Virus record (IMG/VR): IMGVR_UViG_3300023176_003965
Coordinates: 1-58,357 of that record
Reading direction: 5' to 3' (one strand)
Length of the DNA: 58,357 bases
Source: a virus
Part shown: positions 1 through 58,357 of the stretch, in pieces
How positions within the stretch are numbered: the stretch's first letter is position 1
How the letters are laid out: each line of letters begins with the position of its first letter
The notes under the pieces: model-generated
Told to the model about the DNA's origin: nothing
What the model saw: only the letters and a program-made list of their open reading frames with translations
Database searches by the model: none
Program-made: the position numbers and the translations under genes

Positions 1-2
1 AT

Positions 3-203
3 TTAAATGGACAATTTGTAACTACACTTGCTGTGGGAACAGCATCCAATCAAACACATACTTTTACTATAGGTGCTACAGCGAGTGGTGCTCTTAGTGA
101 ATTTGATGGAAAAATATCTCAGACTTTAGTTTACAATAGAGCACTCACAGCATCAGAAATCAAACAAAACTATAATGCACATAGAGGGAGGTATGGAATC
201 TAA
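3..203 (+). CDS. C-terminal end of a lectin/LamG-like structural protein (5' partial)
   Basis: The reading frame is open from the window edge and stops at TAA 201-203, giving 66 residues of a larger protein. The pattern of a hydrophobic strand, the motif LVYNRALTASEIKQNY and a terminal RGRYGI is typical of the end of concanavalin A-like (LamG/laminin G) domains in phage fibre and adhesin proteins. A role in glycan binding on the virion is inferred. The rest of the gene lies outside the window. A terminator-like hairpin follows at 224-254. Confidence 0.65.
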   Translation, partial: LNGQFVTTLAVGTASNQTHTFTIGATASGALSEFDGKISQTLVYNRALTASEIKQNYNAHRGRYGI

Positions 204-223
204 CCACTCTTTAAACTGACCCC

Positions 224-254
224 TAAGACCCTGCAGTGACCCTGTGGGGTCTTA
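224..254 (+). terminator. Hairpin downstream of the lectin-like gene
   Basis: TAAGACCC (224-231) pairs with GGGTCTTA (247-254) around a 15-nt loop. It lies just after the stop of the partial gene. There is no clear T-tract, so it could act as a weak terminator or an RNA 3'-end stabiliser. Confidence 0.5.
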
Positions 255-427
255 TAGTATGTGCAGTTATAAGAGACAAGTGAACTCCACAGAGAAACTC
301 ATTTTCATTGCGTCCTTTATGTGCTTCCTACAATGGGGTACAAGGGTAACTGGTCTAGTCCTTAATGGAGTTCTCTAATGCCCTTACAGACGCTTCTAGG
401 TGCCTCTGAGAGGGTCTCTATAAGTAC

Positions 428-457
428 TTGACACAACCAAACCTATCTCTGTATAAT
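428..457 (+). promoter_or_regulatory. Sigma70-like promoter
   Basis: TTGACA (428-433) is followed by an 18-bp spacer and TATAAT (452-457), a consensus host-type promoter. It reads into the small-gene operon starting at 505. The rest of 204-504 shows no convincing gene; apart from the hairpin at 224-254 and this promoter nothing is seen. Confidence 0.75.
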
Positions 458-504
458 ACCTTTGTCGGGTTTGAAGAAACAGCTTTAGATTACTTAAAGA
501 CATT

Positions 505-705
505 ATGAAAACAAGAAGGAAATTTGTAAATCTGATTCCTATTAGTAAAGAAGCAAAGTATCGTTTCTTTTCAGACATGAATTCTTTTCATGGATGTGAG
601 GTTAAAGAAGAAACAGATGAAATGTATTTTTTGAAATCTATCAATGGACAATACTTCACATGGGTTCACAAACAAAACAGTGATCATTGGAAAATTGTTA
701 AATAA
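505..705 (+). CDS. Hypothetical small basic protein (66 aa)
   Basis: A short protein not recognised as a named family. It is rich in Lys, Phe and aromatic residues, has no signal peptide and no membrane segment. It is the first gene after the promoter at 428-457, with an expected leader of about 40 nt. No strong Shine-Dalgarno precedes the ATG. Its place as first gene of a sigma70-type operon suggests early expression (inference). Confidence 0.6.
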   Translation: MKTRRKFVNLIPISKEAKYRFFSDMNSFHGCEVKEETDEMYFLKSINGQYFTWVHKQNSDHWKIVK

Positions 706-725
706 TGAGAGATTAGGAGGTTAGT

Positions 726-890
726 ATGATAGAATTATTTTTATCTGTACAACTATCTTGTTCAGATAGTGAGGGTATCATTGATAGAATTAGAACTGAT
801 GAATACCTAAGTTCTCAAATCAAAGAAGAATTGATTACTGAGATTAAAAAAATAACTCCAAATTGTTCTCTTAACACTGCACTAAAATGA
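726..890 (+). CDS. Hypothetical small acidic protein (54 aa)
   Basis: ATG 726 follows a very good ribosome binding site (AGGAGG, 716-721) and the frame runs to TGA 888-890, overlapping the next start in an ATGA junction. The peptide begins MIELFLSVQL and ends NCSLNTALK. It shows a hydrophobic beta-strand-like start and a charged helix; no family is recognised. RBS and coupling make it a credible gene despite its length. Confidence 0.6.
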   Translation: MIELFLSVQLSCSDSEGIIDRIRTDEYLSSQIKEELITEIKKITPNCSLNTALK

Positions 891-1084
891 AAGATCAGTA
901 CACGATTGACGATGGTGAAAGCAAGCAAGAAAAATGGAATAGGGGACTAGATTTATTTGTTGAGTCTGTTTTGAAACCAGATCCAGCATTGCGTCAATGT
1001 GCTCACAATCAAAAGTGTTATCATGAGTTAATGGATGTTCGAAAGAATGTTCTTGAGTATGTTGAGTCACTTCGATGGAAATAA
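887..1084 (+). CDS. Hypothetical protein (65 aa)
   Basis: Translationally coupled to the preceding gene through ATGA (887-890). The sequence is charged, with two Cys and a C-terminal helix (ELMDVRKNVLEYVESL). It resembles small conserved cyanophage proteins but I cannot name a family. No membrane segment or signal peptide is visible. Confidence 0.6.
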   Translation: MKDQYTIDDGESKQEKWNRGLDLFVESVLKPDPALRQCAHNQKCYHELMDVRKNVLEYVESLRWK

Positions 1085-1087
1085 ATA
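1081..1087 (+). promoter_or_regulatory. Late-type promoter box ATAAATA
   Basis: ATAAATA overlaps the TAA stop of the preceding gene and sits 21 bp before the ATG at 1108. It matches the T4/cyanophage late promoter core. Only the box itself is seen; activity is inferred. Confidence 0.5.
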
Positions 1088-1107
1088 CAGAAGTGATGTA
1101 AATTATT

Positions 1108-1299
1108 ATGTACAAACCTTATTCGCCAGAATGGCACAGGTACAGATACCTGAAAGAAGCCATCTATAAGTATCTTGATGATTACGAAGATAATGATGTA
1201 ATCATGAATGATATTTTAAGCATTGTGTGTGAGCGTCAGGAACGAGCACATGCAGAGTATCATAAGTTAGAAGATTTAGAACTAAAACTGCGGGATTAA
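1108..1299 (+). CDS. Hypothetical cyanophage protein (63 aa)
   Basis: A tyrosine-rich N-terminus (MYKPYSPEWHRYRYLKEAI) is followed by an acidic, helical remainder ending in a probable coiled coil. No catalytic motif is visible. It stops one base before the next gene (1301), so the genes are probably co-transcribed. Function unknown. Confidence 0.65.
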   Translation: MYKPYSPEWHRYRYLKEAIYKYLDDYEDNDVIMNDILSIVCERQERAHAEYHKLEDLELKLRD

Positions 1300-1300
1300 A

Positions 1301-1612
1301 ATGCTGTCTACTCAATACAGACTAAGGTTAGAATTCATTTGCAAAAAGATTGCTAATAATGAAGAAGTAAAACTAGAAGACATGATCTGGGCAGAGAAAC
1401 TTGCCAAGGCTCATACTACTGCTAGAGATTGGTTGAACAAAGCAAGACGCCAGTCTAAGGGTATTGAGGAGGGCAGTATGGACGATTTTATGAATAAGAT
1501 GGGACTAGGAGACCCCGACCCATCTAATCACAGAACGGGGTTTAGTGGTGCAGACGAGATTGTAGACTGGTTTAAGCAAGACAAACCAGACGATTGGAGG
1601 CAACGTGACTAG
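1301..1612 (+). CDS. Conserved cyanophage hypothetical protein (103 aa)
   Basis: An N-terminal helical half (residues 1-55, Lys/Arg rich) is followed by an acidic tail ending DEIVDWFKQDKPDDWRQRD. No known domain or cysteine pair of note. It overlaps the next gene by 8 bp (1605-1612), the usual packing in this operon. Function unknown. Confidence 0.65.
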   Translation: MLSTQYRLRLEFICKKIANNEEVKLEDMIWAEKLAKAHTTARDWLNKARRQSKGIEEGSMDDFMNKMGLGDPDPSNHRTGFSGADEIVDWFKQDKPDDWRQRD

Positions 1613-1823
1613 TGACTTTCTAGATAATCTGGCAAACCACCAGTATCAAAAGATGCATAATGAACCCATGATTAATGGTGATTGGCGTAAGGTAGCTAAC
1701 GAAGGAATTGTTGATAATCTTGTAGAAAAGATTGAACAACTTTTATGTGGTAAAGTCATCCGACAAACTGTGGTAAATAGTAGAGGTGAAGTCAAGCAAC
1801 GTATTATTATTGAACATGACTAA
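1605..1823 (+). CDS. Hypothetical protein (72 aa)
   Basis: A soluble, mostly helical protein with a basic beta-hairpin-like C-terminus (KVIRQTVVNSRGEVKQRIII). Starts at ATG 1605 inside the end of the previous gene and overlaps the next start at 1816. No family recognised; probably part of the same transcript as its neighbours. Confidence 0.6.
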   Translation: MTSDFLDNLANHQYQKMHNEPMINGDWRKVANEGIVDNLVEKIEQLLCGKVIRQTVVNSRGEVKQRIIIEHD

Positions 1824-2058
1824 ACAAGCAGTAATCTACACAAACGGCAGTCAAGAGTGTGAGAGAATGACCTCTCTACTCAAACAACTTGATGTTGAGA
1901 TTTTAGAATACAAACTGAATAAGCACTTTAGTCAACGTGCATTTGAATCTGAGTTTGGTTCAGAAGCAACATACCCTCAAGTCTCTTTAGGTTATACTCA
2001 CATTGGAGACATGAAGGAGACATTGAACTTTATGAAGGATAGAGGAATGTTCCAATGA
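1816..2058 (+). CDS. Glutaredoxin-like protein lacking the first active-site Cys (80 aa)
   Basis: The thioredoxin-fold pattern is clear: an initial strand AVIYTNGSQECERM, then strand VEILEYKLNKH, a TYPQV cis-proline motif and a terminal helix, as in glutaredoxins. The position of the usual CxxC is SQEC, so only the second cysteine remains. A dithiol mechanism is therefore impossible; a non-redox, glutathione-binding or structural role is likely (inference). ATG 1816 is chosen over an in-frame upstream start at 1786 because it preserves the fold's N-terminus and gives a short overlap with the previous stop. A canonical glutaredoxin lies 0.8 kb downstream at 2865. Confidence 0.7.
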   Translation: MTKQAVIYTNGSQECERMTSLLKQLDVEILEYKLNKHFSQRAFESEFGSEATYPQVSLGYTHIGDMKETLNFMKDRGMFQ

Positions 2059-2264
2059 AAGAAGGCGACATAGTAGAGTATATTGGATGTAGTAAAGAGC
2101 AGATTAGGTGGGGTAATAATGATGACCCAAGATCATTATTAATTCTTGGAAGAGAATACACAGTAGAAAAAGTAGAAGTTCACTCTCAACATACGAAAGT
2201 TAAACTTCGACATAAAATGGGAATGTTTAACTCAGTATGTTTTAAGAGGACTCAAGACTTATGA
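2055..2264 (+). CDS. Conserved cyanophage protein, beta-rich (69 aa)
   Basis: Begins MKEGDIVEYIGCSKEQIRWG and contains alternating hydrophobic strands (YTVEKVEVH, TKVKLRH), suggesting a small SH3-like or beta-barrel fold. Two Cys residues are present but not in a metal-binding arrangement. Coupled to both neighbours by ATGA overlaps at 2055 and 2261. Function unknown. Confidence 0.65.
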   Translation: MKEGDIVEYIGCSKEQIRWGNNDDPRSLLILGREYTVEKVEVHSQHTKVKLRHKMGMFNSVCFKRTQDL

Positions 2265-2500
2265 ACCCAGTTAATTCAACTCTTCTTATTATTTTTGCAT
2301 TTGTTGCGTACTTTATAGTCACCGATGAAAATGTAGCAAAATACATTCAACTCCAACTCCAAGTCATTCAATTAAACATTACAAGATACTACTTGATGGT
2401 AAAACTTCATCCAAGGAATCCGATTACAAACTGGATGATGAATCGAAAGTATGCTAAGATGGAGAGAGAGTTACGTAAGAAACTGAAGATGGATGAATAG
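2261..2500 (+). CDS. Small single-pass membrane protein (79 aa)
   Basis: Residues about 7-21 (STLLIIFAFVAYFIV) form one membrane helix at the N-terminus, followed by a basic cytoplasmic domain ending in a KMERELRKKLK helix. The orientation with a positive C-terminus suggests the tail is cytoplasmic. Coupled by ATGA to the preceding gene. Function unknown. Confidence 0.65.
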   Translation: MNPVNSTLLIIFAFVAYFIVTDENVAKYIQLQLQVIQLNITRYYLMVKLHPRNPITNWMMNRKYAKMERELRKKLKMDE

Positions 2501-2738
2501 ATTTCTTTTATCATTCGAAGATTATACGATCATTCTTAATGCTCTTCACTATTATAAGAAAGTAGAAAAGCGAGGAGCATTTAAGCAATACGATGATGAT
2601 CGTATCAATGCCGTCAGAGATACGATGGCACTACAGATTACTGGTGAAGAAACTGATGAAGCAAAAAAGAGACTTAAAATTGCTGTAGTTCTTTCCGTAC
2701 TTGTAAATGTAGGACTTGTCTGGTATTGTTTAAGTTAG
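2493..2738 (+). CDS. Small C-terminally anchored membrane protein (81 aa)
   Basis: A soluble helical domain (residues 1-60) precedes a C-terminal hydrophobic helix (IAVVLSVLVNVGLVWYCL). It overlaps the previous membrane-protein gene by 8 bp, so the two could act together at the membrane (inference). No family recognised. Confidence 0.65.
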   Translation: MNRFLLSFEDYTIILNALHYYKKVEKRGAFKQYDDDRINAVRDTMALQITGEETDEAKKRLKIAVVLSVLVNVGLVWYCLS

Positions 2739-2766
2739 TAAAACAATACATAAAAATAAAAACTTA

Positions 2767-2868
2767 ATGGATCATCACAGTATTACCCCCCTACTTCAAG
2801 AAGTGGGGGGGACATTATTAGCATTTCTTTCAATCACCGTACCTTTATTAGTAATTGTGTTATTATGA
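2767..2868 (+). CDS. Membrane micropeptide (33 aa)
   Basis: ATG 2767 opens a frame that ends at TGA 2866-2868, coupled by ATGA to the glutaredoxin start at 2865. The peptide has a polar start (MDHHSITPLLQEVGG) and one strong membrane helix (TLLAFLSITVPLLVIVLL). A GC-rich hairpin (2786-2811) lies inside the reading frame. Length is below usual cut-offs, but coupling, hydrophobicity and packing between two genes support it. Confidence 0.55.
   Translation: MDHHSITPLLQEVGGTLLAFLSITVPLLVIVLL
2786..2811 (+). other. Strong GC-rich hairpin inside the micropeptide gene
   Basis: CCCCCC (2786-2791) pairs with GGGGGG (2806-2811) and CTTC (2794-2797) with GAAG (2800-2803) around an AA apex, closed by A-T and T-G pairs. 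No T-tract follows, so termination is unlikely; it may tune translation or stabilise the processed mRNA. Confidence 0.55.
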
Positions 2869-3119
2869 ATTTTACAGTTTATTCTAAAGATGGTTGCCCT
2901 TTCTGCACCAAAGTTCAAAGAGTTCTTGAACTATCAGAAAAAAAATACGTTGTCTATAAGTTAGACAGGGACTTTACAAGAGATGAGTTTTACGATAAAT
3001 TTGGTGTAGGATCAACTTTCCCTCAAGTTGTAATGAATGTTGAGGGTCCTGATGATGGAACTCATCTTGGTGGTTGTACCGAAACTGTAGCGTATCTTCG
3101 AGAAAACAAACTAATCTAA
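2865..3119 (+). CDS. Glutaredoxin (84 aa)
   Basis: A canonical small glutaredoxin: strand NFTVYSKDGCPFC carries the dithiol active site CPFC (residues 10-13), followed by the TFPQVVMN cis-proline loop (about residues 49-56) and a GGCTETVAYLRE terminal helix that would bind glutathione. It would reduce disulfides using host glutathione, for example in phage ribonucleotide reductase (established family role). It starts inside the stop of the micropeptide and its TAA overlaps the next ATG at 3119. Confidence 0.9.
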   Translation: MNFTVYSKDGCPFCTKVQRVLELSEKKYVVYKLDRDFTRDEFYDKFGVGSTFPQVVMNVEGPDDGTHLGGCTETVAYLRENKLI

Positions 3120-3478
3120 TGGAACAAGACGTTCGGGAAATTTACTTTGATGTCGAGAAAGCAATCGACTATGCCTTCGAAGGGCAATTCGTTTTAAAGT
3201 TCTATGATTATCTAAAAGTTCGTGGAGCAAAAAGAAAAGAAGTTGATGACTTCATTCAGAGTTCTACAATCACTGAACTGAATAGTTTGATTGGTGATTT
3301 GGACGAATACTTAGTCGGTGGTTCTGATGAGATTCATAAACAACTTAGAGAAGCTTATGGGTTCATCTCAAAACCACAAGCAAGAAAGATAAAAAACTAT
3401 CTTCGTGCTATAATTGATGATGCCGAAAAGTATAGTTATGATAAACGACCTGGAAGGCGTAAAAAGAAGACTAAATAA
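3119..3478 (+). CDS. Conserved hypothetical basic protein (119 aa)
   Basis: ATG 3119 overlaps the glutaredoxin stop (TAATG), which is preferred to an upstream in-frame start at 3074. The protein is largely helical, with an acidic N-terminal half and a strongly basic C-terminus (RPGRRKKKTK) that could bind nucleic acid. No recognised domain. The late-type box CTAAATA overlaps its stop codon. Confidence 0.7.
   Translation: MEQDVREIYFDVEKAIDYAFEGQFVLKFYDYLKVRGAKRKEVDDFIQSSTITELNSLIGDLDEYLVGGSDEIHKQLREAYGFISKPQARKIKNYLRAIIDDAEKYSYDKRPGRRKKKTK
3471..3477 (+). promoter_or_regulatory. Late-type promoter box CTAAATA
   Basis: CTAAATA is the common cyanophage variant of the late promoter core. It overlaps the end of the preceding gene and would start a leader of about 90 nt before the gene at 3573. 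Confidence 0.5.
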
Positions 3479-3490
3479 TGATAGAATGGA

Positions 3491-3541
3491 GGAACACTAG
3501 GAAAACGTTTAGTTTTTAGATGTTCCTTTTCGGGAGCATCT
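3491..3541 (+). promoter_or_regulatory. Leader with mutually exclusive hairpins
   Basis: AGATGTTCC (3518-3526) pairs with GGAGCATCT (3533-3541) over a 6-nt loop. Its TGTTCC segment (3521-3526) can instead pair with GGAACA (3491-3496). Both hairpins cannot form together, which is the geometry of a switch or attenuator. It precedes the membrane-protein gene at 3573; ligand and function are unknown. Confidence 0.4.
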
Positions 3542-3572
3542 TGTAATAGAAGGTAACTCTCGGGAGAAAAAA

Positions 3573-3794
3573 ATGGAACAAGCATTTATGCTCACCATGG
3601 CCGTAATGATGACATTGTTATTTTTTGTGGTCGGTGGTATAGTAGGTTGGATAGCAAATAGAACATTCCTGGAAAACCAACCAATCAATATGCATCCCGA
3701 ATTTTTTGATAATGACGGGAACATTATTCCAGATGAAATTTTAGCAGTGAGATTTGAAAACAATTATGACAGCTTCGAAGAAGACGACGAGTAG
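3573..3794 (+). CDS. Small membrane protein with acidic tail (73 aa)
   Basis: Residues about 5-28 form one long hydrophobic helix (MLTMAVMMTLLFFVVGGIVG) followed by a strongly acidic soluble tail ending SFEEDDE. GGGAG at 3563-3567 is a good ribosome binding site. It overlaps the next gene by 29 bp in another frame. No family named. Confidence 0.7.
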   Translation: MEQAFMLTMAVMMTLLFFVVGGIVGWIANRTFLENQPINMHPEFFDNDGNIIPDEILAVRFENNYDSFEEDDE

Positions 3795-4377
3795 AAAAGC
3801 AACCGTCAGTAAAACAACAAGGAAAGCAACTCCTCTTCCGAAACTGGATAGGAATTGCTTTCAACATGAGATTCTTGAACTTGCTTCCAAGCAAAGAAGT
3901 AAAGCAAAGAAAGTAGAAGTTCTCAAAGAGTATCGTAATGATGCTCTTATTGCTGTCTTCACTTGGAATTTTGATGAAAACATTGTATCACTTCTTCCAG
4001 AAGGAGAAGTTCCTTTTGCAGACATTCGTGAGATGACTGCTGTTGGTGGAACTCTCAGTGCAAATGTGAATAGTCAATTGACTGGAGATCGTTCTATTTC
4101 TTACAATGGTGCTGAAGAAGACATGAAGACAGGTAAAACCTCTTTGAGAAGAGAATTTAAAAAACTTGTTAATTTTGTGAGAAAGGGAAATGTTTATGGG
4201 AATCGTTCCCTTTCATCCATTCGTCGTGAGACGATGTTTATCAACATTCTTCAAGGACTTCATCCAAAAGAAGCAGAGATTCTAATCCTCACAAAAGATA
4301 AGGCACTTACTGATGTTTATAACATCACCTTCGATCATGTGAAAGAAGCATACCCCGACATTAGGTGGGAGAACTGA
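3766..4377 (+). CDS. Conserved cyanophage protein, DUF6433-like (203 aa)
   Basis: Starts at ATG 3766 (MTASKKTTSRK), preferred to an upstream in-frame TTG at 3754. A basic Ser/Thr/Lys N-terminal tail (1-30) precedes an alpha/beta domain; the second half is helical and ends YPDIRWEN. The arrangement matches a protein common in T4-like cyanophages that I associate with DUF6433, from memory and not verified. A DNA- or capsid-associated role would fit the basic tail, but this is inference. Confidence 0.65.
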   Translation: MTASKKTTSRKATVSKTTRKATPLPKLDRNCFQHEILELASKQRSKAKKVEVLKEYRNDALIAVFTWNFDENIVSLLPEGEVPFADIREMTAVGGTLSANVNSQLTGDRSISYNGAEEDMKTGKTSLRREFKKLVNFVRKGNVYGNRSLSSIRRETMFINILQGLHPKEAEILILTKDKALTDVYNITFDHVKEAYPDIRWEN

Positions 4378-4381
4378 TTTA

Positions 4382-4648
4382 ATGTCAAAGGGAATTAGAA
4401 TAATTCATTCTGATTGTGATCCAAGTAATTCTCAAGACAGATCACTTCCAAGTAACGCTTATCTTGTTGAGTATCTTCAAGATGGAGCAACACATTTTGA
4501 CATCGTATCTTGTCAAAAGAGAGTAGATATTTTTGATGAGTATTGGGACAAGTACAGAAAAGATTTGATTAACATTACTCAAACAGAAGGAAGAATCAAC
4601 CCAAAACTTTGGGGATACAAGGCACCAGACGACAAGAAAAAAAAATGA
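4382..4648 (+). CDS. Hypothetical protein (88 aa)
   Basis: A compact alpha/beta protein with two Cys and a poly-Lys C-terminus encoded by a run of A (4635-4645). It follows the previous gene by 4 bp and overlaps the next by ATGA. The A-rich tail is a possible slippage site, but the frame is intact. Function unknown. Confidence 0.65.
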   Translation: MSKGIRIIHSDCDPSNSQDRSLPSNAYLVEYLQDGATHFDIVSCQKRVDIFDEYWDKYRKDLINITQTEGRINPKLWGYKAPDDKKKK

Positions 4649-4842
4649 GTGAAGGATTTGGTAGTAAGAAAAAGGTAGAACTTAAACTTGAAATTAATCA
4701 AGATGAAGTTGATAAACTTCTAAAAAAGTATAAGAAGATTAAGAAGTATATGAAGTCTCCCATTTATGATGTTAAAGTTATGGATGGCACTGAAACTTAT
4801 GTAACTAAACTGGTAGAGGAAGGAACCCAAAACCAAAATTGA
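4645..4842 (+). CDS. Hypothetical Lys-rich protein (65 aa)
   Basis: ATG 4645 overlaps the previous stop (ATGA). The protein is a highly charged helix (VDKLLKKYKKIKKYMK) with a beta-hairpin-like end. It is the last gene before the intergenic leader region and is followed by a hairpin/T-tract. No family recognised. Confidence 0.6.
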   Translation: MSEGFGSKKKVELKLEINQDEVDKLLKKYKKIKKYMKSPIYDVKVMDGTETYVTKLVEEGTQNQN

Positions 4843-4862
4843 CTTTTAAATCCATTTTTGGT

Positions 4863-4904
4863 CGAGAAAAAATCCGGCAAAATTTTCTCGCGTGAAGGTT
4901 TTTT
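4863..4904 (+). terminator. Candidate terminator after the small-gene operon
   Basis: CGAGAAAA (4863-4870) pairs with TTTTCTCG (4883-4890), followed after 8 nt by TTTTTT (4899-4904). A second small hairpin GTAAC/GTTAC lies at 4905-4924. The distance between stem and T-tract is long, so efficiency is uncertain. Confidence 0.45.
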
Positions 4905-4931
4905 GTAACTGTATTAAATGTTACAAAACTC

Positions 4932-4960
4932 TTGACTAAATAGAGTATAAGGTCTATAAT
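4932..4960 (+). promoter_or_regulatory. Consensus sigma70 promoter of the riboswitch transcript
   Basis: TTGACT (4932-4937), a 17-bp spacer and a perfect TATAAT (4955-4960). The expected start near 4967 coincides with the first base of the structured leader at 4968, so the RNA would begin directly with the aptamer. Confidence 0.85.
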
Positions 4961-4967
4961 GACCATA

Positions 4968-5052
4968 CGTTCATCAGAGGCAACTCTGACGCAAGTAAGT
5001 CGCGGAACGGATCGTTCATCTTCTTCGGAGGACGCACACGACTGAAGGAACG
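4968..5052 (+). promoter_or_regulatory. Glutamine-riboswitch-like leader (glnA / Downstream-peptide type)
   Basis: CGTTC (4968-4972) can pair with GAACG (5048-5052) as closing stem. Inside lie the hairpin CAGAG-GCAA-CTCTG (4975-4988), the segment GACGCAAGTAAG (4988-4999), an extended arm closed by GTCG/CGAC (4999-5002 with 5039-5042), and CTGAAGGAACG (5042-5052). The segments around AAGTAAG and CTGAAG match what I recall of the glutamine riboswitch, known from cyanobacteria and cyanophages before short reading frames. The sequence also reads as two tandem units, each CGTTCATC-hairpin-GACGCA-GGAACGG (4968-5010 and 5013-5053). It would sense glutamine (nitrogen status) and control the downstream microprotein. 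Class assignment rests on memory of the consensus; a wcaG-type phage RNA is the main alternative. Confidence 0.6.
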
Positions 5053-5088
5053 GCGTTTTAACAAACCCATTTCTTTAGGAGACTAACA

Positions 5089-5256
5089 ATGAACACATTG
5101 CAACTGATTCGCAAGCAGATCAACAAAGCATCTGCACTTCACGACGCACAGATTTCTCACACTGCTTATCGTGGTGTTGAGTATAATGTAAACTGTGCAG
5201 AGCATAAGGATGCCCACGGCACCTTCTGCTATCGTGGTCGCACTTACGTCAAGTGA
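5089..5256 (+). CDS. DUF4278-like microprotein (55 aa)
   Basis: ATG 5089 follows a good AGGAG (5077-5081) after the structured leader. The protein carries two YRG motifs (AYRGVEYNV, residues 27-35, and CYRGRTYVK, residues 47-55), the signature of the cyanobacterial DUF4278 family, preceded by a basic helix. Its function is unknown, but family members are small and linked to nutrient or light stress in cyanobacteria. Here it sits under a glutamine-riboswitch-like leader, suggesting a role tied to host nitrogen metabolism (inference). Probably acquired from a cyanobacterial host. Confidence 0.7.
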   Translation: MNTLQLIRKQINKASALHDAQISHTAYRGVEYNVNCAEHKDAHGTFCYRGRTYVK

Positions 5257-5260
5257 CATC

Positions 5261-5353
5261 ATGGAAGCACTACAAGTTTCTGGGATCGTATCCCTGGGAT
5301 CTGTAGCAATCCTGTCGCTACTGTATTGCGAAATCAACTTACTTTTTAAATGA
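5261..5353 (+). CDS. Possible membrane micropeptide (30 aa)
   Basis: ATG 5261, four bases after the previous stop, opens a 30-aa frame that is a single hydrophobic helix (GIVSLGSVAILSLLY) flanked by acidic and basic ends. It ends 6 bp before the terminator at 5360. There is no separate ribosome binding site, so translation would rely on coupling. Size and shape resemble small photosystem or transporter subunits, but no specific match is claimed. Confidence 0.4.
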   Translation: MEALQVSGIVSLGSVAILSLLYCEINLLFK

Positions 5354-5359
5354 ACATCA

Positions 5360-5385
5360 GGAGGGTTGACTACCCTCCTTTTTTT
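5360..5385 (+). terminator. Rho-independent terminator
   Basis: GGAGGGT (5360-5366) pairs with ACCCTCC (5372-5378) around TGACT, followed by seven T (5379-5385). A nearly identical copy lies at 5702. It ends the riboswitch transcript. Confidence 0.9.
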
Positions 5386-5511
5386 ATAGGCATAAATTTT
5401 TATTAAGGAATCAACACAAAAGACATAGATAATGATAGAATAATGGAGTGAGAATAAAATGATCTGAAATCAAATCTTTATTATGAGTTAATTTAATCCT
5501 TGGAGGTTATT

Positions 5512-5694
5512 ATGCATAATCTTATTTCGCATAATCAATTAGCAGGATGGAAACAAAGTTTTCTCCGTCTTGAAAATACTTTAGATAAAAGCATGGAGGA
5601 GGCGGAGATGATCAATGATTATTATGATTGTTTGATTGAGTGTGATGATGATCAGGCAACTTGTAAGCGGATATGTCGGAGGATTTTAGAATAG
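5512..5694 (+). CDS. Hypothetical acidic helical protein (60 aa)
   Basis: ATG 5512 is preceded by TTGGAGG (5500-5506), a strong ribosome binding site, so this start is preferred over an in-frame upstream TTG. The protein is acidic and helical, with three Cys in the C-terminal third (CLIECDDDQATCKRICRR). The gene stands alone between two identical terminators, so it must have its own promoter in 5386-5511, which I cannot identify. Function unknown. Confidence 0.65.
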   Translation: MHNLISHNQLAGWKQSFLRLENTLDKSMEEAEMINDYYDCLIECDDDQATCKRICRRILE

Positions 5695-5701
5695 TCTATT
5701 T

Positions 5702-5727
5702 GGAGGGTTGACTACCCTCCTTTTTTT
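5702..5727 (+). terminator. Rho-independent terminator, second copy
   Basis: GGAGGGT (5702-5708) pairs with ACCCTCC (5714-5720) and seven T follow (5721-5727). Its loop carries TTGACT, the -35 box of the promoter at 5708-5736. Confidence 0.9.
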
Positions 5728-5736
5728 ATGTAAAAT
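5708..5736 (+). promoter_or_regulatory. Sigma70-like promoter embedded in the terminator
   Basis: TTGACT (5708-5713) in the hairpin loop, a 17-bp spacer that contains the 3' stem and T-tract, and TAAAAT (5731-5736). It would restart transcription for 5758 onward directly after termination. Confidence 0.65.
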
Positions 5737-5757
5737 GGATGGAGTGAACTTTTTATT

Positions 5758-5922
5758 ATGGATGTAGAAAAAGTAAAACTGATTGTTAGAAACATGGAGT
5801 CTCTAGTCAGTCTTCTAAAGATTGAGATTGGTGAAGAAACTAATGTGGTCAAACTTGATGAACTTATTTCTGGAATGAAACAAGGTGAAAGTTATGAACC
5901 TGATTATTACGAGGAACCGTAA
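5758..5922 (+). CDS. Hypothetical acidic protein (54 aa)
   Basis: ATG 5758 opens a frame ending at TAA 5920-5922, which overlaps the next start (TAATG). The peptide is an amphipathic helix followed by an acidic tail (YEPDYYEEP). It is the first gene after the embedded promoter and begins the thyX-phoH run. A GGAGTG 5740-5745 may be the ribosome binding site. No family recognised. Confidence 0.6.
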   Translation: MDVEKVKLIVRNMESLVSLLKIEIGEETNVVKLDELISGMKQGESYEPDYYEEP

Positions 5923-6104
5923 TGTACGAAGAATTAGATTGTTTTGAAGAAGCATTAAAGCATTTTGGTACTAGAGTTGAAATCATCACTGCTATGGAAG
6001 TGTCTAAGCGTATTAGTGCCGAAGACGCATACCAGATGATTAAAGATGAACTGAAAGAAGTTAAAAAGTGTCGTAAATTTGTGAGGAAAGAGAACGAAGG
6101 ATGA
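5922..6104 (+). CDS. Hypothetical protein (60 aa)
   Basis: A charged, helical small protein (EELDCFEEALKHFGTRVEII then a basic end) coupled to the upstream gene by TAATG and to thyX by ATGA at 6101-6104. Resembles MazG-like or nucleotide-metabolism helper helices only superficially. No function assigned. Confidence 0.6.
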   Translation: MYEELDCFEEALKHFGTRVEIITAMEVSKRISAEDAYQMIKDELKEVKKCRKFVRKENEG

Positions 6105-6853
6105 AACCAGTAAAAGCAAAAGATCTTCTTGAAAAGGACCAGAATCTCAAGGTTGTAAGTCTTGGAGCAATCCCAAATCCTCAACAGATTGTATGGTATG
6201 CGGGAAAGCAAGATTACTCAGAAGAACCTATCTACACTAAAACTCCACCAGAAGAACAGAAGGCAGGGAAGTGGATTGTAGAGCAGTTGCTTGCAAACGA
6301 TAGAGGACACTATGGTCCTTTGGAGCATCCTGGACTGATTTTGAATGTGAGTGGTTACGTTCATAATGTGATGGTTCAGGCAAGAACTCATCGTGTGGGT
6401 GTGAGTTTTGATGTCCAGTCGCAACGATACACTGGTCGTCGTGTTCTCAAGGTTGCAGAGGGTGAACTGAGACCTGAGGATGTCTTCTACGTGCGTCCTG
6501 CGGGGTTCTACACCAACCGTAAGGGTAAGAAGTATGATTGGACTGAAGAAGACCGTGAAAGGAAGCTGGGACTCGCTCTGGCTGCTTGTAAGGAGTATGC
6601 AAATGACTATGAGCAAGGTAGGTGTGAGGAACACATCCGTGACTATCTTCCCCAAGGAATCCGTCAGGACTTTGTAGTTTCATTCAACCTTCGTTCTGTA
6701 TTGCATTTCCTTGACCTTCGGTCAAAACTTGATGCACAACTTGAGATTCAGGCACTCTGTGAGCAAATGTGTCCTATCATTCAAGAATGGGCACCAGAGG
6801 TTTGGGATTACTATGAGACCAAGCGTCTTCATAGGGCAAAACTTAGTCCATAA
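6101..6853 (+). CDS. thyX: Flavin-dependent thymidylate synthase ThyX (250 aa)
   Basis: ThyX makes dTMP from dUMP using FAD, NADPH and methylene-tetrahydrofolate, supplying thymidine for phage DNA synthesis. The signature RTHRVGVSFDVQSQRY (residues 95-110) matches the family motif RHRxxSxxxxSxRY, with a Thr in place of the second residue as in many cyanophage versions. Length is typical. The conserved C-terminal dUMP-binding region (FVVSFNLRSVLHFLDLRSK) is present. Coupled to the preceding small gene by ATGA; phoH lies one gene downstream. Confidence 0.95.
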   Translation: MKPVKAKDLLEKDQNLKVVSLGAIPNPQQIVWYAGKQDYSEEPIYTKTPPEEQKAGKWIVEQLLANDRGHYGPLEHPGLILNVSGYVHNVMVQARTHRVGVSFDVQSQRYTGRRVLKVAEGELRPEDVFYVRPAGFYTNRKGKKYDWTEEDRERKLGLALAACKEYANDYEQGRCEEHIRDYLPQGIRQDFVVSFNLRSVLHFLDLRSKLDAQLEIQALCEQMCPIIQEWAPEVWDYYETKRLHRAKLSP

Positions 6854-6856
6854 ATA
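6850..6856 (+). promoter_or_regulatory. Late-type promoter box ATAAATA
   Basis: ATAAATA overlaps the thyX stop codon (TAA 6851-6853) and lies about 29 bp before the TTG start at 6885. Confidence 0.5.
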
Positions 6857-6884
6857 ACGTATACGTTATTCAGGAGAATGAATT

Positions 6885-7133
6885 TTGGCAACATATCCCG
6901 TAGTCCATAAAGAGACTGGTGAACAAAAAGAAGTGAAGTTGAGTGTTCATGAATGGACGCAGTGGTGTAAAGACAATCCCGAATGGAAACGGGATTGGTC
7001 TGATCCTTCTACCGCACCTATGGCTACTGACGTAGGTGAGTGGAGGGATAAACTCGTCAATAAGCATCCAGGGTGGAATGAAGTGCTTAATAAAGTAAGC
7101 AAATCTCCAAAAGCAAACGTAAAGAAAATTTAA
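6885..7133 (+). CDS. FmdB-like conserved cyanophage protein, TTG start (82 aa)
   Basis: No in-frame ATG fits; TTG 6885 lies 8 nt after AGGAG (6872-6876) and gives a protein starting MATYPVVHKETGEQKEV, the shape of the small FmdB-type zinc-ribbon proteins (xxTYxFxxxxTGE). The cysteine pairs of a zinc ribbon are missing (a single Cys is present), so metal binding is unlikely. A PSTAP and GEWRDKLVNKHPGWNEVL region follows, conserved in my memory of cyanophage relatives. Possibly a virion or regulatory protein; function unknown. Confidence 0.65.
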   Translation: MATYPVVHKETGEQKEVKLSVHEWTQWCKDNPEWKRDWSDPSTAPMATDVGEWRDKLVNKHPGWNEVLNKVSKSPKANVKKI

Positions 7134-7142
7134 TTTTAAAAT

Positions 7143-7916
7143 ATGCCAAGAAAAAAGTCATCAGGTATCAGCACAAGTACAGTTCCATATGGTATGAGTA
7201 ATCGTGTTATGAAAAGAAAGAAACCGATCAATCTAGACTTTATTAAAAAGATTGATCCTTTGACTGATAATCAAAAAGAGTTATTTGATAAGTACAGTAA
7301 AGATCAAAACATCGTTGCTTATGGTGCTGCTGGTACAGGTAAGACTTTTATCACACTCTATAATGCACTTTTAGATGTTCTTGATGTAAAGACACCTTAT
7401 GAAAAAATTTACATCGTAAGGTCTCTTGTTGCTACTAGAGAGATTGGTTTTCTTCCTGGAGATCATGAAGATAAATCATCTCTTTATCAAATTCCTTACA
7501 AGAACATGGTAAAATACATGTTTGAGATGGCAGATGAAGCAGCAGCAGAAATGCTTTTTGCAAATCTGAAAACACAAGGAACTATTTCATTCTGGAGTAC
7601 CTCATTTATTCGGGGTACTACACTTGATAAGGCAATTATCATTGTTGATGAATTCCAGAACTTAAATTTCCACGAACTTGATTCAATTATCACTCGTGTT
7701 GGAGAAGACTCTAAGATTATGTTCTGTGGAGACGCAACTCAAACAGACCTCATCAAAGAAAGGGAAAAGAATGGAATCATTGACTTCATGAGAATTCTTC
7801 AGTCAATGCCATCAGTTGATATTATTGAATTTGGTGTTGAGGACATTGTTCGTTCTGGTCTATGTAAAGAATACTTAGTTGCAAAAGAGGAACTTAAAAC
7901 ACAACTGGATTTATGA
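7143..7916 (+). CDS. phoH: PhoH-like ATPase (257 aa)
   Basis: Contains a Walker A motif GAAGTGKT (residues 61-68) and Walker B IIIVDE (165-170) followed by FQNL, the arrangement of the PhoH/RecD-like helicase core. PhoH proteins are ATPases of the phosphate-starvation group and are widespread in cyanophages, where their role is still unclear. A basic N-terminal tail precedes the core. It overlaps the next gene by ATGA at 7913. Confidence 0.93.
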   Translation: MPRKKSSGISTSTVPYGMSNRVMKRKKPINLDFIKKIDPLTDNQKELFDKYSKDQNIVAYGAAGTGKTFITLYNALLDVLDVKTPYEKIYIVRSLVATREIGFLPGDHEDKSSLYQIPYKNMVKYMFEMADEAAAEMLFANLKTQGTISFWSTSFIRGTTLDKAIIIVDEFQNLNFHELDSIITRVGEDSKIMFCGDATQTDLIKEREKNGIIDFMRILQSMPSVDIIEFGVEDIVRSGLCKEYLVAKEELKTQLDL

Positions 7917-8581
7917 TTTTTGAACATGTTGATTTGAATCTCCCTCAACTTGAGAGGGAGCACATTGATGGAGTTCGTTTTTACAAAGTAAAAGGTGAAG
8001 AAGAACTCCAAAAATTTGTATCCATTACTTCTGTTATTAGTCATTATAAAAAAGACTTCTTTAATAAATGGAGAAAAAGAGTTGGTGTAGAAGAAGCAGA
8101 TAAGATTACTAAGAGAGCAACCAGTCGTGGGACAGATACCCATACACTGATTGAACACTTTCTGAAAAATGAAGAACTTCCTTCAGTTCAACCACTTTCA
8201 GAACTTCTTTTCAAGATTTCTAAACCAACTCTAAATCGTATAAATAACATTCATGCTCTAGAGGGAGCATTGTATAGCACTGTTCTTGGTATTGCTGGGA
8301 CTGTAGACTGTATTGCTGAGTTTGATGGAGAACTAGCAATCGTCGATTTTAAGACATCAGCAAAACCAAAACCGCGAGAGTGGATTGATGGATACTTTGT
8401 TCAGTGTTGTGCTTATGCTTGTATGCTTCACGAACTGACTGGACTTTCAGTCAAGAAATTTGTGATTATTATGGCATGTGAAAACGGAGAAGTTGAAGTA
8501 TACGAAGAGAGAGATAAGAAAAAATACCTTCGTATGTTAATTGAATACATCAATAAGTTTGTAAACGATAAGACTTCTTGA
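7913..8581 (+). CDS. PD-(D/E)XK exonuclease-like protein (222 aa)
   Basis: The core GTVDCIAEFDGELAIVDFKT has the order of a Cas4/RecB-type nuclease: an Asp in GTVD, then D in IVDFKTS with the catalytic Lys, followed by a Gln/Tyr-containing helix (FVQCCAYACML) typical of RecB-family nucleases. It probably degrades or trims DNA during replication or host genome breakdown (inference). Coupled to phoH by ATGA; its stop codon lies in the -35 box of the next promoter. Confidence 0.8.
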   Translation: MIFEHVDLNLPQLEREHIDGVRFYKVKGEEELQKFVSITSVISHYKKDFFNKWRKRVGVEEADKITKRATSRGTDTHTLIEHFLKNEELPSVQPLSELLFKISKPTLNRINNIHALEGALYSTVLGIAGTVDCIAEFDGELAIVDFKTSAKPKPREWIDGYFVQCCAYACMLHELTGLSVKKFVIIMACENGEVEVYEERDKKKYLRMLIEYINKFVNDKTS

Positions 8582-8606
8582 CCAAAGTATGTTATTATGG
8601 TAACAT
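8578..8606 (+). promoter_or_regulatory. Sigma70-like promoter for the gp33 operon
   Basis: TTGACC (8578-8583) contains the TGA stop of the preceding gene; after 17 bp comes TAACAT (8601-8606). It would drive gp33-gp59-DUF1825-gp32. Confidence 0.6.
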
Positions 8607-8631
8607 TTGATTAAATTATGGGAGAGACATT

Positions 8632-8922
8632 TTGCCAATCGACTTAATAAAATTAATGGAAATAGACTACAAAAAAGAACTATCAAAAGAGATTGAGTCA
8701 AAGTTTCTTTGCCCTTCAAAATTCGCTCAAGAAATTGAAGTAGTTGTAAAAGAAGAAAGCATGAGTTACATTGATGCTATAATTTTCTTTTGCGAAAAGA
8801 ATAAAATTGATTTGGAGTCCGTTCCTAAACTAATTCCAAAACCCCTCAAAGAAAAGATTAAATGCGAAGCAATTGATCTTAATTTCCTTAAACGAACATC
8901 GAGAGCTAGATTAAAATTTTGA
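8632..8922 (+). CDS. gp33: Late-promoter transcription coactivator gp33 (96 aa)
   Basis: Protein MPIDLIKLMEIDYKKELSKE... matches the gp33 coactivator of T4-like cyanophages, which bridges the phage late sigma (gp55), the sliding clamp and host RNA polymerase at late promoters. Length is near the family norm. The start is TTG 8632: the first in-frame ATG would remove the conserved MPIDLIKL start. GGGAGA lies 8-13 nt upstream. Directly adjacent to gp59, as in other T4-like phages. Confidence 0.85.
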   Translation: MPIDLIKLMEIDYKKELSKEIESKFLCPSKFAQEIEVVVKEESMSYIDAIIFFCEKNKIDLESVPKLIPKPLKEKIKCEAIDLNFLKRTSRARLKF

Positions 8923-9515
8923 AATTGGATCCTCATAACTGCTATAAAACATACTTAGCATTGAAAAATCATTTTACGAAAGATAGTTACGACTATCATA
9001 AGTATCATGGAAAAACTAGATCATCACTTCAATCATTTTACAAAAGAAAGGATAGATTCTTTTTTGAAAAGATGAGTCGCCAGAAGAGTGATCAAGAGAT
9101 TATGGAATTCTTTGTATCTAACTTTGCATCTTGTGATGATCCACAATCTCTTTGGATTGGTGAGATTATTAAAACTGGTGAATCTTCTTACACCGAATGG
9201 AAGAAAAAAAATCAAGCACTTTCTTATGTGTTTAAATCCGATGTTTACGAACTTTTTTCAGATAGTGACACACAAAAATTATTTGAAGTCAACGGTACTT
9301 CTCATCCATTAATTGTTAAAAAGTATCTAAGAAAAGAAATTACTCTAGAAACTTTGGTAATCTTAGATAAACTTTTGGGTCTTCGGAAGACTTATGATAA
9401 GAAACTAAAAGATCCTATCTGGGAATTTATTTCCATGAGAATTCGTAAATACTCTCCATTCATACATATTGATATATTCAAATACAAAAAAATTTTAAAG
9501 GAGTGTGTATCGTGA
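8919..9515 (+). CDS. gp59: Helicase loader gp59 (198 aa)
   Basis: gp59 loads the gp41 helicase onto forked DNA. The sequence follows T4 gp59 in order: NCYKTYLALKNHFTKDSYDY, YKRKDRFFFEKM, then the DDPQSLWIGEI segment and a helical C-terminal half. TTG 8919 overlaps the gp33 stop (TTGA), which fixes the start and implies coupled translation. It is slightly shorter than T4's 217 aa. Next to gp32, its binding partner. Confidence 0.88.
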   Translation: MKLDPHNCYKTYLALKNHFTKDSYDYHKYHGKTRSSLQSFYKRKDRFFFEKMSRQKSDQEIMEFFVSNFASCDDPQSLWIGEIIKTGESSYTEWKKKNQALSYVFKSDVYELFSDSDTQKLFEVNGTSHPLIVKKYLRKEITLETLVILDKLLGLRKTYDKKLKDPIWEFISMRIRKYSPFIHIDIFKYKKILKECVS

Positions 9516-9847
9516 GTTTTTTCGACTCAGAAATGGTAAGAGCAGAACTTGCAGAAATTTCTGAACTGCAAGAAGACGTTTATGGTAATGTCTTCGAGTT
9601 TTATCGTATGGATAAAGACCAGAAAATAAAGCATGTAAACCTCTTACAAAAACTTCTTGAGAAGCAAAGAGTTCTCTACACACGCATGAGTCTTTCTGAT
9701 GATCCAGAAGCAAAAGAAATGAAAGAACGAATTATAGATTCTGCTAAAATGATGGGACTGCAAGAAGGAATGGACATCTCATACATGTTTGGAAACATGG
9801 AGAAACTTCTGGAAACAATGAAAAAGGAGATTGACAAGCAATTATAA
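9512..9847 (+). CDS. DUF1825-like protein (111 aa), GTG start
   Basis: GTG 9512 follows AAAGGAG (9497-9503) and gives MSFFDSEMVRAELAEISELQ, the diagnostic start of the cyanobacterial DUF1825 family, continuing with a LYTRMSLSDDPEAKEM segment and a GMDISYMFGNMEKLLETMKKEI C-terminus in the same order. Family function is unknown; the protein is all-helical. Its position between gp59 and gp32 suggests a replication- or transcription-linked role acquired from the host (inference). Confidence 0.75.
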   Translation: MSFFDSEMVRAELAEISELQEDVYGNVFEFYRMDKDQKIKHVNLLQKLLEKQRVLYTRMSLSDDPEAKEMKERIIDSAKMMGLQEGMDISYMFGNMEKLLETMKKEIDKQL

Positions 9848-9932
9848 GCAGACTATAATACATTCAGCGGCTAGGAAATCCGCACCAAAGCTAATCCACA
9901 AAGGCCAAATACGTACAATACGAGGTAACAAA

Positions 9933-10901
9933 ATGTCTTTCGCAGATCTTAAAAAACAATCCCGTCTGGGTTCTCTTACTGAGAAGTTGGTAAAAGAAGT
10001 AGAGAAGTCCAATAAGAGTTCAGGCGGTGCTGATGAACGTTTCTGGAAACCAGAAATGGGTAAAGGTGGAACTGGTAGTGCAGTGATTCGCTTCCTTCCT
10101 CCCCCTGAAGGAGAAGATCTTCCATACGCAAAACTGTTTGCACATGGATTCCAAGGAATTGGTGGTTGGTACATCGAGAACTCTTTGACCACTCTGGGGC
10201 AAAAAGATCCCGTATCAGATTACAATCGTGAACTGTGGAACAGTGGAAGCGATGCTGATAAGGATACTGTTCGTAAGCAGAAGCGTAAACTGTCTTATTA
10301 CTCCAACATTTATGTTGTGAGGGATCCTCTGCATCCTGAGAATGAAGGCAAAGTTTTCCTCTTTAAGTATGGTAAGAAAATCTTTGATAAGATTCTTACT
10401 GCAATGCAACCTGAGTTTGATGATGAAGAACCAATCAATCCTTTTGACTTCTGGGAAGGTGCAAACTTCAAACTGAAGATTGTGAAGAAGGATGGATACT
10501 GGAACTATGATAACTCTGAGTTTGGTTCTCCTTCTGCTCTGTTGGATGATGACGATGCAATGGAAGCAATCTGGAAGAAAGAGTATTCTCTTGCTGACCT
10601 GGTTTCTCAGGATAAGTTCAAGACCTATGATGAACTTCAGAAGCGTCTGAACATGGTTCTGGGACTTGATAAAGTTGCTCCTAAGTCTGCATCACACGAT
10701 GAAGAGGAAGAGTATGAGTCCTATATGCCAAAGCGTACTAAGGAAGATGATGTTACAGAAGAACTGGAAGCGTCTTACCGTAAGAGTAAGCAACCCTCCG
10801 AACTTCCTGCCTCTATGAAGCAAGAACTGGATAATCTCAGTTCAAGTTCTGATGACGATGACGACATCATGGCGAAGTTCCAAGGACTTATGGATGACTG
10901 A
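9933..10901 (+). CDS. gp32: Single-stranded DNA-binding protein gp32 (322 aa)
   Basis: gp32 coats single-stranded DNA in replication and recombination. Order: basic N-terminus MSFADLKKQSRLGS for self-cooperativity, OB-fold core with AVIRFLPPPEG (residues 50-60), WYIENSLTTLG (79-89), LSYYSNIYVVRDPLHPENEG, and an acidic tail with Ser and Asp runs for protein contacts. ATG 9933 with GAGG upstream is chosen; a longer frame from 9831 adds an unrelated leader. Of the T4 zinc ligands only His71 remains; the three cysteines are replaced and the protein has no Cys at all. Confidence 0.95.
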   Translation: MSFADLKKQSRLGSLTEKLVKEVEKSNKSSGGADERFWKPEMGKGGTGSAVIRFLPPPEGEDLPYAKLFAHGFQGIGGWYIENSLTTLGQKDPVSDYNRELWNSGSDADKDTVRKQKRKLSYYSNIYVVRDPLHPENEGKVFLFKYGKKIFDKILTAMQPEFDDEEPINPFDFWEGANFKLKIVKKDGYWNYDNSEFGSPSALLDDDDAMEAIWKKEYSLADLVSQDKFKTYDELQKRLNMVLGLDKVAPKSASHDEEEEYESYMPKRTKEDDVTEELEASYRKSKQPSELPASMKQELDNLSSSSDDDDDIMAKFQGLMDD

Positions 10902-11654
10902 TCAACTATAGAGTTTAATATTATCTCCTTGCTTTAAGGTGTCACTCAAGAACTGGGTGGCACCTTTTTTGTATTTCATAATTCTAGTAATGTCATCTAA
11001 TATGATAGGAATGTATTCTTTTTTCGGAACATAAATTTGTCTTTTTTGATTTTCTTTTCTCTCTTCTACTTCTTTGAAGGTAATTGGATTAGTAATGTCT
11101 GCAACGAGGACATCATTACCAGTTCCTTCATCATAAAACTCTACAAAATAAGGAACTTTATTTTCATAATCTGGATTTGCAATGTAACCACCATCTTCAT
11201 CGATAATTGTTTTGCGATAATCAACGACTAAATTTGAAGAAAGACGAATGCCTTCAGGAACGATTACTTTTCCTACGGAATTTTTAACTTCTTCGGTTTC
11301 GTAGTGAGAAATAGAGTTTAATGCTTCGTAAGAACCATACTTTTCAAGCATAATGTTATCAAAGTTTTCATTTGCCATAGGCCATTCATCATAAACATTG
11401 AGAATGTTATTTGCTAAAAGAATTATCCAATCTAAGTTTGAGTCATTATAAAGTTTATATGCAACACTATCAGGTCTCTCATCACCAATGATAGAATATG
11501 GACTAAAGAAGTTTAAGTTCTCAAAAATTTCATCACGAATTTTAACTCTTTTAAATAAGTTTTTTACTTCAGTAAAATTACCAATGTTTTTACTGTTGTA
11601 ATTTCTATCAACGTATTTGAAGTTTGGAACTTGTCTGAAATATTGTCTTGCCAT
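10902..11654 (-). CDS. gp53: Baseplate wedge protein gp53 (250 aa)
   Basis: gp53 joins the wedges of the T4-type baseplate. N-terminus MARQYFRQVPNFKYVDRN, the SDLDWIILLANN-like stretch (NDSNLDWIILLANNILN) and the C-terminal RIMKYKKGATQFLSDTLKQ match cyanophage gp53 as I know it. The stop abuts the gp32 stop, tail to tail, with no spacer. It follows gp48 by one base and is probably co-transcribed from the late box at 12977-12984. Confidence 0.8.
   Translation of the reverse strand: MARQYFRQVPNFKYVDRNYNSKNIGNFTEVKNLFKRVKIRDEIFENLNFFSPYSIIGDERPDSVAYKLYNDSNLDWIILLANNILNVYDEWPMANENFDNIMLEKYGSYEALNSISHYETEEVKNSVGKVIVPEGIRLSSNLVVDYRKTIIDEDGGYIANPDYENKVPYFVEFYDEGTGNDVLVADITNPITFKEVEERKENQKRQIYVPKKEYIPIILDDITRIMKYKKGATQFLSDTLKQGDNIKLYS
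10936..10970 (+). terminator. gp32 terminator lying inside the antisense gp53 gene
   Basis: AAGGTG (10936-10941) pairs with CACCTT (10961-10966), extended inward by CAC/GTG with T-G pairs, followed by TTTTTT (10965-10970). It terminates the rightward gp32 transcript while coding for the C-terminal part of gp53 on the other strand. Confidence 0.8.
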
Positions 11655-11655
11655 T

Positions 11656-12963
11656 CTAGTATCCTATTGAGTGAGTTTCTCCTGGTGCTTCTTCATAATC
11701 ACTTTGATAGATTGGAGTGATTTCGCTAAATGCAAATTGTAAATCATATTGTATCATTGTACATTCTTTATCATCATAAGTCATGTATGTTCCTAAAGGA
11801 GTATAATTTACATTAAAAGTTTGTAGAGCACATGCTTTTCGTTTTACTTCACCTGGAGCAATTAGATTTAGTGATTGGTGTGTTTCACCAGTTCCCTTTT
11901 GATATTCAATCCAAAATACATCTGGTGCTTTTAAAAATAAATCTCCTCCTTTTCCTTTCACTGCCATGTGATACTTGAAGTATTTTATAATTCTTTTAAT
12001 ATCATTTGCTTCTGGTTCATCTCTTGCGGTCATTTTGAAAGTAAATGAAAATTGCCTAAGCTTTGGTTCTTTGAAGATTAATTCGAGGTTTGGATTGAAT
12101 ACTTGTTGAGTTGCTCTTGTAAACAAGTCCATGTTTCCACTTGCTGCTTGAGACGCTATAACATCAGCACTACTTGGGAGAAACTCGTTTACCTTTTTCT
12201 TTGCTTCAGCTGTTGCCGAATCCATGCCACCCTTTTCATCCTTCAAAAGGCCACTACCTAAGTTAAATAGTGTAGATTCTACTGGACCAATTTTACTATC
12301 ACCCCACCCAACTAAATTTGTATCTGAAATTGGTCCTTGAATAGAAACATAAACATCTCCACCAACAGCTTTGTATTCGATTGGATTTAGAATTCTTCTT
12401 TGCGCTAAAGATACCGCAGTAATTTTAATTCTATCTTGTTTAGTGTCTTTTATATCATTTGGATAAGTAACTAAATCTCCTTTTGGTATTGGGGATTTAG
12501 TTGAAACATTTTCTGTATCAAAGTTTATAAATGTAACTTGAGCACTACTGTTTGGGTTTTCTTTTTGATATTGAAAACCTTTATACTCTTTTTCTTTGCT
12601 TAATTCTTCTTTTTCTTCGGGTGTTGATGCCTCTTCTATAATGAAGAATGCTTGTTTTCTTGTTGTGTTTAGTGCTTTCTGTAGTGCTTCATTTCCTCCC
12701 TGTGTTCTTTTAAAATCGTCAAGATTTCTTTGAGTTTGTTCATTTGGAGGAACTATACTTCCATCTGCATTTGTTGTTTGTAATAATGACCTTGAGTTTA
12801 TTCCGAGAATTCCAGGACTTACAAAATATAGTTGTCTTTGACCAGTGGCAACATTAACTACGACAGCATACCTTGTTCCATCCTGAACAAATTCGGAAGA
12901 ATATTCTTCGGGTTTATTTAAATTTGGTGTACTCCAATCTTTTACTTGCGGTCTCGCTGCCAT
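11656..12963 (-). CDS. gp48: Baseplate tail-tube cap gp48 (435 aa)
   Basis: gp48 sits on the baseplate hub and starts the tail tube with gp54. The C-terminal half has the conserved pattern NPNLELIFKEPKLRQFSFTF...MTARDEPEANDIKRIIKYFK...DLFLKAPDVFWIEY and a YTPLGTYMTYDD end, as in T4 gp48 and related tube proteins. The N-terminal half is more variable and hydrophilic. It starts 13 nt after a minus-strand late box, without a clear Shine-Dalgarno. Confidence 0.85.
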   Translation of the reverse strand: MAARPQVKDWSTPNLNKPEEYSSEFVQDGTRYAVVVNVATGQRQLYFVSPGILGINSRSLLQTTNADGSIVPPNEQTQRNLDDFKRTQGGNEALQKALNTTRKQAFFIIEEASTPEEKEELSKEKEYKGFQYQKENPNSSAQVTFINFDTENVSTKSPIPKGDLVTYPNDIKDTKQDRIKITAVSLAQRRILNPIEYKAVGGDVYVSIQGPISDTNLVGWGDSKIGPVESTLFNLGSGLLKDEKGGMDSATAEAKKKVNEFLPSSADVIASQAASGNMDLFTRATQQVFNPNLELIFKEPKLRQFSFTFKMTARDEPEANDIKRIIKYFKYHMAVKGKGGDLFLKAPDVFWIEYQKGTGETHQSLNLIAPGEVKRKACALQTFNVNYTPLGTYMTYDDKECTMIQYDLQFAFSEITPIYQSDYEEAPGETHSIGY

Positions 12964-12976
12964 TACGCTTTTTAGT

Positions 12977-12984
12977 TATTTATA
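12977..12984 (-). promoter_or_regulatory. Late promoter box TATAAATA for gp48-gp53
   Basis: The minus strand reads TATAAATAAC just upstream of gp48. The box includes the TAA stop of gp4, so gene end and promoter share bases. Confidence 0.65.
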
Positions 12985-13429
12985 GGCCTAATTCATCTTC
13001 TGTGATTATCTTAAATTCTATCAATCTATCTTCGCACCATTCTTGTGCTGCTTTCCACTTCGCAAGATTTTTGTTATAAGTAAGAACTTCGTTAATGTAA
13101 GTTTTCTTTTGCTTACCTTTTGATTGTTTTGGTACAAGTGTCTGTCTTTTTGGCTTCACTTCTACCAAATACTTTTTAATTGCTCCACTACTTTCTTTTA
13201 TCTTTACAATAAAGTCGGGAAAGTATCTACGAACCTTATTTGTTGTTGGGTCGAAGTAGGGAATAAAAAACTCTTCCGAACCCCACTCTAAGATTTTATC
13301 GTTACGGTCACAGTATCTCATAAACTTAAGTTCCCAAGAAGACCTATAAACGATGTTTCTTGAGTCACCTTTGTATTTGTTAGGAAATCTTGGATGAAAT
13401 CTTCCTTGATGATATTTTCCTTCTCGCAT
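12980..13429 (-). CDS. gp4: Head completion protein gp4 (149 aa)
   Basis: Matches T4 gp4 (gp50/65), a nuclease-fold protein that completes DNA-filled heads. Motifs: YRSSWELKFMRYCDRN (residues about 28-43), then FIPYFDPTTNKVRRYFPDFIVK and YLVEVKPKRQT, which is a PD-(D/E)XK-like core with D in YFPDF and E-V-K. Length is as in T4. First gene of the minus-strand island, preceded by its own late box. Confidence 0.9.
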   Translation of the reverse strand: MREGKYHQGRFHPRFPNKYKGDSRNIVYRSSWELKFMRYCDRNDKILEWGSEEFFIPYFDPTTNKVRRYFPDFIVKIKESSGAIKKYLVEVKPKRQTLVPKQSKGKQKKTYINEVLTYNKNLAKWKAAQEWCEDRLIEFKIITEDELGL

Positions 13430-13453
13430 ACATAATATATAAGAACCAAAAAG

Positions 13454-13461
13454 TATTTATA
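13454..13461 (-). promoter_or_regulatory. Late promoter box TATAAATA for gp4
   Basis: TATTTATA on the plus strand, read leftward as TATAAATA, lies 24 bp before the gp4 start and only 2 bp before the start of gp54 on the opposite strand. Confidence 0.6.
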
Positions 13462-13463
13462 AA

Positions 13464-14573
13464 ATGGCAGGACCAAGAGACCCGTCAACTACAGATTTTA
13501 ATCTGACTCCAAAACCTCAAACTGGACCTGTCGATAACTCTGACATCCCTAAAAATTTTAACGCCTTTAGTCCAGAAGTTAGTAATCTTTTAGGTGATTA
13601 CTATTCAAACATAGATTTAAAATCTAATTTAGGAAAAAATTTTTTTAATGATGCTACAGAAACAATAAACTTTAATGATGCTAGAAAGTTAGGATCTTCT
13701 TTCGTAAGAGGAGCAAGTAGAAATCCCGCACCACCTCCAAGAAGAACTGCTGCCTCTACAATCAAGGAAAAGTTATTAAAACCAGCATTAACATCTCATT
13801 TTGAAGCTCATTTTAATCCACCTAGAGATGTATTTACTTGGATGTCTGGAAGAGGATTGAATCCAACAGATACAAATAACCAAAGGTTAATAACTCTTTC
13901 TTGTTCGGAAACAGCACTTCCAGGATCTAGAATAGCAACAAATACTGTTCAAGATGATCATCATGGAGTAACTGAAAGACATGCTTATCGTCGTCAGTTT
14001 GATGATACTTCATCCTTCACATTTTATGTTGATGCTCCAAAAGCAGGTGCTGATCATGGATATAAGTTAATTTGGTTCTTTGAACAATGGAAATCTTTTA
14101 TAATGAATGAAGAATATGTAAAGAGTGAAGATGGTGTGGAATTAGATGAATATCGGTGGCATTATAGGGCAAAGTTCCCAAAAACATACATGACGGATAT
14201 CTTTATTACTAAGTTTGAAAGAGATATTGATGTAAATCCAATTAATGCATCCAAATCTACCAAGAAGTATTTGGAGTATAAGTTCTTACAGGCATATCCA
14301 ATTTCTATTAACACTATGCCTGTTTCTTATGATCAATCACAGTTGCTCAAATGTACAGTATCTTTCGCATATAGTAGATACATTATAAGGAGAAAGACTG
14401 GAATTTCTGATGGTGATCCATTACCAAACAGGAAATCTTCTTTTAATGAAGTTCCAGAATTTTCTGCTCCTCCCGTATTGGAAAATCAAGTGGGAACTAC
14501 AGTTCCTTTAGAGTACCGACCAATTTTACCTGGATTTGGTGTAGGTGGAACTAGAACTGATAATGTGGCATAA
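13464..14573 (+). CDS. gp54: Baseplate tail-tube initiator gp54 (369 aa)
   Basis: gp54 starts tail-tube polymerisation on the hub. The core from about residue 105 (LTSHFEAHFNPPRDVFTWMSGRG ... LITLSCSETALPGSRIAT) is the tube-protein fold shared with gp19 and gp48, and the C-terminal part ends with KYLEYKFLQAYPISINTMPV and VSFAYSRYIIRR, typical of tube proteins. A flexible Asn/Pro-rich N-terminus precedes it. Divergent from gp4 with a 34-bp spacer. Its stop overlaps the late box at 14573. Confidence 0.78.
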   Translation: MAGPRDPSTTDFNLTPKPQTGPVDNSDIPKNFNAFSPEVSNLLGDYYSNIDLKSNLGKNFFNDATETINFNDARKLGSSFVRGASRNPAPPPRRTAASTIKEKLLKPALTSHFEAHFNPPRDVFTWMSGRGLNPTDTNNQRLITLSCSETALPGSRIATNTVQDDHHGVTERHAYRRQFDDTSSFTFYVDAPKAGADHGYKLIWFFEQWKSFIMNEEYVKSEDGVELDEYRWHYRAKFPKTYMTDIFITKFERDIDVNPINASKSTKKYLEYKFLQAYPISINTMPVSYDQSQLLKCTVSFAYSRYIIRRKTGISDGDPLPNRKSSFNEVPEFSAPPVLENQVGTTVPLEYRPILPGFGVGGTRTDNVA

Positions 14574-14579
14574 TAAATA
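14573..14579 (+). promoter_or_regulatory. Late promoter box ATAAATA before gp26
   Basis: ATAAATA begins on the last base of the gp54 stop and lies 28 bp before gp26, the normal late-promoter distance. Confidence 0.65.
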
Positions 14580-14607
14580 AAGTATCTGAATACATTATTG
14601 GATAATT

Positions 14608-15327
14608 ATGCCATTACCTAAGATTGTTACACCAACTTATGAGTTGGAATTGCCTTCTACTGGTCAGACAATTAAGTATAGACCTTTCCTAGTCAAAGAA
14701 GAAAAAGTTCTTGTGATGGCTATGGAAACTGAGAACACAAAAGAAATTACAAACGCAGTAAAAACAGTTATTAAAAACTGTATTGAAACTAGAGGTATTA
14801 AAGTAGAAACACTGCCTACTTTTGACATTGAGTATCTTTTCTTAAACATCAGATCTAAATCTGTTGGAGAAGAAATTGATGTCAACATTATCTGCCCTGA
14901 TGATGGGGAAACTGAAGTTCCTGTTACTATTAATGTTGATGACATTGAAGTAATTAAGGATGATAAGCACACTAATAGAATTAAACTTGATGATAGTGTA
15001 ATGATGGAAATGAAATATCCATCTCTCGATCAATTTATTAAAAATAATTTTGATATTTCTAGCAATGCCAACATTGACCAATCTTTTGATTTGATTGCTT
15101 CTTGTATTGATAAGATTTTTACGGAAGAAGAAGTTTGGACATCATCTGATGTGTCTAAAAAAGAACTTGTTGAATTCCTTGACCAGATGAATACGAATCA
15201 GTTTAAGGACATTGAAGAATTCTTTAACACGATGCCTAAGTTGTCTCATAAGTTTAAAGTTACTAATCCAAAGACTGGTGTAGAGTCTGATGTTGTACTG
15301 GAGGGATTAGCAAGTTTTTTCGGCTAG
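14608..15327 (+). CDS. gp26: Baseplate hub subunit gp26 (239 aa)
   Basis: Matches the T4 gp26 baseplate hub family: MPLPKIVTPTYELELPSTGQTIKYRPFLVKEEKVL, then VKTVIKNCI and LPTFDIEYLFLNIRSKSVGE, a conserved signature, with VNIICPDDG further on. It acts in hub assembly with gp51. One codon-length gap separates it from the next gene, so the two are co-translated. Confidence 0.9.
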   Translation: MPLPKIVTPTYELELPSTGQTIKYRPFLVKEEKVLVMAMETENTKEITNAVKTVIKNCIETRGIKVETLPTFDIEYLFLNIRSKSVGEEIDVNIICPDDGETEVPVTINVDDIEVIKDDKHTNRIKLDDSVMMEMKYPSLDQFIKNNFDISSNANIDQSFDLIASCIDKIFTEEEVWTSSDVSKKELVEFLDQMNTNQFKDIEEFFNTMPKLSHKFKVTNPKTGVESDVVLEGLASFFG

Positions 15328-15329
15328 GA

Positions 15330-15527
15330 ATGTCTCATATGAGTCTTGAGAATTACTTGAGACTCAATTTTTCTTTGATGCAGTATCATAAATACTCATT
15401 AACAGAAATTGAAAATATGATGCCGTGGGAGCGAGACATTTATGTTATTCTTCTTAAGAATCACTTAGAGGAAGAAGAAGAGAGAATGAAACTTCAAGAA
15501 AACCAAAGAAGAGCAAATGGCGGGTAA
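15330..15527 (+). CDS. Small baseplate-hub assembly protein, gp51-like (65 aa)
   Basis: Follows gp26 by 2 bp, the T4 order gp26-gp51. The sequence is helical with an MPWERDIYVILLKNHLEEEE core, the pattern seen in tail-assembly chaperones and the C-terminal part of gp51-like proteins. It is far shorter than T4 gp51 (about 250 aa), so it may be a functional analogue rather than an orthologue. It overlaps the next gene by 11 bp. Confidence 0.6.
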   Translation: MSHMSLENYLRLNFSLMQYHKYSLTEIENMMPWERDIYVILLKNHLEEEEERMKLQENQRRANGG

Positions 15528-18500
15528 GTCGAAGCGAAATAATGAAGACAATATACCAGAAGGTCTTGATGACCTTCTGAACGAACTTACTGGAAATAAG
15601 AATAATAAGGAAGACAATATACCAGAAGGTCTTGATGATCTTTTAAATCAAATTAAGGGAAAGAAAAGTACTGCGACTAAACCAAAAAGAAAAAGAGGAA
15701 GACCTAGAAAGAAAAAGACATCACCTCCAGGAGCACTTACAACGTATTCTAAAACTGAAGATGTAGATTCTAGAATACTTGAGTTACTTGGACTTGAGTA
15801 TACCTTTGATTTGGATTATGATGACTATGCAAACTTACTGAAAGAAAAACTTATAGAAGTTAGTAGAGGTACTGAGGAAACTTCTACTGAAGATGCTATG
15901 CTTCTTCGTGAAGAACTGAAGAAGGCAAGAGGAAATAAAGGAAAAGGTACTTTTAAGGTAAAGAAAAAGATAAGTAAGGATAGTTTTACCAATTTTAATG
16001 TTGGTGGACCAAAGAAAGATACTGCTCAGACAAGAAAACCTGCTTATGCTCTTCTTAAAGGAAAAGAGATTTCTGAGAAGTCGCAGAGAGTTGATGATTT
16101 AAAAGAAGAGAAAAAAGAAAGAAAGCAAAGTGATAATCAAATACTAAAGAGTATAAGTAAATCACTTGATAGAATTATTGGTATTTTATCGAAGCAACTG
16201 AAGTTTGATAAAGACCAAGTAGAGAAGCAAAGAAAACTTGAAGAGAGAGGGAAGAGAAAAGATAAAGAAAATAAAAGAGAGAGTGCTTTCTCCAAAGGAA
16301 TTAAATCATTAGCAAAAGTTGCTGGTAAGATCTTTTCTCCACTACAAGATTTTTTTGGAAAAATTATTAGATTTTTTACAGTTATCTTTTTAGGAAAAGT
16401 TTTTCAAAAGTTTCTTAAATGGTTTACTGACCCCAAAAATGAAAGTAAAATAAAAACAATAGGTCGGTTACTTAAGACATTTTGGCCTACAATACTTGCT
16501 GGTCTCGTATTTTTAAATCCTCTTGGTAGATTAATTACTAAGGCAGTTTTTGTAATTGGTAAGGGAGTTGCTAAGTTATTAAAAGTTGCTATTCCATCCT
16601 TACTTAGGTTTGGAATGAGAAATCCGATTTCGGCAACAGCACTTGCAGCAGCTGGATTGTTTACTTTTGGTGCATGGGGTCCAAAAGTAATTCCTGGTTT
16701 GGTTAATGATGAAGAAGATGATGAAGTAAAGTCATATAAGCGTGGTGGAAAAATTACCACTGAAAGTGGTCAAGACATTAAAGGTGCTGGAGTAGATACC
16801 CAATTAATTGCTGCAAGACCTGGTGAAGTTGTTATTAATAAAGAAACAGTAAATGCTCTTGGTGCTGATTATTTTCTTGGATTAAATAAGCAGCATGGTG
16901 GTTCTAATGCAAATAAACCTAAGACTGCTAAAGTGCAAGCAGCATCTGGTGGAGGATTAATTCTTCCTGCTTTTTCTAATGGTGGTATGGTTGGTGAAGG
17001 TCCTGAAGAATCTAGAATTCAAAAACCTAGAAAACCATCAAAACCGGAAGATATTGCATCAGGTTTAGATAGTAATCTTATTGAATGGGCAAAAGCAAAT
17101 CCTACTCTTGCTCGTGCTTTGAAAGTAGGAGATATTGGATATAGAGAGGCACAGAGTGTATTTGATTATGGAAGTAGAGTTGCTCAACAAGTTCCTAAAG
17201 TAGTCCAACCAACAATTGATTATGGAAGTAGAGTTGCTCAACAAGTTCCTAAAGTAGTCCAACCAACAATTGATTATGGAAGTAGAGTTGCTCAACAAGT
17301 TCCTAAAGTAGTCCAACCAACTGATTATGGAAGTAGAGTTGCTCAACAAGTTCCTAAAGTAGTCCAACCAACAATTGATTATGGGAATAACTTTATTGGA
17401 GGTATTTCTAAAATTCCTTCAAAAATAGAAGAAAACATCCCATTAGTTCAGGGATTTGCTGATGCTGGTGCAGAAGCTTTACCTGCAATTTTATCTGGTT
17501 TCTTGGGTATTAAAAGAACAGATAGAAGTATCTCTAAAAACATGCAAAGAGCAATGCTTGATGCTCAAAAAACTGCGACTGAAAAGGGTAGAGATTTTAT
17601 TGAGTATGAAGATTATGCTGAAAATGCTGGAGGTATTGCTGGGAAATATACTATGGGTAGAGTTGCAGATTCTGAATTTTTGAGGGATGCACAAGGCAGA
17701 ATTATTGGAATGTCTCAAGCGTATGATACAAATAGACCTGCAGATGAATCTATGGCACAGGCTTGGGCAAAATCTAAGAAATTTTTAGGTATTGATAATA
17801 GTAAAGACGTTGATGAATTTAATAGATTAGTTGCAAATAGAATGTCTTCTGAAGGAGCATCTGAAGAAGAAATTCAGAAATCTCTTATGATTTCTGGTGG
17901 TGAAAGTGGACAAATGGGAGATTTGAGAACGGCAATTTATAAACCATTTGAAGCATTATTAGACATTAGTCAAAAAATGCATGGTGGTAGGGGATCTACG
18001 ACACATGAAATTATTTTTGATAAAGATGTTCTTGGATTTGATCCTGTAAAAGTAATGCCAAAACCATTTTATGGTCCAGGAGGAGATCCTTCTGGGAGTG
18101 GTTCTGGACAAGCACAGCAAAAAATGCCAATTAGTGTTTCTTCTGCCGCGAAAGAAAAGGCACAGCAGTCTCAGAGAATGTCTATGGCAAAATTGATGAA
18201 TAATAATTCTGCTGGTCTTTACTATTCGAGTACGACTGGTAAGACTTATGCTAATTATGCTGAAGCACTGAAAGATCCGCAAGTTGCTGCAGCAGCAGAA
18301 GTAGAAAAAACCAAACAAAGATTTTCATTTTCTCCATCATCAAAACCATCTCAGACAACAACACCATCAAAACCATCTCAGACAACAACACCATCAAAAC
18401 CAAAAAGATGGGCAATGGATCCTCGTGGTTGGTTTGGTATGGAAGGTGGAGGATTTATAAAAGAAAACACGGGAATGGATATTCCTGGTGGAGGAACTGA

Positions 18501-18864
18501 TAGGCAAAGGATTGATGTTCAACCTGGAGAATATGTTTTGCCTGTAGATAAGGTAATGAAGATGGGAGGACCTGGTAAACTTGATAGAATGGTTGCTGAT
18601 TTGGATTCCAATTCTACTCCAGCAAAAATGGGCCTTAGAAATAAGGACATCTCCGAAGGAATTACTCCTTATAGTGTACAAGGTTCTGGTGAAATTGACA
18701 TAGAAACTCTTCCATTATCTGGTTTAGGTGGAATGGGAAGATCATCTGGTGCATTAAATAGTCCCAATGGAACACAAGATGAATTTTTCTCTCCGATTTC
18801 TTCGGCAGGATTGTCTGAAAGACAACGCTTTATGGATACGATAGGTATTTCTGCATTCACATAA
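15517..18864 (+). CDS. Giant virion tail protein with AT-hook and tape-measure-like features (1115 aa)
   Basis: Residues 1-50 hold two copies of EDNIPEGLDDLLN, followed by a basic RGRPRKKK AT-hook-like segment (about 60-67). A charged coiled coil (KQRKLEERGKRKDKENKRES) leads to hydrophobic helices (about 275-400). Two GGG...PGEVVIN / PGEYVLP modules, seen in cyanophage tail proteins, lie at about 410-450 and near residue 1005. Four DYGSRVAQQVPKVVQPT repeats occur at about 550-620. Position after gp26/gp51 is where T4 has gp27-gp28-gp29, so a tape-measure role is plausible, as about 1100 residues would fit a long myovirus tail. Not proven: the next gene is an equally large relative. Confidence 0.65.
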   Translation: MAGKSKRNNEDNIPEGLDDLLNELTGNKNNKEDNIPEGLDDLLNQIKGKKSTATKPKRKRGRPRKKKTSPPGALTTYSKTEDVDSRILELLGLEYTFDLDYDDYANLLKEKLIEVSRGTEETSTEDAMLLREELKKARGNKGKGTFKVKKKISKDSFTNFNVGGPKKDTAQTRKPAYALLKGKEISEKSQRVDDLKEEKKERKQSDNQILKSISKSLDRIIGILSKQLKFDKDQVEKQRKLEERGKRKDKENKRESAFSKGIKSLAKVAGKIFSPLQDFFGKIIRFFTVIFLGKVFQKFLKWFTDPKNESKIKTIGRLLKTFWPTILAGLVFLNPLGRLITKAVFVIGKGVAKLLKVAIPSLLRFGMRNPISATALAAAGLFTFGAWGPKVIPGLVNDEEDDEVKSYKRGGKITTESGQDIKGAGVDTQLIAARPGEVVINKETVNALGADYFLGLNKQHGGSNANKPKTAKVQAASGGGLILPAFSNGGMVGEGPEESRIQKPRKPSKPEDIASGLDSNLIEWAKANPTLARALKVGDIGYREAQSVFDYGSRVAQQVPKVVQPTIDYGSRVAQQVPKVVQPTIDYGSRVAQQVPKVVQPTDYGSRVAQQVPKVVQPTIDYGNNFIGGISKIPSKIEENIPLVQGFADAGAEALPAILSGFLGIKRTDRSISKNMQRAMLDAQKTATEKGRDFIEYEDYAENAGGIAGKYTMGRVADSEFLRDAQGRIIGMSQAYDTNRPADESMAQAWAKSKKFLGIDNSKDVDEFNRLVANRMSSEGASEEEIQKSLMISGGESGQMGDLRTAIYKPFEALLDISQKMHGGRGSTTHEIIFDKDVLGFDPVKVMPKPFYGPGGDPSGSGSGQAQQKMPISVSSAAKEKAQQSQRMSMAKLMNNNSAGLYYSSTTGKTYANYAEALKDPQVAAAAEVEKTKQRFSFSPSSKPSQTTTPSKPSQTTTPSKPKRWAMDPRGWFGMEGGGFIKENTGMDIPGGGTDRQRIDVQPGEYVLPVDKVMKMGGPGKLDRMVADLDSNSTPAKMGLRNKDISEGITPYSVQGSGEIDIETLPLSGLGGMGRSSGALNSPNGTQDEFFSPISSAGLSERQRFMDTIGISAFT
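17164..17376 (+). repeat. Four tandem 54-bp repeats in the giant tail protein
   Basis: Units at 17164, 17218, 17272 and 17323 encode DYGSRVAQQVPKVVQPTI. They look identical at the DNA level except that the third lacks one codon (51 bp). Such identity points to a recent duplication. Confidence 0.95.
18340..18402 (+). repeat. Tandem 27-bp Ser/Thr/Pro repeat
   Basis: Two full units (18340-18366, 18367-18393) and a partial third encode SKPSQTTTP. It forms a flexible linker before the C-terminal module of the giant protein. Confidence 0.9.
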
Positions 18865-18869
18865 GATAG

Positions 18870-21800
18870 ATGGCATTACCAGCATTACTTTCGGGGTTAG
18901 GAAGACAACTAGCAGTTCAAGGCGCTAAGGGTGCAGCGAAAGGAACTGCTAAGAAAATGCTTAGTGGTAGAAAGCAGGAAAAAAATAGTAATGCTATTGT
19001 AAAACAGCAAGAAGGAAATAGTGTAGGGTATAAAAAATCTTCTGCATTAGTTCCAAAAATAAACAGAATAAACTTTGGTGCTCCTCCATCTTCACCAGAA
19101 GTATCATCTTCCACTAAAGGTGATGATGGTAGTTTATTGAGTATTAAAGAAAAAGTTATAAAGATTGAGAACCTTTTAGGGGAGCAGTATAAGAATAGAA
19201 AGAAGCAAGCAGAGAAGCAAAGGAAACTTTCTGAGAGAGCAAAAAGGAAAGAAAAAGAGGAAATTTTAGAAAAAACAAACGAAGAAAAGAAAAATAAAGG
19301 TAAATTTAATATACCTATACCTGGAAAAGGATTATTTGATAATCTTTTATCTAGAATATTTAATTTCTTATTTTGGATTACCATAGGAAAAATACTTCCC
19401 ACAATTTTGAAGTTCCTTCCTCAAATCATTGGATTTGTAAAGGTTATTGGCAAAATAATGGATGTCATTATTAATGTAGTAGGATTTATATTAGATGGGT
19501 TCATAACATTTGTTGATTTTGGGTTTAAAGTTTATGATAAGATTAGGGGATTTGCTGGTGCTATTGGTGGAGAAGGATTAGTAAAAGTCCTTGATGGATT
19601 TACTAGTGCAGTTGAAACATTATTGAACATTTTATTCATTATTTCAATGGCTAATGCTGTTGGTGGTGGGTTTGGTGGATGTAAAGGTGGTGGTCGTGGT
19701 GGACAGAAACCAATAACTAGACCAGGACAGGGATTGAGACCTAAAGTAACGACAACTGGTGGTAAAGGTGCTGGAAGACCAGACATTAGAAACCCCTTTA
19801 GAGAACGTCCTAGAGTTACTGGTAGTGGTGGTGGAACTGCTGGAAGACCAGACATTAGAAACCCTTTTAGAACAAGACCAACAGTAACAACTGGTCTTGG
19901 TAAAGCTGCCGCTGGAGAAGCAGCAGAGCAGATTACCAAGAAAACTGGTCTTTTAGTATTCGCAAAGTTTGTTCGACCAGTGACAAAAAGAATACCAATT
20001 TTTGGTGCCTTAATTGATTTTGTTATAAATGTTGCACTAGGCGAAAGTGTTGGAAGAGCAATATCAAGAGCGGTTGGTTCTGGTATTGGTACTGCTCTTG
20101 GTGCTAAGGTTGGGGGATTTTTAGCAGGTGCTGCGGGATCTGTTGTTCCATTTTTGGGAACTGCTATTGGAGGTGTTGTAGGTATTGCTATTGGTGGTGT
20201 TCTTGGTGGTATGCTTGGTGATTGGATTGGTGGATTTATATATGATAAACTTACTGGATCTGGGTCCTCAAGTTATCCTCAAGAAAAACCAAAAGTTGAA
20301 GCAAAATCTAATGGTGGAATGGTTTTAAAATATGATGAAGGTGGTGAAGTTGATAATGATTATGAATATGATAAAAACATAGGTAAAATTAAAAAAAGAA
20401 AGATTCACTTATCAGATATTTCTCAAGTTGCTAAGGATAATAAAAATGTATCCAAAGTTTATACTTCTGAGGGAGCAAAGAAAATTATTGATTTGGCAAA
20501 TTCAATAAAGGATGTGCCAATTATTGGTAGTTCTATGTTTTCTATATTAAATATTGCTCTGGGCAATAAACCTGATCAAAGGACTACAAAGGCTATTGCT
20601 TATGATTTACTGTCATTTTCTAATCTAGATTCTTTTGAAAGTATTTCTGGGTCTTTGGGCAAATTGAATACTATTGTGGCTATGGAAGGAGGTGGTGAAG
20701 TTAATAAATTAGTATCTTCAAATGACTCTGATTTTGAAAATTCTGCTCAGATTTTATCATTTTTCTTGGATAGGGAAATTAACAATGAAAAAGTGAAAAA
20801 AATAACAGAACAAGATAAAAAAGATGCATCTAAAAATTCTTGGTGGGATCCTTTGGGATTATTTGATAATACTTCTTCTAGTGAAGGATCTACTTATGGA
20901 CCAGGAACTGCTGGCGCTTCTAGAGACTCTGCAACTGGAGAATCAGTACCTGGATCTACTGCAACTGGTGGGGGTGTTGTTGGTGGACCAGGAACACCTG
21001 AACAAAAAGCACTCTTAGATGCAATTTCTTTTGCGGAGGGAACATCAAGGAGTTATGGAACTGTCTTCGGTGGAAAGATAATACCGGAACTTGAAAGGGG
21101 TGAGATGACAGTTGCTCAAGTTCTAGAGATGCAAAAAACTGGAACTTTTAATGGAATACAATACATTCCTCCAAACAGCTATGACTCTGATGCGACTGGT
21201 AGATATCAGTTTATGTCTTATACTTTGAAAGAGGAAGTTCAAAAACAAGGTGTTCCTATGGATGCTAAGTTTACTCCTGCTCTTCAAGATCAACTAATGC
21301 TTGGAAGACTTGCTAATTATAGGGGAGTTACTCCAGAACTTTTGGCAGCAGAAGGGTTAAGTACAAATGTTCTTGATAAACTTGCTCCCGAATTTGCTTC
21401 TTTTCCATACTCTCCGAAAGGGAATCAAAGTTATTATGGTCAACCAGTAAAAACACCCGAATCTATTCGTAATGCTTATAATGACGCTCTGGGTAGAAGA
21501 AAGGAAGAAGAAAAATCTTCCCAAACTAAACCAGGTCCTCAACAACAACCTCCTGGACAAACACCATCACCAACATCAGATTCAAGTTCTAATGAAAGAG
21601 GAGAAGGATCTAAACTTGCTGGAGAGTTAGGAAGATTTATTAAAACGAAATTGAAATCTCCTGAGAATTTTAGTCAAGTTCATAGACATCCAGAACATCC
21701 TCCTTGGGGAAGAGAAAGTGGACACTCTAGGAATTCTTTACATTATGAATCACAAGGTGCAAGAGCAATTGATATTGGAGCATGGACTCACGAACAACAA

Positions 21801-22148
21801 CCAATTTTAGATGTAATTTCTGAGTTCAATAGAAAGAAAGGTGTTAATCCTGTAGAACTTTTACATGGAAAAAATGAACCAAATTATCACCACAATCATG
21901 TTCACGTTGCTTATGAAGGTGGTGGATTAATTAGACCTAAAGGTTCAATGAGTGTTCCAAATTCATTTGCTTCTTATAATAGTCCAAAATCAAACACAAA
22001 GGTGGTAATGGTTCCTGTCCCAGTTCCAGTATCTAAACCTCAAATGAGTCCAGTTCTTGAGAATTCAATGGGAGGATTTGTTGAATTTGGTGGGGTAAAT
22101 AGTATGAGTAGTCGTATGAACCCAATACACCAAACAAGTAGGTCTTAA
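18870..22148 (+). CDS. Giant tail protein with muramidase-like and M15-peptidase-like domains (1092 aa)
   Basis: Layout: basic N-terminus; coiled coil KQRKLSERAKRKEKEE (about 115-130) shared with the previous protein; hydrophobic helices (155-220); Gly-rich GRPDIRNPFR repeats (about 300-345); a glycine-zipper membrane-like stretch (395-465); then two enzyme-like domains. Domain one (about 710-880) resembles phage muramidases: AISFAEGTS with Glu723 as likely catalytic acid, and SDATGRYQFM. Domain two (about 930-1020) resembles M15/LAS peptidases: SLHY with His958, Asp968 in RAIDI, and H1010-V-H1012. It probably cuts the cell wall during DNA injection. The gp5-like protein downstream lacks a lysozyme domain, so the activity seems to have moved here. 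Confidence 0.7.
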   Translation: MALPALLSGLGRQLAVQGAKGAAKGTAKKMLSGRKQEKNSNAIVKQQEGNSVGYKKSSALVPKINRINFGAPPSSPEVSSSTKGDDGSLLSIKEKVIKIENLLGEQYKNRKKQAEKQRKLSERAKRKEKEEILEKTNEEKKNKGKFNIPIPGKGLFDNLLSRIFNFLFWITIGKILPTILKFLPQIIGFVKVIGKIMDVIINVVGFILDGFITFVDFGFKVYDKIRGFAGAIGGEGLVKVLDGFTSAVETLLNILFIISMANAVGGGFGGCKGGGRGGQKPITRPGQGLRPKVTTTGGKGAGRPDIRNPFRERPRVTGSGGGTAGRPDIRNPFRTRPTVTTGLGKAAAGEAAEQITKKTGLLVFAKFVRPVTKRIPIFGALIDFVINVALGESVGRAISRAVGSGIGTALGAKVGGFLAGAAGSVVPFLGTAIGGVVGIAIGGVLGGMLGDWIGGFIYDKLTGSGSSSYPQEKPKVEAKSNGGMVLKYDEGGEVDNDYEYDKNIGKIKKRKIHLSDISQVAKDNKNVSKVYTSEGAKKIIDLANSIKDVPIIGSSMFSILNIALGNKPDQRTTKAIAYDLLSFSNLDSFESISGSLGKLNTIVAMEGGGEVNKLVSSNDSDFENSAQILSFFLDREINNEKVKKITEQDKKDASKNSWWDPLGLFDNTSSSEGSTYGPGTAGASRDSATGESVPGSTATGGGVVGGPGTPEQKALLDAISFAEGTSRSYGTVFGGKIIPELERGEMTVAQVLEMQKTGTFNGIQYIPPNSYDSDATGRYQFMSYTLKEEVQKQGVPMDAKFTPALQDQLMLGRLANYRGVTPELLAAEGLSTNVLDKLAPEFASFPYSPKGNQSYYGQPVKTPESIRNAYNDALGRRKEEEKSSQTKPGPQQQPPGQTPSPTSDSSSNERGEGSKLAGELGRFIKTKLKSPENFSQVHRHPEHPPWGRESGHSRNSLHYESQGARAIDIGAWTHEQQPILDVISEFNRKKGVNPVELLHGKNEPNYHHNHVHVAYEGGGLIRPKGSMSVPNSFASYNSPKSNTKVVMVPVPVPVSKPQMSPVLENSMGGFVEFGGVNSMSSRMNPIHQTSRS

Positions 22149-22149
22149 G

Positions 22150-23490
22150 ATGGGAGTCAAATATCACATAGAGGCAGGTAATTCAAATATTGATTTATTC
22201 AAAATTACTTCAAATTATGGACCAACAGAAAACTTTGGACCAAGATGTCCAGAGTTGGTTTTGTATGAGAGTTTATTTGATTCTACAGTGAGAGCATCTG
22301 CAAAGTTTGTGGATGCTGGATATAACCCAAGTGGTATGACTGCTGAAGATGATGAATATAAATTGACGAGTGGGGAAAAAACAGAATTAAAAATTACGGA
22401 TTCTTATGGAAATGAGTTAGACATTACTGGCGACTATCAATTAAGATTAAGAAAACATCAGAGAGAGCAATTTACTTCTCCTAAAACTACTTACGTGAAC
22501 TATTTTTCTGATTTCTACTCAAAGGAATCAATGGAAAATCATCTTGTTTCTAAAAGAGCGACAAGAAAGTATGATGGGTTTCCTCATGATCACATTAAAA
22601 CATTATTGGAGGAAGATTTAGGAACTCAAAAAGTAGTAGAAGTTGACAATACAATAATTCCATACAATTTTGCTGGAGGATCTGAAAAAGTTTTTCATCA
22701 TTGCGTTAATCTGTGCAATAAAGGATGTCCTGAATTTCCAGGCAATCCAGGAATTGTTGCTGGATTTTTGTTTTATGAAGTTTTCAAAGGAACTGATTCT
22801 ACGGGTGGTTATCGATACAAATCTATAGATCTTTTATTTCAGGAAGATGTAAAGAAAAAATATGTTTATACAAATACTGATGAAGTTCCTGAAGGGTATG
22901 ATTCTAAAGTAATTAATTATTATGAAAACATTTCAACAAATGCCGATTCTGAAATTTTAAGTGGTGCTACTTTTAAAAGAGAACAAAGAAGATGGGATCC
23001 TTATTTGAAACAATGGGAACAAGATGATTTTGATTATAAGAGTCAAGAATTGGAAACTAATAATGCTGGAAAGGAATTTTACAAAATTGCTTCTGATTTA
23101 AATCTTCAAGAACAATCAACAAGATACTCTACTAGATTTTGGGATGCCAGTGCTATGCCAAAGGGATCTAATTGGGCGGCACAAAAACCATTCTCTAAAG
23201 TTAAAAAGGGAAATGGTAATTATAATATGGATGAATTGGTAAGACAAGCAGCAGATAGATTTAATCAGTTATTTGGAACACAGATTACTATTTTGATTCC
23301 AATGGATTTAAGTTTACATGTTGGGGATCTAATCTTTGTAGATTTTCCTCAGATCGATTCTGAAAAAAATGAGATAAATAAGAATAGAAGTGGAAACTAT
23401 TTGATTATGGATTTAGGACATAGAATAACTCCGAGCACGACATATACGTCTCTGCATCTTTCAAGAGATTCCACAATTAACCGAAAGTAA
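22150..23490 (+). CDS. gp27: Baseplate hub protein, gp27-like (446 aa)
   Basis: Position between the giant tail proteins and the gp5-like gene, and length near that of T4 gp27 (391 aa), suggest the gp27 hub. The C-terminal part DLSLHVGDLIFVDFPQ...SGNYLIMDLGHRITPSTTYTSLHLSRDS has the beta-barrel pattern of gp27/gpD-type hub proteins. The N-terminal domain has the expected strand-rich VRASAKFVDAGYN. gp27 trimers receive the gp5 spike. It starts two bases after the preceding stop. Confidence 0.7.
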   Translation: MGVKYHIEAGNSNIDLFKITSNYGPTENFGPRCPELVLYESLFDSTVRASAKFVDAGYNPSGMTAEDDEYKLTSGEKTELKITDSYGNELDITGDYQLRLRKHQREQFTSPKTTYVNYFSDFYSKESMENHLVSKRATRKYDGFPHDHIKTLLEEDLGTQKVVEVDNTIIPYNFAGGSEKVFHHCVNLCNKGCPEFPGNPGIVAGFLFYEVFKGTDSTGGYRYKSIDLLFQEDVKKKYVYTNTDEVPEGYDSKVINYYENISTNADSEILSGATFKREQRRWDPYLKQWEQDDFDYKSQELETNNAGKEFYKIASDLNLQEQSTRYSTRFWDASAMPKGSNWAAQKPFSKVKKGNGNYNMDELVRQAADRFNQLFGTQITILIPMDLSLHVGDLIFVDFPQIDSEKNEINKNRSGNYLIMDLGHRITPSTTYTSLHLSRDSTINRK

Positions 23491-23494
23491 AATT

Positions 23495-23713
23495 ATGTCA
23501 GACAGAACTTTACAACAACACATTAACGACGATAAAGACGAACTGGATAATCCTAACTTAAGTCCACAGCGTCGTCGTCACATTGAGTCAGAACTGGATG
23601 ATTTGGAACAGTATCAAGTAAATCATCCTGACGAGGATCATGATCCAAATCCATTGGAAATTTACTGTGATATGAATCCAGAAGCAGATGAGTGTAGAAT
23701 TTACGAAGATTAA
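23495..23713 (+). CDS. Conserved small acidic protein between hub genes (72 aa)
   Basis: A hydrophilic helical N-terminal half (LQQHINDDKDELDNP, RRRHIESELDDLEQY) and a C-terminal CDMNPEADECRIYED with two Cys that could pair. It sits 4 bp after gp27 and 7 bp before the gp5-like gene, which suggests a tail-assembly factor. No named family. Confidence 0.65.
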   Translation: MSDRTLQQHINDDKDELDNPNLSPQRRRHIESELDDLEQYQVNHPDEDHDPNPLEIYCDMNPEADECRIYED

Positions 23714-23720
23714 TTAGAAA

Positions 23721-26456
23721 ATGACAGGAGATTTATTTCATTCTGAACATCTTGGTCGAAGTAAGACATACTTTTGGTATGGTATGGTTGTTGGTGGTTC
23801 GGAGTGGGAAGATAATCAAAAAGATGATGCTATAGATGCTCATAAAATCCATACTAGAGACGATGTTGCTGGATGGGGATATCGTGCTAAAGTTGCAATA
23901 ATGGGGTATGATCCTCAATTAGTAGAAGGAGAAGGAATAAAAAACTCTGAGTTAGTAATGGCGGAAGTAATGCTTCCTACTACTGGAGGATCTGGATTAG
24001 GTGGACCAGTAAACACTCCTACGATTGCAAACAATACTTTTGTGATTGGTGTTTATAAGGATGGTGTAAGTGCAAGAGAACCTATTATCATCGGAACTCT
24101 ACCAAATGTTTCTCAAAGTAGAGTAAAACCTTACGATTTTTCTGAAACACAAAGATACATTGCTTCTACTGGGTATAGACCAACAGATCCTGCTGCAAAT
24201 GATGCCTTGTGGGCAGAAGGTGGTGCAGAAGGTCAGACACCTGCTATGGAAGCAGGAGAAGCAGCAAGAGTTGATACTGTGATGCTTCATGCACAAAAAG
24301 ATGATGGTTCCAGAAAATTTATGATGCCCCAAACTCTTAATTGTAAGAGAAAAACAAGTGGCGCATTAAGTGCTATTCAGATCATCATTCAAGAGGTGAT
24401 GAGTATTATTAATTTATCTAAGGTTAGTAATTTTGTTTCTAGAGCATCTGATGCACTGAAAAACTTTAGGGCTATTGTAACAACTGCACAAAATGCAATT
24501 GCTGGTTATGTTCGTGAGATAATGGCGGATGCAAGAAATGCCGCTCTCAACTTAATGAATAAGACTTTAGATAAAGTACTGAGCCTTATTCCAGGTAATT
24601 TTAGAAGTCTTACGAGTAATAACCTTGTTAATGGAGCTTTGGATGCACTTTCTTGTGCCTTCAATAAGATAATGGGAGCAGCAAAGGGATTTGTTGGAAA
24701 CTTTTTGAATAATGTTGTAGGAGGTGCAGTAAATTCATTATTCTCAACTGCATCTTCTATGATGGGTTCTTTTTTAACTGGAACTCTGGGTGGTGTTGCT
24801 GGTGCAGTTACTGGAGGATTGGATGCTGCACAAGGTGTATTATCTACGGCATCTAATCTAATGACTGCTGGAGGTCTTACTGATCTTGCTAGTGGATTGC
24901 TTGGAAGTGTTGGTGGATTAATTGGTGGTATTGGTGGAGGAATATCTGGAGCACTCAATATACTTACTGGAATTTTATCGTTGTTCTCTTGTGAAGAAGA
25001 AGCATCTTGTGCAACAGTTAATTGTTGGAGTCCTCTTTATGGTGATATTTGTGCCAGTGGTGCAGCTGGTTCATCTAGTTTGAGTGATTCCTTTAAGAAT
25101 CAATTTGGTCAATCATTTTCTAGTGACAATCAAAGTGGAACTGATACTGATACTAATGATAATTTGGAGCAAGTTTATGGTGATGTGAGATTGGATTCTG
25201 GACCTATTCTTTCTGGACCACCTACAGTATCAACTATTGGTGGTGGTAGAGATGAAGTAATGGGTATTGGAAATCCAATCATCAGTCCAAGTGGAGAACT
25301 TTTAGCGATTGATTTGAGTTCTGGAACTGGTACTGGTACTGGTGGAACTGGGACTGGTGCTGATGGTACTGGAACTGGTGGAACTGGTGCTGATGGTACT
25401 GGAACTGGAACTGGTGCTGATAATGATAATGCTCCTAAATTTACCAGTTCTCCTACTATAGTAATTTCTGATCAAACTGGAAATGGTATTGGTGCAGTTG
25501 CGATTGCAGTTCTAGAAGATGGTAGTACTATTCCGTTTGATAAAGATGGATGCGGAAAACCTGACATCAATCCAAAGTATCCATTGATTAATGAATTATT
25601 GCCACCAATTTCGGGTAAAAATGTATTTGATTTTACCGATCCTGTTTATGATACAGAAGGTCTTGGTGGTTCAGGACCTGATGGCACACTTTCCGATGGT
25701 ATAGATACTAATCCTGTTGTCGGAAGAAGAATAGATAAGGTTATTATTGTAGATTCTGGAATTGGTTATCTTCCAGCACCTGATGGCAGTACTGGAGCAG
25801 GAGGAAGAAAGTTCTCTGGTCCTAATGATACAATTGTTTATTGTGGTGGTTACAATGTTTATCCTCCATGTAGTAATGTTCCTGTATCAAAAGGAGATTT
25901 AATTTTCTCTCCATTAGGAGGAAGAGCAGACATTTACAGATCATCTGATGGTGCATTGTTACAAACAATTACTGGTAGAGGACCAGTAAATAGCGTTGAA
26001 GTTAAGGAATCTGGAATTTTAGCAACTTATTGCCCTTCAGAAGAAGAAATTGATACTACTGATGCTTTCGTACCAAACAATACATACAATGTTGTACTAG
26101 ACATCGGAGATGTTTACATTGAAAATACTGGAGTGAATTACTCACCTGGTGATGAGATTGTTATAGAACCTTCAAATGGTGCTGAACTTGAACCTGTATA
26201 TGATGACACTGGAAGATTGATTAGAGTTAATATACTCAATCCAGGAATAGGATTTGTAGAGTTCCCTCAAATCTTTATAAATTCCAATACTGGAGTTAAT
26301 GCAAACATTATTCCTGTATTCAACATAACAAGACTTACTGAAAATGAAGATGGCGATGTATTACCTGAAATTCCACAAGGAACTCCGTTAATTAGTGTGG
26401 TTGATTGTGTAGGAGTTCAAGCATCAAAAAAATCACTTGACATTGTACCTCAATAA
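23721..26456 (+). CDS. gp5: Baseplate central spike/hub protein, gp5-like without lysozyme (911 aa)
   Basis: The N-terminal 140 residues form a gp5/VgrG-type OB fold (SKTYFWYGMVVGGSEWED, GWGYRAKVAIMGYDP, EPIIIGTLPN). T4's lysozyme domain is absent: no muramidase motif is present after the OB fold. The middle is helical and Gly/Ala rich (residues 210-420); a Gly-Thr-Gly low-complexity linker (about 535-570) follows, then beta-rich repeats (VIIVDSGIGYLPAP, VYIENTGVNYSPGDEI) of fibre or spike type. It would form the membrane-piercing centre of the baseplate. Called gp5-like by domain and position. Confidence 0.78.
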   Translation: MTGDLFHSEHLGRSKTYFWYGMVVGGSEWEDNQKDDAIDAHKIHTRDDVAGWGYRAKVAIMGYDPQLVEGEGIKNSELVMAEVMLPTTGGSGLGGPVNTPTIANNTFVIGVYKDGVSAREPIIIGTLPNVSQSRVKPYDFSETQRYIASTGYRPTDPAANDALWAEGGAEGQTPAMEAGEAARVDTVMLHAQKDDGSRKFMMPQTLNCKRKTSGALSAIQIIIQEVMSIINLSKVSNFVSRASDALKNFRAIVTTAQNAIAGYVREIMADARNAALNLMNKTLDKVLSLIPGNFRSLTSNNLVNGALDALSCAFNKIMGAAKGFVGNFLNNVVGGAVNSLFSTASSMMGSFLTGTLGGVAGAVTGGLDAAQGVLSTASNLMTAGGLTDLASGLLGSVGGLIGGIGGGISGALNILTGILSLFSCEEEASCATVNCWSPLYGDICASGAAGSSSLSDSFKNQFGQSFSSDNQSGTDTDTNDNLEQVYGDVRLDSGPILSGPPTVSTIGGGRDEVMGIGNPIISPSGELLAIDLSSGTGTGTGGTGTGADGTGTGGTGADGTGTGTGADNDNAPKFTSSPTIVISDQTGNGIGAVAIAVLEDGSTIPFDKDGCGKPDINPKYPLINELLPPISGKNVFDFTDPVYDTEGLGGSGPDGTLSDGIDTNPVVGRRIDKVIIVDSGIGYLPAPDGSTGAGGRKFSGPNDTIVYCGGYNVYPPCSNVPVSKGDLIFSPLGGRADIYRSSDGALLQTITGRGPVNSVEVKESGILATYCPSEEEIDTTDAFVPNNTYNVVLDIGDVYIENTGVNYSPGDEIVIEPSNGAELEPVYDDTGRLIRVNILNPGIGFVEFPQIFINSNTGVNANIIPVFNITRLTENEDGDVLPEIPQGTPLISVVDCVGVQASKKSLDIVPQ
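25318..25424 (+). repeat. Gly-Thr-Gly low-complexity tract
   Basis: Imperfect repeats of GGTACTGGAACT encode TGTGTGGTGTGADGTGTGG-type sequence in the gp5-like protein. Probably a flexible linker and a hotspot of length variation. Confidence 0.85.
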
Positions 26457-26461
26457 AAATT

Positions 26462-27067
26462 ATGAGTAAGAAAGAAGAAAGGACTAATTTAGTTACAGGA
26501 CATCGTTCAAGAGGAACGATTAAGTTTGGACATCTTTGGTTAGATGAAGAGGGCAAGTTAGGAACTACGGTTCAATCTGGTGTAATGCTTCAGGCATTTG
26601 ATGCTAGACATTATTGTTCTTTGGATATTAATGGCGTAAGGCAAGGATGGACAACTAATAGATGTCCTGGAACTTATCAAGTTATTTGTGGAACTGACTT
26701 GAAACCAGATGGTCTTGGTTATTTGGTTTTTGCTGAAATGGGAGATATTGTGTTAAAATCTCCAAATGGAAAAATAAGATTGGAAGCACAAGACATTGAA
26801 CTGATTGCAAACGGAACTAATAATACGAGAGGAGTTGTTGAAATAAACTCAAATACTGCAGTAAACATCCAAACACAGAATGTTAAAGTTGTTGGAAAGG
26901 CAGGAATTGATATCTTTACTCCATTTACATTGAAATTGAGAGCTAATGGCGCACTTAATATGACATCAAATTTTATTCAGGGATTAAGTTCAGCATCTTC
27001 ATTTGCGCCTGATAAAGCAAATCCATTATCAATTGTAGATTACATTAAAAATCAAGGTTATGCTTGA
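26462..27067 (+). CDS. Spike/needle-like structural protein (201 aa)
   Basis: Follows the gp5-like gene by 5 bp. The C-terminal two thirds show short repeated strands (GDIVLKSPNGKIRLEAQDIELIANG, VVEINSNTAVNIQTQNVKVV) of a triple beta-helix, as in the gp5 C-terminal needle or gp5-associated spikes. It may supply the needle missing from the previous protein. The stop codon lies in the -35 box of the next promoter. Confidence 0.65.
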   Translation: MSKKEERTNLVTGHRSRGTIKFGHLWLDEEGKLGTTVQSGVMLQAFDARHYCSLDINGVRQGWTTNRCPGTYQVICGTDLKPDGLGYLVFAEMGDIVLKSPNGKIRLEAQDIELIANGTNNTRGVVEINSNTAVNIQTQNVKVVGKAGIDIFTPFTLKLRANGALNMTSNFIQGLSSASSFAPDKANPLSIVDYIKNQGYA

Positions 27068-27092
27068 CTATTCTTTACTTTTTTATTATACT
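27064..27092 (+). promoter_or_regulatory. Sigma70-like promoter
   Basis: TTGACT (27064-27069) contains the TGA stop of the previous gene; after 17 bp comes TATACT (27087-27092). It reads into the gene at 27115. Confidence 0.65.
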
Positions 27093-27114
27093 AAGAATGT
27101 AGAGCAACATAAAA

Positions 27115-27960
27115 ATGGCATTTAACGTAGATACTCTTTCTTCAAGTCATCATTTGATACATGGACTAGGATTTCCCATCACTGTAATGGGAACTGGTCC
27201 TACTGCGGTTAGAGGAAGTTCTTATATTGAAGGACCATCTGTTTTTGGTTCTCCTATTTTCCCAAATACTTGGGCAACTGTGATGATTGGTCCTTTGACT
27301 AATGCAGACATACTTGGACCTCCACTTATTCCTGGTGCATTTTGTTATGGTCCACCAGCAAATCCATTTTCTTTGGCAACTATTGGTAGTGTAGGAGTCC
27401 TTGGTGATCTTAATGTTGCACTCAATACAGTTGTGGGTGGCAGTGTTTTGGCACAAGGATTGGTCGTAAGTAATTGTGGTAGACATGTTCTTGCACTTAA
27501 AAAGGATTTGCCTTTTGACATGCCTCATCCAAATAAAAAAGGATGGAGATTGAGACATGTTTGTATTGAAGGTCCAGAAGTTGCAGTTTACTGTAGAGGA
27601 AGAATTCCTGAAGATGGTGTAATTAATCTTCCAACTTTTTGGGATGGTCTTGTGAAACCTGGAGATTTATCTATAAATATTACTCCAATTGGTTCTTGGC
27701 AAGAACTTTATGTGAAAGAAATTACTGATACACAGATTAAAATCAGTAATAATTCTGCTGGACCAATTAATGGTGATTATCATATTGTTGCTCGTAGAAT
27801 AGATGATGATTTGATTGTTGAATATGAAGGAGAATCTCATGAAGATTATCCAAATGGAAATGAAGGATACTCATTTAACTTTGAACACAATTATGTTGAA
27901 GGACTGATTCGAGATATGGTAAGCGAAACTGTTGTAAACATTGATAAGGAGAAAAACTAA
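27115..27960 (+). CDS. Cyanophage structural protein, fibre-tip-like (281 aa)
   Basis: Residues 1-120 are Gly/Pro/hydrophobic rich (GLGFPITVMGTGPTAVRGS). From about 135 begins a module FDMPHPNKKGWRLRHVCIEG, PEVAVYCRGRIPEDGVINLP, TFWDGLVKPGDLSINITPIG shared with the next gene. No enzyme motif. A late or baseplate-associated virion protein is inferred. TAATG couples it to the next gene. Confidence 0.6.
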   Translation: MAFNVDTLSSSHHLIHGLGFPITVMGTGPTAVRGSSYIEGPSVFGSPIFPNTWATVMIGPLTNADILGPPLIPGAFCYGPPANPFSLATIGSVGVLGDLNVALNTVVGGSVLAQGLVVSNCGRHVLALKKDLPFDMPHPNKKGWRLRHVCIEGPEVAVYCRGRIPEDGVINLPTFWDGLVKPGDLSINITPIGSWQELYVKEITDTQIKISNNSAGPINGDYHIVARRIDDDLIVEYEGESHEDYPNGNEGYSFNFEHNYVEGLIRDMVSETVVNIDKEKN

Positions 27961-28595
27961 TGGCAGAAATACCAGCATTTACACCAGGAACTAGACCTCC
28001 TGGTCCTGATTGCAGCGATAGACAAATTTGGGGAACACCTTCGACTCTATATTCTTACATTGGAAAAATTAATAATGGTTTTACGGAAGAGGAGTATCCA
28101 CCAGAGGCTTGTAAACCTAGGTATCATAGCAATGCAAAAATAGATAATTTGCAAGTTACCAATACTCTAGGTACAGCGAGTGTGACTAAAGTTGTTGGAA
28201 GCACTGGAACCTTTAGTGGGACTGTAACTGCATCTACTCTTGTAGCAAGTAACCTCAAAACATTTAATATTCCACATCCAACTAAAGAAAATAAAAGATT
28301 AGTTTATTCTTCTTTGGAGGGTCCAGAAGCAGGAGTTTATGTTCGTGGAAGAGTGAGAAACACGACTGAAATCATTCTCCCCGATTACTGGGAAGGACTT
28401 GTAGATAAAAAAACTATTACTGTAAACTTAACACCAATTGGTGCTCATCAGGATGTAATTGTAAAGGGATGGAGTTTGGAGTCAATTCAATTGCAATCTA
28501 AAGGTGGAATGCCTATTGATTGTTTTTACACCGTTTATGGTGAGAGAAAAGACATTCCATCTCTCGTAGTTGAACAAGACGAAGTAGTTGACTAA
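27960..28595 (+). CDS. Cyanophage structural protein, paralogue of the previous gene (211 aa)
   Basis: The module FNIPHPTKENKRLVYSSLEG, PEAGVYVRGRV, LPDYWEGLVDKKTITVNLTPIG lines up with the same region of the preceding protein. The N-terminus is different and starts MAEIPAFTPGTRPPGPD. An internal GTASVTKVVGSTGTFSGTVTA stretch is of tail-fibre type. Function on the virion unknown. Confidence 0.6.
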   Translation: MAEIPAFTPGTRPPGPDCSDRQIWGTPSTLYSYIGKINNGFTEEEYPPEACKPRYHSNAKIDNLQVTNTLGTASVTKVVGSTGTFSGTVTASTLVASNLKTFNIPHPTKENKRLVYSSLEGPEAGVYVRGRVRNTTEIILPDYWEGLVDKKTITVNLTPIGAHQDVIVKGWSLESIQLQSKGGMPIDCFYTVYGERKDIPSLVVEQDEVVD

Positions 28596-28638
28596 ACTTA
28601 AATTATCAGTTAAAATTTAAATTCGCACTAAAATCATT

Positions 28639-28848
28639 ATGGAACAGCAGCAACATCTCAAAGACCTCACTGAGCGTCGTGATAAACTTCAAAAAGAACT
28701 TGAGGAACTTCAATCTCAAGCAACTACAAAGAGAGAACTCTTTCTGAAGATTCAAGGTATCATTGAGTATCTTACACAGATTGGTGTTACTCTCCCAGAA
28801 GAAGCACCAGCAGAAGAACCAGTTGAAGAAGCGTCCACAGAGGGTTGA
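28639..28848 (+). CDS. Small coiled-coil protein (69 aa)
   Basis: Almost entirely heptad-like helix (LKDLTERRDKLQKELEELQ) with an acidic Pro/Glu/Ala tail. Conserved-looking in cyanophages, perhaps a structural or assembly helper. Its TGA stop lies in the -35 box of the promoter at 28845. Confidence 0.6.
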   Translation: MEQQQHLKDLTERRDKLQKELEELQSQATTKRELFLKIQGIIEYLTQIGVTLPEEAPAEEPVEEASTEG

Positions 28849-28873
28849 CCCTCTCCTCCAAATCAACTATACT
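28845..28873 (+). promoter_or_regulatory. Sigma70-like promoter
   Basis: TTGACC (28845-28850), a 17-bp spacer and TATACT (28868-28873), with the upstream stop codon inside the -35 box. Drives 28900-29647. Confidence 0.7.
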
Positions 28874-28899
28874 ACTAAGGTAATCAACGGAACACACGG

Positions 28900-29100
28900 A
28901 TGAACGACCAAGAGTATGTAACTCGATGCGTAGCAGACCCACTCTATAGAACAGTTCGTATCTATTCTAACGAAGGGACGGAACAAGAACTGGTCTGTGA
29001 TACTGCTGATGAGTTCATTAATGTGGTAAAGTTCATTCGTGCTACCATTGATGACAACCTTCTCTCAGAAGATCAATTCGTTTACGCAAGTCCTGTATGA
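28900..29100 (+). CDS. Hypothetical protein (66 aa)
   Basis: A small acidic alpha/beta protein with two Cys (MNDQEYVTRCVADPLYRTV, ELVCDTADEFINVVKFI). First gene after the promoter at 28845. Coupled by ATGA to the next gene. No family recognised. Confidence 0.6.
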   Translation: MNDQEYVTRCVADPLYRTVRIYSNEGTEQELVCDTADEFINVVKFIRATIDDNLLSEDQFVYASPV

Positions 29101-29252
29101 GACCAGAAACACGTAAATCAATGGAGATGCTGTTCTCCGCAAAATGGAACTTGCCTAAAGCGGCAAAAAATGCTAATCTAAGCAATAAGGAAATGAAGAT
29201 TACTTTTAACGAGTACTGTCATTTTCATCCTCCTACTTACGAAGTAAAATGA
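29097..29252 (+). CDS. Small basic protein (51 aa)
   Basis: ATG 29097 overlaps the previous stop and the frame ends TGA 29250-29252, overlapping the next start at 29249. Sequence MRPETRKSMEMLFSAKWNL and KEMKITFNEYCHFHPPTYEV. The segment LPKAAKNANLSNKEMK could be a small helix-turn-helix-like unit. Translational coupling on both sides supports it. Confidence 0.6.
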   Translation: MRPETRKSMEMLFSAKWNLPKAAKNANLSNKEMKITFNEYCHFHPPTYEVK

Positions 29253-29647
29253 AAACACTTCTTGCACTTCTTTTAGTTCTCACTCCAACATCAGCACTTG
29301 CTGAAATCACGCACTATCAGCGTGGAGGAGTAACTGAAAAGAAATGTTATCGCACAGATTATCGTGAAGAGTACATTCCTGGAAACTCTCAACGTCGTGG
29401 GTATGTAAAGTCTTATCGCGATAAGGTTGAAGTTCCTTGTAGAACATCATCATCATCTTCTTATTATCACCATAACAACTACAACTCTCCCGTAGACGAC
29501 AACTCTTGTATCGAAGGTAGTATTCTTGGTGGTATTGCTGGCGGTGGTGCTGGTGCTGCTCTCTCCCGTGGTGATGGTCGTTTCTGGGCAATCCCTTTGG
29601 GCATCGTAGGTGGAGCACTAGCAGGTTGCCAGATTGACGGAGGTTGA
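29249..29647 (+). CDS. Secreted glycine-zipper protein (132 aa)
   Basis: MKTLLALLLVLTPTSALA is a clear signal peptide (cleavage near residue 18). The mature part has three Cys and a Ser/Tyr-rich middle, then a GSILGGIAGGGAGAALSRGDG glycine-zipper helix as in 17-kDa surface antigens. It would be exported to the host periplasm or outer membrane and could act in envelope modification, exclusion or lysis (inference). Its stop forms part of the tRNA promoter. Confidence 0.7.
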   Translation: MKTLLALLLVLTPTSALAEITHYQRGGVTEKKCYRTDYREEYIPGNSQRRGYVKSYRDKVEVPCRTSSSSSYYHHNNYNSPVDDNSCIEGSILGGIAGGGAGAALSRGDGRFWAIPLGIVGGALAGCQIDGG

Positions 29648-29672
29648 CTTTTTAGACCATTAGAACTGTAAT
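29644..29672 (+). promoter_or_regulatory. Sigma70-like promoter for tRNA genes
   Basis: TTGACT (29644-29649) overlaps the previous TGA; after 17 bp comes TGTAAT (29667-29672). The tRNA-Ile begins 12 bp later. Confidence 0.65.
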
Positions 29673-29684
29673 GGTTTTACCTCT

Positions 29685-29756
29685 GGGAGTGTCGCATATT
29701 GGTTAATGCCGGTGCCTTATAAGCGCCTGAACCGAGTTCAATTCTCGGCATTCCTA
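29685..29756 (+). tRNA. tRNA-Ile (anticodon UAU)
   Basis: Acceptor GGGAGTG pairs with CATTCCT, discriminator A. D-arm GCAT/ATGC, anticodon stem GGTGC/GCGCC with loop CTTATAA (anticodon TAT), T-arm CCGAG-TTCAATT-CTCGG. It reads AUA codons, which are frequent in this AT-rich phage and poorly served by many hosts. No CCA is encoded. Confidence 0.88.
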
Positions 29757-29758
29757 TC

Positions 29759-29840
29759 GGGTAGGTGTCCGAGTGGTTAATGGAAGAAGTCTGTAAAACT
29801 TTTGGCTCTGCCTACGGGGGTTCAAATCCCTCCCTGCCCA
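29759..29840 (+). tRNA. tRNA-Tyr (anticodon GUA)
   Basis: Acceptor GGGTAGG pairs with CCTGCCC, discriminator A. Anticodon stem GAAGT/ACTTT with loop CTGTAAA (GTA) and a long variable arm (GGCTCTGCC region), as in bacterial type II tRNA-Tyr. It lies 2 bp after tRNA-Ile, so both are in one transcript. Confidence 0.88.
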
Positions 29841-29841
29841 C

Positions 29842-29870
29842 TTGACAATCTGCTACTTCGGTAGTATGAT
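29842..29870 (+). promoter_or_regulatory. Sigma70-like promoter within an inverted repeat
   Basis: TTGACA (29842-29847), 17 bp and TATGAT (29865-29870). GACAATC (29844-29850) and GATTGTC (29868-29874) form a stem with an inner CTAC-TTCG-GTAG hairpin, so the boxes sit in the two arms of a hairpin following tRNA-Tyr. Confidence 0.65.
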
Positions 29871-29884
29871 TGTCTCAACCAGAC

Positions 29885-29991
29885 GGGACTGTAGTTTAAT
29901 TGGTAGAGATCTGGCGTCGGCAACCCTACCTACGTGATAAAATTACTTTGTGAACCAAGGTAGATGCGGAGTTCGAATCCCGTCAGTCCCA
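29885..29991 (+). tRNA. Aberrant tRNA-like gene (107 nt), isotype uncertain
   Basis: The ends are good: GGGACTG (29885-29891) pairs with CAGTCCC (29984-29990), discriminator A; D-loop AATTGGTAG and T-loop TTCGAAT are normal. But the middle is about 34 nt too long and the T-stem has a bulged A. A possible anticodon arm is TTACTTT-GTGAACC-AAGGTAG (29943-29963), giving GAA (Phe); an alternative outer stem CTACCT/AGGTAG would include a 26-nt loop. It could be a tRNA with an insertion, a pseudogene or a tRNA mimic. Confidence 0.4.
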
Positions 29992-29993
29992 TT

Positions 29994-30015
29994 CCTCAAC
30001 AACGCTAAGTTGAGG
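29994..30015 (+). other. Hairpin after the tRNA-like gene
   Basis: CCTCAAC (29994-30000) pairs with GTTGAGG (30009-30015) over 8 nt. No T-tract. It may protect or define the 3' end of the transcript. Confidence 0.5.
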
Positions 30016-30043
30016 AGGTATGCATAATCTAGAAGTAACATCT

Positions 30044-30069
30044 GAAGTCAGTAGCGAGACTTCTTTTTT
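30044..30069 (+). terminator. Terminator directly before tRNA-Leu
   Basis: GAAGTC (30044-30049) pairs with GACTTC (30058-30063), followed by TTTTTT (30064-30069). The T-run ends one base before tRNA-Leu begins. Confidence 0.7.
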
Positions 30070-30154
30070 GGGAGTGTGGTGGAATCGGTAGACACACCAG
30101 ACTTAAAATCTGTTGACCATTACGGTCGTGCGAGTTCAAGTCTCGCCACTCCTA
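30070..30154 (+). tRNA. tRNA-Leu (anticodon UAA)
   Basis: Acceptor GGGAGTG pairs with CACTCCT, discriminator A; D-stem GTG/CAC; anticodon loop CTTAAAA (TAA) on stem CAGA/TCTG; variable arm TTGACCATTACGGTCGT; T-arm GCGAG-TTCAAGT-CTCGC. It reads UUA, an abundant codon in AT-rich genes. Transcription must pass the terminator just upstream or start elsewhere. Confidence 0.9.
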
Positions 30155-30161
30155 CTAAATA
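30155..30161 (+). promoter_or_regulatory. Late-type promoter box CTAAATA
   Basis: CTAAATA follows the last base of tRNA-Leu and lies 21 bp before the gene at 30183. Confidence 0.5.
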
Positions 30162-30182
30162 ATTGAAAGTAGGAAAAGTCCT

Positions 30183-30455
30183 ATGAAATACCGTATTGAT
30201 GCCAGATACTGTTGGTACAATAAGGGGCAAGTAATGGTTCTCATGTATTTCATAAACAACATTCCATTCACATTTGATGATGTTCCTGATGAGTATTATT
30301 TTGACTTGGAACTGATTGAGTTAGCAGACAAAGAGAGAAGATGGGAACCTGAGGATGTTTATAAAGCATCTTCTTATTTGATAGAAGAAGAGTGTCATCC
30401 TCTTATGTTTGAGCTAGAATTAGAAAATCCAGAATGTATGCCTTCTGATTTATGA
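30183..30455 (+). CDS. Hypothetical acidic protein (90 aa)
   Basis: Begins MKYRIDARYCWYNKGQ and continues with strands and an acidic helical half (ELADKERRWEPEDVYKA). TAGGA upstream may be the ribosome binding site. Coupled by ATGA to the next gene. No recognised family. Confidence 0.6.
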   Translation: MKYRIDARYCWYNKGQVMVLMYFINNIPFTFDDVPDEYYFDLELIELADKERRWEPEDVYKASSYLIEEECHPLMFELELENPECMPSDL

Positions 30456-30631
30456 AAATTAACTTGTGGTACAGCAAATCTATGTCTCAATGGAGATGGA
30501 CTCTTTGCTCTGAAGAGTATAATAAAGATGTCTCTAGTGAGCAACATTCGGGTCAGAGACCAGAACTTCGTGATGCAATGAATGATGTTGCAAACACCGT
30601 AGAGTTTATGTTAGAATCCAAACAAAAGTGA
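30452..30631 (+). CDS. Conserved small protein (59 aa)
   Basis: ATG 30452 overlaps the previous stop; the frame ends at TGA 30629-30631. Sequence MKINLWYSKSMSQWRWTLCS, then GQRPELRDAMNDVANTVEFM, a pattern I recall from many cyanophages. Function unknown. Confidence 0.7.
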   Translation: MKINLWYSKSMSQWRWTLCSEEYNKDVSSEQHSGQRPELRDAMNDVANTVEFMLESKQK

Positions 30632-30644
30632 GTAAAAGTACCCA

Positions 30645-31289
30645 GTGAAGTCTGATTTTTACCTAGATAGAGTTAGTAAAGATGAGATAAAAGAACTACT
30701 CTATACTCATCATTATCTCAAAGACGAATCTAAGGATTTCAAATCGGGGTACAATTATGGACTTTTTAAACGCACTGAGTGGGAATGTCCTCTTAGGATT
30801 GGCAAGTGCTATGCTGCTTGCATTTTTACTTCACTCCCTGTTCCAGAAATCGCCAAAGGAGCATTCGGGTTAGAACGTAATCAACAGGAAGGTTTATTTG
30901 AACTTTCTAGATTATGTGTAGATCCAGAAACACAAAAAGAAGAATACAACATTACATCTTGGTTCGTGAGTCGCTGTATCAAGAGGTTCCGTAAAGATGC
31001 GAATGTTCGTGCTATTCTTAGTTATGCTGACTCTGCTCACCATAATGGAATTATATATCGTGCTACTAATTTCAAGTATTATGGGTTGACTGATCCTAAG
31101 AAAGATTTTTATTATGCTGATGGAACTAAACACTCAAGAGGAAAAGTGAAAGGTGTTGAGGGTGAGTGGAGAGATAGAAGTAGAAAGCACAGATACTTAA
31201 TGGTTTATGATCGAGAATTGAGAGATAGACTTGCATGGAAAGAACAAAAGTGGTATGATAGTAAAGACGATACAAAATCGTTTCAGTGA
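30645..31289 (+). CDS. Mom-like DNA modification protein, GTG start (214 aa)
   Basis: Resembles phage Mu Mom, a GNAT-fold enzyme that modifies adenines (carbamoylmethyl-adenine) and protects phage DNA from restriction. Shared features: THHYL near residue 22, LFELSRLCVD (residues 84-93), and the SYADSAHHNGIIYRATNFKY block (126-145), like Mom's SYAD..GH.G.IY.A.NF. GTG 30645 is the only usable start; there is no in-frame ATG upstream or in the first two thirds. A UUCG terminator follows. Whether it modifies this genome is inference. Confidence 0.75.
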   Translation: MKSDFYLDRVSKDEIKELLYTHHYLKDESKDFKSGYNYGLFKRTEWECPLRIGKCYAACIFTSLPVPEIAKGAFGLERNQQEGLFELSRLCVDPETQKEEYNITSWFVSRCIKRFRKDANVRAILSYADSAHHNGIIYRATNFKYYGLTDPKKDFYYADGTKHSRGKVKGVEGEWRDRSRKHRYLMVYDRELRDRLAWKEQKWYDSKDDTKSFQ

Positions 31290-31309
31290 CCCAAAAGTGT
31301 GACATTAAG

Positions 31310-31333
31310 ACCTTCCTTCGGGGAGGTTTTTTT
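31310..31333 (+). terminator. UUCG rho-independent terminator
   Basis: ACCTTCC (31310-31316) pairs with GGGAGGT (31321-31327) over a TTCG loop, followed by a T-run (31327-31333). Ends the transcript of the Mom-like gene. Confidence 0.92.
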
Positions 31334-31337
31334 GTGG

Positions 31338-31344
31338 ATAAATA
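31338..31344 (+). promoter_or_regulatory. Late promoter box ATAAATA
   Basis: ATAAATA lies 5 bp after the terminator and 30 bp before the 2056-aa structural gene, as expected for a late promoter. Confidence 0.7.
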
Positions 31345-31374
31345 ACTTATAACGGAATTAAAAGCATTAATAAA

Positions 31375-34300
31375 ATGGGTCTTTCTAGATTAGACAATTT
31401 TCTGAAATCAGTAAGAGGAAATATTTTATATGTTGATCCTAATAACCTAGATTCTACTGATAGTGTTGCGAATCAGGGCAATTCTCCTACTCGCCCGTTT
31501 AAAACTATCCAGAGAGCACTTATTGAGGCAGCTAGATTTTCCTATCAGGTTGGTAGTAATAACGATAGATTTAGCAAAACAACTATTTTACTACAACCAG
31601 GTGAGCACATTGTAGACAATAGACCTGGTATAATTGTTAAAGATGATGATACTTACATCACTAGAGGTGGATTTGATAATTATACTGATTTTACTGAATT
31701 CACTCTATTAACAAACTTTGATATTTTATCTGAAAACAATCAACTTTATAAGTTAAATTCAATTTATGGTGGTGTCATTGTTCCAAGAGGAACATCTATC
31801 GTAGGTTCTGACCTTAGGAAAACTAAAATTATTCCAAGGTATGTTCCTAATCCTGATGAAGTTGATGGTGCAAACATCAATAGATCTGCATTATTCAGAG
31901 TAACTGGTGGATGCTTCTTATATGGATTTACTATTTTTGATGCTGATTTAAATGCCTTATGCTATAAGGACTTTACAATCAATCAATTTGTTCCAGATTT
32001 CTCACACCATAAACTCACTTGTTTTGAGTATGTTGATGGAGTCAATAATGTAAAGATTGATGATACTTTCATTTCAAATCTTGAAACTACAAAAACTGAC
32101 CTTGACATGTATTATGAAAAGGTTGCTGTTGCTTATGGTCAGAATAGTGGAAGAGAAATTGATGAGAGTGATGAAGACATTCAAACTGTAGTTGATGAGT
32201 ATAGAATTGTTGGTTCTAGAGGAGCAGAAGCTAACATCGCCTCTATTTCTGCATCTGGAACTACAGTCACTGTCACATTAGAAGAACCACTGGAAGAATT
32301 GAGTGCAAATTCTCCAATTCAAATTTCTGGTGTTGCTTCAACAAACTCATCAGATGTTTATGATGGGCAGTATTTGATTTCAAGTGTTATCAGCACAACA
32401 CAATTTACTTACATCTCCAGAATTTCTAATGTAGATACTTCTCCTACAACTAATGGTGCTACAGTCAACTTTAGCGTTGATACTGTAACTGGTGCATCTC
32501 CTTACATCTTTAACATTTCACTGCGTTCTGTTTATGGAATGTGTGGTATGCACGCTGACGGAAATCTTGTCAGTGGATTTAAGAGTATGGTTGTGGCACA
32601 ATTCACTGGAATTGGACTTCAGAAAGATGATAATGCCTTTGTAAAATATGATGAGGTTAGTGGTGAGTATCAAGACTCTGCTAATGTTATTGATATTCAT
32701 ACTGACTCTAGAGCAGTATTTAAACCTTCTTACAGAAACTATCACATTAAAGCATCAAATAATGCAATTATCCAGTTAGTTTCTATCTTTGCTATTGGTT
32801 ATGCAGAGCACTTTGTTGTTGAATCTGGTGGAGACCATTCAATCACAAACTCTAACTCTAACTTTGGAGCAAAAGCATTAGTAGCAAGAGGATTTAGAAA
32901 AGATGCTTTCTCAAGAGATGATCGTGGGTACATTACTCACATTGTATCTCCTCAGAAGTTAAGTGGTGATGAGACTAGTGTTGAATTTTTCCCAATTGAT
33001 GTTGGATTAACAACCTCAGTATCTGCTGGTGCAGGAACTACAACTAGACTTTACATCTATAATCAAACTAATCAGGATGCTCCTCCTAGTGATATAGCAG
33101 ATGGATACAGACTTGGTGCAAAAGAAACTGAAATTCTTTATTCTCAAATTGCACAGAGTGGGATAGTCTCTACCTATTCTTGTAGAGTCACTATGCCCGA
33201 AAGTGACTTGAGTAAAGAGAAGTCATATTCTGTAAACAGAGTCAATAATGATAGTGAGAATGATATTGATTCCAATGGTATTATTGGATTATCTACAGTT
33301 CACGAGTTTATTGATGGTGAAAAGGTCAGAGTATTCAGTGATAATGGACATCTTCCTGATGGATTAATTACCAATAACATCTATTATGTAATTACTGATG
33401 CTGTTGCTGGTATTACCTCAACAGAAATCAAATTGGCATCCACACTTAGTGATGTATTTACAGATACTGCAATCATTCCCAACTCAAAGGGTGGAAATTT
33501 AAAGGTTGTTAGTAGAGTCTCTGATAAATCTTCAGGTGATGTTGGACATCCAATTCAGTATGATGAAGGACGAGGTAATTGGTATCTCAATGTTTCGTCT
33601 ACAGATAATACATTATATGATGTAATTAATAGTGTAGGAGTTACTGGAATTGGTGAAGCAACTTCCAGAACCTTTATTGAAAGAAATCTTGATACTAGAA
33701 ATTTAGTAGATACGATTTATAAAGTTAGATATGTTCTTCCTAAGAACGCACAAAATAATGCAAGACCACCTTTAGATGGTTACATTATTCAGGAAAGTAG
33801 CACAACTGGACTTACTGATGCAGAAATTTCCAATGATTTGTATTTTGGAGATAGTGTTACTTTAGCGAATGCTAATCAATTAAGAAATCCATCTTTCATT
33901 GCTAATGCAGAGTGGTCTTCATCAGGAATCTCTACCATTTACACAGAACTTCCACATAATCTTTCTGTTGGTTCTGAAGTTAAGATTGAAAATGTTGTAA
34001 GTGCTGGAAATACAACAGCAGATTTTTATGATGGATTCAATGGTGAATTTACTGTAACTTCTATACCAACATCCAAGAAGTTTACTTATTCTCTTGCTGA
34101 TAATCCTGGTGCTTTCCAGAACGATACCACTGTAAGAGATTCTAATCTTCCAAAGTTCACACAAAAAACTATTCCAACTTGCCTGCAAGTTTATAGAAGT
34201 GTTGAAATTCAACCTTTTGTTCAAGGAAAACAAGATGGTGTCTATCAGTTATTCGTAATTAATAATTCCAACTCACCTACAGTTTCTCCATTCCAAGATT

Positions 34301-37300
34301 CTAGTTTCTCACAAAATGTTCAGTATCTCTATCCTCAATTAAATAGAGATAATCCAGATGCAGATCCAAAATCTTCTAGATCTTTTGCATTATCAAGTCC
34401 AGTTGGTCAGGTTGTAATTAATGACCCAGAAAATAGTTTAACAAAAGAAACAGTAGAGAAAGTTTCTTCTGACTTAAAACTTGGAATTGGTATTACTGGT
34501 GCAATTTCGAGCAGTGGAACTGCACATACAATCTTCACTGAAGTTGACCATGGACTTGGTGGAATTACTAATTTAACTGTTGTCAGTTCTGGTTCTAACT
34601 ACATCGGAGAAGACACTTATTATGCAGCAGATCTTGTTGGATTTGCTGGAAGCATAACTGGTTCAAATGCTAATGTTAAAGTTGATGTTAATAGTCTTGG
34701 CCAAGTTAGTGATGTTCTCATCATGGACCCTGGCAGTTCTTATGGAATAGGTCATACTCTGCAAATTATTCCTGCTGCTGGAATTGGAACAACCACTGGA
34801 TTTACTGCTGCTGTTGTTAGAGTAGATGCAGTTACTGACTATCAAGATTTGACTCTTGAAATTGATGGTCTGTCTGAAGATTATGATGGTTATAATAACC
34901 TGTATAAGGTTACTGGAATTACTTCAACCAGCACAACAGAAATTCAAGTTCAATCTGCAAATAGTGTTTCTGGATTCTCTACTACTGCTGTAGAATTTGG
35001 AACTAACATGAGTTCCTTTACTGGTCAGTTATTAACTCCTTCTTCAGTTACTTATAACAATGAAACTGGAGTTGGTATTGTTACTTTTGCAACTTCTCAT
35101 GGATTGAATGTTGACAATTCTCTGTTATTTGTTGGATTTGATAATAGTTTCTTGAACAAGACTGTTAGTGTAACTAAGAAGTTAAGTTTATTATCAGTTG
35201 AGGTTAATTTTGGTACTAATGATTCTTCTGTCCCCACAACTGGAACGCCAGAAGCATACTTAAAAGGAAATACCTCTAGATCTGGAAGACTTGAAAAAGA
35301 GAATGAATTGACATCGGGTAGAAATGTAATTCAGTATGGTGGAATTGAATCTACAATAACAACATTGCTCTCTTCCGAATCTGGTGCTCCAGATCAATTG
35401 GTAATTTCTGATGCAGTTAATAGTGGATTTAGGATTGGTGATTATCTTCAAGTTGATAGAGAAATCTTTAGAATTAAATCTTCAGTAACATCAAACACTG
35501 TTGGAGTCTTTAGATCACTTTTAGGAAGTCCAAGACAAACTCATGATGCTAATTCTGTTGTTAAGAGAATAGTTGTAAAACCAGTTGAATTTAGAAGAAA
35601 TTCAATTATCCGTGCTTCTGGCCATACATTTGAGTATCTTGGATTTGGACCTGGAAACTATTCAACTGCTTTCCCAGAAAGACAAGATAGAGTTCTTTCT
35701 CCTCAAGAAGAATTAATTGCACAATCTTATAAGGAGAATGGAGGTATTGTAATCTTCACTGCAATGAACAGTGATGGTGATTTCTACACCGGTAATAAAA
35801 AAGTTAATTCTGCTACTGGTAAGGAAGAAGTATTTGATACTCCTGTTCCTACAGTAACTGGTGAAGAAATTGATACTGGAGCATTTAGTGTTGGATTTGA
35901 TGTTATTTCTCCACTTGAAATCTCTGTTAGTAGATCATTAAGAGTTGAAGGTGGAGATGATGGAACACTGGTTTCTGAATTTGATGGACCTGTAGTTTTC
36001 AATGAGAAGTTTACATCAACATCAGAAAAGGGTATTGAAGCAAATTCACTATTCCTTCAAGGTGATGCTGAAATTTCCAGAAAGATAACTGTTGGTCTTT
36101 CTACTCCAACAGAAGCAGGAAACTATGGTGATGCTGTAATAAGAACTGAACCTGAAGAAAATGGAAATGTTGGTTGGATTTATACCAAAGAAAATGCTTG
36201 GAGAAATTGGGGATGGATAAAGGACGCAAGTGAACTGAATCAGTTAATTTCTGGTGTTGGTATTGCTACAACTTCATCTGATTCTGTAGGACTTTCTACC
36301 AGAGTCAACATAACTGCTACAGGTGATGTTTCTGTTTCATCAAGTTTTGATAGTTTAACAAAGACTACTAATTTTGTTATTGATGGAACTTCTCTTGCTC
36401 CAGCAAATACTATTGATGTTTATGATGCTGGAGTTCTTCAGGGAAGTGCTACTGGATTTGATTTTGAGGCAGCACCTGATGGTTTTGGATTAAATCTCAC
36501 AACTGCAATTTCTTCTGGAATTGCTACAGTAACATTTGACATGCCAATTGATGACATTGATTTTGGAACAGGTATTTTAGGACAAGCTTCTCCATCATTT
36601 ACTCCATTAAGTGTTGGAACTAGAATCATTTATGAAAACTTACTTGATAGTGTCAATACAAATTATGCTGTTGGTGTAGAAGCAAATGCACTGTGGCACT
36701 CTGTACCACAATCTTCTGCTTATTCATTCAAGTGGTATGGTGGAACAACAGAAATTGCAGAACTTATTACTAATGGTGGAAGTGGTTTATTTGAGTTAAA
36801 TGGATCAAGTTCTAAAGTATCTGCTGCACAACTTGAGTCTACTGTTGCTACTGGAACTGCACCGTTTATTGTTGGTTCTTCTACAACCGTTACTAATCTG
36901 AACGCAAACTTCCTGCAAGGATTTGTATCTTCTGATGAGGAACTTGAAAATACAATTGTTCGTAGAGATGCAACAAACAAGATTGAAGGAGAGGTTACGA
37001 AGTTAATTCATGTTGGAGCAGGTCAGACTGGTGGATACTACACTGATATCCCTGCAAGACTTGGATACAATCCATTTAATAGAGATGCTGGTGATACTTG
37101 TGCTGGACCAGCAATCTTCCAGTCATCAATTTCCGTAACTGGAGGTGCTACACTTGCGGGTCTAACTACTATTACACAAGTATCTGACATTTATAAGAAC
37201 CAGTCTAGTTCTTCTGGTACTTTAACTTGTGACTTTACTACTGGTCCAACCACCAGAACTACAAGCACTGACATTACTACAATTAACATCAGTAATGTTC

Positions 37301-37545
37301 CAACAACTGATGAAAGGTCGCTAAATTATAGTGTATTGTTGAAGGCATCATCTGCAGTTGCTTCTTTGGAAAACATTGTATTCCAGATTAACGGAACGAC
37401 ATTGATAGAAGGTACAAATCTTTACTGGTTGAATGATCTTTCTCCAGTTGGTACTGATCCTGGTTATTATTTCCTTGGATTTACAATCTTAAGAGTTGGA
37501 ACTGGTTGGGAAGTTCTTGCAACATACGCACCTTACGGAAGTTAA
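31375..37545 (+). CDS. Giant tail fibre/virion structural protein (2056 aa)
   Basis: The N-terminus (MGLSRLDNFLKSVRGNILYV then SPTRPFKTIQRALIEAARF) with TTILLQPGEHIVDN is of the pectate-lyase/beta-helix type found in large cyanophage structural proteins. The remainder is Ser/Thr/Gly rich and beta-stranded with many short repeats and no enzyme motif visible. The C-terminal section contains a FRMDA-type fibre module and ends EVLATYAPYGS. Probably a peripheral fibre or appendage for host contact. Followed by two further fibre-like genes 4 and 43 bp downstream. Confidence 0.75.
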   Translation: MGLSRLDNFLKSVRGNILYVDPNNLDSTDSVANQGNSPTRPFKTIQRALIEAARFSYQVGSNNDRFSKTTILLQPGEHIVDNRPGIIVKDDDTYITRGGFDNYTDFTEFTLLTNFDILSENNQLYKLNSIYGGVIVPRGTSIVGSDLRKTKIIPRYVPNPDEVDGANINRSALFRVTGGCFLYGFTIFDADLNALCYKDFTINQFVPDFSHHKLTCFEYVDGVNNVKIDDTFISNLETTKTDLDMYYEKVAVAYGQNSGREIDESDEDIQTVVDEYRIVGSRGAEANIASISASGTTVTVTLEEPLEELSANSPIQISGVASTNSSDVYDGQYLISSVISTTQFTYISRISNVDTSPTTNGATVNFSVDTVTGASPYIFNISLRSVYGMCGMHADGNLVSGFKSMVVAQFTGIGLQKDDNAFVKYDEVSGEYQDSANVIDIHTDSRAVFKPSYRNYHIKASNNAIIQLVSIFAIGYAEHFVVESGGDHSITNSNSNFGAKALVARGFRKDAFSRDDRGYITHIVSPQKLSGDETSVEFFPIDVGLTTSVSAGAGTTTRLYIYNQTNQDAPPSDIADGYRLGAKETEILYSQIAQSGIVSTYSCRVTMPESDLSKEKSYSVNRVNNDSENDIDSNGIIGLSTVHEFIDGEKVRVFSDNGHLPDGLITNNIYYVITDAVAGITSTEIKLASTLSDVFTDTAIIPNSKGGNLKVVSRVSDKSSGDVGHPIQYDEGRGNWYLNVSSTDNTLYDVINSVGVTGIGEATSRTFIERNLDTRNLVDTIYKVRYVLPKNAQNNARPPLDGYIIQESSTTGLTDAEISNDLYFGDSVTLANANQLRNPSFIANAEWSSSGISTIYTELPHNLSVGSEVKIENVVSAGNTTADFYDGFNGEFTVTSIPTSKKFTYSLADNPGAFQNDTTVRDSNLPKFTQKTIPTCLQVYRSVEIQPFVQGKQDGVYQLFVINNSNSPTVSPFQDSSFSQNVQYLYPQLNRDNPDADPKSSRSFALSSPVGQVVINDPENSLTKETVEKVSSDLKLGIGITGAISSSGTAHTIFTEVDHGLGGITNLTVVSSGSNYIGEDTYYAADLVGFAGSITGSNANVKVDVNSLGQVSDVLIMDPGSSYGIGHTLQIIPAAGIGTTTGFTAAVVRVDAVTDYQDLTLEIDGLSEDYDGYNNLYKVTGITSTSTTEIQVQSANSVSGFSTTAVEFGTNMSSFTGQLLTPSSVTYNNETGVGIVTFATSHGLNVDNSLLFVGFDNSFLNKTVSVTKKLSLLSVEVNFGTNDSSVPTTGTPEAYLKGNTSRSGRLEKENELTSGRNVIQYGGIESTITTLLSSESGAPDQLVISDAVNSGFRIGDYLQVDREIFRIKSSVTSNTVGVFRSLLGSPRQTHDANSVVKRIVVKPVEFRRNSIIRASGHTFEYLGFGPGNYSTAFPERQDRVLSPQEELIAQSYKENGGIVIFTAMNSDGDFYTGNKKVNSATGKEEVFDTPVPTVTGEEIDTGAFSVGFDVISPLEISVSRSLRVEGGDDGTLVSEFDGPVVFNEKFTSTSEKGIEANSLFLQGDAEISRKITVGLSTPTEAGNYGDAVIRTEPEENGNVGWIYTKENAWRNWGWIKDASELNQLISGVGIATTSSDSVGLSTRVNITATGDVSVSSSFDSLTKTTNFVIDGTSLAPANTIDVYDAGVLQGSATGFDFEAAPDGFGLNLTTAISSGIATVTFDMPIDDIDFGTGILGQASPSFTPLSVGTRIIYENLLDSVNTNYAVGVEANALWHSVPQSSAYSFKWYGGTTEIAELITNGGSGLFELNGSSSKVSAAQLESTVATGTAPFIVGSSTTVTNLNANFLQGFVSSDEELENTIVRRDATNKIEGEVTKLIHVGAGQTGGYYTDIPARLGYNPFNRDAGDTCAGPAIFQSSISVTGGATLAGLTTITQVSDIYKNQSSSSGTLTCDFTTGPTTRTTSTDITTINISNVPTTDERSLNYSVLLKASSAVASLENIVFQINGTTLIEGTNLYWLNDLSPVGTDPGYYFLGFTILRVGTGWEVLATYAPYGS

Positions 37546-37549
37546 TTAA

Positions 37550-40201
37550 ATGTCACTACAGGGTTCTTCTAGAAATAATTTAATCTCTCTTAACAATAAG
37601 GGTAATAATACCCTTATGGGATTAAATGTGATGCTTCATACAAATGAAAGTAATTTAAGCATTGAAGATTTGTACGGAGAACCTGTAGTTTGTATTAGTG
37701 TGATTGATGAATCATCACGATCACAATCAAGTATGGATTCTGATTGGAATAATTTTAGAACAAATTATCCAAGTAGACCATTTTATTTGTTGCAACCTGT
37801 GACTAGAACAAGGAGAATTGATGATTTAAAAATTTCAGTTGGTGTATCTACTACTGATCCTGTAGGAGTTGCTCCTGATTATGGACTTTTTTATTCTGAA
37901 GTAAATCGTGATAGTGGAAGTGTTAGTTCTGCATCTGATTGGTTTACAATTTGTGGATTGAGTACTTATCCAGCAAATACTTTAGTTTCATTGTTTATTG
38001 ATACTAGTGGTAGTATGACACTTAACACTGTTCAGGCATCATACAATAAGTTTCTTACTGATTGTCAGGCTAATAATATAGTAATTGCTGGAAATAGTTT
38101 TAATGGAACTGAAAGATGGGCAGTAGACCACAATAAAACTTTTAGTGAACTGATTGATTTGGTAACCATTACAAAAACATTGAATCAAAATGTACCTTTT
38201 TATAGCGATGGTATTTTTCTTGAGGCACTTCAAGATTCTTTGGTAGATAAAAAGATTGGGAATGATTTGCAAAGATTCCCAAATCTTTATGGTTATATGG
38301 GGCAGAAGGGTAGAAATTCATCGGCAGGAACAATAAGCATCACAAATCCCGATGGAACTTTATCAATTAGCAATTCATTTATGAGAGGTGAGACTACTGG
38401 TAGTGCAACAAAAACAAATTGGGTGAATAGTTACTACGGTAATGTAAATAATCATACCATCAATGTATCTGATGTCACTGAAAAAATACCAAATGGTGGA
38501 AGATTGACAAATCCAGATTCAACTGGAGTTAATTCTGCTGATGTTCATGGAAACATTTTTTCTCTATTCACTACACCAAATACAATCAGAAGTCAAACTC
38601 CAGGATTTTTTGGAACAGTTCTTTCATCTAGAACTAGAAGAGAATGTTATACTTTAATAATAACTGACTCAAAAGAACAAATTGATGGTCCTGGAGATTT
38701 GATTGGAGATAGAATAGAAGTAATAAATTCTGAAGAAATTAAAACTGGATTGGTTGCGGAAAGATATTTGGGTTATTTTGGAAGTAATGTAAATTATGAG
38801 CAAACGGCACAGTTGGACCCTGAAAATTTCACTGATTTTTCAGAACCTGTAGTTTGCATTAGTGTAATTGACGAATCTAATGGTAATCAGGCACTTACAA
38901 ATTATACTAACAATGAAGGACAGATTGCATCTAATCCAATTTTTAGTACATCTGCTCAAGTTATAGAATGGGATTGGAATAACTTCAGAACAAAGTATCC
39001 AGATAGGCCATTTTATTTGTTGCAACCTACACAAAGTTCAAATGAGAACAAAGATGGCATTGAAGATTTGTTTGTTCCGGTTGGTGTAACTACTACTGCT
39101 TCTACTCCTGGACTATTTTATTCTGAAGTAAAGCGTGGTTCAAATGATACTTCATCCGATTGGTTTACCATTTGTGGATTGGGAACTTATCCACCAAATA
39201 CTTTAGTTTCATTGTATATTGATAATAGTAGTAGTCTAGGACTTGGTGCTGTTGATAATGCATACAACAAGTTTATTGCAGATTGTAATAATGCTGGAAT
39301 AATAGTTGTAGATCAAATAATTGATGGTGAAAGATGGGTTGCTCCTCACAATAAAACATTGGAACAATTTGGTTATGGTACTTATACAAATCCTATGATT
39401 TTGAATGAAATTAATCAGTTTTTTAAGGGGGAGGTTCCAACAACTACTACTAATGGAACAACCAACTTCTTTAATAATAAAACTTGGGTTATAAATGGTT
39501 CTTTTAGGGCACCTCAAACTGGAAATTATAAATTTAGAACTACTTCTGATGATGGTTCTTATTTTTGGATTAACAGAACTGAAAATTTCACAACATCTAA
39601 TGCAACTGTTAATAATGGTGGAAAACATATTGTAAGAACAGTAACATCAACATCAGTTAATTTACAGCAAGGAGATTTTTATCCAATTAGAATTATTTAC
39701 GGCAATCAAAATGTACTTAATGACGATAATAAAAATCCAACAGAATTAACTTTACAATGGAACATAAACGGTGGTAATTATGTAAGTGATGGTACAGGTA
39801 TTTTCTTTCAAAGGTTCCTAGAAACTGAATTGAGAAGAATTAATGACAGTGGTATAGATGTGGGAGAACCAAATCTTAGAAGATATAGAGTTATTGCTCT
39901 TTCTGGTTATGAATCCACTGATGGTTATGATGGTGTATTATTCTATGGAAGTGCTTATGCAGAACCTTATGCTTATGTAACTTTTACTGGAACAAATACA
40001 AACGACTATACAATTACGAGGTCATCTACTGCTCCAAACTGGACTAAAAAAACTAATCAAAAGCAAGATACTTTACCGATTGCAGAACAGACACAAGGAG
40101 GTCTCTTTAAGAGTTCTAATGTTTTCCAAAATGGTGTAACTGATTATCGCAAACCATTTGCAGAAGTTATTTCACAATTTATGGAAGACACATTGAACTG
40201 A
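37550..40201 (+). CDS. Virion adhesin with two VWA-like modules and a PA14-like domain (883 aa)
   Basis: Two related modules start at EPVVCISVIDES (residues 44 and 432). Each continues DWNNFRT.YP.RPFYLLQP, GLFYSEV, SDWFTICGL.TYP.NTLVS and a von Willebrand A-like strand: the first has an intact metal-site motif DTSGSM (151-156), the second DNSSS (558-562). A third part (about 625-760) resembles a PA14/GLEYA carbohydrate-binding domain (FRAPQTGNYKFRTTSDDGSYFWIN). VWA and PA14 domains bind proteins or glycans; here they would make a host-contact adhesin (inference). Confidence 0.7.
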   Translation: MSLQGSSRNNLISLNNKGNNTLMGLNVMLHTNESNLSIEDLYGEPVVCISVIDESSRSQSSMDSDWNNFRTNYPSRPFYLLQPVTRTRRIDDLKISVGVSTTDPVGVAPDYGLFYSEVNRDSGSVSSASDWFTICGLSTYPANTLVSLFIDTSGSMTLNTVQASYNKFLTDCQANNIVIAGNSFNGTERWAVDHNKTFSELIDLVTITKTLNQNVPFYSDGIFLEALQDSLVDKKIGNDLQRFPNLYGYMGQKGRNSSAGTISITNPDGTLSISNSFMRGETTGSATKTNWVNSYYGNVNNHTINVSDVTEKIPNGGRLTNPDSTGVNSADVHGNIFSLFTTPNTIRSQTPGFFGTVLSSRTRRECYTLIITDSKEQIDGPGDLIGDRIEVINSEEIKTGLVAERYLGYFGSNVNYEQTAQLDPENFTDFSEPVVCISVIDESNGNQALTNYTNNEGQIASNPIFSTSAQVIEWDWNNFRTKYPDRPFYLLQPTQSSNENKDGIEDLFVPVGVTTTASTPGLFYSEVKRGSNDTSSDWFTICGLGTYPPNTLVSLYIDNSSSLGLGAVDNAYNKFIADCNNAGIIVVDQIIDGERWVAPHNKTLEQFGYGTYTNPMILNEINQFFKGEVPTTTTNGTTNFFNNKTWVINGSFRAPQTGNYKFRTTSDDGSYFWINRTENFTTSNATVNNGGKHIVRTVTSTSVNLQQGDFYPIRIIYGNQNVLNDDNKNPTELTLQWNINGGNYVSDGTGIFFQRFLETELRRINDSGIDVGEPNLRRYRVIALSGYESTDGYDGVLFYGSAYAEPYAYVTFTGTNTNDYTITRSSTAPNWTKKTNQKQDTLPIAEQTQGGLFKSSNVFQNGVTDYRKPFAEVISQFMEDTLN

Positions 40202-40207
40202 TAAATA
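40201..40207 (+). promoter_or_regulatory. Late promoter box ATAAATA
   Basis: ATAAATA includes the last base of the adhesin's stop codon and lies 37 bp before the fibre gene at 40245, which has GGGGAGAG as ribosome binding site. Confidence 0.65.
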
Positions 40208-40244
40208 AACTTAGTAAACAATCAAGAGGGGAGAGTGAACCTCA

Positions 40245-41564
40245 ATGGCAGTCAATAAGAATTTTATCGTTCGTAATGGTCTTGAGGTTGATGAGAGTTT
40301 AATTTTTGCTGATGCGGATACGCAAAAAGTTGGTATAGGAACCACAACGCCAGAGTGTCAATTATCCGTTGTTGGAAAAGTATGTGCAGATACGGCAGAA
40401 TTTTCTGGTATTGTAACAGCATCTGGTTTTTTCCAAGGAGCAGTTTCTGGAACAGACATTAATGCAAATAATTTAGAAGTTACTGGAATTTCTACACTCA
40501 ACAATGTAGAAATTAATGGATTACTGACTGCGGGAGGAACCACAGGACAATTAGATTATTACCTTGCAAATACTGGTGCAGGTATTACTTGGGTTCCTTT
40601 TAGAGAAAATGTTATTGATACACTAACAATCACTGCATCTGAAGGTCAATCCTTGTTTACAGTAGATTATGAACTAGGACTTATTGAAGTTTATTTGAAT
40701 GGCGTAAGATTAACTGATAGCGAATTTAGTGCATTAACTGGAAGTACAGTAACTTTACTTGATCCTGCATTTGAGGGAGACACTGTAGATTTTGTTAGAT
40801 ACTCCAATGCTTTTGATTTCTTCCAGTTGGGAGACATTAACATTGATACAACTGGAATTATAAGTGCAACATCTTTTTATGGTGATGGTTCTAATTTAAC
40901 TGGATTGACTGCTGATGTAAGTGCAAAAGTATCTGTAGTTGATAGTGATGCTGCAACAGATCATTATCTTACTTTTGTTGATAGTAATAATGACCCGACA
41001 GCAGATGATGAAATTGTTTATAGTGATGTAAATCTTACTTATAAACCATCTACAAGTGAATTAATTGTTGGTGGTAGAATTGGAGTTAGTACTTCAACTG
41101 CATCACAAAAACTAGATGTTAATGGTGGGGCAAGATTCCGTGGAGCAATTTATGATAATAACAATCTTGATGGTGACGAATATGATGTTTTAGTATCAAC
41201 TGGAGCTGGTGTTACTTGGAGAGATTTATCGAATATAATAGACAATACTAATCTTAATACTACAGGTATTATTACTGCAGCATCATTCTCTGGTTCTGGT
41301 GCTAACTTAACATTAATTCCTTACTCTTCACTGACTGGTATCACTACTGAAATAGTAGGAGATACGACACCTCAGTTAGGTGGTGATTTAGATGTTAATG
41401 GAAGTGACATAACCGGAACTGGAAACATTAACCTTACTGGTATTATTACTGCAACTGATGGATTTACAAGTGGTACTGGTGGACCTGTAGAAATTAGTGT
41501 ATCTGGTTCTACATTAACCTTCAATGTTGTTGGTGTTGGAAGTACAAGCTTGGCACTTATCTAA
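40245..41564 (+). CDS. Tail fibre-like structural protein (439 aa)
   Basis: MAVNKNFIVRNGLEVDESL and DTQKVGIGTTTPECQLSV are typical of phage tail fibre N-termini (the IGTTTP...L.V.G motif). It continues with fibre repeats such as SGIVTASGFFQG, GIISATSFYGDGSNLTGL and GIITAASFSGSGANLT. No enzyme motif. It would form a trimeric fibre; it has its own late box. The terminator/promoter unit at 41586-41645 follows. Confidence 0.8.
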   Translation: MAVNKNFIVRNGLEVDESLIFADADTQKVGIGTTTPECQLSVVGKVCADTAEFSGIVTASGFFQGAVSGTDINANNLEVTGISTLNNVEINGLLTAGGTTGQLDYYLANTGAGITWVPFRENVIDTLTITASEGQSLFTVDYELGLIEVYLNGVRLTDSEFSALTGSTVTLLDPAFEGDTVDFVRYSNAFDFFQLGDINIDTTGIISATSFYGDGSNLTGLTADVSAKVSVVDSDAATDHYLTFVDSNNDPTADDEIVYSDVNLTYKPSTSELIVGGRIGVSTSTASQKLDVNGGARFRGAIYDNNNLDGDEYDVLVSTGAGVTWRDLSNIIDNTNLNTTGIITAASFSGSGANLTLIPYSSLTGITTEIVGDTTPQLGGDLDVNGSDITGTGNINLTGIITATDGFTSGTGGPVEISVSGSTLTFNVVGVGSTSLALI

Positions 41565-41585
41565 AATCTCTTTCTTATAAGACAC

Positions 41586-41614
41586 TTGACACCAGCACCT
41601 GAGTGCCCTATAAT
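41586..41614 (+). promoter_or_regulatory. Consensus sigma70 promoter
   Basis: TTGACA (41586-41591), 17 bp, TATAAT (41609-41614): a perfect match. The expected start (about 41621) falls inside the 5' arm of the terminator at 41617. Confidence 0.85.
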
Positions 41615-41616
41615 AC

Positions 41617-41645
41617 GAGGAGGAACAACAACCTCCTCTTTTTTT
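41617..41645 (+). terminator. Rho-independent terminator of the fibre gene
   Basis: GAGGAGG (41617-41623) pairs with CCTCCTC (41632-41638) over AACAACAA, followed by seven T (41639-41645). It ends one base before the next ATG. Confidence 0.9.
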
Positions 41646-42050
41646 ATGAAATCTTACAGGGAGCAACAAAAAGAACGACTTTCTGAGGCAGTATTTGACT
41701 ACCTTTCCGATGAAAATACCACAGCAGAAGAATTGATTTCTGATTTTTATGCTGAAGTCAAGAGTTCATTTGATTACTTTGATAAGTATGCAAAGAAATG
41801 TGAGAAAGTAATGAACACACTTCCCAAGAAAGTTGTACTTGCTGATGGTTATTCCCATTCAGAGCATTATTATGATTATGGGAGAAATAAAACTTATGAT
41901 CAAATGATTGCTGAAGGTTATACAATGCCTGGTGAAGGATTTTGGATATCTTCCGAAGAAAGAAAGAGTCCACAAGACACTATGAGAGTGAATTATCCTG
42001 AAGCGGGAAGTGAAGAATGGGAAAAGTTTTGGAGTGAAATTGATGAATGA
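41646..42050 (+). CDS. Hypothetical acidic protein (134 aa)
   Basis: ATG 41646 directly follows the terminator T-run; an upstream extension of the frame covers the promoter and is rejected. The protein is acidic and helical (LSEAVFDYLSDENTTAEELI), with a Tyr/His-rich middle (YSHSEHYYDYGRNK). Family unknown. Likely early by its promoter. Confidence 0.65.
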   Translation: MKSYREQQKERLSEAVFDYLSDENTTAEELISDFYAEVKSSFDYFDKYAKKCEKVMNTLPKKVVLADGYSHSEHYYDYGRNKTYDQMIAEGYTMPGEGFWISSEERKSPQDTMRVNYPEAGSEEWEKFWSEIDE

Positions 42051-42240
42051 ACTTGAAATGAATTACTTTATGAAAAAGTGGGGATTTGATAAGAATAGTT
42101 CTCTTCTCTGTGAAGTTGAGAAACTTCAAAAAAGAGTGTCAAGACTTGAGAAATTGGTTTCGCCCAAATCTATTGACAAAACTACATCTTATGATGTAAA
42201 ATTGTATCAAGAAGTAAAAAGGTATTATGGCGCTGAGTGA
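42043..42240 (+). CDS. Small coiled-coil protein (65 aa)
   Basis: ATG 42043 with GGAG upstream overlaps the previous stop by 8 bp. Contains CEVEKLQKRVSRLEKLV, a leucine-zipper-like helix. No further motif. Confidence 0.6.
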   Translation: MNELEMNYFMKKWGFDKNSSLLCEVEKLQKRVSRLEKLVSPKSIDKTTSYDVKLYQEVKRYYGAE

Positions 42241-42457
42241 TAAGGTAACTGAAAATCTCAAAGAAGCAGAAGGAAGTCTTCGCAATGCCCTACATTGGGC
42301 AGCAAAGAATGAGCGTCCTTTGGTTTGTAAACAAATCGCAAGTTTGATTCATGAGATTGACCACATTGGTTCTGTTGATGGTATCATCGACATGATTGAA
42401 AATCGCAAACCTGGAAGTAATGGTCGCTTTGGAATTAGTTTTGATGATGAAGAATGA
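42227..42457 (+). CDS. Conserved cyanophage protein (76 aa)
   Basis: A helical, mildly acidic protein (LKEAEGSLRNALHWAAKNE, then IASLIHEIDHIGSVDGIID) with an acidic Phe-containing tail. It overlaps the preceding gene by 14 bp. No domain recognised. Confidence 0.65.
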   Translation: MALSDKVTENLKEAEGSLRNALHWAAKNERPLVCKQIASLIHEIDHIGSVDGIIDMIENRKPGSNGRFGISFDDEE

Positions 42458-42547
42458 AGTAAATTGAAGTAAATCTAAAAACAACATTAAGAAATCGAAC
42501 TTTTTGATTAAATAGTGTTAGGATTTGCTGATAAACGAAAAATCTCT

Positions 42548-42718
42548 ATGACCTTACCAAAAACTGGTTGTCCACAACTTACCGATAAGGAAAAACATGA
42601 GTTGGATTTACTGAAAGCAGCAATTAAAGAAAATCCTGCATCAGTACATTTTGAGAAAATGGAAAGATTTGCTGATTTGATGGTGCGAAGTTTAGGTGAG
42701 TGCCAGTTAGAAGAGTGA
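42548..42718 (+). CDS. Conserved small protein (56 aa)
   Basis: ATG 42548 is chosen over an upstream in-frame GTG because MTLPKTGCPQLTDKEKHELD is the conserved start I recall. Helical with an HFEKMERFADLMVRS core. A terminator follows 5 bp after the stop. Confidence 0.6.
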   Translation: MTLPKTGCPQLTDKEKHELDLLKAAIKENPASVHFEKMERFADLMVRSLGECQLEE

Positions 42719-42723
42719 CCACT

Positions 42724-42746
42724 AAGACCCCACAAGGGTCTTTTTT
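42724..42746 (+). terminator. Rho-independent terminator
   Basis: AAGACCC (42724-42730) pairs with GGGTCTT (42736-42742) over CACAA, with a T-run (42741-42746). Confidence 0.9.
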
Positions 42747-42777
42747 AGTGTATTGTATTCACAGTTAAACAAAACCA

Positions 42778-43098
42778 ATGGGACTTTGGAGAGGAACTGC
42801 CTGGTTAGGTTCATCTGCTGGCAGACAACAAGTTGAAGTTCGTGCCAATACTTATAGTGGCGCAGTTGAACAAGTTAAGAGGATTTATGGTGGGGAGAGT
42901 ATTTGGGATTTACGCGAAGTTAGTGAATCTGGTGGTTCTTCGACAGGTTTAGATTTCAGTGACATTGGAGGTTCAGCACTTTTGATTGGACTTCTTCTAT
43001 TGCTCTGGGTGATTATTGAGTATTGGAGCATCATTCTTCCTGTGGGAATTGTTTTAGGTATTCTGTTTATTATTGGATGGTTTGCAAAGGATGATTGA
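42778..43098 (+). CDS. Small membrane protein (106 aa)
   Basis: A soluble basic N-terminal domain (1-60) with a VRANTYSGAVEQVKRIYGG motif (a small DUF-like fold seen in phage proteins), then two membrane helices (ALLIGLLLLLWVIIEY and SIILPVGIVLGILFIIGWF). Host inner-membrane location is inferred. Its stop overlaps the next -35 box. Confidence 0.65.
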   Translation: MGLWRGTAWLGSSAGRQQVEVRANTYSGAVEQVKRIYGGESIWDLREVSESGGSSTGLDFSDIGGSALLIGLLLLLWVIIEYWSIILPVGIVLGILFIIGWFAKDD

Positions 43099-43123
43099 CA
43101 CAATACATAAAATCGTATAAACT
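43095..43123 (+). promoter_or_regulatory. Sigma70-like promoter
   Basis: TTGACA (43095-43100) contains the previous TGA; TATAAA (43116-43121) is at 15 bp and TAAACT (43118-43123) at 17 bp. Drives 43147-43658. Confidence 0.55.
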
Positions 43124-43146
43124 GTTCAGGTAATCAAAAGAGGTCA

Positions 43147-43389
43147 ATGGCATCTAAGTATTTTTACATCGTGGATCATTTTGAACCATTTCCAAGGTCA
43201 GAGTATGGTGGTTTGTGGAATGTAATCGCAGACAATGATGAAGAATGTTTTGATTTGATTGTAGAAGAAGATGGAGGTTTTGGTGAAGAGTATTACAGCA
43301 ATCTTCGTCAGAACATTAGCAATGCTCGCGTCTTTGCATTGAGTGAAGACAGCAATACTTCCCGTGTAGTTGAATCTTTTACCACCTGA
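43147..43389 (+). CDS. Hypothetical acidic protein (80 aa)
   Basis: MASKYFYIVDHFEPFPRSEY and an acidic alpha/beta remainder. It begins 24 bp after the promoter. Its stop overlaps the next start (TGATG). Function unknown. Confidence 0.65.
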   Translation: MASKYFYIVDHFEPFPRSEYGGLWNVIADNDEECFDLIVEEDGGFGEEYYSNLRQNISNARVFALSEDSNTSRVVESFTT

Positions 43390-43658
43390 TGTCTTATACA
43401 CCTCAAGTTGACGATTATGTTAAATGGGAACATAATCATTTTGTTGATGAAGGGTGGGTTTACTTCAAATGCCCTGATTACATTACGATTGAAGTAGGCA
43501 CAAAAGATAAACCAGATGCTCTTGTAAACATGCACAAGAAAACACACATTCTTGTTGTCTGTCATTCACAGTATTGGGATGATTTGGAGTACATCAACAA
43601 CAGGAGAAATTCTGATGATGAGTATAAAAGTCAAGAACATAGGTATAGAGATCCATAA
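43389..43658 (+). CDS. Hypothetical protein (89 aa)
   Basis: A beta-rich small protein (VDDYVKWEHNHFVDEGWVYF, YITIEVGTK) like a small barrel, ending in a charged tail. Three residues His/Cys (VVCHSQYW) are not a clear metal site. Coupled to the preceding gene. Confidence 0.65.
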   Translation: MSYTPQVDDYVKWEHNHFVDEGWVYFKCPDYITIEVGTKDKPDALVNMHKKTHILVVCHSQYWDDLEYINNRRNSDDEYKSQEHRYRDP

Positions 43659-43660
43659 AA

Positions 43661-43667
43661 ATAAATA
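43661..43667 (+). promoter_or_regulatory. Late promoter box ATAAATA
   Basis: ATAAATA lies 24 bp before the start of the gene at 43692 and 2 bp after the previous stop. Confidence 0.6.
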
Positions 43668-43691
43668 GTAAAATAGTAAACGGAAAAACTT

Positions 43692-44003
43692 ATGTCTAGA
43701 TTTGGAGATCTTGTTAAAGGAAAAGTAGCACCTGCTCCTGCACCTGTTGTAGAACCAACTCCAGCACTACCTAAAGTAGAAGTAGTAGAAGTTCGTGAAC
43801 CTGTAGAATTGGATATAGAACTTCCTGAACCTATTGCCGAAGAAGTGGTAGTTGAAGAACCAGTAAGAGCAAGAGATGAAAGTGGTCATTTTATTGCTGA
43901 TGATCCTTCAACCCCAGAAAATGAGGCATGGGTAGGTGGTGTTGCTCCTAAAACATCTAGAAAATCAAAAAGATCTAGAAGGTCTAAAAAATCTGAAGAA
44001 TGA
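43692..44003 (+). CDS. Low-complexity acidic/basic late protein (103 aa)
   Basis: MSRFGDLVKGKVAPAPAPVV starts a Pro/Ala/Val/Glu repeat region; a DESGHFIADDPSTPENEAW segment follows and the end is SRKSKRSRRSKKSEE. Such an acidic linker with a basic tail suggests a virion or DNA-packaged protein, supported by the late box. No family named. Confidence 0.6.
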   Translation: MSRFGDLVKGKVAPAPAPVVEPTPALPKVEVVEVREPVELDIELPEPIAEEVVVEEPVRARDESGHFIADDPSTPENEAWVGGVAPKTSRKSKRSRRSKKSEE

Positions 44004-44212
44004 TTTCAAAACGAATTGAACTTGAAACGGTTTCAGAACCTTTTCATAAAGTCTTTCCTTTCGGTCTAAGTTGGACTGTAAAAGAAGGTAAGAAAGAACT
44101 TGAACACTTTGCCTATTTTCCTTACGATGACTACAGAACTAGATACATCCAACGATACAAATCTGAAGGTGGAAGAAAATTCAAAAAATTCAAAACCAAA
44201 CCAAGAGTATGA
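44000..44212 (+). CDS. Hypothetical basic protein (70 aa)
   Basis: Coupled to the previous gene by ATGA (44000). Aromatic and Lys rich, ending GGRKFKKFKTKPRV. No domain recognised. Confidence 0.55.
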   Translation: MISKRIELETVSEPFHKVFPFGLSWTVKEGKKELEHFAYFPYDDYRTRYIQRYKSEGGRKFKKFKTKPRV

Positions 44213-44417
44213 GTGGATTGATGATGCTTTCCGTGTAGAACAAACACGTTTTATGTGGAAAAGTGTCCGTAAGGATACTGGAAAAGACTTTTTGTTTTCT
44301 TTAGAAAAAGAAGAAGTAATTAAAATGTCACGGTGGTATCTTAAACAGTTGGCAGATGGAACTTTTGAAAAACATACAAAGGTTGTAAATAGTGGAGTTG
44401 TTGGAGGAAAATTATGA
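44127..44417 (+). CDS. Hypothetical protein (96 aa)
   Basis: ATG 44127 (MTTELDTSND) is used; a longer frame starts only with TTG. Charged and helical with a conserved-looking DAFRVEQTRFMWKSVRKDTG. It overlaps the previous gene by 86 bp in another frame, which is long, but no better start exists. Coupled by ATGA to the next gene. Confidence 0.55.
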   Translation: MTTELDTSNDTNLKVEENSKNSKPNQEYEWIDDAFRVEQTRFMWKSVRKDTGKDFLFSLEKEEVIKMSRWYLKQLADGTFEKHTKVVNSGVVGGKL

Positions 44418-44575
44418 GTGAACCTTTATATAAAATTGAAGAAGAAGGAACTAATGGTTGGTTTCTTCTTGAAGATTATCAAAACCTTACAAAGGAACGG
44501 TGTTCTGAAATTTGGAAAAATCTTATTGCGGAAGGATATAATCCAAATCGGTTAAAGATTATAAGAATTTCCTGA
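44414..44575 (+). CDS. Conserved small protein (53 aa)
   Basis: ATG 44414 with TTGGAGG (44401-44407) upstream, ending TGA 44573-44575. Sequence has GWFLLEDYQNLTKERCSEIW and AEGYNPNRLKII, a pattern recurring in cyanophages. Function unknown. Confidence 0.7.
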   Translation: MSEPLYKIEEEGTNGWFLLEDYQNLTKERCSEIWKNLIAEGYNPNRLKIIRIS

Positions 44576-44597
44576 CCACTTTTCAAACTGTCCATTA

Positions 44598-44625
44598 CCC
44601 CTTGACTTTCGCAGTCGGGGGTTTT
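44598..44625 (+). terminator. Terminator with embedded -35 box
   Basis: CCCC-TT-GACT (44598-44607) pairs with AGTC-GG-GGG (44613-44621) allowing G-U pairs, over TTCGC, then TTTT (44622-44625). Confidence 0.75.
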
Positions 44626-44630
44626 ATTGT
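44602..44630 (+). promoter_or_regulatory. Sigma70-like promoter of the helicase gene
   Basis: TTGACT (44602-44607) is in the 5' arm of the terminator; after 17 bp comes TATTGT (44625-44630). The helicase start is 23 bp further. Confidence 0.55.
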
Positions 44631-44653
44631 GTCTGTATTGAAGCGAAACCAAC

Positions 44654-45889
44654 TTGACCATTACTCTTCGACCTCATCAACAGCGAGCGGTTGATGCTAT
44701 GTCTATCAATCAGAAAGGCACTGTTGTGATGCCTACTGGGGCAGGAAAAACTCTGTCTATGATTACTCACGTCAAAAACATTTTTGCATCTAATGATGGT
44801 GCTAAAACTATTGTTGTGATTGTTAGTCCTCGTATTCTGCTTTCTCAACAACTTTCTTCCGAGTTTCTTGAGCAGATTGATAATGTTGCTGTAATGCACG
44901 TTCATAGTGGAGATACTCACCACTTCAGCAGTACCAAACCTAACATTATTCACAACTGGTCTGCACAAGCATACAGTAAGCAACTTATCTTTACTACCTA
45001 TCATTCTCTGCACCGTATTCAGGAAGCAGGTCTTAATGTTCATACCATTCATTTTGATGAAAGTCACAACTCGATCAAGAAAAACTTTTTCCCTGCCACC
45101 AAGCATTTCTCTTCTACTTCTAACTTTTGCTTTTTCCACACTGCTACTCCCGTTTATTCTGCGACTAACAACAAACCTGGGATGAACGATGCTGAAGTTT
45201 ATGGTCAGGTGATTTGTAAAGTTCCTGCACCTGAACTTGTGAGTGGTGGGTTTATTGTTCCTCCTAAAGTGAGTGTGAAGCAACTTGATGTTTCCTCCTC
45301 TAACATCTATGAGAGGGACTGTAAGCACCTTCTAGACACTGTTGAGGGTGAATGTATCAATAAGGGTCTAATTTGTGCTAAATCCACAAAACAGATTGTT
45401 GGGTTGATGTCTAATACCAGTTTCTTTGAGGAGATGCAGGAGCGTGGTTATTCTGTTCTTTACATCACTGCAAAAACTGGTGCTGTGATTGATGGTAAGA
45501 AAGTCAATCGTGAGACATTCTTTGATACTCTAAACTCTTGGGCGAAGGATGATGATAAGAAGTTTATTGTTCTCCATCACTCTATCATTGCAGAAGGCAT
45601 CAATGTATCTGGTCTTGAGGCAGTTGTGTTTATGCGCTCTATGAACTACATTGGTATTCTGCAAAGTGTTGGTCGCACTTTGCGACTGCATCATCAGGAT
45701 GCTGCGGACATGCGCTCTGGTGCTATTCCTGCTGGTCAGTATCAACTTTACCGCAAACCTTTCGGTAAGGTAGTCATCCCTACTTATGAAAATGATAAGG
45801 TTGGTATTGCGACTGCGAAGAAAGTCCAAAGGGCACTGGATGTTGTATTCCAGCAGGGTGAAGTGTGTGAAACTATTATTAAGAGGTGA
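44654..45889 (+). CDS. SF2 DEAD/DEAH-type helicase (411 aa)
   Basis: An ATP-dependent nucleic-acid helicase of superfamily 2. Motifs: Q-like RPHQQRAVDA (6-15), Walker A PTGAGKT (27-33), DESH (135-138), TATP (163-166), and a C-terminal helicase half with GINVSGLEAVVF and SVGRTLRL (motif VI). Related in organisation to UvsW/RadD-type helicases. The start is TTG 44654; the next ATG would cut into the first motif. Promoter just upstream. Confidence 0.88.
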   Translation: MTITLRPHQQRAVDAMSINQKGTVVMPTGAGKTLSMITHVKNIFASNDGAKTIVVIVSPRILLSQQLSSEFLEQIDNVAVMHVHSGDTHHFSSTKPNIIHNWSAQAYSKQLIFTTYHSLHRIQEAGLNVHTIHFDESHNSIKKNFFPATKHFSSTSNFCFFHTATPVYSATNNKPGMNDAEVYGQVICKVPAPELVSGGFIVPPKVSVKQLDVSSSNIYERDCKHLLDTVEGECINKGLICAKSTKQIVGLMSNTSFFEEMQERGYSVLYITAKTGAVIDGKKVNRETFFDTLNSWAKDDDKKFIVLHHSIIAEGINVSGLEAVVFMRSMNYIGILQSVGRTLRLHHQDAADMRSGAIPAGQYQLYRKPFGKVVIPTYENDKVGIATAKKVQRALDVVFQQGEVCETIIKR

Positions 45890-45892
45890 TTT

Positions 45893-46090
45893 ATGTCTGA
45901 AGGATTTACTACCGGAAAGTGGGAGTACGATACTCTCTATGCTGCTGTTCCTTTGATGGGAAGCAAATCTAAACTTGTGATTATTCACAAGGGTCAGCAA
46001 CTCAAAGTGTGTAGGAATGAGCAATCTGCCCGAAACTTTATTGAGAAACATAGAAAGGGTAAATCAGTGGGTAAATTGCCTCTCAATTAA
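45893..46090 (+). CDS. Hypothetical basic protein (65 aa)
   Basis: Starts 3 bp after the helicase stop; co-transcribed. MSEGFTTGKWEYDTLYAAVP and a KVCRNEQSARNFIEKHRKGK helix, ending KLPLN. The TAA stop is the first part of copy 1 of the 39-bp element. Confidence 0.65.
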   Translation: MSEGFTTGKWEYDTLYAAVPLMGSKSKLVIIHKGQQLKVCRNEQSARNFIEKHRKGKSVGKLPLN

Positions 46091-46125
46091 AGTTACTCAC
46101 CTCCACATTGTCCTTATAGTGTAAG
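46087..46125 (+). promoter_or_regulatory. 39-bp conserved promoter-like element, copy 1
   Basis: TTAAAGTTACTCACCTCC then ACATTGTCCT then TATAGTGTAAG. Contains the upstream TAA stop; TATAGT is a -10-like box; the next ATG is 10 bp downstream. Confidence 0.8.
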
Positions 46126-46135
46126 CATCAAACTA

Positions 46136-46273
46136 ATGAACGATTTCTTTGAAAAAGATCTTCCTGGTGAGATCCTTGACCTGACTGATGAAACAATCAA
46201 TCAACTTCTCGATGAAGAAGAACCCAAAAAGTTCAACTTCGATGAGTATCTTTCTGCAAACTACGACTACTGA
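46136..46273 (+). CDS. Small acidic protein (45 aa)
   Basis: ATG 46136, stop TGA 46271-46273. MNDFFEKDLPGEILDLTDET then an acidic DEEEPKKF and SANYDY end. No ribosome binding site, as for most genes behind the 39-bp element. Function unknown. Confidence 0.55.
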   Translation: MNDFFEKDLPGEILDLTDETINQLLDEEEPKKFNFDEYLSANYDY

Positions 46274-46279
46274 TTTCTA

Positions 46280-46489
46280 ATGTATTTTCACGACATTCTC
46301 CGCCAAATGGAAGACCTTCGCAAACAATGGAAGGCACAAGATTTCCGATACACAAAAGAGCAGAAAGAGCAGTATGAAATGCTTCTTGCACTTCGACGTG
46401 CTCGTGTAGCACAATTTTATGAAGAAGGTCGTGTTGCTGTATCAAAAGCAAAAACTACTAAGAAAGTTGTTGTTGAAGAGGAGGACTGA
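46280..46489 (+). CDS. Small helical protein (69 aa)
   Basis: A charged helix (LRQMEDLRKQWKAQDFRYTK...LLALRRARVAQFYEEG) with a basic then acidic tail. Six bp after the preceding gene, in the same unit. A GC-rich hairpin follows. Confidence 0.6.
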   Translation: MYFHDILRQMEDLRKQWKAQDFRYTKEQKEQYEMLLALRRARVAQFYEEGRVAVSKAKTTKKVVVEEED

Positions 46490-46508
46490 ACCACTTCAAT
46501 AACTGTCA

Positions 46509-46536
46509 CCCTATCCCTTGTTTTCGGGGGGTGGGG
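46509..46536 (+). terminator. Very stable GC-rich hairpin
   Basis: CCCTATCCC (46509-46517) pairs with GGGGTGGGG (46528-46536) allowing G-U pairs. No T-tract. TTGTTT (46518-46523) and TATTGT (46541-46546) are spaced 17 bp apart and could form a weak promoter. Confidence 0.55.
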
Positions 46537-46547
46537 ATGTTATTGTA

Positions 46548-46554
46548 ATAAATA
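46548..46554 (+). promoter_or_regulatory. Late promoter box ATAAATA
   Basis: ATAAATA lies 24 bp before the internal-head-protein candidate at 46579, a late-gene context. Confidence 0.7.
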
Positions 46555-46578
46555 ATAAGAAGATTTACTTTACCACTG

Positions 46579-47256
46579 ATGAAGACCTTTAGGGAATTTT
46601 GCAAAGAAGCATACGATGCTGATTTAATGAGATCCAGCACGATCCGTAAAGGTGGTGAAGGTGGAAGAATTGGTAGAGAAAGAAGACAAGATCCTCAACA
46701 AACTCGCAGAGTTAAGGCAGTTGGTGGTGGTAAAACTGAACCAGTAGTTCAGAAACCAAGAAAAGACATTGGTAAAGATAGACCAAAAGCAAAAGTAACG
46801 GCACGTCAGGAACAACCACAGCAGGAAAGAGGTTCTGCCGATGTTAGAGCAAAAGCAGCAGCGGCAGCAAAAGAAGAGAGAAGAAAAGCAGCATTAGCAA
46901 GACGTGCTGCTAAATCTGGCGGTGGAGAAGCAAAGAAATCCACTACATCTTCCCAAGATCTTAGTAAGCAAGCAGATAAACTTCTCACTAAAAAGAAAGA
47001 AGAACCCAAAAAGACTGAATCTAAACCACGTCGTCAGTGGAGAACTGCTGAAGGCGGTAGAATGACTCGCCAAGAGAGAGATCAGGCAAGAAATAGAGAG
47101 AAGACAGCAGCAGCACAAAAGACCAAGAAGAGTGCTACTGAAATCCTTGCAAAGATGCGTAGTGAGTATGAAAAAGGTGGTGGAAAGTGGAACTCTAAAG
47201 TTGCAGTTCAGATGAGAGCAAAAGCAAAGAAAGCAGCACAAGCACTTGGAAATTGA
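46579..47256 (+). CDS. Candidate internal head protein with T4-type capsid-targeting sequence (225 aa)
   Basis: MKTFREFCKEAYDAD matches the capsid targeting sequence of T4 internal proteins (MKTYQEFIAEA), which packages them into the prohead and is cleaved by the prohead protease after a Glu. The rest is extremely basic and Ala/Gln/Lys/Arg rich (KAAAAAKEERRKAALARRAA, KSKPRRQW-like parts), as expected for a DNA-binding protein injected with the genome. It is the only late-box gene inside an early-looking region. Role as injected host-takeover or DNA-condensing protein is inferred. Confidence 0.7.
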   Translation: MKTFREFCKEAYDADLMRSSTIRKGGEGGRIGRERRQDPQQTRRVKAVGGGKTEPVVQKPRKDIGKDRPKAKVTARQEQPQQERGSADVRAKAAAAAKEERRKAALARRAAKSGGGEAKKSTTSSQDLSKQADKLLTKKKEEPKKTESKPRRQWRTAEGGRMTRQERDQARNREKTAAAQKTKKSATEILAKMRSEYEKGGGKWNSKVAVQMRAKAKKAAQALGN

Positions 47257-47262
47257 CCTGAA

Positions 47263-47301
47263 TTAAAGTTACTCACCTCCACATTGTCCTTATAGTGTAA
47301 G
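47263..47301 (+). promoter_or_regulatory. 39-bp element, copy 2
   Basis: Same consensus with ACATTGTCCT and TATAGTGTAAG; 14 bp before ATG 47316. Lies 6 bp after the previous stop. Confidence 0.8.
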
Positions 47302-47315
47302 GACACAACCACACC

Positions 47316-47852
47316 ATGACCTATTCTCTCCAACTTCCCCCCACAATTAAGAAGGGATGGGAGAACTCTCCTCTGAAAAATCTTCCTAACTGTACTCCAC
47401 AGTTCAAAGGTAATCTTGGCACAGTTTTTATTCGCCAATACTTTGAGCAGAAAGGTGTATCTACTGAGAAGATTAGTGATGAGGGTGATTTGATTGTTGA
47501 TGGTCGTAAGAGTGAAGTAAAAACTGCTCTGGTTTCATATAAATTCAATAAGAGTGGTTATGTGAATGAAACTCTCTGGTGGAATCAAATCCGACCTCTG
47601 CAATCTGGTTGGGAATTGCTTCATCTTGTAGCAGTTTATCCTGATAAAGTTTGTATCTGGGAATTTGACCGTGATAATGGTCTTATGCTTGCAGAATCTA
47701 CTGGTGGATGTGAGCACACTGGGCAAGGTGATGAGAAAGGTCTTCTTGCTGTTCAGATTGATAAGAAAAAAACTAAAACTAACTTTGACCTTCTGGGTAA
47801 GTATGGTAAACTTATTGCAGAGATTGATGTAAATGATATTCAGATTTCCTGA
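47316..47852 (+). CDS. PD-(D/E)XK endonuclease-like protein (178 aa)
   Basis: Residues 55-70 (DEGDLIVDGRKSEVKT) give the nuclease signature Asp58 ... Glu67-x-Lys69. The following WWNQIRPLQSGWELLHLVAVYPD (about 91-113) is of type II restriction-enzyme style. It overlaps the adenine methyltransferase gene by ATGA at 47852. A restriction-like or host-DNA-degrading endonuclease is inferred; specificity cannot be read. Confidence 0.65.
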   Translation: MTYSLQLPPTIKKGWENSPLKNLPNCTPQFKGNLGTVFIRQYFEQKGVSTEKISDEGDLIVDGRKSEVKTALVSYKFNKSGYVNETLWWNQIRPLQSGWELLHLVAVYPDKVCIWEFDRDNGLMLAESTGGCEHTGQGDEKGLLAVQIDKKKTKTNFDLLGKYGKLIAEIDVNDIQIS

Positions 47853-48661
47853 TGAAACAAAACAAGAGAGTAACAGGTAAAGAACAGTATTACACTCCAG
47901 AGCAAACAGCAATAGAGTGCATCAATCTCCTCGATGAAGTTCATCGGGGAGATACTTATCTTGAACCTGCTGGTGGAACTGGTGCATTTATTGACCCTTT
48001 AATTGAACTGAATAGAAATGTAGTGTCTTATGACATTGAACCAAAGCATAGTTCAGTTCAACGAACAGAAGATTTTCTTCTGGAAGACTTATCACATCTC
48101 TCTAATGTAATTACTATCAGCAACCCACCATTTGGTAGAGCAAATAAACTTTGTATCCCATTTTTTAACAAGTGTGCTGAAGTATCAACTCACATTGGGT
48201 TTCTAATACCAAAAAGTTGGAGAAAGTGGTCGGTTATCAATCGTTTAGACAATAGATTCCATCTGGTTTCTGATACTGAACTGACTGTGGATTTTATACA
48301 TCCAAGTCAAGAGAAAAAGAGTAAAGGAAAACTTAACACAATTTTTCAAGTATGGGAAAAGCGTGATGAGTTGAGAGAAACTATCTCTGTGGTGGATAGG
48401 AATTACATTACCAAAACAAATCCTGATGATGCTGATGTTTCACTCACAGTATTTGGTAGAGGTTGTGGTAAGTTAAAGGAAGAGTTTCCAAGAGTTCCTA
48501 ACACAACTCAAATGTTCTTGAAGTGTAATGAACCTTGGGTAGTTGATGCACTTAAAACTGTTGATTTCTCACGGTTCTACAATAATGTAGCATTTGTTGA
48601 GGCACTATCAATTAAGGAAATCAATTTCTTACTCAATGAATACAAAGATTCCTCCAATTAA
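47852..48661 (+). CDS. DNA adenine methyltransferase, gamma-type N6A (269 aa)
   Basis: Motifs: QYYTP (12-16, motif X), EPAGGTGAF (38-46, AdoMet-binding motif I), Asp61 after the next strand (motif II), NPPFG (91-95, catalytic motif IV). The order X-I-IV is that of gamma-class N6-adenine methyltransferases. The C-terminal half would recognise DNA. It probably protects sites cut by the overlapping nuclease. TAA stop is in copy 3 of the 39-bp element. Confidence 0.85.
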   Translation: MKQNKRVTGKEQYYTPEQTAIECINLLDEVHRGDTYLEPAGGTGAFIDPLIELNRNVVSYDIEPKHSSVQRTEDFLLEDLSHLSNVITISNPPFGRANKLCIPFFNKCAEVSTHIGFLIPKSWRKWSVINRLDNRFHLVSDTELTVDFIHPSQEKKSKGKLNTIFQVWEKRDELRETISVVDRNYITKTNPDDADVSLTVFGRGCGKLKEEFPRVPNTTQMFLKCNEPWVVDALKTVDFSRFYNNVAFVEALSIKEINFLLNEYKDSSN

Positions 48662-48697
48662 AGTTACTCACCTCTAGATTGTCCCTATAGTGTGAAG
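48658..48697 (+). promoter_or_regulatory. 39-bp element, copy 3 (variant)
   Basis: Contains CACCTCT and TATAGT, then GTGAAG instead of GTAAG. The next gene starts 86 bp downstream, the longest leader of the family, with a hairpin at 48721-48780. Confidence 0.75.
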
Positions 48698-48720
48698 GGG
48701 AGACCCGACACAACCACCAC

Positions 48721-48780
48721 GAGAGGCAAAACAATAAGAGGGATCGACAAACAGATCTCCGCCTCTCATACTATTTTTTT
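48721..48780 (+). promoter_or_regulatory. Structured leader with hairpin and T-tract
   Basis: GAGAGGC (48721-48727) pairs with GCCTCTC (48761-48767); inside, GATC/GATC (48742-48745 with 48755-48758) pair. TTTTTTT (48774-48780) precedes ATG 48784. This resembles an attenuator or leader terminator for the following gene. Confidence 0.5.
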
Positions 48781-48783
48781 ATC

Positions 48784-49194
48784 ATGGCAACTCGCTCACG
48801 AATCGGTATCGAACTTCAAGATGGATCTATTCTCTCTTCTTATCATCATTGGGATGGATATCCTTCTTGGTTGGGTCGGATTCTCAAAACGCACTACAAT
48901 ACGAAGGCGAAAGTTTCCGAACTGATTGACGGTGGCGATATGTCTTCCTGCTGGACTGAAAAGTCTTGGGGAAAACTTCGCCCAGACCTTAGTTATGGTC
49001 CCGAATACTACTCTCAGCGTGGTGAAAATTGTCCTCCTCGTCTTGATAAAGACATGGAAGAGTTCTTCTCTATGGGTGAAGAATACTCTTACATTTTCCG
49101 CAATGGTAACTGGTTTGCCTACGATATGCACGAGTTTGAAGACAACGTAGCACCAGAACCTGTTGAGATTCCTTCTGGAGCACTTGCCTGCTAA
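48784..49194 (+). CDS. Conserved phage protein of the MATRSRIGIE family (136 aa)
   Basis: MATRSRIGIELQDGSILSSY, HHWDGYPSWLGRIL and a GPEYYSQRGENCPPRL block are the hallmarks of a widely spread phage family of unknown function. ATG after the T-run; upstream hairpin leader. The TAA stop is in copy 4 of the 39-bp element. Confidence 0.8.
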   Translation: MATRSRIGIELQDGSILSSYHHWDGYPSWLGRILKTHYNTKAKVSELIDGGDMSSCWTEKSWGKLRPDLSYGPEYYSQRGENCPPRLDKDMEEFFSMGEEYSYIFRNGNWFAYDMHEFEDNVAPEPVEIPSGALAC

Positions 49195-49231
49195 AAAGTT
49201 ATTCACCTCCAGATTGTCCCTTTAGTGTAAG
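49192..49231 (+). promoter_or_regulatory. 39-bp element, copy 4
   Basis: TAAAAAGTTATTCACCTCC, then AGATTGTCCC, then TTTAGTGTAAG; contains the upstream TAA. The next ATG is 10 bp downstream. Confidence 0.75.
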
Positions 49232-49241
49232 CACAAACCAA

Positions 49242-49532
49242 ATGATTATTTCACGCGAAAAACTTGAAATCAAACGCAGCGAATGGGAGTGTTACATTGA
49301 TACTCCCGATGTTGTGATTGAGGAAGTTAATGAACTTTTCCTTGAGATTCTAAACACTACTCACTCTCCTGTTCTAGCACAAAAGCGCACTTATGATGCG
49401 ATGTTTGATTATAGGAAGTATGGATTTATGGACTCTGAGTGTAATCAAACAGTAACAGATGTAATCAATAAGTATTACAATTCCAACATTGACCGTTGGG
49501 CATTTCTCTCCTACAATAAAACTTCAGCATAA
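49242..49532 (+). CDS. Hypothetical protein (96 aa)
   Basis: A helical protein (LEIKRSEWECYIDTPDVVIE, then MFDYRKYGFMDSECNQTV). Starts 10 bp after copy 4 with no Shine-Dalgarno. No family recognised. Confidence 0.6.
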   Translation: MIISREKLEIKRSEWECYIDTPDVVIEEVNELFLEILNTTHSPVLAQKRTYDAMFDYRKYGFMDSECNQTVTDVINKYYNSNIDRWAFLSYNKTSA

Positions 49533-49540
49533 TCAACATC

Positions 49541-49909
49541 ATGGCAAAAGTAGTTTACAACAATCGCGTCGGTGCTTTCAGTCTTTCTGATGCAGCACTT
49601 GAGAAAATGGTAGAACTTGGTTCTCAGTATGTAAAAGAGAATCCTGAGTATAATGCAACGAATGAGTTTGGTGATGGAACTGCTATGAAATGGTGGGAAG
49701 GTAAGTACATTTTTGAATGGGATTGCCCTCGCCACGATGAGATCCTAGTGCAAGTTGTGACTGAACTTGGAGAACTTGCAAATGGTGCTACAGCAACACT
49801 TCAAACCATAGATGTAGTGTCTAAGTACATTATTATGGGGATCCAGGGGTGGGAGCAAGTAGTTCAACCACAAGACATTCAGTGGGTTGAAGTATCAAAC
49901 CGTCTGTGA
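49541..49909 (+). CDS. Conserved cyanophage protein (122 aa)
   Basis: Starts 8 bp after the previous stop. GAFSLSDAALEKMVELGSQY, CPRHDEILVQVVTELGELAN and IMGIQGWEQVVQPQDIQWVE resemble a widespread small cyanophage/cyanobacterial family. No catalytic motif is clear. Confidence 0.65.
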   Translation: MAKVVYNNRVGAFSLSDAALEKMVELGSQYVKENPEYNATNEFGDGTAMKWWEGKYIFEWDCPRHDEILVQVVTELGELANGATATLQTIDVVSKYIIMGIQGWEQVVQPQDIQWVEVSNRL

Positions 49910-49911
49910 AA

Positions 49912-49949
49912 TAAAGTTACTCACCTTCAGATTGTCTCTAGAGTGTAAG
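49912..49949 (+). promoter_or_regulatory. 39-bp element, copy 5 (variant)
   Basis: TAAAGTTACTCACCTTC, AGATTGTCTC, TAGAGTGTAAG: the -10-like box is TAGAGT. The next ATG is 10 bp downstream. Confidence 0.7.
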
Positions 49950-49959
49950 GACTAAACCA

Positions 49960-50127
49960 ATGATTACAACTAAGGCACAAATGCTCAAGGTGATTGCTAC
50001 ATGCGCTCAACCGCATGTGCTCACTCGTGAAGAAAAGTTTCAAGTATTTTGTAGAGTATGTGATAACATGCTCAAAGAGGGTAGAATCACCAAAGCAAAC
50101 CACACTCGCTGGACTAATGTTTTCTAA
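49960..50127 (+). CDS. Small basic protein (55 aa)
   Basis: ATG 49960, TAA 50125-50127, overlapping the next ATG. MITTKAQMLKVIATCAQPHV, then VFCRVCDNMLKEGRITKANH. Two Cys near each other (C31, C34) could bind metal only with partners not visible. Helix-turn-helix-like order (EEKFQVFCRVCDNMLKEGRI) is possible. No family named. Confidence 0.6.
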   Translation: MITTKAQMLKVIATCAQPHVLTREEKFQVFCRVCDNMLKEGRITKANHTRWTNVF

Positions 50128-50648
50128 TGATTGACATTTCACGCTTTAATCTTGAAGAGTTTTTCGGTTGTGTAAATGCAACTAACACAACGCAGATGAA
50201 ATCTAATGCCTTCAAGACAATTCGCACTTGGTTGCAAGAAAAATCATTCGCAAAATGGAGTGATGGACAACTCCAATACGTTGGAGATTACAAAGACGGT
50301 GTAGACTTTACATCAGAAGATAATGTGAACTATGAGATGAAAGGTAAACTCAAAATGTTCAATAAGAACGGGTCAACTTCATCTATTGTTCTTAAAAACT
50401 TCCAATCAGACAACAAAGTAATCGAGAAAACATTTGATTACATGTTGTTAGTGGACACTGGATCTATGGCGATCGGTGTTACTGACTGGGATACTGTGGA
50501 AAAACGTATCTACTACACTCCCAAATCTCCGTGTGCTAAAGTAAAGTTTCTGCCTGGTGATTATACTATTCTTGCGAAGGACATTGTGCCTTGTGAGAAG
50601 ACTATCACCTCAGAAGAAATCCTTGAAAACCTTCAATCTATCCTGTGA
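50127..50648 (+). CDS. PD-(D/E)XK-like protein (173 aa)
   Basis: A nuclease-type pattern: DYKDGVDFTSEDNVNYEMKG gives Asp, then Glu-x-Lys (YEMKG), followed by FDYMLLVDTGSMAIGVTDWD. This D...ExK order is that of PD-(D/E)XK folds; no experimental counterpart is known to me. Coupled to the previous gene by TAATG. A third protein of this fold in the window. Confidence 0.55.
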   Translation: MIDISRFNLEEFFGCVNATNTTQMKSNAFKTIRTWLQEKSFAKWSDGQLQYVGDYKDGVDFTSEDNVNYEMKGKLKMFNKNGSTSSIVLKNFQSDNKVIEKTFDYMLLVDTGSMAIGVTDWDTVEKRIYYTPKSPCAKVKFLPGDYTILAKDIVPCEKTITSEEILENLQSIL

Positions 50649-50651
50649 ATT

Positions 50652-50828
50652 ATGAACCGAATTAGTGACCTTGCCGAAGAATATGAACTGACTTGTGATT
50701 ATGTAATCGAAGAGTTTTTCGTTGATGAGGATATAGAAATTCCTACACTTTATGTGTCGATGAAAGATAACATCATCATTTTCTACGATGCCGCTGATGA
50801 GAATGATGAGGTTTATTCCCTGAATTAA
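50652..50828 (+). CDS. Small acidic protein (58 aa)
   Basis: ATG 50652, TAA 50826-50828 inside copy 6. Starts with MNRISDLAEEYELTCDYVIE, then strands DIEIPTLYVSMKDNIIIFY. Acidic. No family recognised. Confidence 0.6.
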   Translation: MNRISDLAEEYELTCDYVIEEFFVDEDIEIPTLYVSMKDNIIIFYDAADENDEVYSLN

Positions 50829-50863
50829 AGTTACTCACCTCCAGATTGTCCCTACAGTGTAAG
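50825..50863 (+). promoter_or_regulatory. 39-bp element, copy 6
   Basis: Consensus with TACAGT as -10-like box; contains the upstream TAA. The next ATG is 16 bp downstream. Confidence 0.8.
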
Positions 50864-50879
50864 CACACGATCGAACCAA

Positions 50880-51047
50880 ATGATCTTAACTCACAAAGTT
50901 ATTACTCTCACTGAAGGTTCAGATGATCCTTTTACCATCGGGATTTATGATACTGAAGAGATTGCACAAAGGGTCGCTGATTCATACAATCTGATGTATG
51001 ATGCTTGGAACATTTTGGCGACTGCTCACGTTATTGAGAACAACTGA
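50880..51047 (+). CDS. Small protein (55 aa)
   Basis: ATG 50880, TGA 51045-51047; next gene follows without a gap. MILTHKVITLTEGSDDPFTI and a helical AQRVADSYNLMYDAWNIL. No family recognised. Confidence 0.6.
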   Translation: MILTHKVITLTEGSDDPFTIGIYDTEEIAQRVADSYNLMYDAWNILATAHVIENN

Positions 51048-51236
51048 ATGAAAACAACCACTGCAACTTATTCCATTCAAGTTACACAACCTGGAGGGCA
51101 TTTATCATTCTTAAAAGATATGCCAACCCGTCCTAAAACGCATAAAGGGATTAAAGCACAAAACAACAAATTGTGTAAATGGGTAGAAAAACAATACCCT
51201 AACTTTACTTCATACGACATTTCTCTTCTCGACTGA
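51048..51236 (+). CDS. Hypothetical basic protein (62 aa)
   Basis: MKTTTATYSIQVTQPGGHLS then KTHKGIKAQNNKLCKWVEKQ. Begins directly after the previous stop and overlaps the next ATG at 51236. Unknown function. Confidence 0.55.
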   Translation: MKTTTATYSIQVTQPGGHLSFLKDMPTRPKTHKGIKAQNNKLCKWVEKQYPNFTSYDISLLD

Positions 51237-51517
51237 TGAACTACACTCTCAAACAACTCCAAGAACGACTCAACAAACTGATCGAACAACAGGGTGAAGA
51301 TGCACATTGTGCCGCATGGATTTATACTAAGGAAGATTGTCATTTGAAGGATGAAAATGGTGAGATTGATTATGATAATGTTGTAGAAGATGCTGACGTT
51401 ATTGAACGTATCTTTGATGATGTTGGCAACATTGATTACATCTATCAGGTGATTCAGGAGTGCGTAGATGAAGTAACTGAAGAGCAACTAATGTTACAAC
51501 AGCAGGAGTTGGTCTGA
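51236..51517 (+). CDS. Hypothetical acidic protein (93 aa)
   Basis: A helical start (LKQLQERLNKLIEQQGEDAH) then an acidic domain with three Cys and a long terminal helix ending EEQLMLQQQELV. One base overlaps the previous stop. No domain named. Confidence 0.6.
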   Translation: MNYTLKQLQERLNKLIEQQGEDAHCAAWIYTKEDCHLKDENGEIDYDNVVEDADVIERIFDDVGNIDYIYQVIQECVDEVTEEQLMLQQQELV

Positions 51518-51519
51518 TT

Positions 51520-51852
51520 ATGTTATTCACTTCAGGTAAATCTTCCAACTCACACCTCACTCATAAGGTGTTTGAGTTCTTCACATCAAACTATGAAATC
51601 TCCAGTGATGTTGAGGTTTATCATACCAACCTAAGTGATGATAATGCTTTTGGATTCACTGAGGTGAACGGAGAGGAGCAATTCATCCAGATTCACAACA
51701 AACTGAGTGAAAAAGACTATGTTATCACTTTGCTGCATGAATTGGTGCATGTGACGCAAAACGAAGCAGGTGTGATTGATGATGAGGAAAGAGAGAATCA
51801 GGCATACAAATTAGAGAAGGTTTTGTATAACCAGTTTGCTAATCTTGTCTAA
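51520..51852 (+). CDS. HExxH zinc-metallopeptidase-like protein (110 aa)
   Basis: LLHELVHVTQ carries HELVH (residues 73-77) and is followed by EERENQAYKLE, as in ImmA/SprT-type zincin folds (HExxH ... E). Short but complete. It might cleave a host regulator or repressor (inference), or be an inactive binding protein. Last gene of a four-gene unit. Confidence 0.6.
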   Translation: MLFTSGKSSNSHLTHKVFEFFTSNYEISSDVEVYHTNLSDDNAFGFTEVNGEEQFIQIHNKLSEKDYVITLLHELVHVTQNEAGVIDDEERENQAYKLEKVLYNQFANLV

Positions 51853-51891
51853 TTAAAGTTACTCACCTCTAGATTGTCCCTATAGTGTAAG
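51853..51891 (+). promoter_or_regulatory. 39-bp element, copy 7
   Basis: Consensus with CACCTCT and TATAGT. Directly follows the previous stop; the next ATG is 10 bp downstream. Confidence 0.8.
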
Positions 51892-51901
51892 CAACCAACC
51901 G

Positions 51902-52096
51902 ATGATGAACATTTTTTCGATTGATGAACAACTGATAATGATGATTGACCGACTGAATACTGCAATCAATGTTTGCTATGAGGCACCTGATAATGAAGAT
52001 CAGGGTTATCCTTATGCTACAGGATATTCACGGTCTGCAATGATTGATGTAGCAAACGATTTGAGTAAAATTGTCGAAGAAATTCGACGCAATTAA
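51902..52096 (+). CDS. Hypothetical protein (64 aa)
   Basis: A helical small protein (FSIDEQLIMMIDRLNTAINV, then YSRSAMIDVANDLSKIVEEI). Stop TAA is in copy 8. No Shine-Dalgarno. Function unknown. Confidence 0.6.
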   Translation: MMNIFSIDEQLIMMIDRLNTAINVCYEAPDNEDQGYPYATGYSRSAMIDVANDLSKIVEEIRRN

Positions 52097-52131
52097 AGTT
52101 ACTCACCTTCAGATTGTCCCTATAGTGTAAG
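52093..52131 (+). promoter_or_regulatory. 39-bp element, copy 8
   Basis: Consensus with CACCTTC and TATAGT; contains the upstream TAA. The next ATG is 12 bp downstream. Confidence 0.8.
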
Positions 52132-52143
52132 CACAGAACCATT

Positions 52144-52332
52144 ATGAAACCAGAAGACATTTTCATCACAAACGACACTGCTAAGAATGATCCTATCATT
52201 CAGAAAGTGATGCAAGATTACATCAACGATTTGATGGCGCAGAAACAACGACGGGACAGAATCCGTGCTGGACTTGAACCTGCTCCAGCATACGATTCTT
52301 ACGGCACTTGGAACATTTCAGATCGCGATTGA
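52144..52332 (+). CDS. Hypothetical protein (62 aa)
   Basis: MKPEDIFITNDTAKNDPIIQ followed by a charged helix and a Pro/Tyr-rich end. First gene of a four-gene unit after copy 8. Confidence 0.55.
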   Translation: MKPEDIFITNDTAKNDPIIQKVMQDYINDLMAQKQRRDRIRAGLEPAPAYDSYGTWNISDRD

Positions 52333-52346
52333 GGAGTAAAACTAAC

Positions 52347-52502
52347 ATGAACCAACTCGAAATGCTGACTGCTCGTGAACAATTAATGGAGGACATTGAT
52401 TGTATCATCACTGAATACTTTCAGGGCATCGATGATGCTGAACTGAATCAAGTTACAGAGATTCTCTGTGATGCTGTCTGCAAAAACTTTCCCGCAAACT
52501 GA
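52347..52502 (+). CDS. Small acidic protein (51 aa)
   Basis: ATG 52347 is preceded by GAGGAG (52331-52336), a good ribosome binding site, so a longer frame from 52308 is rejected. Helical and acidic with three Cys. One base overlaps the next gene. Confidence 0.6.
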   Translation: MNQLEMLTAREQLMEDIDCIITEYFQGIDDAELNQVTEILCDAVCKNFPAN

Positions 52503-52708
52503 TGCAATTCCAAATCACTGAAATTGAGTTTGACCTGGATTGTGATGCCGCTGAAGAAGAATTAACCGAACAAGAACGTGTTGATTTGTATGAAGATTAC
52601 ATCGGCACATTCTGGGAGGCAGATGATGCTGACGATCTTGTAGATGAGATCACAAGTGCATCAGGTTGGTGCATCAATTCCATTGACTACCGTATCATTC
52701 TGAAATGA
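52502..52708 (+). CDS. Hypothetical acidic protein (68 aa)
   Basis: A very acidic protein (CDAAEEELTEQERVDLYEDY) with flanking strands FQITEIEFDLD and CINSIDYRIILK; a small alpha/beta fold is likely. The acidity would suit a DNA-mimic or inhibitor, but this is speculation. Overlaps the next start. Confidence 0.6.
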   Translation: MQFQITEIEFDLDCDAAEEELTEQERVDLYEDYIGTFWEADDADDLVDEITSASGWCINSIDYRIILK

Positions 52709-52911
52709 CTATGTTGACCACTTCTAAACTTGACCAACTCAAACTCAACTACGCAGAGATGATTGTTGAGGGTATGGATATGGATAGTCTCATCACATTT
52801 GCTGTTGAGAGTATTGAACAGAACATCAAAGATTGGGATGAAGATGATGTTAAGTCTGACATCCTTGATTGTTATGGTGAAGAAACCCTTGAAGGATTGA
52901 TGCCTGATTAA
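52705..52911 (+). CDS. Hypothetical acidic protein (68 aa)
   Basis: MTMLTTSKLDQLKLNYAEMI and an acidic helical rest (IEQNIKDWDEDDVKSDILD). Coupled to the previous gene by ATGA. TAA stop is inside copy 9. Confidence 0.6.
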   Translation: MTMLTTSKLDQLKLNYAEMIVEGMDMDSLITFAVESIEQNIKDWDEDDVKSDILDCYGEETLEGLMPD

Positions 52912-52946
52912 AGTTACTCACCTCCAGATTGTCCCTACAGTGTAAG
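52908..52946 (+). promoter_or_regulatory. 39-bp element, copy 9
   Basis: Consensus with TACAGT; contains the upstream TAA. The next ATG is 21 bp downstream, after an ACCAAACCAAAC-type leader. Confidence 0.8.
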
Positions 52947-52967
52947 CATCAAACCAAACCAAACAAA

Positions 52968-53648
52968 ATGGATCGCCAACAAGTCATCGCTAAAATCAAG
53001 TCGATGCTCAAACTTCAAGAGAGCACAGATTTTGATGGTGAAGCATCTGCTGCTGCGGCAATGATTGATAAACTGTGTGCAAAGCACGGTATCACTTTGC
53101 AGGAAGCAAAAGAGGTTCTTGCTGTTGATGAACAGTTCGCATCTTTCAAAAAGATGGATGTTGCTTTCACTCAGATTGTCAACGCTGTTGCTAAGTTTTA
53201 CGATGCAAAAGCATACGTCAAAACTGACATCAATGGTGCTAAAACTATTCAAGTGATTGGTAGTGAAGCGCAACAGATTCAGGTAAATCTTTACAGTGAG
53301 TTCCTGGTTGATGTTATGAACCGTGAGGCAGATAAGGCATACTCTGCTGAGAAGATTATTGCTCAACTGACTGGTGCTAACCTGAAGAGATCTTTTAAGA
53401 TTAACTTCAAGAAAGCATTTGCAATTCAGGTTGCTGATCGTCTCCGTGAGATGAAAAAAGAGGAGAATCGTGTTCACGAAGATAAGCAAGCAGTTGTTAC
53501 TGCACTGAGCAAAATGCGCTTCAATTCTAGCACTAAGTTCAGAGGTGCTTCTGGTGCTGGTGCTACTGCTGGCGCAGATGTGGGCAGCAATGTATCACTG
53601 CATAGGCAAACTGGTGGTAGAACTGCTAAACAACTTGCTGCTGCCTAA
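52968..53648 (+). CDS. DUF2786 protein (226 aa)
   Basis: The first 45 residues (MDRQQVIAKIKSMLKLQEST, DFDGEASAAAAMIDKLCAKH) match the DUF2786 domain, found in phages and bacteria. The rest is helical and basic, ending in a Gly/Ala/Thr-rich segment. ATG 52968 is chosen over an upstream in-frame start at 52929 that lies in the element. Role unknown; a terminator follows. Confidence 0.8.
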   Translation: MDRQQVIAKIKSMLKLQESTDFDGEASAAAAMIDKLCAKHGITLQEAKEVLAVDEQFASFKKMDVAFTQIVNAVAKFYDAKAYVKTDINGAKTIQVIGSEAQQIQVNLYSEFLVDVMNREADKAYSAEKIIAQLTGANLKRSFKINFKKAFAIQVADRLREMKKEENRVHEDKQAVVTALSKMRFNSSTKFRGASGAGATAGADVGSNVSLHRQTGGRTAKQLAAA

Positions 53649-53684
53649 ATAAAACATCTGTTAGGTGTGGTAACTCAACAGATT

Positions 53685-53711
53685 AAAAAGGATCCTTCGG
53701 GATCCTTTTTT
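53685..53711 (+). terminator. Strong (bidirectional-type) terminator
   Basis: AAAAAGGATCC (53685-53695) pairs with GGATCCTTTTT (53700-53710) over a TTCG loop, with T-run to 53711. Ends the DUF2786 gene before the HNH endonuclease. Confidence 0.95.
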
Positions 53712-53723
53712 AGTGTATAATAG

Positions 53724-53731
53724 TATAAATA
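53724..53731 (+). promoter_or_regulatory. Late promoter box TATAAATA
   Basis: TATAAATA lies 24 bp before the HNH gene at 53756. A TATAAT at 53716-53721 lies close by but no -35 box is visible. Confidence 0.55.
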
Positions 53732-53755
53732 ATAATACCACACCTAAACAGAATA

Positions 53756-54271
53756 ATGAAAGAATTATCTTTACCTTCTCAGGAGTATCTAAACGAACTT
53801 TTTACATACAATCCAGAGACAGGCACACTAACTAGAAAGAAAACTGTTAGAAGCAACGCTAAAGAAGGGCAAATAATAAAATCAAAAACTGGTGACGGTT
53901 ATTATAGAGTATCTGTAGATAATGTATCGTATAAAATACATAGATTGATTTGGAAAATGTATTATGGTGAAGACCCAGCAGATTTACAAATAGACCACAT
54001 TAACAGGGATAGAACTGATAATAGAATAATCAATCTGAGAGTTTCTACATCCCAAGAACAAAAGTTTAATCAATCCATAAGACTTGATAATAACAGTGGA
54101 TTTAAGGGAGTTTATAGACCGAAGGGCAGAAGAAAGTGGACTTCCAGAATAAAAAAGGACGGCAAATCTATACATCTTGGGACTTTCGACACACCAGAAG
54201 AAGCAAGTTTTGCCTATCAATCTAAGGCATTAGAGTTATTCGGTGAGTTTTACTCTGCGGGGTCTGATTGA
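53756..54271 (+). CDS. HNH homing endonuclease with AP2 domain (171 aa)
   Basis: LQIDHINRDRTDNRIINLR (about residues 78-96) is the HNH core (DH...N...N), and SGFKGVYRPKGRRKWTSRI ... GTFDTPEEASFAYQSKA is an AP2 DNA-binding domain. Typical free-standing homing endonuclease of T4-like phages. It has its own promoter and terminator context and ends at a 67-bp repeat shared with 55610. Not needed for growth; a mobile gene. Confidence 0.92.
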   Translation: MKELSLPSQEYLNELFTYNPETGTLTRKKTVRSNAKEGQIIKSKTGDGYYRVSVDNVSYKIHRLIWKMYYGEDPADLQIDHINRDRTDNRIINLRVSTSQEQKFNQSIRLDNNSGFKGVYRPKGRRKWTSRIKKDGKSIHLGTFDTPEEASFAYQSKALELFGEFYSAGSD

Positions 54272-54280
54272 TACAAACTG

Positions 54281-54309
54281 TGGAGGTGAATTAAAGTTAC
54301 TCACCTCCA
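54281..54309 (+). other. Perfect hairpin covering the element's CACCTCC
   Basis: TGGAGGTGA (54281-54289) pairs exactly with TCACCTCCA (54301-54309) over an 11-nt loop. The 3' arm belongs to the 39-bp element. The same hairpin is at 55628-55656. Confidence 0.85.
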
Positions 54310-54329
54310 GATTGTCCCTATAGTGTAAG
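54291..54329 (+). promoter_or_regulatory. 39-bp element, copy 10
   Basis: Exact consensus with TATAGT. The next ATG is 14 bp downstream. Part of the 67-bp repeat. Confidence 0.85.
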
Positions 54330-54343
54330 CAACGGATTCATCC

Positions 54344-54508
54344 ATGAAATCTTATCCACTCGGTATCGACAACCCCATCAAAGTTAAGGCAGTTTGGGGT
54401 TCACATAAGTGGGCACTTTACTGGAAAGATGATTTCACTAAGATCGCAACTTTCCCTAATGAGTTCACTGCAATGCAAGCACGTCAATCTATCATCGAAT
54501 CTCTCTGA
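54344..54508 (+). CDS. Small protein (54 aa)
   Basis: ATG 54344, TGA 54506-54508. MKSYPLGIDNPIKVKAVWGS, then a HKWALYWKDDFTKIATFPNE strand and a helix. A small alpha/beta fold; no family recognised. Confidence 0.6.
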   Translation: MKSYPLGIDNPIKVKAVWGSHKWALYWKDDFTKIATFPNEFTAMQARQSIIESL

Positions 54509-54510
54509 TT

Positions 54511-54663
54511 ATGATGAAACTTAATCTAACAGACAGACAATTAGAGATAATTCTTGATGCTGTTGAGGATTATGCTGTTCTAGTTGATGAGGATCTCGCT
54601 GACGATTGTAGTGAGATTCTTGACATTATCGAAGCACACGTTTCTAACAAACAAGACCAATGA
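54511..54663 (+). CDS. Small acidic protein (50 aa)
   Basis: ATG 54511, TGA 54661-54663 overlapping the next start. Helical and acidic (LTDRQLEIILDAVEDYAVLV). No family recognised. Confidence 0.6.
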   Translation: MMKLNLTDRQLEIILDAVEDYAVLVDEDLADDCSEILDIIEAHVSNKQDQ

Positions 54664-54890
54664 ACATTTACATCGCTGAGAATCAAGGTTGTGCCTATTC
54701 CATTTGTAGTGAAGGGGCACTTTATTACACTCCTTTGTATCAAGATGGAACGATGAATCTTGAGGATTGGAGTGAAGTTGATCTGATGAGTTTAATGGGT
54801 GAAGAAGAGAATCTTCGCCTGGAAGTTGATGAGATTCACGAGAAACTTATCGCAATGAGTAAGGCAATCGGAGAGTATTTCCAGCAATAA
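54660..54890 (+). CDS. Hypothetical acidic protein (76 aa)
   Basis: MNIYIAENQGCAYSICSEGA followed by strands and an acidic terminal helix (EENLRLEVDEIHEKLIAMSK). Coupled by ATGA. TAA stop is inside copy 11. Confidence 0.65.
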   Translation: MNIYIAENQGCAYSICSEGALYYTPLYQDGTMNLEDWSEVDLMSLMGEEENLRLEVDEIHEKLIAMSKAIGEYFQQ

Positions 54891-54926
54891 AAGTTACTCA
54901 CCTTGAGATTGTCCCTATAGTGTAAG
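54888..54926 (+). promoter_or_regulatory. 39-bp element, copy 11
   Basis: TAAAAGTTACTCACCTTG, AGATTGTCCC, TATAGTGTAAG; contains the upstream TAA. The next ATG is 28 bp downstream. Confidence 0.78.
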
Positions 54927-54954
54927 CAACCAATCAAACCAAAAATCTTTCTTT

Positions 54955-55188
54955 ATGTCAACTCCAATTTTCTCTATCTACAATAACATCGAAGCATGGG
55001 ATGACATCATGGGGCAAATGATTGCCTTTGTGAATGATACCAATGCCGACATCGATATGGCATACGATTGGGTATGTGAAATGATGGAAATTGACTCCTT
55101 TGTTGATAATCAAATCGCATGGGATTCTTTCTACAACACTTGGAAATCTTGCGACAATCGTAACTGCATTGAGTACATTGTTGACTGA
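54955..55188 (+). CDS. Hypothetical acidic protein (77 aa)
   Basis: A helical, acidic, Trp-rich protein (AWDDIMGQMIAFVNDTNADI, YDWVCEMMEIDSF). No ribosome binding site. No family recognised. Confidence 0.6.
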   Translation: MSTPIFSIYNNIEAWDDIMGQMIAFVNDTNADIDMAYDWVCEMMEIDSFVDNQIAWDSFYNTWKSCDNRNCIEYIVD

Positions 55189-55219
55189 TTAACATCAAAC
55201 CATCACAATCTCAGATGAA

Positions 55220-55258
55220 TTAAAGTTACTCACCTCCAGATTGTCCCTATAGTGTGAG
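55220..55258 (+). promoter_or_regulatory. 39-bp element, copy 12
   Basis: Consensus with TATAGT then GTGAG instead of GTAAG. The next ATG is 41 bp downstream. Confidence 0.78.
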
Positions 55259-55299
55259 GGACACACTTCACAAGCAAACTTTACATTTTTTCCAAAACA

Positions 55300-55614
55300 A
55301 TGTTCGCACAAACTATCAATTTCGTCGATGATGTTCTTGAGTATGATTATCAAGAACTCGCAAACAATCTGATCACTAATCTTATCACTATCGGAGCAAT
55401 TTGTGCTGTGATTATAGGTTCACTTTACAATCAACTGCGTAAGGTTAAGTTTGCAACACCTTATCAGATTGGGAATCAATTTTATTTCGGTGTGAATCTT
55501 ACACCTTCTGGTGATAATGATGAGCGTTTCGGTATTAGCATCAAAGACTATTATTTGGGTCTTTATGGTAAGCAACTGTGCTGGGGTAAACTTGATGAAA
55601 ATGGTTGCCTCTGA
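55300..55614 (+). CDS. Single-pass membrane protein (104 aa)
   Basis: An acidic N-terminus (residues 1-22), one membrane helix (NLITIGAICAVIIGSLY, about 28-44), then a beta-rich soluble domain with YQIGNQFYFGVNLTPSG. Location in the host membrane is inferred. Its stop is at the start of the second 67-bp repeat. Confidence 0.65.
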   Translation: MFAQTINFVDDVLEYDYQELANNLITNLITIGAICAVIIGSLYNQLRKVKFATPYQIGNQFYFGVNLTPSGDNDERFGISIKDYYLGLYGKQLCWGKLDENGCL

Positions 55615-55676
55615 TTGATACAAACTGTGGAGGTGAATTAAAGTTACTCACCTCCAGATTGTCCCTATAGTGTAAG
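55610..55676 (+). repeat. 67-bp exact repeat, copy B
   Basis: Identical to 54263-54329, including the perfect hairpin (55628-55656). Here no endonuclease gene precedes it. Confidence 0.92.
55638..55676 (+). promoter_or_regulatory. 39-bp element, copy 13
   Basis: Exact consensus with TATAGT within the 67-bp repeat. The next ATG is 23 bp downstream after an ACCAAACCAAACC leader. Confidence 0.85.
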
Positions 55677-55699
55677 GACACAACCAAACCAAACCAATT

Positions 55700-55891
55700 A
55701 TGAAACCATTTCCATACACTGAAGTCAACGCAATCGAGCGTGAAATGTGTGATCTTCGCGATGAAGTCACCCGTCTTCGGATTCAACTTGAGAACGCACA
55801 ATCCTGCCTTAATGCACTACAACGCAAGCGGACTGAGTTAATCAATGATCGTTCTGAAGGCAATCTTTTCGAGCAAATGTTTGGAGTCTGA
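55700..55891 (+). CDS. Small coiled-coil protein (63 aa)
   Basis: Mostly one heptad-repeat helix (EREMCDLRDEVTRLRIQLEN) followed by KRTELINDRSEGNLFEQMFG. Probably a dimer. Function unknown. Confidence 0.6.
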   Translation: MKPFPYTEVNAIEREMCDLRDEVTRLRIQLENAQSCLNALQRKRTELINDRSEGNLFEQMFGV

Positions 55892-55899
55892 TTAACATT

Positions 55900-56088
55900 A
55901 TGATTGCGATTGTAACACCAAAATCTAAGAAAGCACAGAATCGTTTCTGTAACTTAATGGACAAACTTCAGGAATGTTTTGTAGAGCAACATTTAGGAGA
56001 TAAAGTGTTCCTAACCTCTGCGAACAATAAGAATCACTTTTGGGTGAATCTGATTGATGACAATGACTGGGAAATTGAGTTGAATTAA
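55900..56088 (+). CDS. Hypothetical protein (62 aa)
   Basis: MIAIVTPKSKKAQNRFCNLM, then a strand VFLTSANNKNHFWVNLI. Small alpha/beta protein. TAA stop is inside copy 14. Confidence 0.6.
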   Translation: MIAIVTPKSKKAQNRFCNLMDKLQECFVEQHLGDKVFLTSANNKNHFWVNLIDDNDWEIELN

Positions 56089-56123
56089 AGTTACTCACCT
56101 CCAGATTGTCCCTATAGTGTAAG
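56085..56123 (+). promoter_or_regulatory. 39-bp element, copy 14
   Basis: Exact consensus with TATAGT; contains the upstream TAA. The next ATG is 10 bp downstream. Confidence 0.85.
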
Positions 56124-56133
56124 CAACAAACCA

Positions 56134-56472
56134 ATGATGATCACACAAACCAAACCACAATTCCTGACTGAAGCACTCATCGAAGTTCTCAACAATGAGT
56201 GGAAAGTTAATGCTCTTGAGTCCAATCGTTCTGTTTATCATCAACTTGAGATGGAGATTGGTCGCAAATACATTAAAGTTTGGCAGCGACTTGATCGCGA
56301 TGGTGTGAAAGATACCTCTCGCGGTTGCTGGATGTTTGTTGATAAGAACACTGGTGAATGTTACAAACCAAGTTCACATCGTGCTCCTGCAAAAGGTGTC
56401 CGCTATCTTATCACTCAGTTGGTAGATCATCCTCACATTTGTGACCAATACGGCAGTTTTTTATATCTCTGA
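56134..56472 (+). CDS. Hypothetical protein (112 aa)
   Basis: An alpha/beta protein with strands IGRKYIKVWQRLDRDG and GCWMFVDKNTGECYKPSS, resembling a small conserved cyanophage family. Two Cys are not arranged as a metal site. Followed by the HNH gene's own promoter. Confidence 0.65.
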   Translation: MMITQTKPQFLTEALIEVLNNEWKVNALESNRSVYHQLEMEIGRKYIKVWQRLDRDGVKDTSRGCWMFVDKNTGECYKPSSHRAPAKGVRYLITQLVDHPHICDQYGSFLYL

Positions 56473-56479
56473 TTGATAC

Positions 56480-56508
56480 TTGACTTTGGAATCTGTTTAT
56501 GATACATA
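56480..56508 (+). promoter_or_regulatory. Sigma70-like promoter of the second HNH gene
   Basis: TTGACT (56480-56485), 17 bp, TACATA (56503-56508). It starts within a TCTGATTGATAC segment shared with the 67-bp repeats. Confidence 0.55.
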
Positions 56509-56532
56509 GTAGGTGTTACTTCTAAATCTATT

Positions 56533-57039
56533 ATGAAACAGATTCCAAATTGTCCTGAGTATAGTATTACAAAAGACGGTAAAGTTTATTCACATCTTAA
56601 ACCTGGCGGGTATGGAAATGGTAAGGTTTTAGATTATACTTATGCCCGAGAGTTCAAACCACAAATTACTAAAAAAGGTTATTTGAGAGTTCAACTTTAC
56701 TCCAACACATCTAAATGTAAATCGTATTCGGTGCATAGATTAGTCGCACAAACATACATACCCAATCCAAACAATCTACCACAAGTTAATCACATCAATG
56801 AAGATAAAACAGATAACAGAGTAGAAAACTTGGAATGGATTTCAAATAGTGATAACATTCGCTATTCAAAGTGTAAGAATTGGACAATTCAGACACCTAC
56901 GGGCGAAATACTTACAACCGACAATCTACCAGTGTTTTGTGAAGAAAATAACCTCACTTCATCACTTTTAAGAAGAACATTCAGAAAAAAAGATAAAGGA
57001 TGGAAGCATAAAGGTTTCGCCATATTGAGTCTGAATTAA
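56533..57039 (+). CDS. HNH homing endonuclease, NUMOD4 type (168 aa)
   Basis: An N-terminal NUMOD4-like segment (PNCPEYSITKDGKVYSHL) precedes the HNH core HRLVAQTYIPNP ... VNHINEDKTDNRVENLEWIS (about 73-117), as in phage group I-intron-type endonucleases. A C-terminal NUMOD1-like helix follows. Free-standing mobile endonuclease. Its stop TAA is in copy 15. Confidence 0.9.
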   Translation: MKQIPNCPEYSITKDGKVYSHLKPGGYGNGKVLDYTYAREFKPQITKKGYLRVQLYSNTSKCKSYSVHRLVAQTYIPNPNNLPQVNHINEDKTDNRVENLEWISNSDNIRYSKCKNWTIQTPTGEILTTDNLPVFCEENNLTSSLLRRTFRKKDKGWKHKGFAILSLN

Positions 57040-57074
57040 AGTTACTCACCTCCAGATTGTCCCTATAGTGTAAG
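57036..57074 (+). promoter_or_regulatory. 39-bp element, copy 15
   Basis: Exact consensus with TATAGT; contains the HNH stop TAA. The next ATG is 23 bp downstream. Confidence 0.85.
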
Positions 57075-57097
57075 CAACCAACCAAGAGAAACCAATT

Positions 57098-57451
57098 ATG
57101 ACAACAATCACCGAGACCAACCTGTTCGCTGTTGCTGATAACATTGAGCAAGGAATGTCCTTGTTTCGTGCAGGTTTCAAGGCAGAAGTGTACTGGGGTG
57201 ATGTTATCACCGCTCATCACATGAACACCCGTAGTGTGTATCGTCTGAAAGAGAATAGCGATGTCGCTATCACTCACACTGCAACTTATGAGGGTGAGGA
57301 TATTTTCGCGGTATCAATCACTGAGGTTACTGCATACCATACCAATGGGAATGTGTTGTCTTCAACCACTAAAACCTTAGGTGTTTATGATAACTTCAAC
57401 GATGCTTATTACTGTGCAGTTGATGTTAGCAATGGTCTGAAAAAGGACTGA
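57098..57451 (+). CDS. Hypothetical protein (117 aa)
   Basis: A beta-rich domain (VAITHTATYEGEDIFAVSIT) with a helical N-terminus and a TLGVYDNFNDAYYCAVDVSN end. No Shine-Dalgarno; leader is ACCAACCAAGAGAAACC-like. No family recognised. Confidence 0.65.
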   Translation: MTTITETNLFAVADNIEQGMSLFRAGFKAEVYWGDVITAHHMNTRSVYRLKENSDVAITHTATYEGEDIFAVSITEVTAYHTNGNVLSSTTKTLGVYDNFNDAYYCAVDVSNGLKKD

Positions 57452-57452
57452 A

Positions 57453-57491
57453 TTAAAGTTACTCACCTCCAGATTGTCCCTATAGTGTAAG
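57453..57491 (+). promoter_or_regulatory. 39-bp element, copy 16
   Basis: Exact consensus with TATAGT, 1 bp after the previous stop. The next ATG is 15 bp downstream. Confidence 0.85.
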
Positions 57492-57506
57492 CGTTACCAA
57501 TCGACT

Positions 57507-57722
57507 ATGAAAAACCCTGAAATTGATTACAACCAAGTCCGCAAAATGTTCGGAAAGGTTGTAAGTGATGGCACTCACACTTATAACATCTCAGACTATA
57601 AAATGGGATGTGATGCTTATCAACTGTGGTGCAATGATCGCCAACAATTCTTTTACACTTCTTACAATGGTGTTCATCAACTGATGGAAATTGTAGGAGA
57701 TGCTTATCCTGAAGAGGATTGA
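57507..57722 (+). CDS. Hypothetical protein (71 aa)
   Basis: A small alpha/beta protein (QVRKMFGKVVSDGTHTYNIS, then YQLWCNDRQQFFYTSYNGVH). Alone in its transcription unit. No family recognised. Confidence 0.6.
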   Translation: MKNPEIDYNQVRKMFGKVVSDGTHTYNISDYKMGCDAYQLWCNDRQQFFYTSYNGVHQLMEIVGDAYPEED

Positions 57723-57733
57723 TTCCTCTTCAA

Positions 57734-57772
57734 TTAAAGTTACTCACCTCCACATTGTCCCTATAGTGTAAG
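57734..57772 (+). promoter_or_regulatory. 39-bp element, copy 17
   Basis: Consensus with ACATTGTCCC and TATAGT. The next ATG is 22 bp downstream. Last copy in the window. Confidence 0.82.
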
Positions 57773-57794
57773 GACACAACCAAGACAAACCAAA

Positions 57795-57983
57795 ATGACA
57801 ACAATGACCAATCTTTTCTCTGCCGAAAATCTTCAAGACCTGCAAGATTTTATGTTCGACACTATGCTCCCTGCTGATGATTGTGTCGATTGGTTCTGTG
57901 ATCGTCACGATGTTCAGGATCATGAAGTGATTGAAGTGATTGATTTTGTTACTGATGCACACTTTGCCTTTCACGGTAAGTGA
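57795..57983 (+). CDS. Hypothetical acidic protein (62 aa)
   Basis: A strongly acidic helical protein (MLPADDCVDWFCDRHDVQDH) with two Cys. The stop TGA lies at the start of a 28-bp repeat. No family recognised. Confidence 0.6.
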   Translation: MTTMTNLFSAENLQDLQDFMFDTMLPADDCVDWFCDRHDVQDHEVIEVIDFVTDAHFAFHGK

Positions 57984-58004
57984 TAGAAACTGAAACCTAA
58001 CTAA
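57977..58004 (+). repeat. 28-bp direct repeat, copy 1
   Basis: TAAGTGATAGAAACTGAAAC then CTAACTAA. An identical copy is at 58266-58293. Each lies between small genes just before a start, so it replaces the 39-bp element here. Confidence 0.85.
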
Positions 58005-58013
58005 GTGAACCAA

Positions 58014-58238
58014 ATGTCTACTTTCTTTTGCACTACTCTGAACAAGCAAATTGCCTATGGTGATAATGCTTACTACTACATGGAAGATGATAACACTATG
58101 ACTTGTGTTCCTTATCACAAACAGGATGGTATTCTGTGGGATGAGAGTGTTATGTATGATCCGAATGTTGGTGCATCTGATGATAACACAACAAAGGAAT
58201 GTGAGACTGCACTTTCTCTTTTAACTTGTGGTCAGTAA
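58014..58238 (+). CDS. Hypothetical protein (74 aa)
   Basis: ATG 58014 is preferred to an upstream GTG inside the repeat. MSTFFCTTLNKQIAYGDNAY, acidic middle and CETALSLLTC end with Cys residues that could pair. No family recognised. Confidence 0.6.
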   Translation: MSTFFCTTLNKQIAYGDNAYYYMEDDNTMTCVPYHKQDGILWDESVMYDPNVGASDDNTTKECETALSLLTCGQ

Positions 58239-58265
58239 TGCAAACTGAATCCTCTAAAACCTGAC

Positions 58266-58293
58266 TAAGTGATAGAAACTGAAACCTAACTAA
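58266..58293 (+). repeat. 28-bp direct repeat, copy 2
   Basis: Identical to 57977-58004; 14 bp before the start of the partial gene at 58308. Confidence 0.85.
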
Positions 58294-58307
58294 CACAATT
58301 TCCATCA

Positions 58308-58357
58308 ATGAGAAAGATCGAAACCCAAATGTGTGATGCCATTTCTAACAATGAGAA
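58308..58357 (+). CDS. Conserved small protein, 3' partial
   Basis: ATG 58308 starts MRKIETQMCDAISNNE and runs off the window. The MRKIETQM start is familiar from a cyanophage/cyanobacterial protein family of unknown function. It follows the second 28-bp repeat. Confidence 0.55.
   Translation, partial: MRKIETQMCDAISNNE

Follow-up and report, generated by a model that had tools for sequence, protein, structure and literature searches.

Repeated 39-bp elements of T4-like cyanophages as candidate pre-late promoter cassettes with a genome-specific box

The 39-bp repeats placed in front of small genes in a T4-like cyanophage are, to judge from their sequence, very probably promoters. They are best read, with some confidence, as activator-type cassettes that would act before the late genes and resemble two known groups without being members of either. 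One group is the middle promoters of phage T4. The other is the PeSLs, reportedly the promoter early stem-loops of T4-type phages said to have been described by Arbiol and colleagues in 2010 and by Comeau and colleagues in 2014.

The window, which is the whole stretch of DNA analysed (58,357 bp), is a 58-kb virus fragment assigned to a T4-like cyanophage by its uvsW-like helicase and by nucleotide similarity to Synechococcus myoviruses. A scan of both strands yielded 17 copies of the element, all on the plus strand, within 11.7 kb and with 35 to 39 of 39 positions matching (Table 1). No additional copy with at least 24 matches occurs on either strand of the record, and the number expected in shuffled sequence is 0. 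The original prediction had placed 17 copies on one strand and nowhere else, and this stands, except that two starts were corrected by one base (49193, previously 49192, and 49911, previously 49912). Each copy abuts the end of the preceding gene at an offset of -3 to +32, and in 17/17 copies the next start codon follows the predicted +1 at a distance of 8-86 nt. The gene-boundary check also confirmed that nine copies contain the TAA stop of the gene upstream. The array occupies the small-gene region that follows the uvsW helicase gene and, in relatives, the element region extends as far as the baseplate gene gp25; the positions in the window and in relatives agree with the earlier proposal that the element serves the small genes. 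That each copy lies just upstream of a gene is true of all 17, but the converse is not, as genes 46579 and 53756 lack an element directly in front and have ATAAATA instead. The structural-gene part of the record likewise carries late-type ATAAATA motifs instead of the element.

Table 1. Elements and neighbouring features in the window. All copies share the same offsets: left box, start+5..+16; -10, start+28..+33; predicted +1, start+40. Fractions are matches to the 39-bp element.
Feature	Position	Strand	Remarks
Element 1	46087..46125	+	37/39
Element 2	47263..47301	+	37/39
Element 3	48658..48696	+	36/39; longest predicted leader (86 nt)
Element 4	49193..49231	+	35/39; -10 is TTTAGT
Element 5	49911..49949	+	35/39; -10 is TAGAGT
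Element 6	50825..50863	+	38/39; -10 is TACAGT
Element 7	51853..51891	+	38/39
Element 8	52093..52131	+	38/39; small hairpin GTCGAA-GAAA-TTCGAC directly upstream
Element 9	52908..52946	+	38/39; orthologous junction kept in the relative G003 has a different left box
Element 10	54291..54329	+	39/39; pairs with GGAGGTGA upstream
Element 11	54888..54926	+	36/39; in G003 both flanking genes are each joined elsewhere at an element
Element 12	55220..55258	+	38/39
Element 13	55638..55676	+	39/39; upstream 28 bp same as at element 10
Element 14	56085..56123	+	39/39
Element 15	57036..57074	+	39/39
Element 16	57453..57491	+	39/39
Element 17	57734..57772	+	38/39; hairpin GAAGAGGA-TTGAT-TCCTCTTC directly upstream, without T tail
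uvsW-like DNA helicase gene	44654..45889	+	precedes the element region; beside the region in relatives too
ATAAATA, late-promoter-like	46548..46554	+	before gene 46579 (no element)
ATAAATA, late-promoter-like	53725..53731	+	before HNH endonuclease gene 53756 (no element)

The promoter signs reside in the right half of the element. They were read from an alignment of 133 copies from 11 genomes, gathered by similarity, which flatters conservation. The T at -7 is invariant (133/133), -12 is mostly T and -11 mostly A (99/133), whereas the middle positions of the -10 are partly variable. A purine occupies the predicted +1 in 127 of the 133 copies, against 66 at -1 and 46 at +2. The right half looks like a sigma-70 -10 box with a purine start about 7 nt downstream, and the invariant T and the purine peak uphold the reading of TATAGT as the -10. 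In G003 and G011 some copies read TTAGGT, which lacks the A at -11 and so makes a poor sigma-70 -10. A TTGACA-like -35 or a TGn is found in no copy, and a sigma-70 scan listed none of the 17 elements (0/17); the -35 is unlike that of sigma-70 promoters, as had been suspected. Directly before the -10 stands CCC or CAC, the left boxes are of the GTTACT, ATAGCT, ACTGGG and GGGGGG types, and the conserved stretch does exceed the two boxes. The T4 late-promoter -10 motif TATAAATA is not present in the elements, whose -10 is of the TATAGT type, and ATAAATA occurs elsewhere in the window. The timing of these promoters is likely to be pre-late, and "not late" describes it better than "early".

The left half, from -35 to -24, keeps a fixed spacing to the -10 and changes between genomes. 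The box is TTACTCACCTC in the window, the S-B group and SynMITS9220M01, TTACTCACTTT in L037, TAGCTAACTTTG in G003 and G011, ACTGGGCCC in G002 and G008, and GGGGGGTCG in S-SM2. Over the 133 copies, heterozygosity within genomes is lowest in the left half (0.075), compared with 0.146 in the middle and 0.275 in the discriminator, and the difference between genomes is highest there (0.474, against 0.061 at the -10 edges). The -10 edges and the discriminator show the opposite pattern. When copies were picked by the other half, the left half was still more constant within genomes than the right (p = 0.016), with three genomes noisy or reversed in this less biased selection. In a 24-kb stretch of S-SM2, GGGGGGTCG is exact in 11/11 copies (0.18 expected) while the -10 varies. 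At the orthologous junction shared by the window (52908) and G003 the flanks are 90% and 82% identical, and the left box 50%. On the other hand, the box type TTACTCAC is common to rather distant phages, so the box is not always changed between lineages. A dedicated factor, one of the original suggestions, gains strength from a left half that hardly varies among the copies of one genome but changes from one genome to the next, and on this pattern the left half is plausibly a lineage-specific activator box.

Outside the record, the exact 23-mer core turned up only in two conspecific IMG/VR contigs (99.3-99.9% identity). Looser patterns recovered diverged forms from about 25 environmental contigs, where 23 kb can hold up to ~20 copies, and from six cultured phages of Synechococcus (S-B43, S-B05, RN05-S, RB11-B, SynMITS9220M01 and S-SM2); copy number in relatives is 8-20. 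The copies of S-B43 are confined to the uvsW-gp25 region of its 214-kb genome, and S-SM2 (12 copies) and SynMITS9220M01 (10 copies) carry theirs on one strand within 10-16 kb. The restriction to one region is thus seen in these three complete genomes. A host origin was rejected, since none of 84,980 prokaryote species genomes contains an exact copy of the core GATTGYCNCTATAGTGTAAG. Syn19, S-RIM44 and P-SSM7 showed no repeated cassette of this family, nor of a second design seen in ACG-2014f (16 copies) and S-SSM6a (about 10). The second design, a promoter-like repeat cassette that occupies the same region but bears no relation to the element, combines a strong -10 (TATACT or TATAAT) with an inverted repeat near TGTGACAGTT-N4-AAGTGGCACA upstream of it; the uvsW-gp25 stretch of Syn9, scanned for this inverted repeat only, has one site. 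S-SCSM1 and Sf-CH5 hold a third cassette form. Repeated genome-specific promoter cassettes thus look like a recurring solution in the uvsW-gp25 region and not a one-phage oddity.

The mechanism proposed here takes each element as a compact promoter that would start transcription 2 nt downstream of the GTAAG end and would drive between one and four small genes behind it. At the right half, comprising the -10, the GTAAG discriminator and the purine start, the DNA would be opened by the host RNA polymerase with its main sigma factor. The left half would most likely be bound by a trans-acting factor that is lineage-encoded, virion-carried or recruited. With one box per genome, the region would form a single regulon that is on before the late genes, and the cassettes would spread as elements are copied or recombine with one another, which could exchange gene modules. 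The counterpart of the T4 activators was sought: MotA and AsiA (PF09114, PF09010) are absent from S-B43, S-SM2, SynMITS9220M01 and S-B05 in a search that detected those of T4, and MotCF PF09158 gave no match in a search without the T4 control. Control by MotA/AsiA was rejected on the absence of both proteins from these four carrier phages. A regulator encoded next to the array was also rejected, as comparison of the genes near gp25 with Pfam and PHROGs yielded no family that binds DNA. A bolder proposal, advanced tentatively, is that cyanomyoviruses possess a private ORFan regulon activated without MotA/AsiA, in which the box is changed wholesale from lineage to lineage along with its putative factor, the polymerase-contacting half stays fixed and the boxes act as passwords that channel gene exchange. 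If true, these passwords keep the cassettes functional only in phages that share the factor.

The good -10 and the purine start would also suit plain phage early promoters that the host sigma-70 polymerase recognises without modification, the remainder of the 39 bp being conserved through recent duplication or homogenisation. Early genes of cyanomyoviruses are said to use host-type sigma-70 promoters (PMC2984593), and the 28 identical bp upstream of elements 10 and 13 are a sign of recent duplication. This explanation is nevertheless rather unlikely, as it sits poorly with the missing -35 and TGn and with the contrast between the halves: homogenisation should hit both, yet the left is the more constant within genomes and the more different between them. 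Copying or gene conversion ought to make the two halves equally uniform, so that the simplest account is a trans-acting factor which differs between lineages and recognises the left half.

The dense, near-identical copies in a hyperplastic region also recall PeSL cassettes proper, namely early promoters preceded by a stem-loop terminator and retained chiefly as sites of recombination. Repeat-driven shuffling had been put forward originally, and some gene swaps do end at elements. Compared with G003, several genes of the window are conserved as far as an element, beyond which a different gene follows. In four closely related cultured phages, borders of inserted or replaced segments fall no more than 30 bp from an element in 4/14, 5/12, 3/13 and 3/6 cases (1.3, 1.1, 0.9 and 0.4 expected), although the counts share events and lack independence. 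In these cases the element may act as a swap border, but distant comparisons show no clear excess of borders at elements. A count over all junctions gave 3 kept and 79 broken with an element against 15 and 72 without (p = 0.005); with both partners present it was 3/3 against 15/16. Element-linked synteny breaks in distant relatives were rejected because the count leans on the conserved uvsW pair. As to the stem-loop, a few copies do form a strong hairpin with the upstream flank, but most lack one: 73 non-redundant copies have a mean folding energy of -11.5 kcal/mol against -10.9 with swapped flanks, and in only about 8/73 is the fold of flank and element clearly more stable than that with a swapped flank. 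No forward terminator adjoins the 17 copies. A constant stem-loop or terminator as a general part of the element was rejected on these two results, and PeSLs proper are an improbable identity for it. Even less credible is a function in read-through RNA, in which TCACCTCC as an anti-Shine-Dalgarno, or a hairpin, would block translation from upstream transcripts. The motif is present in the window and in the S-B-type box, and two window copies pair it with upstream GGAGGTGA; however, the box types TAGCTAACTTTG, ACTGGGCCC and GGGGGGTCG are without it, which led to rejection of the anti-Shine-Dalgarno role, and the purine peak with the constant -7 T are signs of a DNA promoter. The RNA role raised originally was not borne out, given the scarcity of better-folding pairs and an Rfam search that returned no match to the element.

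How marine cyanophages control their early and middle transcription has been described as unclear (PMC2984593). The element family marks transcription units, allows start sites to be predicted with single-base precision, is present in six or more cultured phages and suggests a lineage-specific factor. Through it, early and middle control in cyanophages and the control of small-gene blocks become directly testable. The element may also explain how foreign genes that enter such blocks gain expression.

Among known systems, the element resembles a PeSL in its place and in part also in its behaviour. Both consist of short promoter cassettes that are nearly identical to one another, recur many times in a genome and stand between the small genes of a hyperplastic region, with some swap borders lying close to them. 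The element differs in lacking the constant stem-loop or terminator that gives PeSLs their name, and its -35 region is a genome-specific box, not a sigma-70 hexamer. Dense PeSLs were not found in cyanophage S-PM2 (PMC4503421). The middle promoters of T4 combine a MotA box with a sigma-70 -10 (PMC2988021), and the element similarly has a box around -30 that replaces the -35, together with a sigma-70 -10 and presumed activator binding. Its box, however, is not (a/t)(a/t)TGCTT, its carriers lack MotA and AsiA, and it is confined to one gene region whereas those of T4 lie before replication genes. With T4 early promoters it shares conservation exceeding the two hexamers and the presumed driving of small genes of unknown role, but the T4 early promoters have an excellent -35, TGn and UP elements (PMC2988021), and the element has neither -35 nor TGn. 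The T4-like late promoter (NATAAATA) is also a short phage-specific motif upstream of phage genes; it has another -10, depends on gp55 in T4 and in the window serves other genes than the element does. In halovirus HF2, intergenic repeats were shown by reporter assays to be promoters, and their extra conserved blocks are thought to be sites for viral regulators (PMC8707807). The conserved intergenic repeats with extra blocks are common to both systems, whereas those of HF2 are archaeal TATA/BRE promoters with fewer copies and a sequence well conserved between related viruses. Taken against these systems, the element family reads as a variant of known phage promoter cassettes.

The 39-bp elements at window 54291-54329 and 55638-55676 lie within two stretches (54263-54329 and 55610-55676) that are identical over 67 bp and are both able to form the hairpin GGAGGTGA...TCACCTCC. 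Since this identity outruns the element by 28 bp, one of the two stretches is probably a recent duplicate. Of the two contigs of the same species, L009 has its end near window 57074 and L010 near window 55679, each in or at an element, as expected if assembly broke off at repeats. The final element copy of L009, placed at the contig end, is not reliable.

The small-gene region also contains two homing-type HNH endonuclease genes. Relatives of the metallopeptidase, found in S-SCSM1 and in contig G011, stand in different gene orders.

Genes and other features of the window
Feature	Position	Domains or setting
HNH endonuclease gene, homing type	53756-54271	HNH_3, AP2
HNH endonuclease gene, homing type	56533-57039	HNH_3, weak NUMOD4
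IrrE-like/M78 metallopeptidase	51520-51852	Pfam DUF6782, Peptidase_M78
54-bp tandem repeat DYGSRVAQQVPKVVQPTI	17159-17389	within large tail-region gene
Three tRNA genes (Ile-tat, Tyr-gta, Leu-taa)	29684-30155	amid structural genes

In the relative genomes G003 (L042) and G011 (L051), several element copies carry TTAGGT at the -10 position, the remaining element being conserved. This hexamer has no A at -11, a base on which sigma-70 promoters normally depend.

A third cassette form, ...GTATTCTATAAGAGTCAAAGGAAC, occurs in S-SCSM1 (L011, 29689-36467) and Sf-CH5 (L012, 20516-24230). Its 4-5 repeats are each located 5' of small genes, some of which are homologues of window genes.

A second cassette class, unrelated to the window element, occupies the same region of ACG-2014f (L069, 1954-13983; about 16 copies) and S-SSM6a (L070, 17570-26426; about 10 copies). 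These cassettes have a strong -10 box (TATACT or TATAAT) and, upstream of it, an inverted repeat near TGTGACAGTT-N4-AAGTGGCACA, which looks like an operator for a dimeric regulator.

What the first reader, a model, noticed from the sequence alone, without database searches (positions are those of the whole stretch)
47316..48661. Phage-encoded nuclease/adenine-methyltransferase pair resembling a restriction-modification system
A 178-aa PD-(D/E)XK-like protein (Asp58, Glu67-x-Lys69) overlaps by ATGA a gamma-class N6-adenine methyltransferase (QYYTP, EPAGGTGAF, NPPFG). Both follow one early-type element. Such a pair could cut host or competitor DNA while protecting the phage genome, a phage-borne restriction-modification-like attack module.
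Basis: partly seen in the sequence, partly recalled or inferred. Interest (0 to 1): 0.75.

Follow-up and report, generated by a model that had tools for sequence, protein, structure and literature searches.

The report
Restriction-modification gene pair in a cyanophage
A marine cyanobacterial virus carries, as one gene cassette, what looks like a DNA-cutting enzyme and the DNA-marking enzyme that would protect its own genome from it; relatives show the same marker enzyme with different cutters or with none, so this is a rarely documented but not unprecedented virus-borne restriction-modification weapon.

Summary
ORF 47316-47852 (178 aa) and ORF 47852-48661 (269 aa) overlap by one base (TGATG, not ATGA). 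They sit between two copies of a 16-copy directional early-promoter-like element in a T4-like cyanophage contig. An alignment-based AlphaFold model of the 178-aa protein (pLDDT 83, pTM 0.82) has a PD-(D/E)XK core; its best solved matches are the BisI-family restriction enzymes NhoI and Eco15I (Z 9-10) and the homing endonuclease I-Ssp6803I (Z 9), with PvuII lower. Asp58, Glu67 and Lys69 are invariant in 17 relatives. Cyanophage relatives match PADLOC's Type II restriction-enzyme model (to 9e-23). The MTase is gamma-class N6-adenine. The strongest evidence for a working pair is comparative. A nuclease of one of three types (A, B, C) abuts the MTase in 20 of 43 related viral contigs. Two contigs fuse both in one ORF. 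Partner type changes at least 12 times on the MTase tree. Type A also abuts an unrelated beta-class MTase in two marine viruses. Both genes are under purifying selection. I conclude: a probable Type II RM system, a new member of a known kind. Cleavage, methylation, shared target site and the 'attack' role are inferred, not shown.

The parts
47267..47302 (+). early-promoter-like element upstream of the pair (AGTTACTCACCTCCACATTGTCCTTATAGTGTAAGG)
   Evidence: one of 16 directional copies at 46-58 kb, consensus AATTAAAGTTACTCACCTCCAGATTGTCCCTATAGTGTAAG
47316..47852 (+). 178-aa PD-(D/E)XK protein, probable Type II restriction endonuclease (phrog_6927 / T4-GC_685 family)
   Evidence: phrog_6927 1e-9; PADLOC REase_II 0.0085 for this member, 9e-23 for its S-RIM14 relative; AlphaFold pLDDT 82.6 / pTM 0.82; NhoI Z 9.8, I-Ssp6803I Z 9.2, PvuII Z 5.9
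47852..48661 (+). 269-aa gamma-class N6-adenine DNA methyltransferase (phrog_5172)
   Evidence: PADLOC MTase_II 1.3e-28, phrog_5172 6e-38; motifs X, I, IV conserved in relatives
48662..48697 (+). next copy of the early-promoter-like element, directly after the MTase stop; closes the cassette
48721..48775 (+). stem-loop plus U-tract just downstream of the second element, terminator-like
   Evidence: -28.5 kcal/mol for the 101-nt stretch, z -4.7 against shuffles

Best explanation
The two genes form a compact Type II restriction-modification cassette carried by a T4-like cyanophage. Inferred working: (1) the infecting genome arrives already N6-methylated at the target site from its previous cycle; (2) the early-type element drives both genes soon after infection; (3) the nuclease, probably a homodimer, cuts unmethylated copies of the site in the host chromosome or in a co-infecting phage or plasmid; (4) the MTase completes methylation of hemimethylated progeny DNA, so the phage's own genome is spared. 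Shown here: gene anatomy, predicted fold, catalytic residues, conservation, pairing, purifying selection. Inferred: activities, common recognition site, timing, role. The cassette appears to move as a unit, bracketed by repeated promoter elements, in the way described for PeSL elements of T4-like phages.
For: Fold: AlphaFold model pLDDT 82.6, pTM 0.82; top solved matches NhoI Z 9.8, apo NhoI 9.5, I-Ssp6803I 9.2, Eco15I 9.0, then Holliday resolvase 6.7, PvuII 5.9, DpnI 5.6, EcoRV 5.0. Catalytic D58/E67/K69 invariant in 17 relatives. Relatives hit PADLOC REase_II at 9e-23 and 3e-10 to 2e-7. MTase: PADLOC MTase_II 1e-28. Pairing: of 43 viral contigs with an MTase relative, 20 have an abutting nuclease relative: type A in 15, type B in 4, type C in 1. 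Frames overlap in most; in L031 and L046 the nuclease is downstream. L049 and L050 fuse nuclease and MTase in one 492-aa ORF. The same MTase family pairs with type C in Blastococcus chromosomes. Partner type needs at least 12 changes on the MTase tree, against 18.6 in shuffles; within the window's own supported 6-row clade occur types A, C and none. Nuclease and MTase distances correlate over 13 pairs (Mantel r 0.48, 27 of 20000 permutations). Type A also abuts a beta-class MTase in P-SSM7 and overlaps one in single-cell virus AG-345-E15. dN/dS 0.11-0.18 for nuclease and 0.13-0.14 for MTase.
Against: No activity, methylome or recognition site is known. This nuclease itself scores only 0.0085 on the REase_II model. 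The fold match does not separate restriction enzymes from homing endonucleases or resolvases, and the best Foldseek E-value to the PDB was 7e-3, to MepB with poor superposition. Type A genes without an adjacent MTase exist: S-RIM14, S-SSM2, S-SSM4, S-BM3 and ACG-2014f and L071, although most of these genomes carry some other DNA MTase elsewhere. About half of the viral MTase relatives and most bacterial ones have no nuclease neighbour, so the MTase also works alone. The type B model was poor (pLDDT 63).
Confidence: 0.8

Rival explanations
1. The MTase is a solitary anti-restriction or regulatory enzyme, and the nuclease is an independent phage nuclease (host-DNA degradation or recombination) that happens to be its neighbour.
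For: Solitary MTase relatives are common: about half of the viral contigs, and a syntenic chromosomal copy in Luna-clade actinobacteria. Solitary type A nucleases occur in S-RIM14 and S-SSM4 directly after a core helicase.
Against: Abutting or overlapping pairs recur in 20 of 43 viral contigs in very different surroundings, with several nuclease types and with fusions. The helicase is core to cyanophages (418 records), so its nearness says little.
Confidence: 0.12
2. The 178-aa protein is a free-standing homing endonuclease of the I-Ssp6803I kind.
For: I-Ssp6803I ties with NhoI among structural matches (Z 9.2).
Against: Recurrent pairing and fusion with a modification MTase, with exchange against other nuclease types, is not expected of a homing gene. 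The family model that its relatives match is a restriction enzyme model.
Confidence: 0.05
3. The nuclease is modification-dependent, as NhoI and Eco15I of the BisI family are, and cuts modified DNA of host or rivals.
For: NhoI and Eco15I are the closest solved folds, and they need 5-methylcytosine (PMC11347163).
Against: BisI enzymes have QxK in place of (D/E)xK (PMC11347163); here it is E67-x-K69, as in canonical enzymes, and the paper names PvuII as the nearest canonical relative of that fold. Pairing with an m6A MTase would be self-destructive if m6A triggered cutting.
Confidence: 0.03

Closest known systems
Type II restriction-modification systems (paired REase and MTase genes)
   Same: PD-(D/E)XK nuclease and gamma-class m6A MTase in adjacent overlapping genes; PADLOC REase_II and MTase_II models match the family
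   Different: carried by a T4-like cyanophage under phage-type early elements; recognition site and activity unknown
BisI family (NhoI, Eco15I) and PvuII
   Same: closest solved folds of restriction enzymes (Z 9.8 and 5.9)
   Different: about 9-14% identity; no cytosine-modification partner; ExK rather than the QxK reported for NhoI/Eco15I
Virus-borne RM systems: chloroviruses and marseilleviruses (PMC7253447), Nitratiruptor phage NrS-3 R/M.Nph3I (PMC10734518), predicted Mom-REase fusions in jumbo phages (PMC7824862)
   Same: viral genome carries nuclease and protecting modification enzyme
   Different: other enzymes; the first infect eukaryotes, the second is a temperate phage, the third uses another base modification
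T4-GC_685 / phrog_6927 genes of cyanophages (S-ShM2, S-RIM14, P-SSM7, S-BM3)
   Same: same nuclease family; annotated 'restriction endonuclease' in S-BM3
   Different: those examined lack this MTase; P-SSM7 and AG-345-E15 instead have an adjacent beta-class MTase

Membership tests
Type II restriction-modification system | nuclease with a restriction-enzyme fold and intact active site | tested here: met
   AlphaFold PD-(D/E)XK core, NhoI/PvuII/EcoRV among best solved folds; D58, E67, K69 invariant
Type II restriction-modification system | DNA MTase with SAM and catalytic motifs | tested here: met
   motifs X, I, IV (NPPFG) conserved in relatives; PADLOC MTase_II 1e-28
Type II restriction-modification system | REase and MTase genes adjacent and conserved as a pair | tested here: met
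   one-base overlap; pair conserved in L002 and L028, in distant L006, L011, L039, L061; fusion in L049/L050
Type II restriction-modification system | separate enzymes without helicase or specificity subunit in the operon | tested here: met
   cassette bracketed by elements holds only two ORFs; the helicase at 44654-45889 lies outside and is a core cyanophage gene
Type II restriction-modification system | both enzymes recognise the same DNA sequence | not testable with these tools
   needs methylome and cleavage mapping
Type II restriction-modification system | methylation by the MTase blocks cleavage | not testable with these tools
   needs in vitro assay
gamma-class N6-adenine MTase | motif order X-I-IV with NPP(F/Y) | tested here: met
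   QYYTP aa 12-16, EPAGGTGAF 38-46, NPPFG 91-95
I-Ssp6803I-type homing endonuclease | shared PD-(D/E)XK fold | tested here: met
   Z 9.2, 116 residues aligned
I-Ssp6803I-type homing endonuclease | long, rare, intron-associated target site | not testable with these tools
   target unknown; no intron was searched for specifically
BisI-type modification-dependent enzyme | QxK active-site variant of the BisI structures | tested here: not met
   E67-x-K69, invariant in relatives; QVK/QIK in NhoI/Eco15I per PMC11347163

The most novel reading that the evidence does not exclude
One m6A MTase lineage acts as a fixed 'antidote' whose restriction-enzyme partner is repeatedly swapped among at least three nuclease types (A, B, C), lost or fused, in phages; in cyanophages the modules are exchanged as promoter-bracketed cassettes. 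Lytic phages would then carry an inter-phage arsenal of interchangeable restriction modules that excludes competitors lacking the same mark.
Probability: 0.4. Interest if true: 0.72.

Novelty: new member of a known kind. Interest (0 to 1): 0.55.

Why it matters
Phages are usually seen as the targets of restriction; a T4-like, presumably lytic, cyanophage that carries a complete cutter and its protector would use restriction as a weapon against the host or rival phages. It gives a testable function to phrog_6927, a cyanophage gene family of unknown function, and the exchange of nuclease partners on one MTase lineage is a natural experiment on how restriction enzymes and MTases become cognate.

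Tried and rejected
Pfam and NCBIfam gave no hit above cut-off for the nuclease, and only sub-threshold N6_Mtase for the MTase. The type B model is poor (pLDDT 63), so it was not searched; its PD...ExK motif rests on sequence alone. A helicase-nuclease (Type I/III-like) unit was considered because type A follows a helicase in S-RIM14 and S-SSM4, and dropped because that helicase is in 418 cyanophage records. Papers on Lake Biwa methylomes gave no motif for this MTase lineage in the passages read. No Rfam RNA in 46-50 kb. No recognition site could be inferred, and none is guessed.

Full report
OBSERVATION. The nuclease candidate runs 47316-47852 (178 aa) and the methyltransferase 47852-48661 (269 aa). 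They share one base (TGATG), not the four-base ATGA. One early-type element lies at 47267-47302 and another begins at 48662, right after the MTase stop, so the pair is a two-gene cassette between two copies. The element occurs in 16 directional copies between 46 and 58 kb, consensus AATTAAAGTTACTCACCTCCAGATTGTCCCTATAGTGTAAG.

WHERE IT IS. The window is a whole IMG/VR virus record of 58357 bases. Its baseplate region matches Synechococcus T4-like phages at 69-75%, and its helicase has homologues in 418 cyanophage records. It is thus a T4-like cyanophage fragment. A second IMG/VR contig holds the locus at 99.9% identity.

THE NUCLEASE. Pfam and NCBIfam are silent. It belongs to phrog_6927, of unknown function (1e-9), the T4-GC_685 cluster annotated 'restriction endonuclease' in S-BM3. 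PADLOC's REase_II model PDLC03515 scores it weakly (0.0085) but scores its cyanophage relatives strongly: S-RIM14 9e-23, S-SSM4 3e-10, ACG-2014f 6e-10, P-SSM7 2e-7. Across 17 relatives only M1, W15, G32, G35, D58, E67 and K69 are invariant: the catalytic triad is among the few fixed residues. AlphaFold with a 12-row alignment gives pLDDT 82.6 and pTM 0.82, with D58 at the start of a strand and E67-x-K69 on the next one. Against solved structures the best matches are NhoI (Z 9.8, 124 residues), I-Ssp6803I (9.2), Eco15I (9.0), archaeal Holliday resolvase (6.7), PvuII (5.9), DpnI (5.6) and EcoRV (5.0). Foldseek alone ranked MepB first at E 7e-3, with poor superposition. So the predicted fold is PD-(D/E)XK, while the choice between restriction and homing must come from context.

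THE METHYLTRANSFERASE. Motif order X (QYYTP), I (EPAGGTGAF), IV (NPPFG) is that of gamma-class N6-adenine MTases. It hits PADLOC MTase_II at 1.3e-28 and phrog_5172 at 6e-38. Relatives lie in 217 phage records, mostly rV5-like and phAPEC8-like coliphages at about 28% identity, and at about 44-55% in chromosomes of freshwater actinobacteria.

CONTEXT IS THE STRONGEST EVIDENCE. Profile searches of all frames in all MTase loci show: of 43 viral contigs with an MTase relative, 15 have a type A nuclease abutting it, 4 a type B nuclease (GGQGN..PD..ExK) and 1 a type C nuclease. In most the frames overlap. In L031 and L046 the nuclease lies downstream, so the order is not fixed. In L049 and L050 nuclease and MTase are one 492-aa ORF. 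Three Blastococcus loci have type C convergent with the MTase. Most other actinobacterial copies are solitary and syntenic. On the MTase tree the partner label changes at least 12 times (shuffles 18.6); the window's own supported clade of six holds type A, type C and no partner. The nuclease and MTase distances over 13 type A pairs correlate (Mantel r 0.48, 27 of 20000 permutations), although the nuclease diverges faster. These counts come from contigs found through the MTase, and some are near-copies, so they show recurrence and not an unbiased frequency. Types B and C are weakly related to each other, so they may be two branches of one family.

THE NUCLEASE ALSO HAS ANOTHER KIND OF PARTNER. 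In Prochlorococcus phage P-SSM7 a type A gene lies directly before two tandem beta-class adenine MTases. In single-cell virus AG-345-E15 it overlaps a homologue of the first by seven bases. Conversely, S-RIM14, S-SSM2, S-SSM4, S-BM3, ACG-2014f and L071 carry a type A gene without an adjacent MTase. All of these except L071's contig, which may be a fragment, have a D12-type or beta-class MTase elsewhere; whether that protects them is unknown.

SELECTION. Nei-Gojobori dN/dS is 0.16-0.18 (window against L002/L028) and 0.11 (L002 against L028) for the nuclease, and 0.13-0.14 for the MTase; window-MTase synonymous distances are near saturation. Both genes are kept as working proteins.

MECHANISM, shown and inferred. 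Shown: a predicted restriction-enzyme-like fold with intact active site, a gamma m6A MTase, one cassette, recurrent pairing, purifying selection. Inferred: virion DNA arrives methylated, early expression releases the nuclease on unmethylated host or rival DNA, and the MTase finishes hemimethylated progeny. Precedents exist for several roles: chlorovirus REases degrade host DNA, marseillevirus RM is proposed to exclude other viruses without cutting host DNA (PMC7253447), and a temperate Nitratiruptor phage has a working pair (PMC10734518). Jumbo-phage Mom-REase fusions are predicted to attack host or superinfecting phage DNA (PMC7824862).

MOBILITY. In ACG-2014f, isolates differ precisely at this gene: the type A gene of KJ019103 is replaced in KJ019146 by a 691-aa helicase-like gene plus a 337-aa MTase, with 95-96% identical flanks and about 61-bp repeats (stem-loop plus promoter-like) at the borders. 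This resembles the PeSL elements described for T4-like phages (Arbiol 2010 and Comeau 2014, cited in PMC4503421). In the window the second element is also followed by a strong stem-loop with a U-tract. That recombination at these repeats moves the cassette is an inference.

VERDICT. A probable Type II restriction-modification pair in a cyanophage: a new member of a known kind, with an unusual comparative story of partner exchange. The role as an attack module is reasonable but untested.

Noticed in passing
L022 2907-3987 versus L024 1770-4937 (ACG-2014f KJ019103 and KJ019146): Allelic swap at one locus: type A nuclease cassette in one isolate, 691-aa helicase-like gene plus 337-aa MTase in another, with 95-96% identical flanks and about 61-bp repeats at the borders.
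   Followed up: partly
window 46080-57800: 16 directional copies of a 40-bp early-promoter-like element, nearly every one just before a gene; one (48662) is followed by a strong stem-loop and U-tract at 48721-48775 (z -4.7).
   Followed up: partly
L075-L147 (Rhodoluna, Aquiluna and other Luna-clade actinobacteria): A solitary chromosomal MTase about 44-55% identical to the phage one, in conserved gene surroundings, suggesting a vertically kept housekeeping-type methylase.
   Followed up: partly
L049 2386-3864 and L050 2386-3864: Nuclease and MTase fused in one 492-aa reading frame in two viral contigs.
   Followed up: yes
L009, L012, L014, L052 and L046, L095, L105, L108: Two further nuclease types (B and C, weakly related to each other by profile, E 1e-5) sit beside the same MTase family; no Pfam or PADLOC match worth the name for type B; type C was scanned only against PHROGs (no hit).
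   Followed up: partly
window 50127-50648: 173-aa protein with D-x(n)-E-M-K (GVDFTSEDNVNYEMKGK) that could be another PD-(D/E)XK protein; no hit in Pfam, PHROGs or PADLOC.
   Followed up: no
window 51520-51852: 110-aa zinc-metallopeptidase-like protein (DUF6782 1e-6, Peptidase_M78 4e-5) in the early region.
   Followed up: no
BFVD H8ZND8 (Synechococcus phage metaG-MbCM1, 159 aa): Annotated 'Dam DNA adenine methylase' but matches the nuclease model structurally (E 6e-4), perhaps a misannotated type A nuclease.
   Followed up: no
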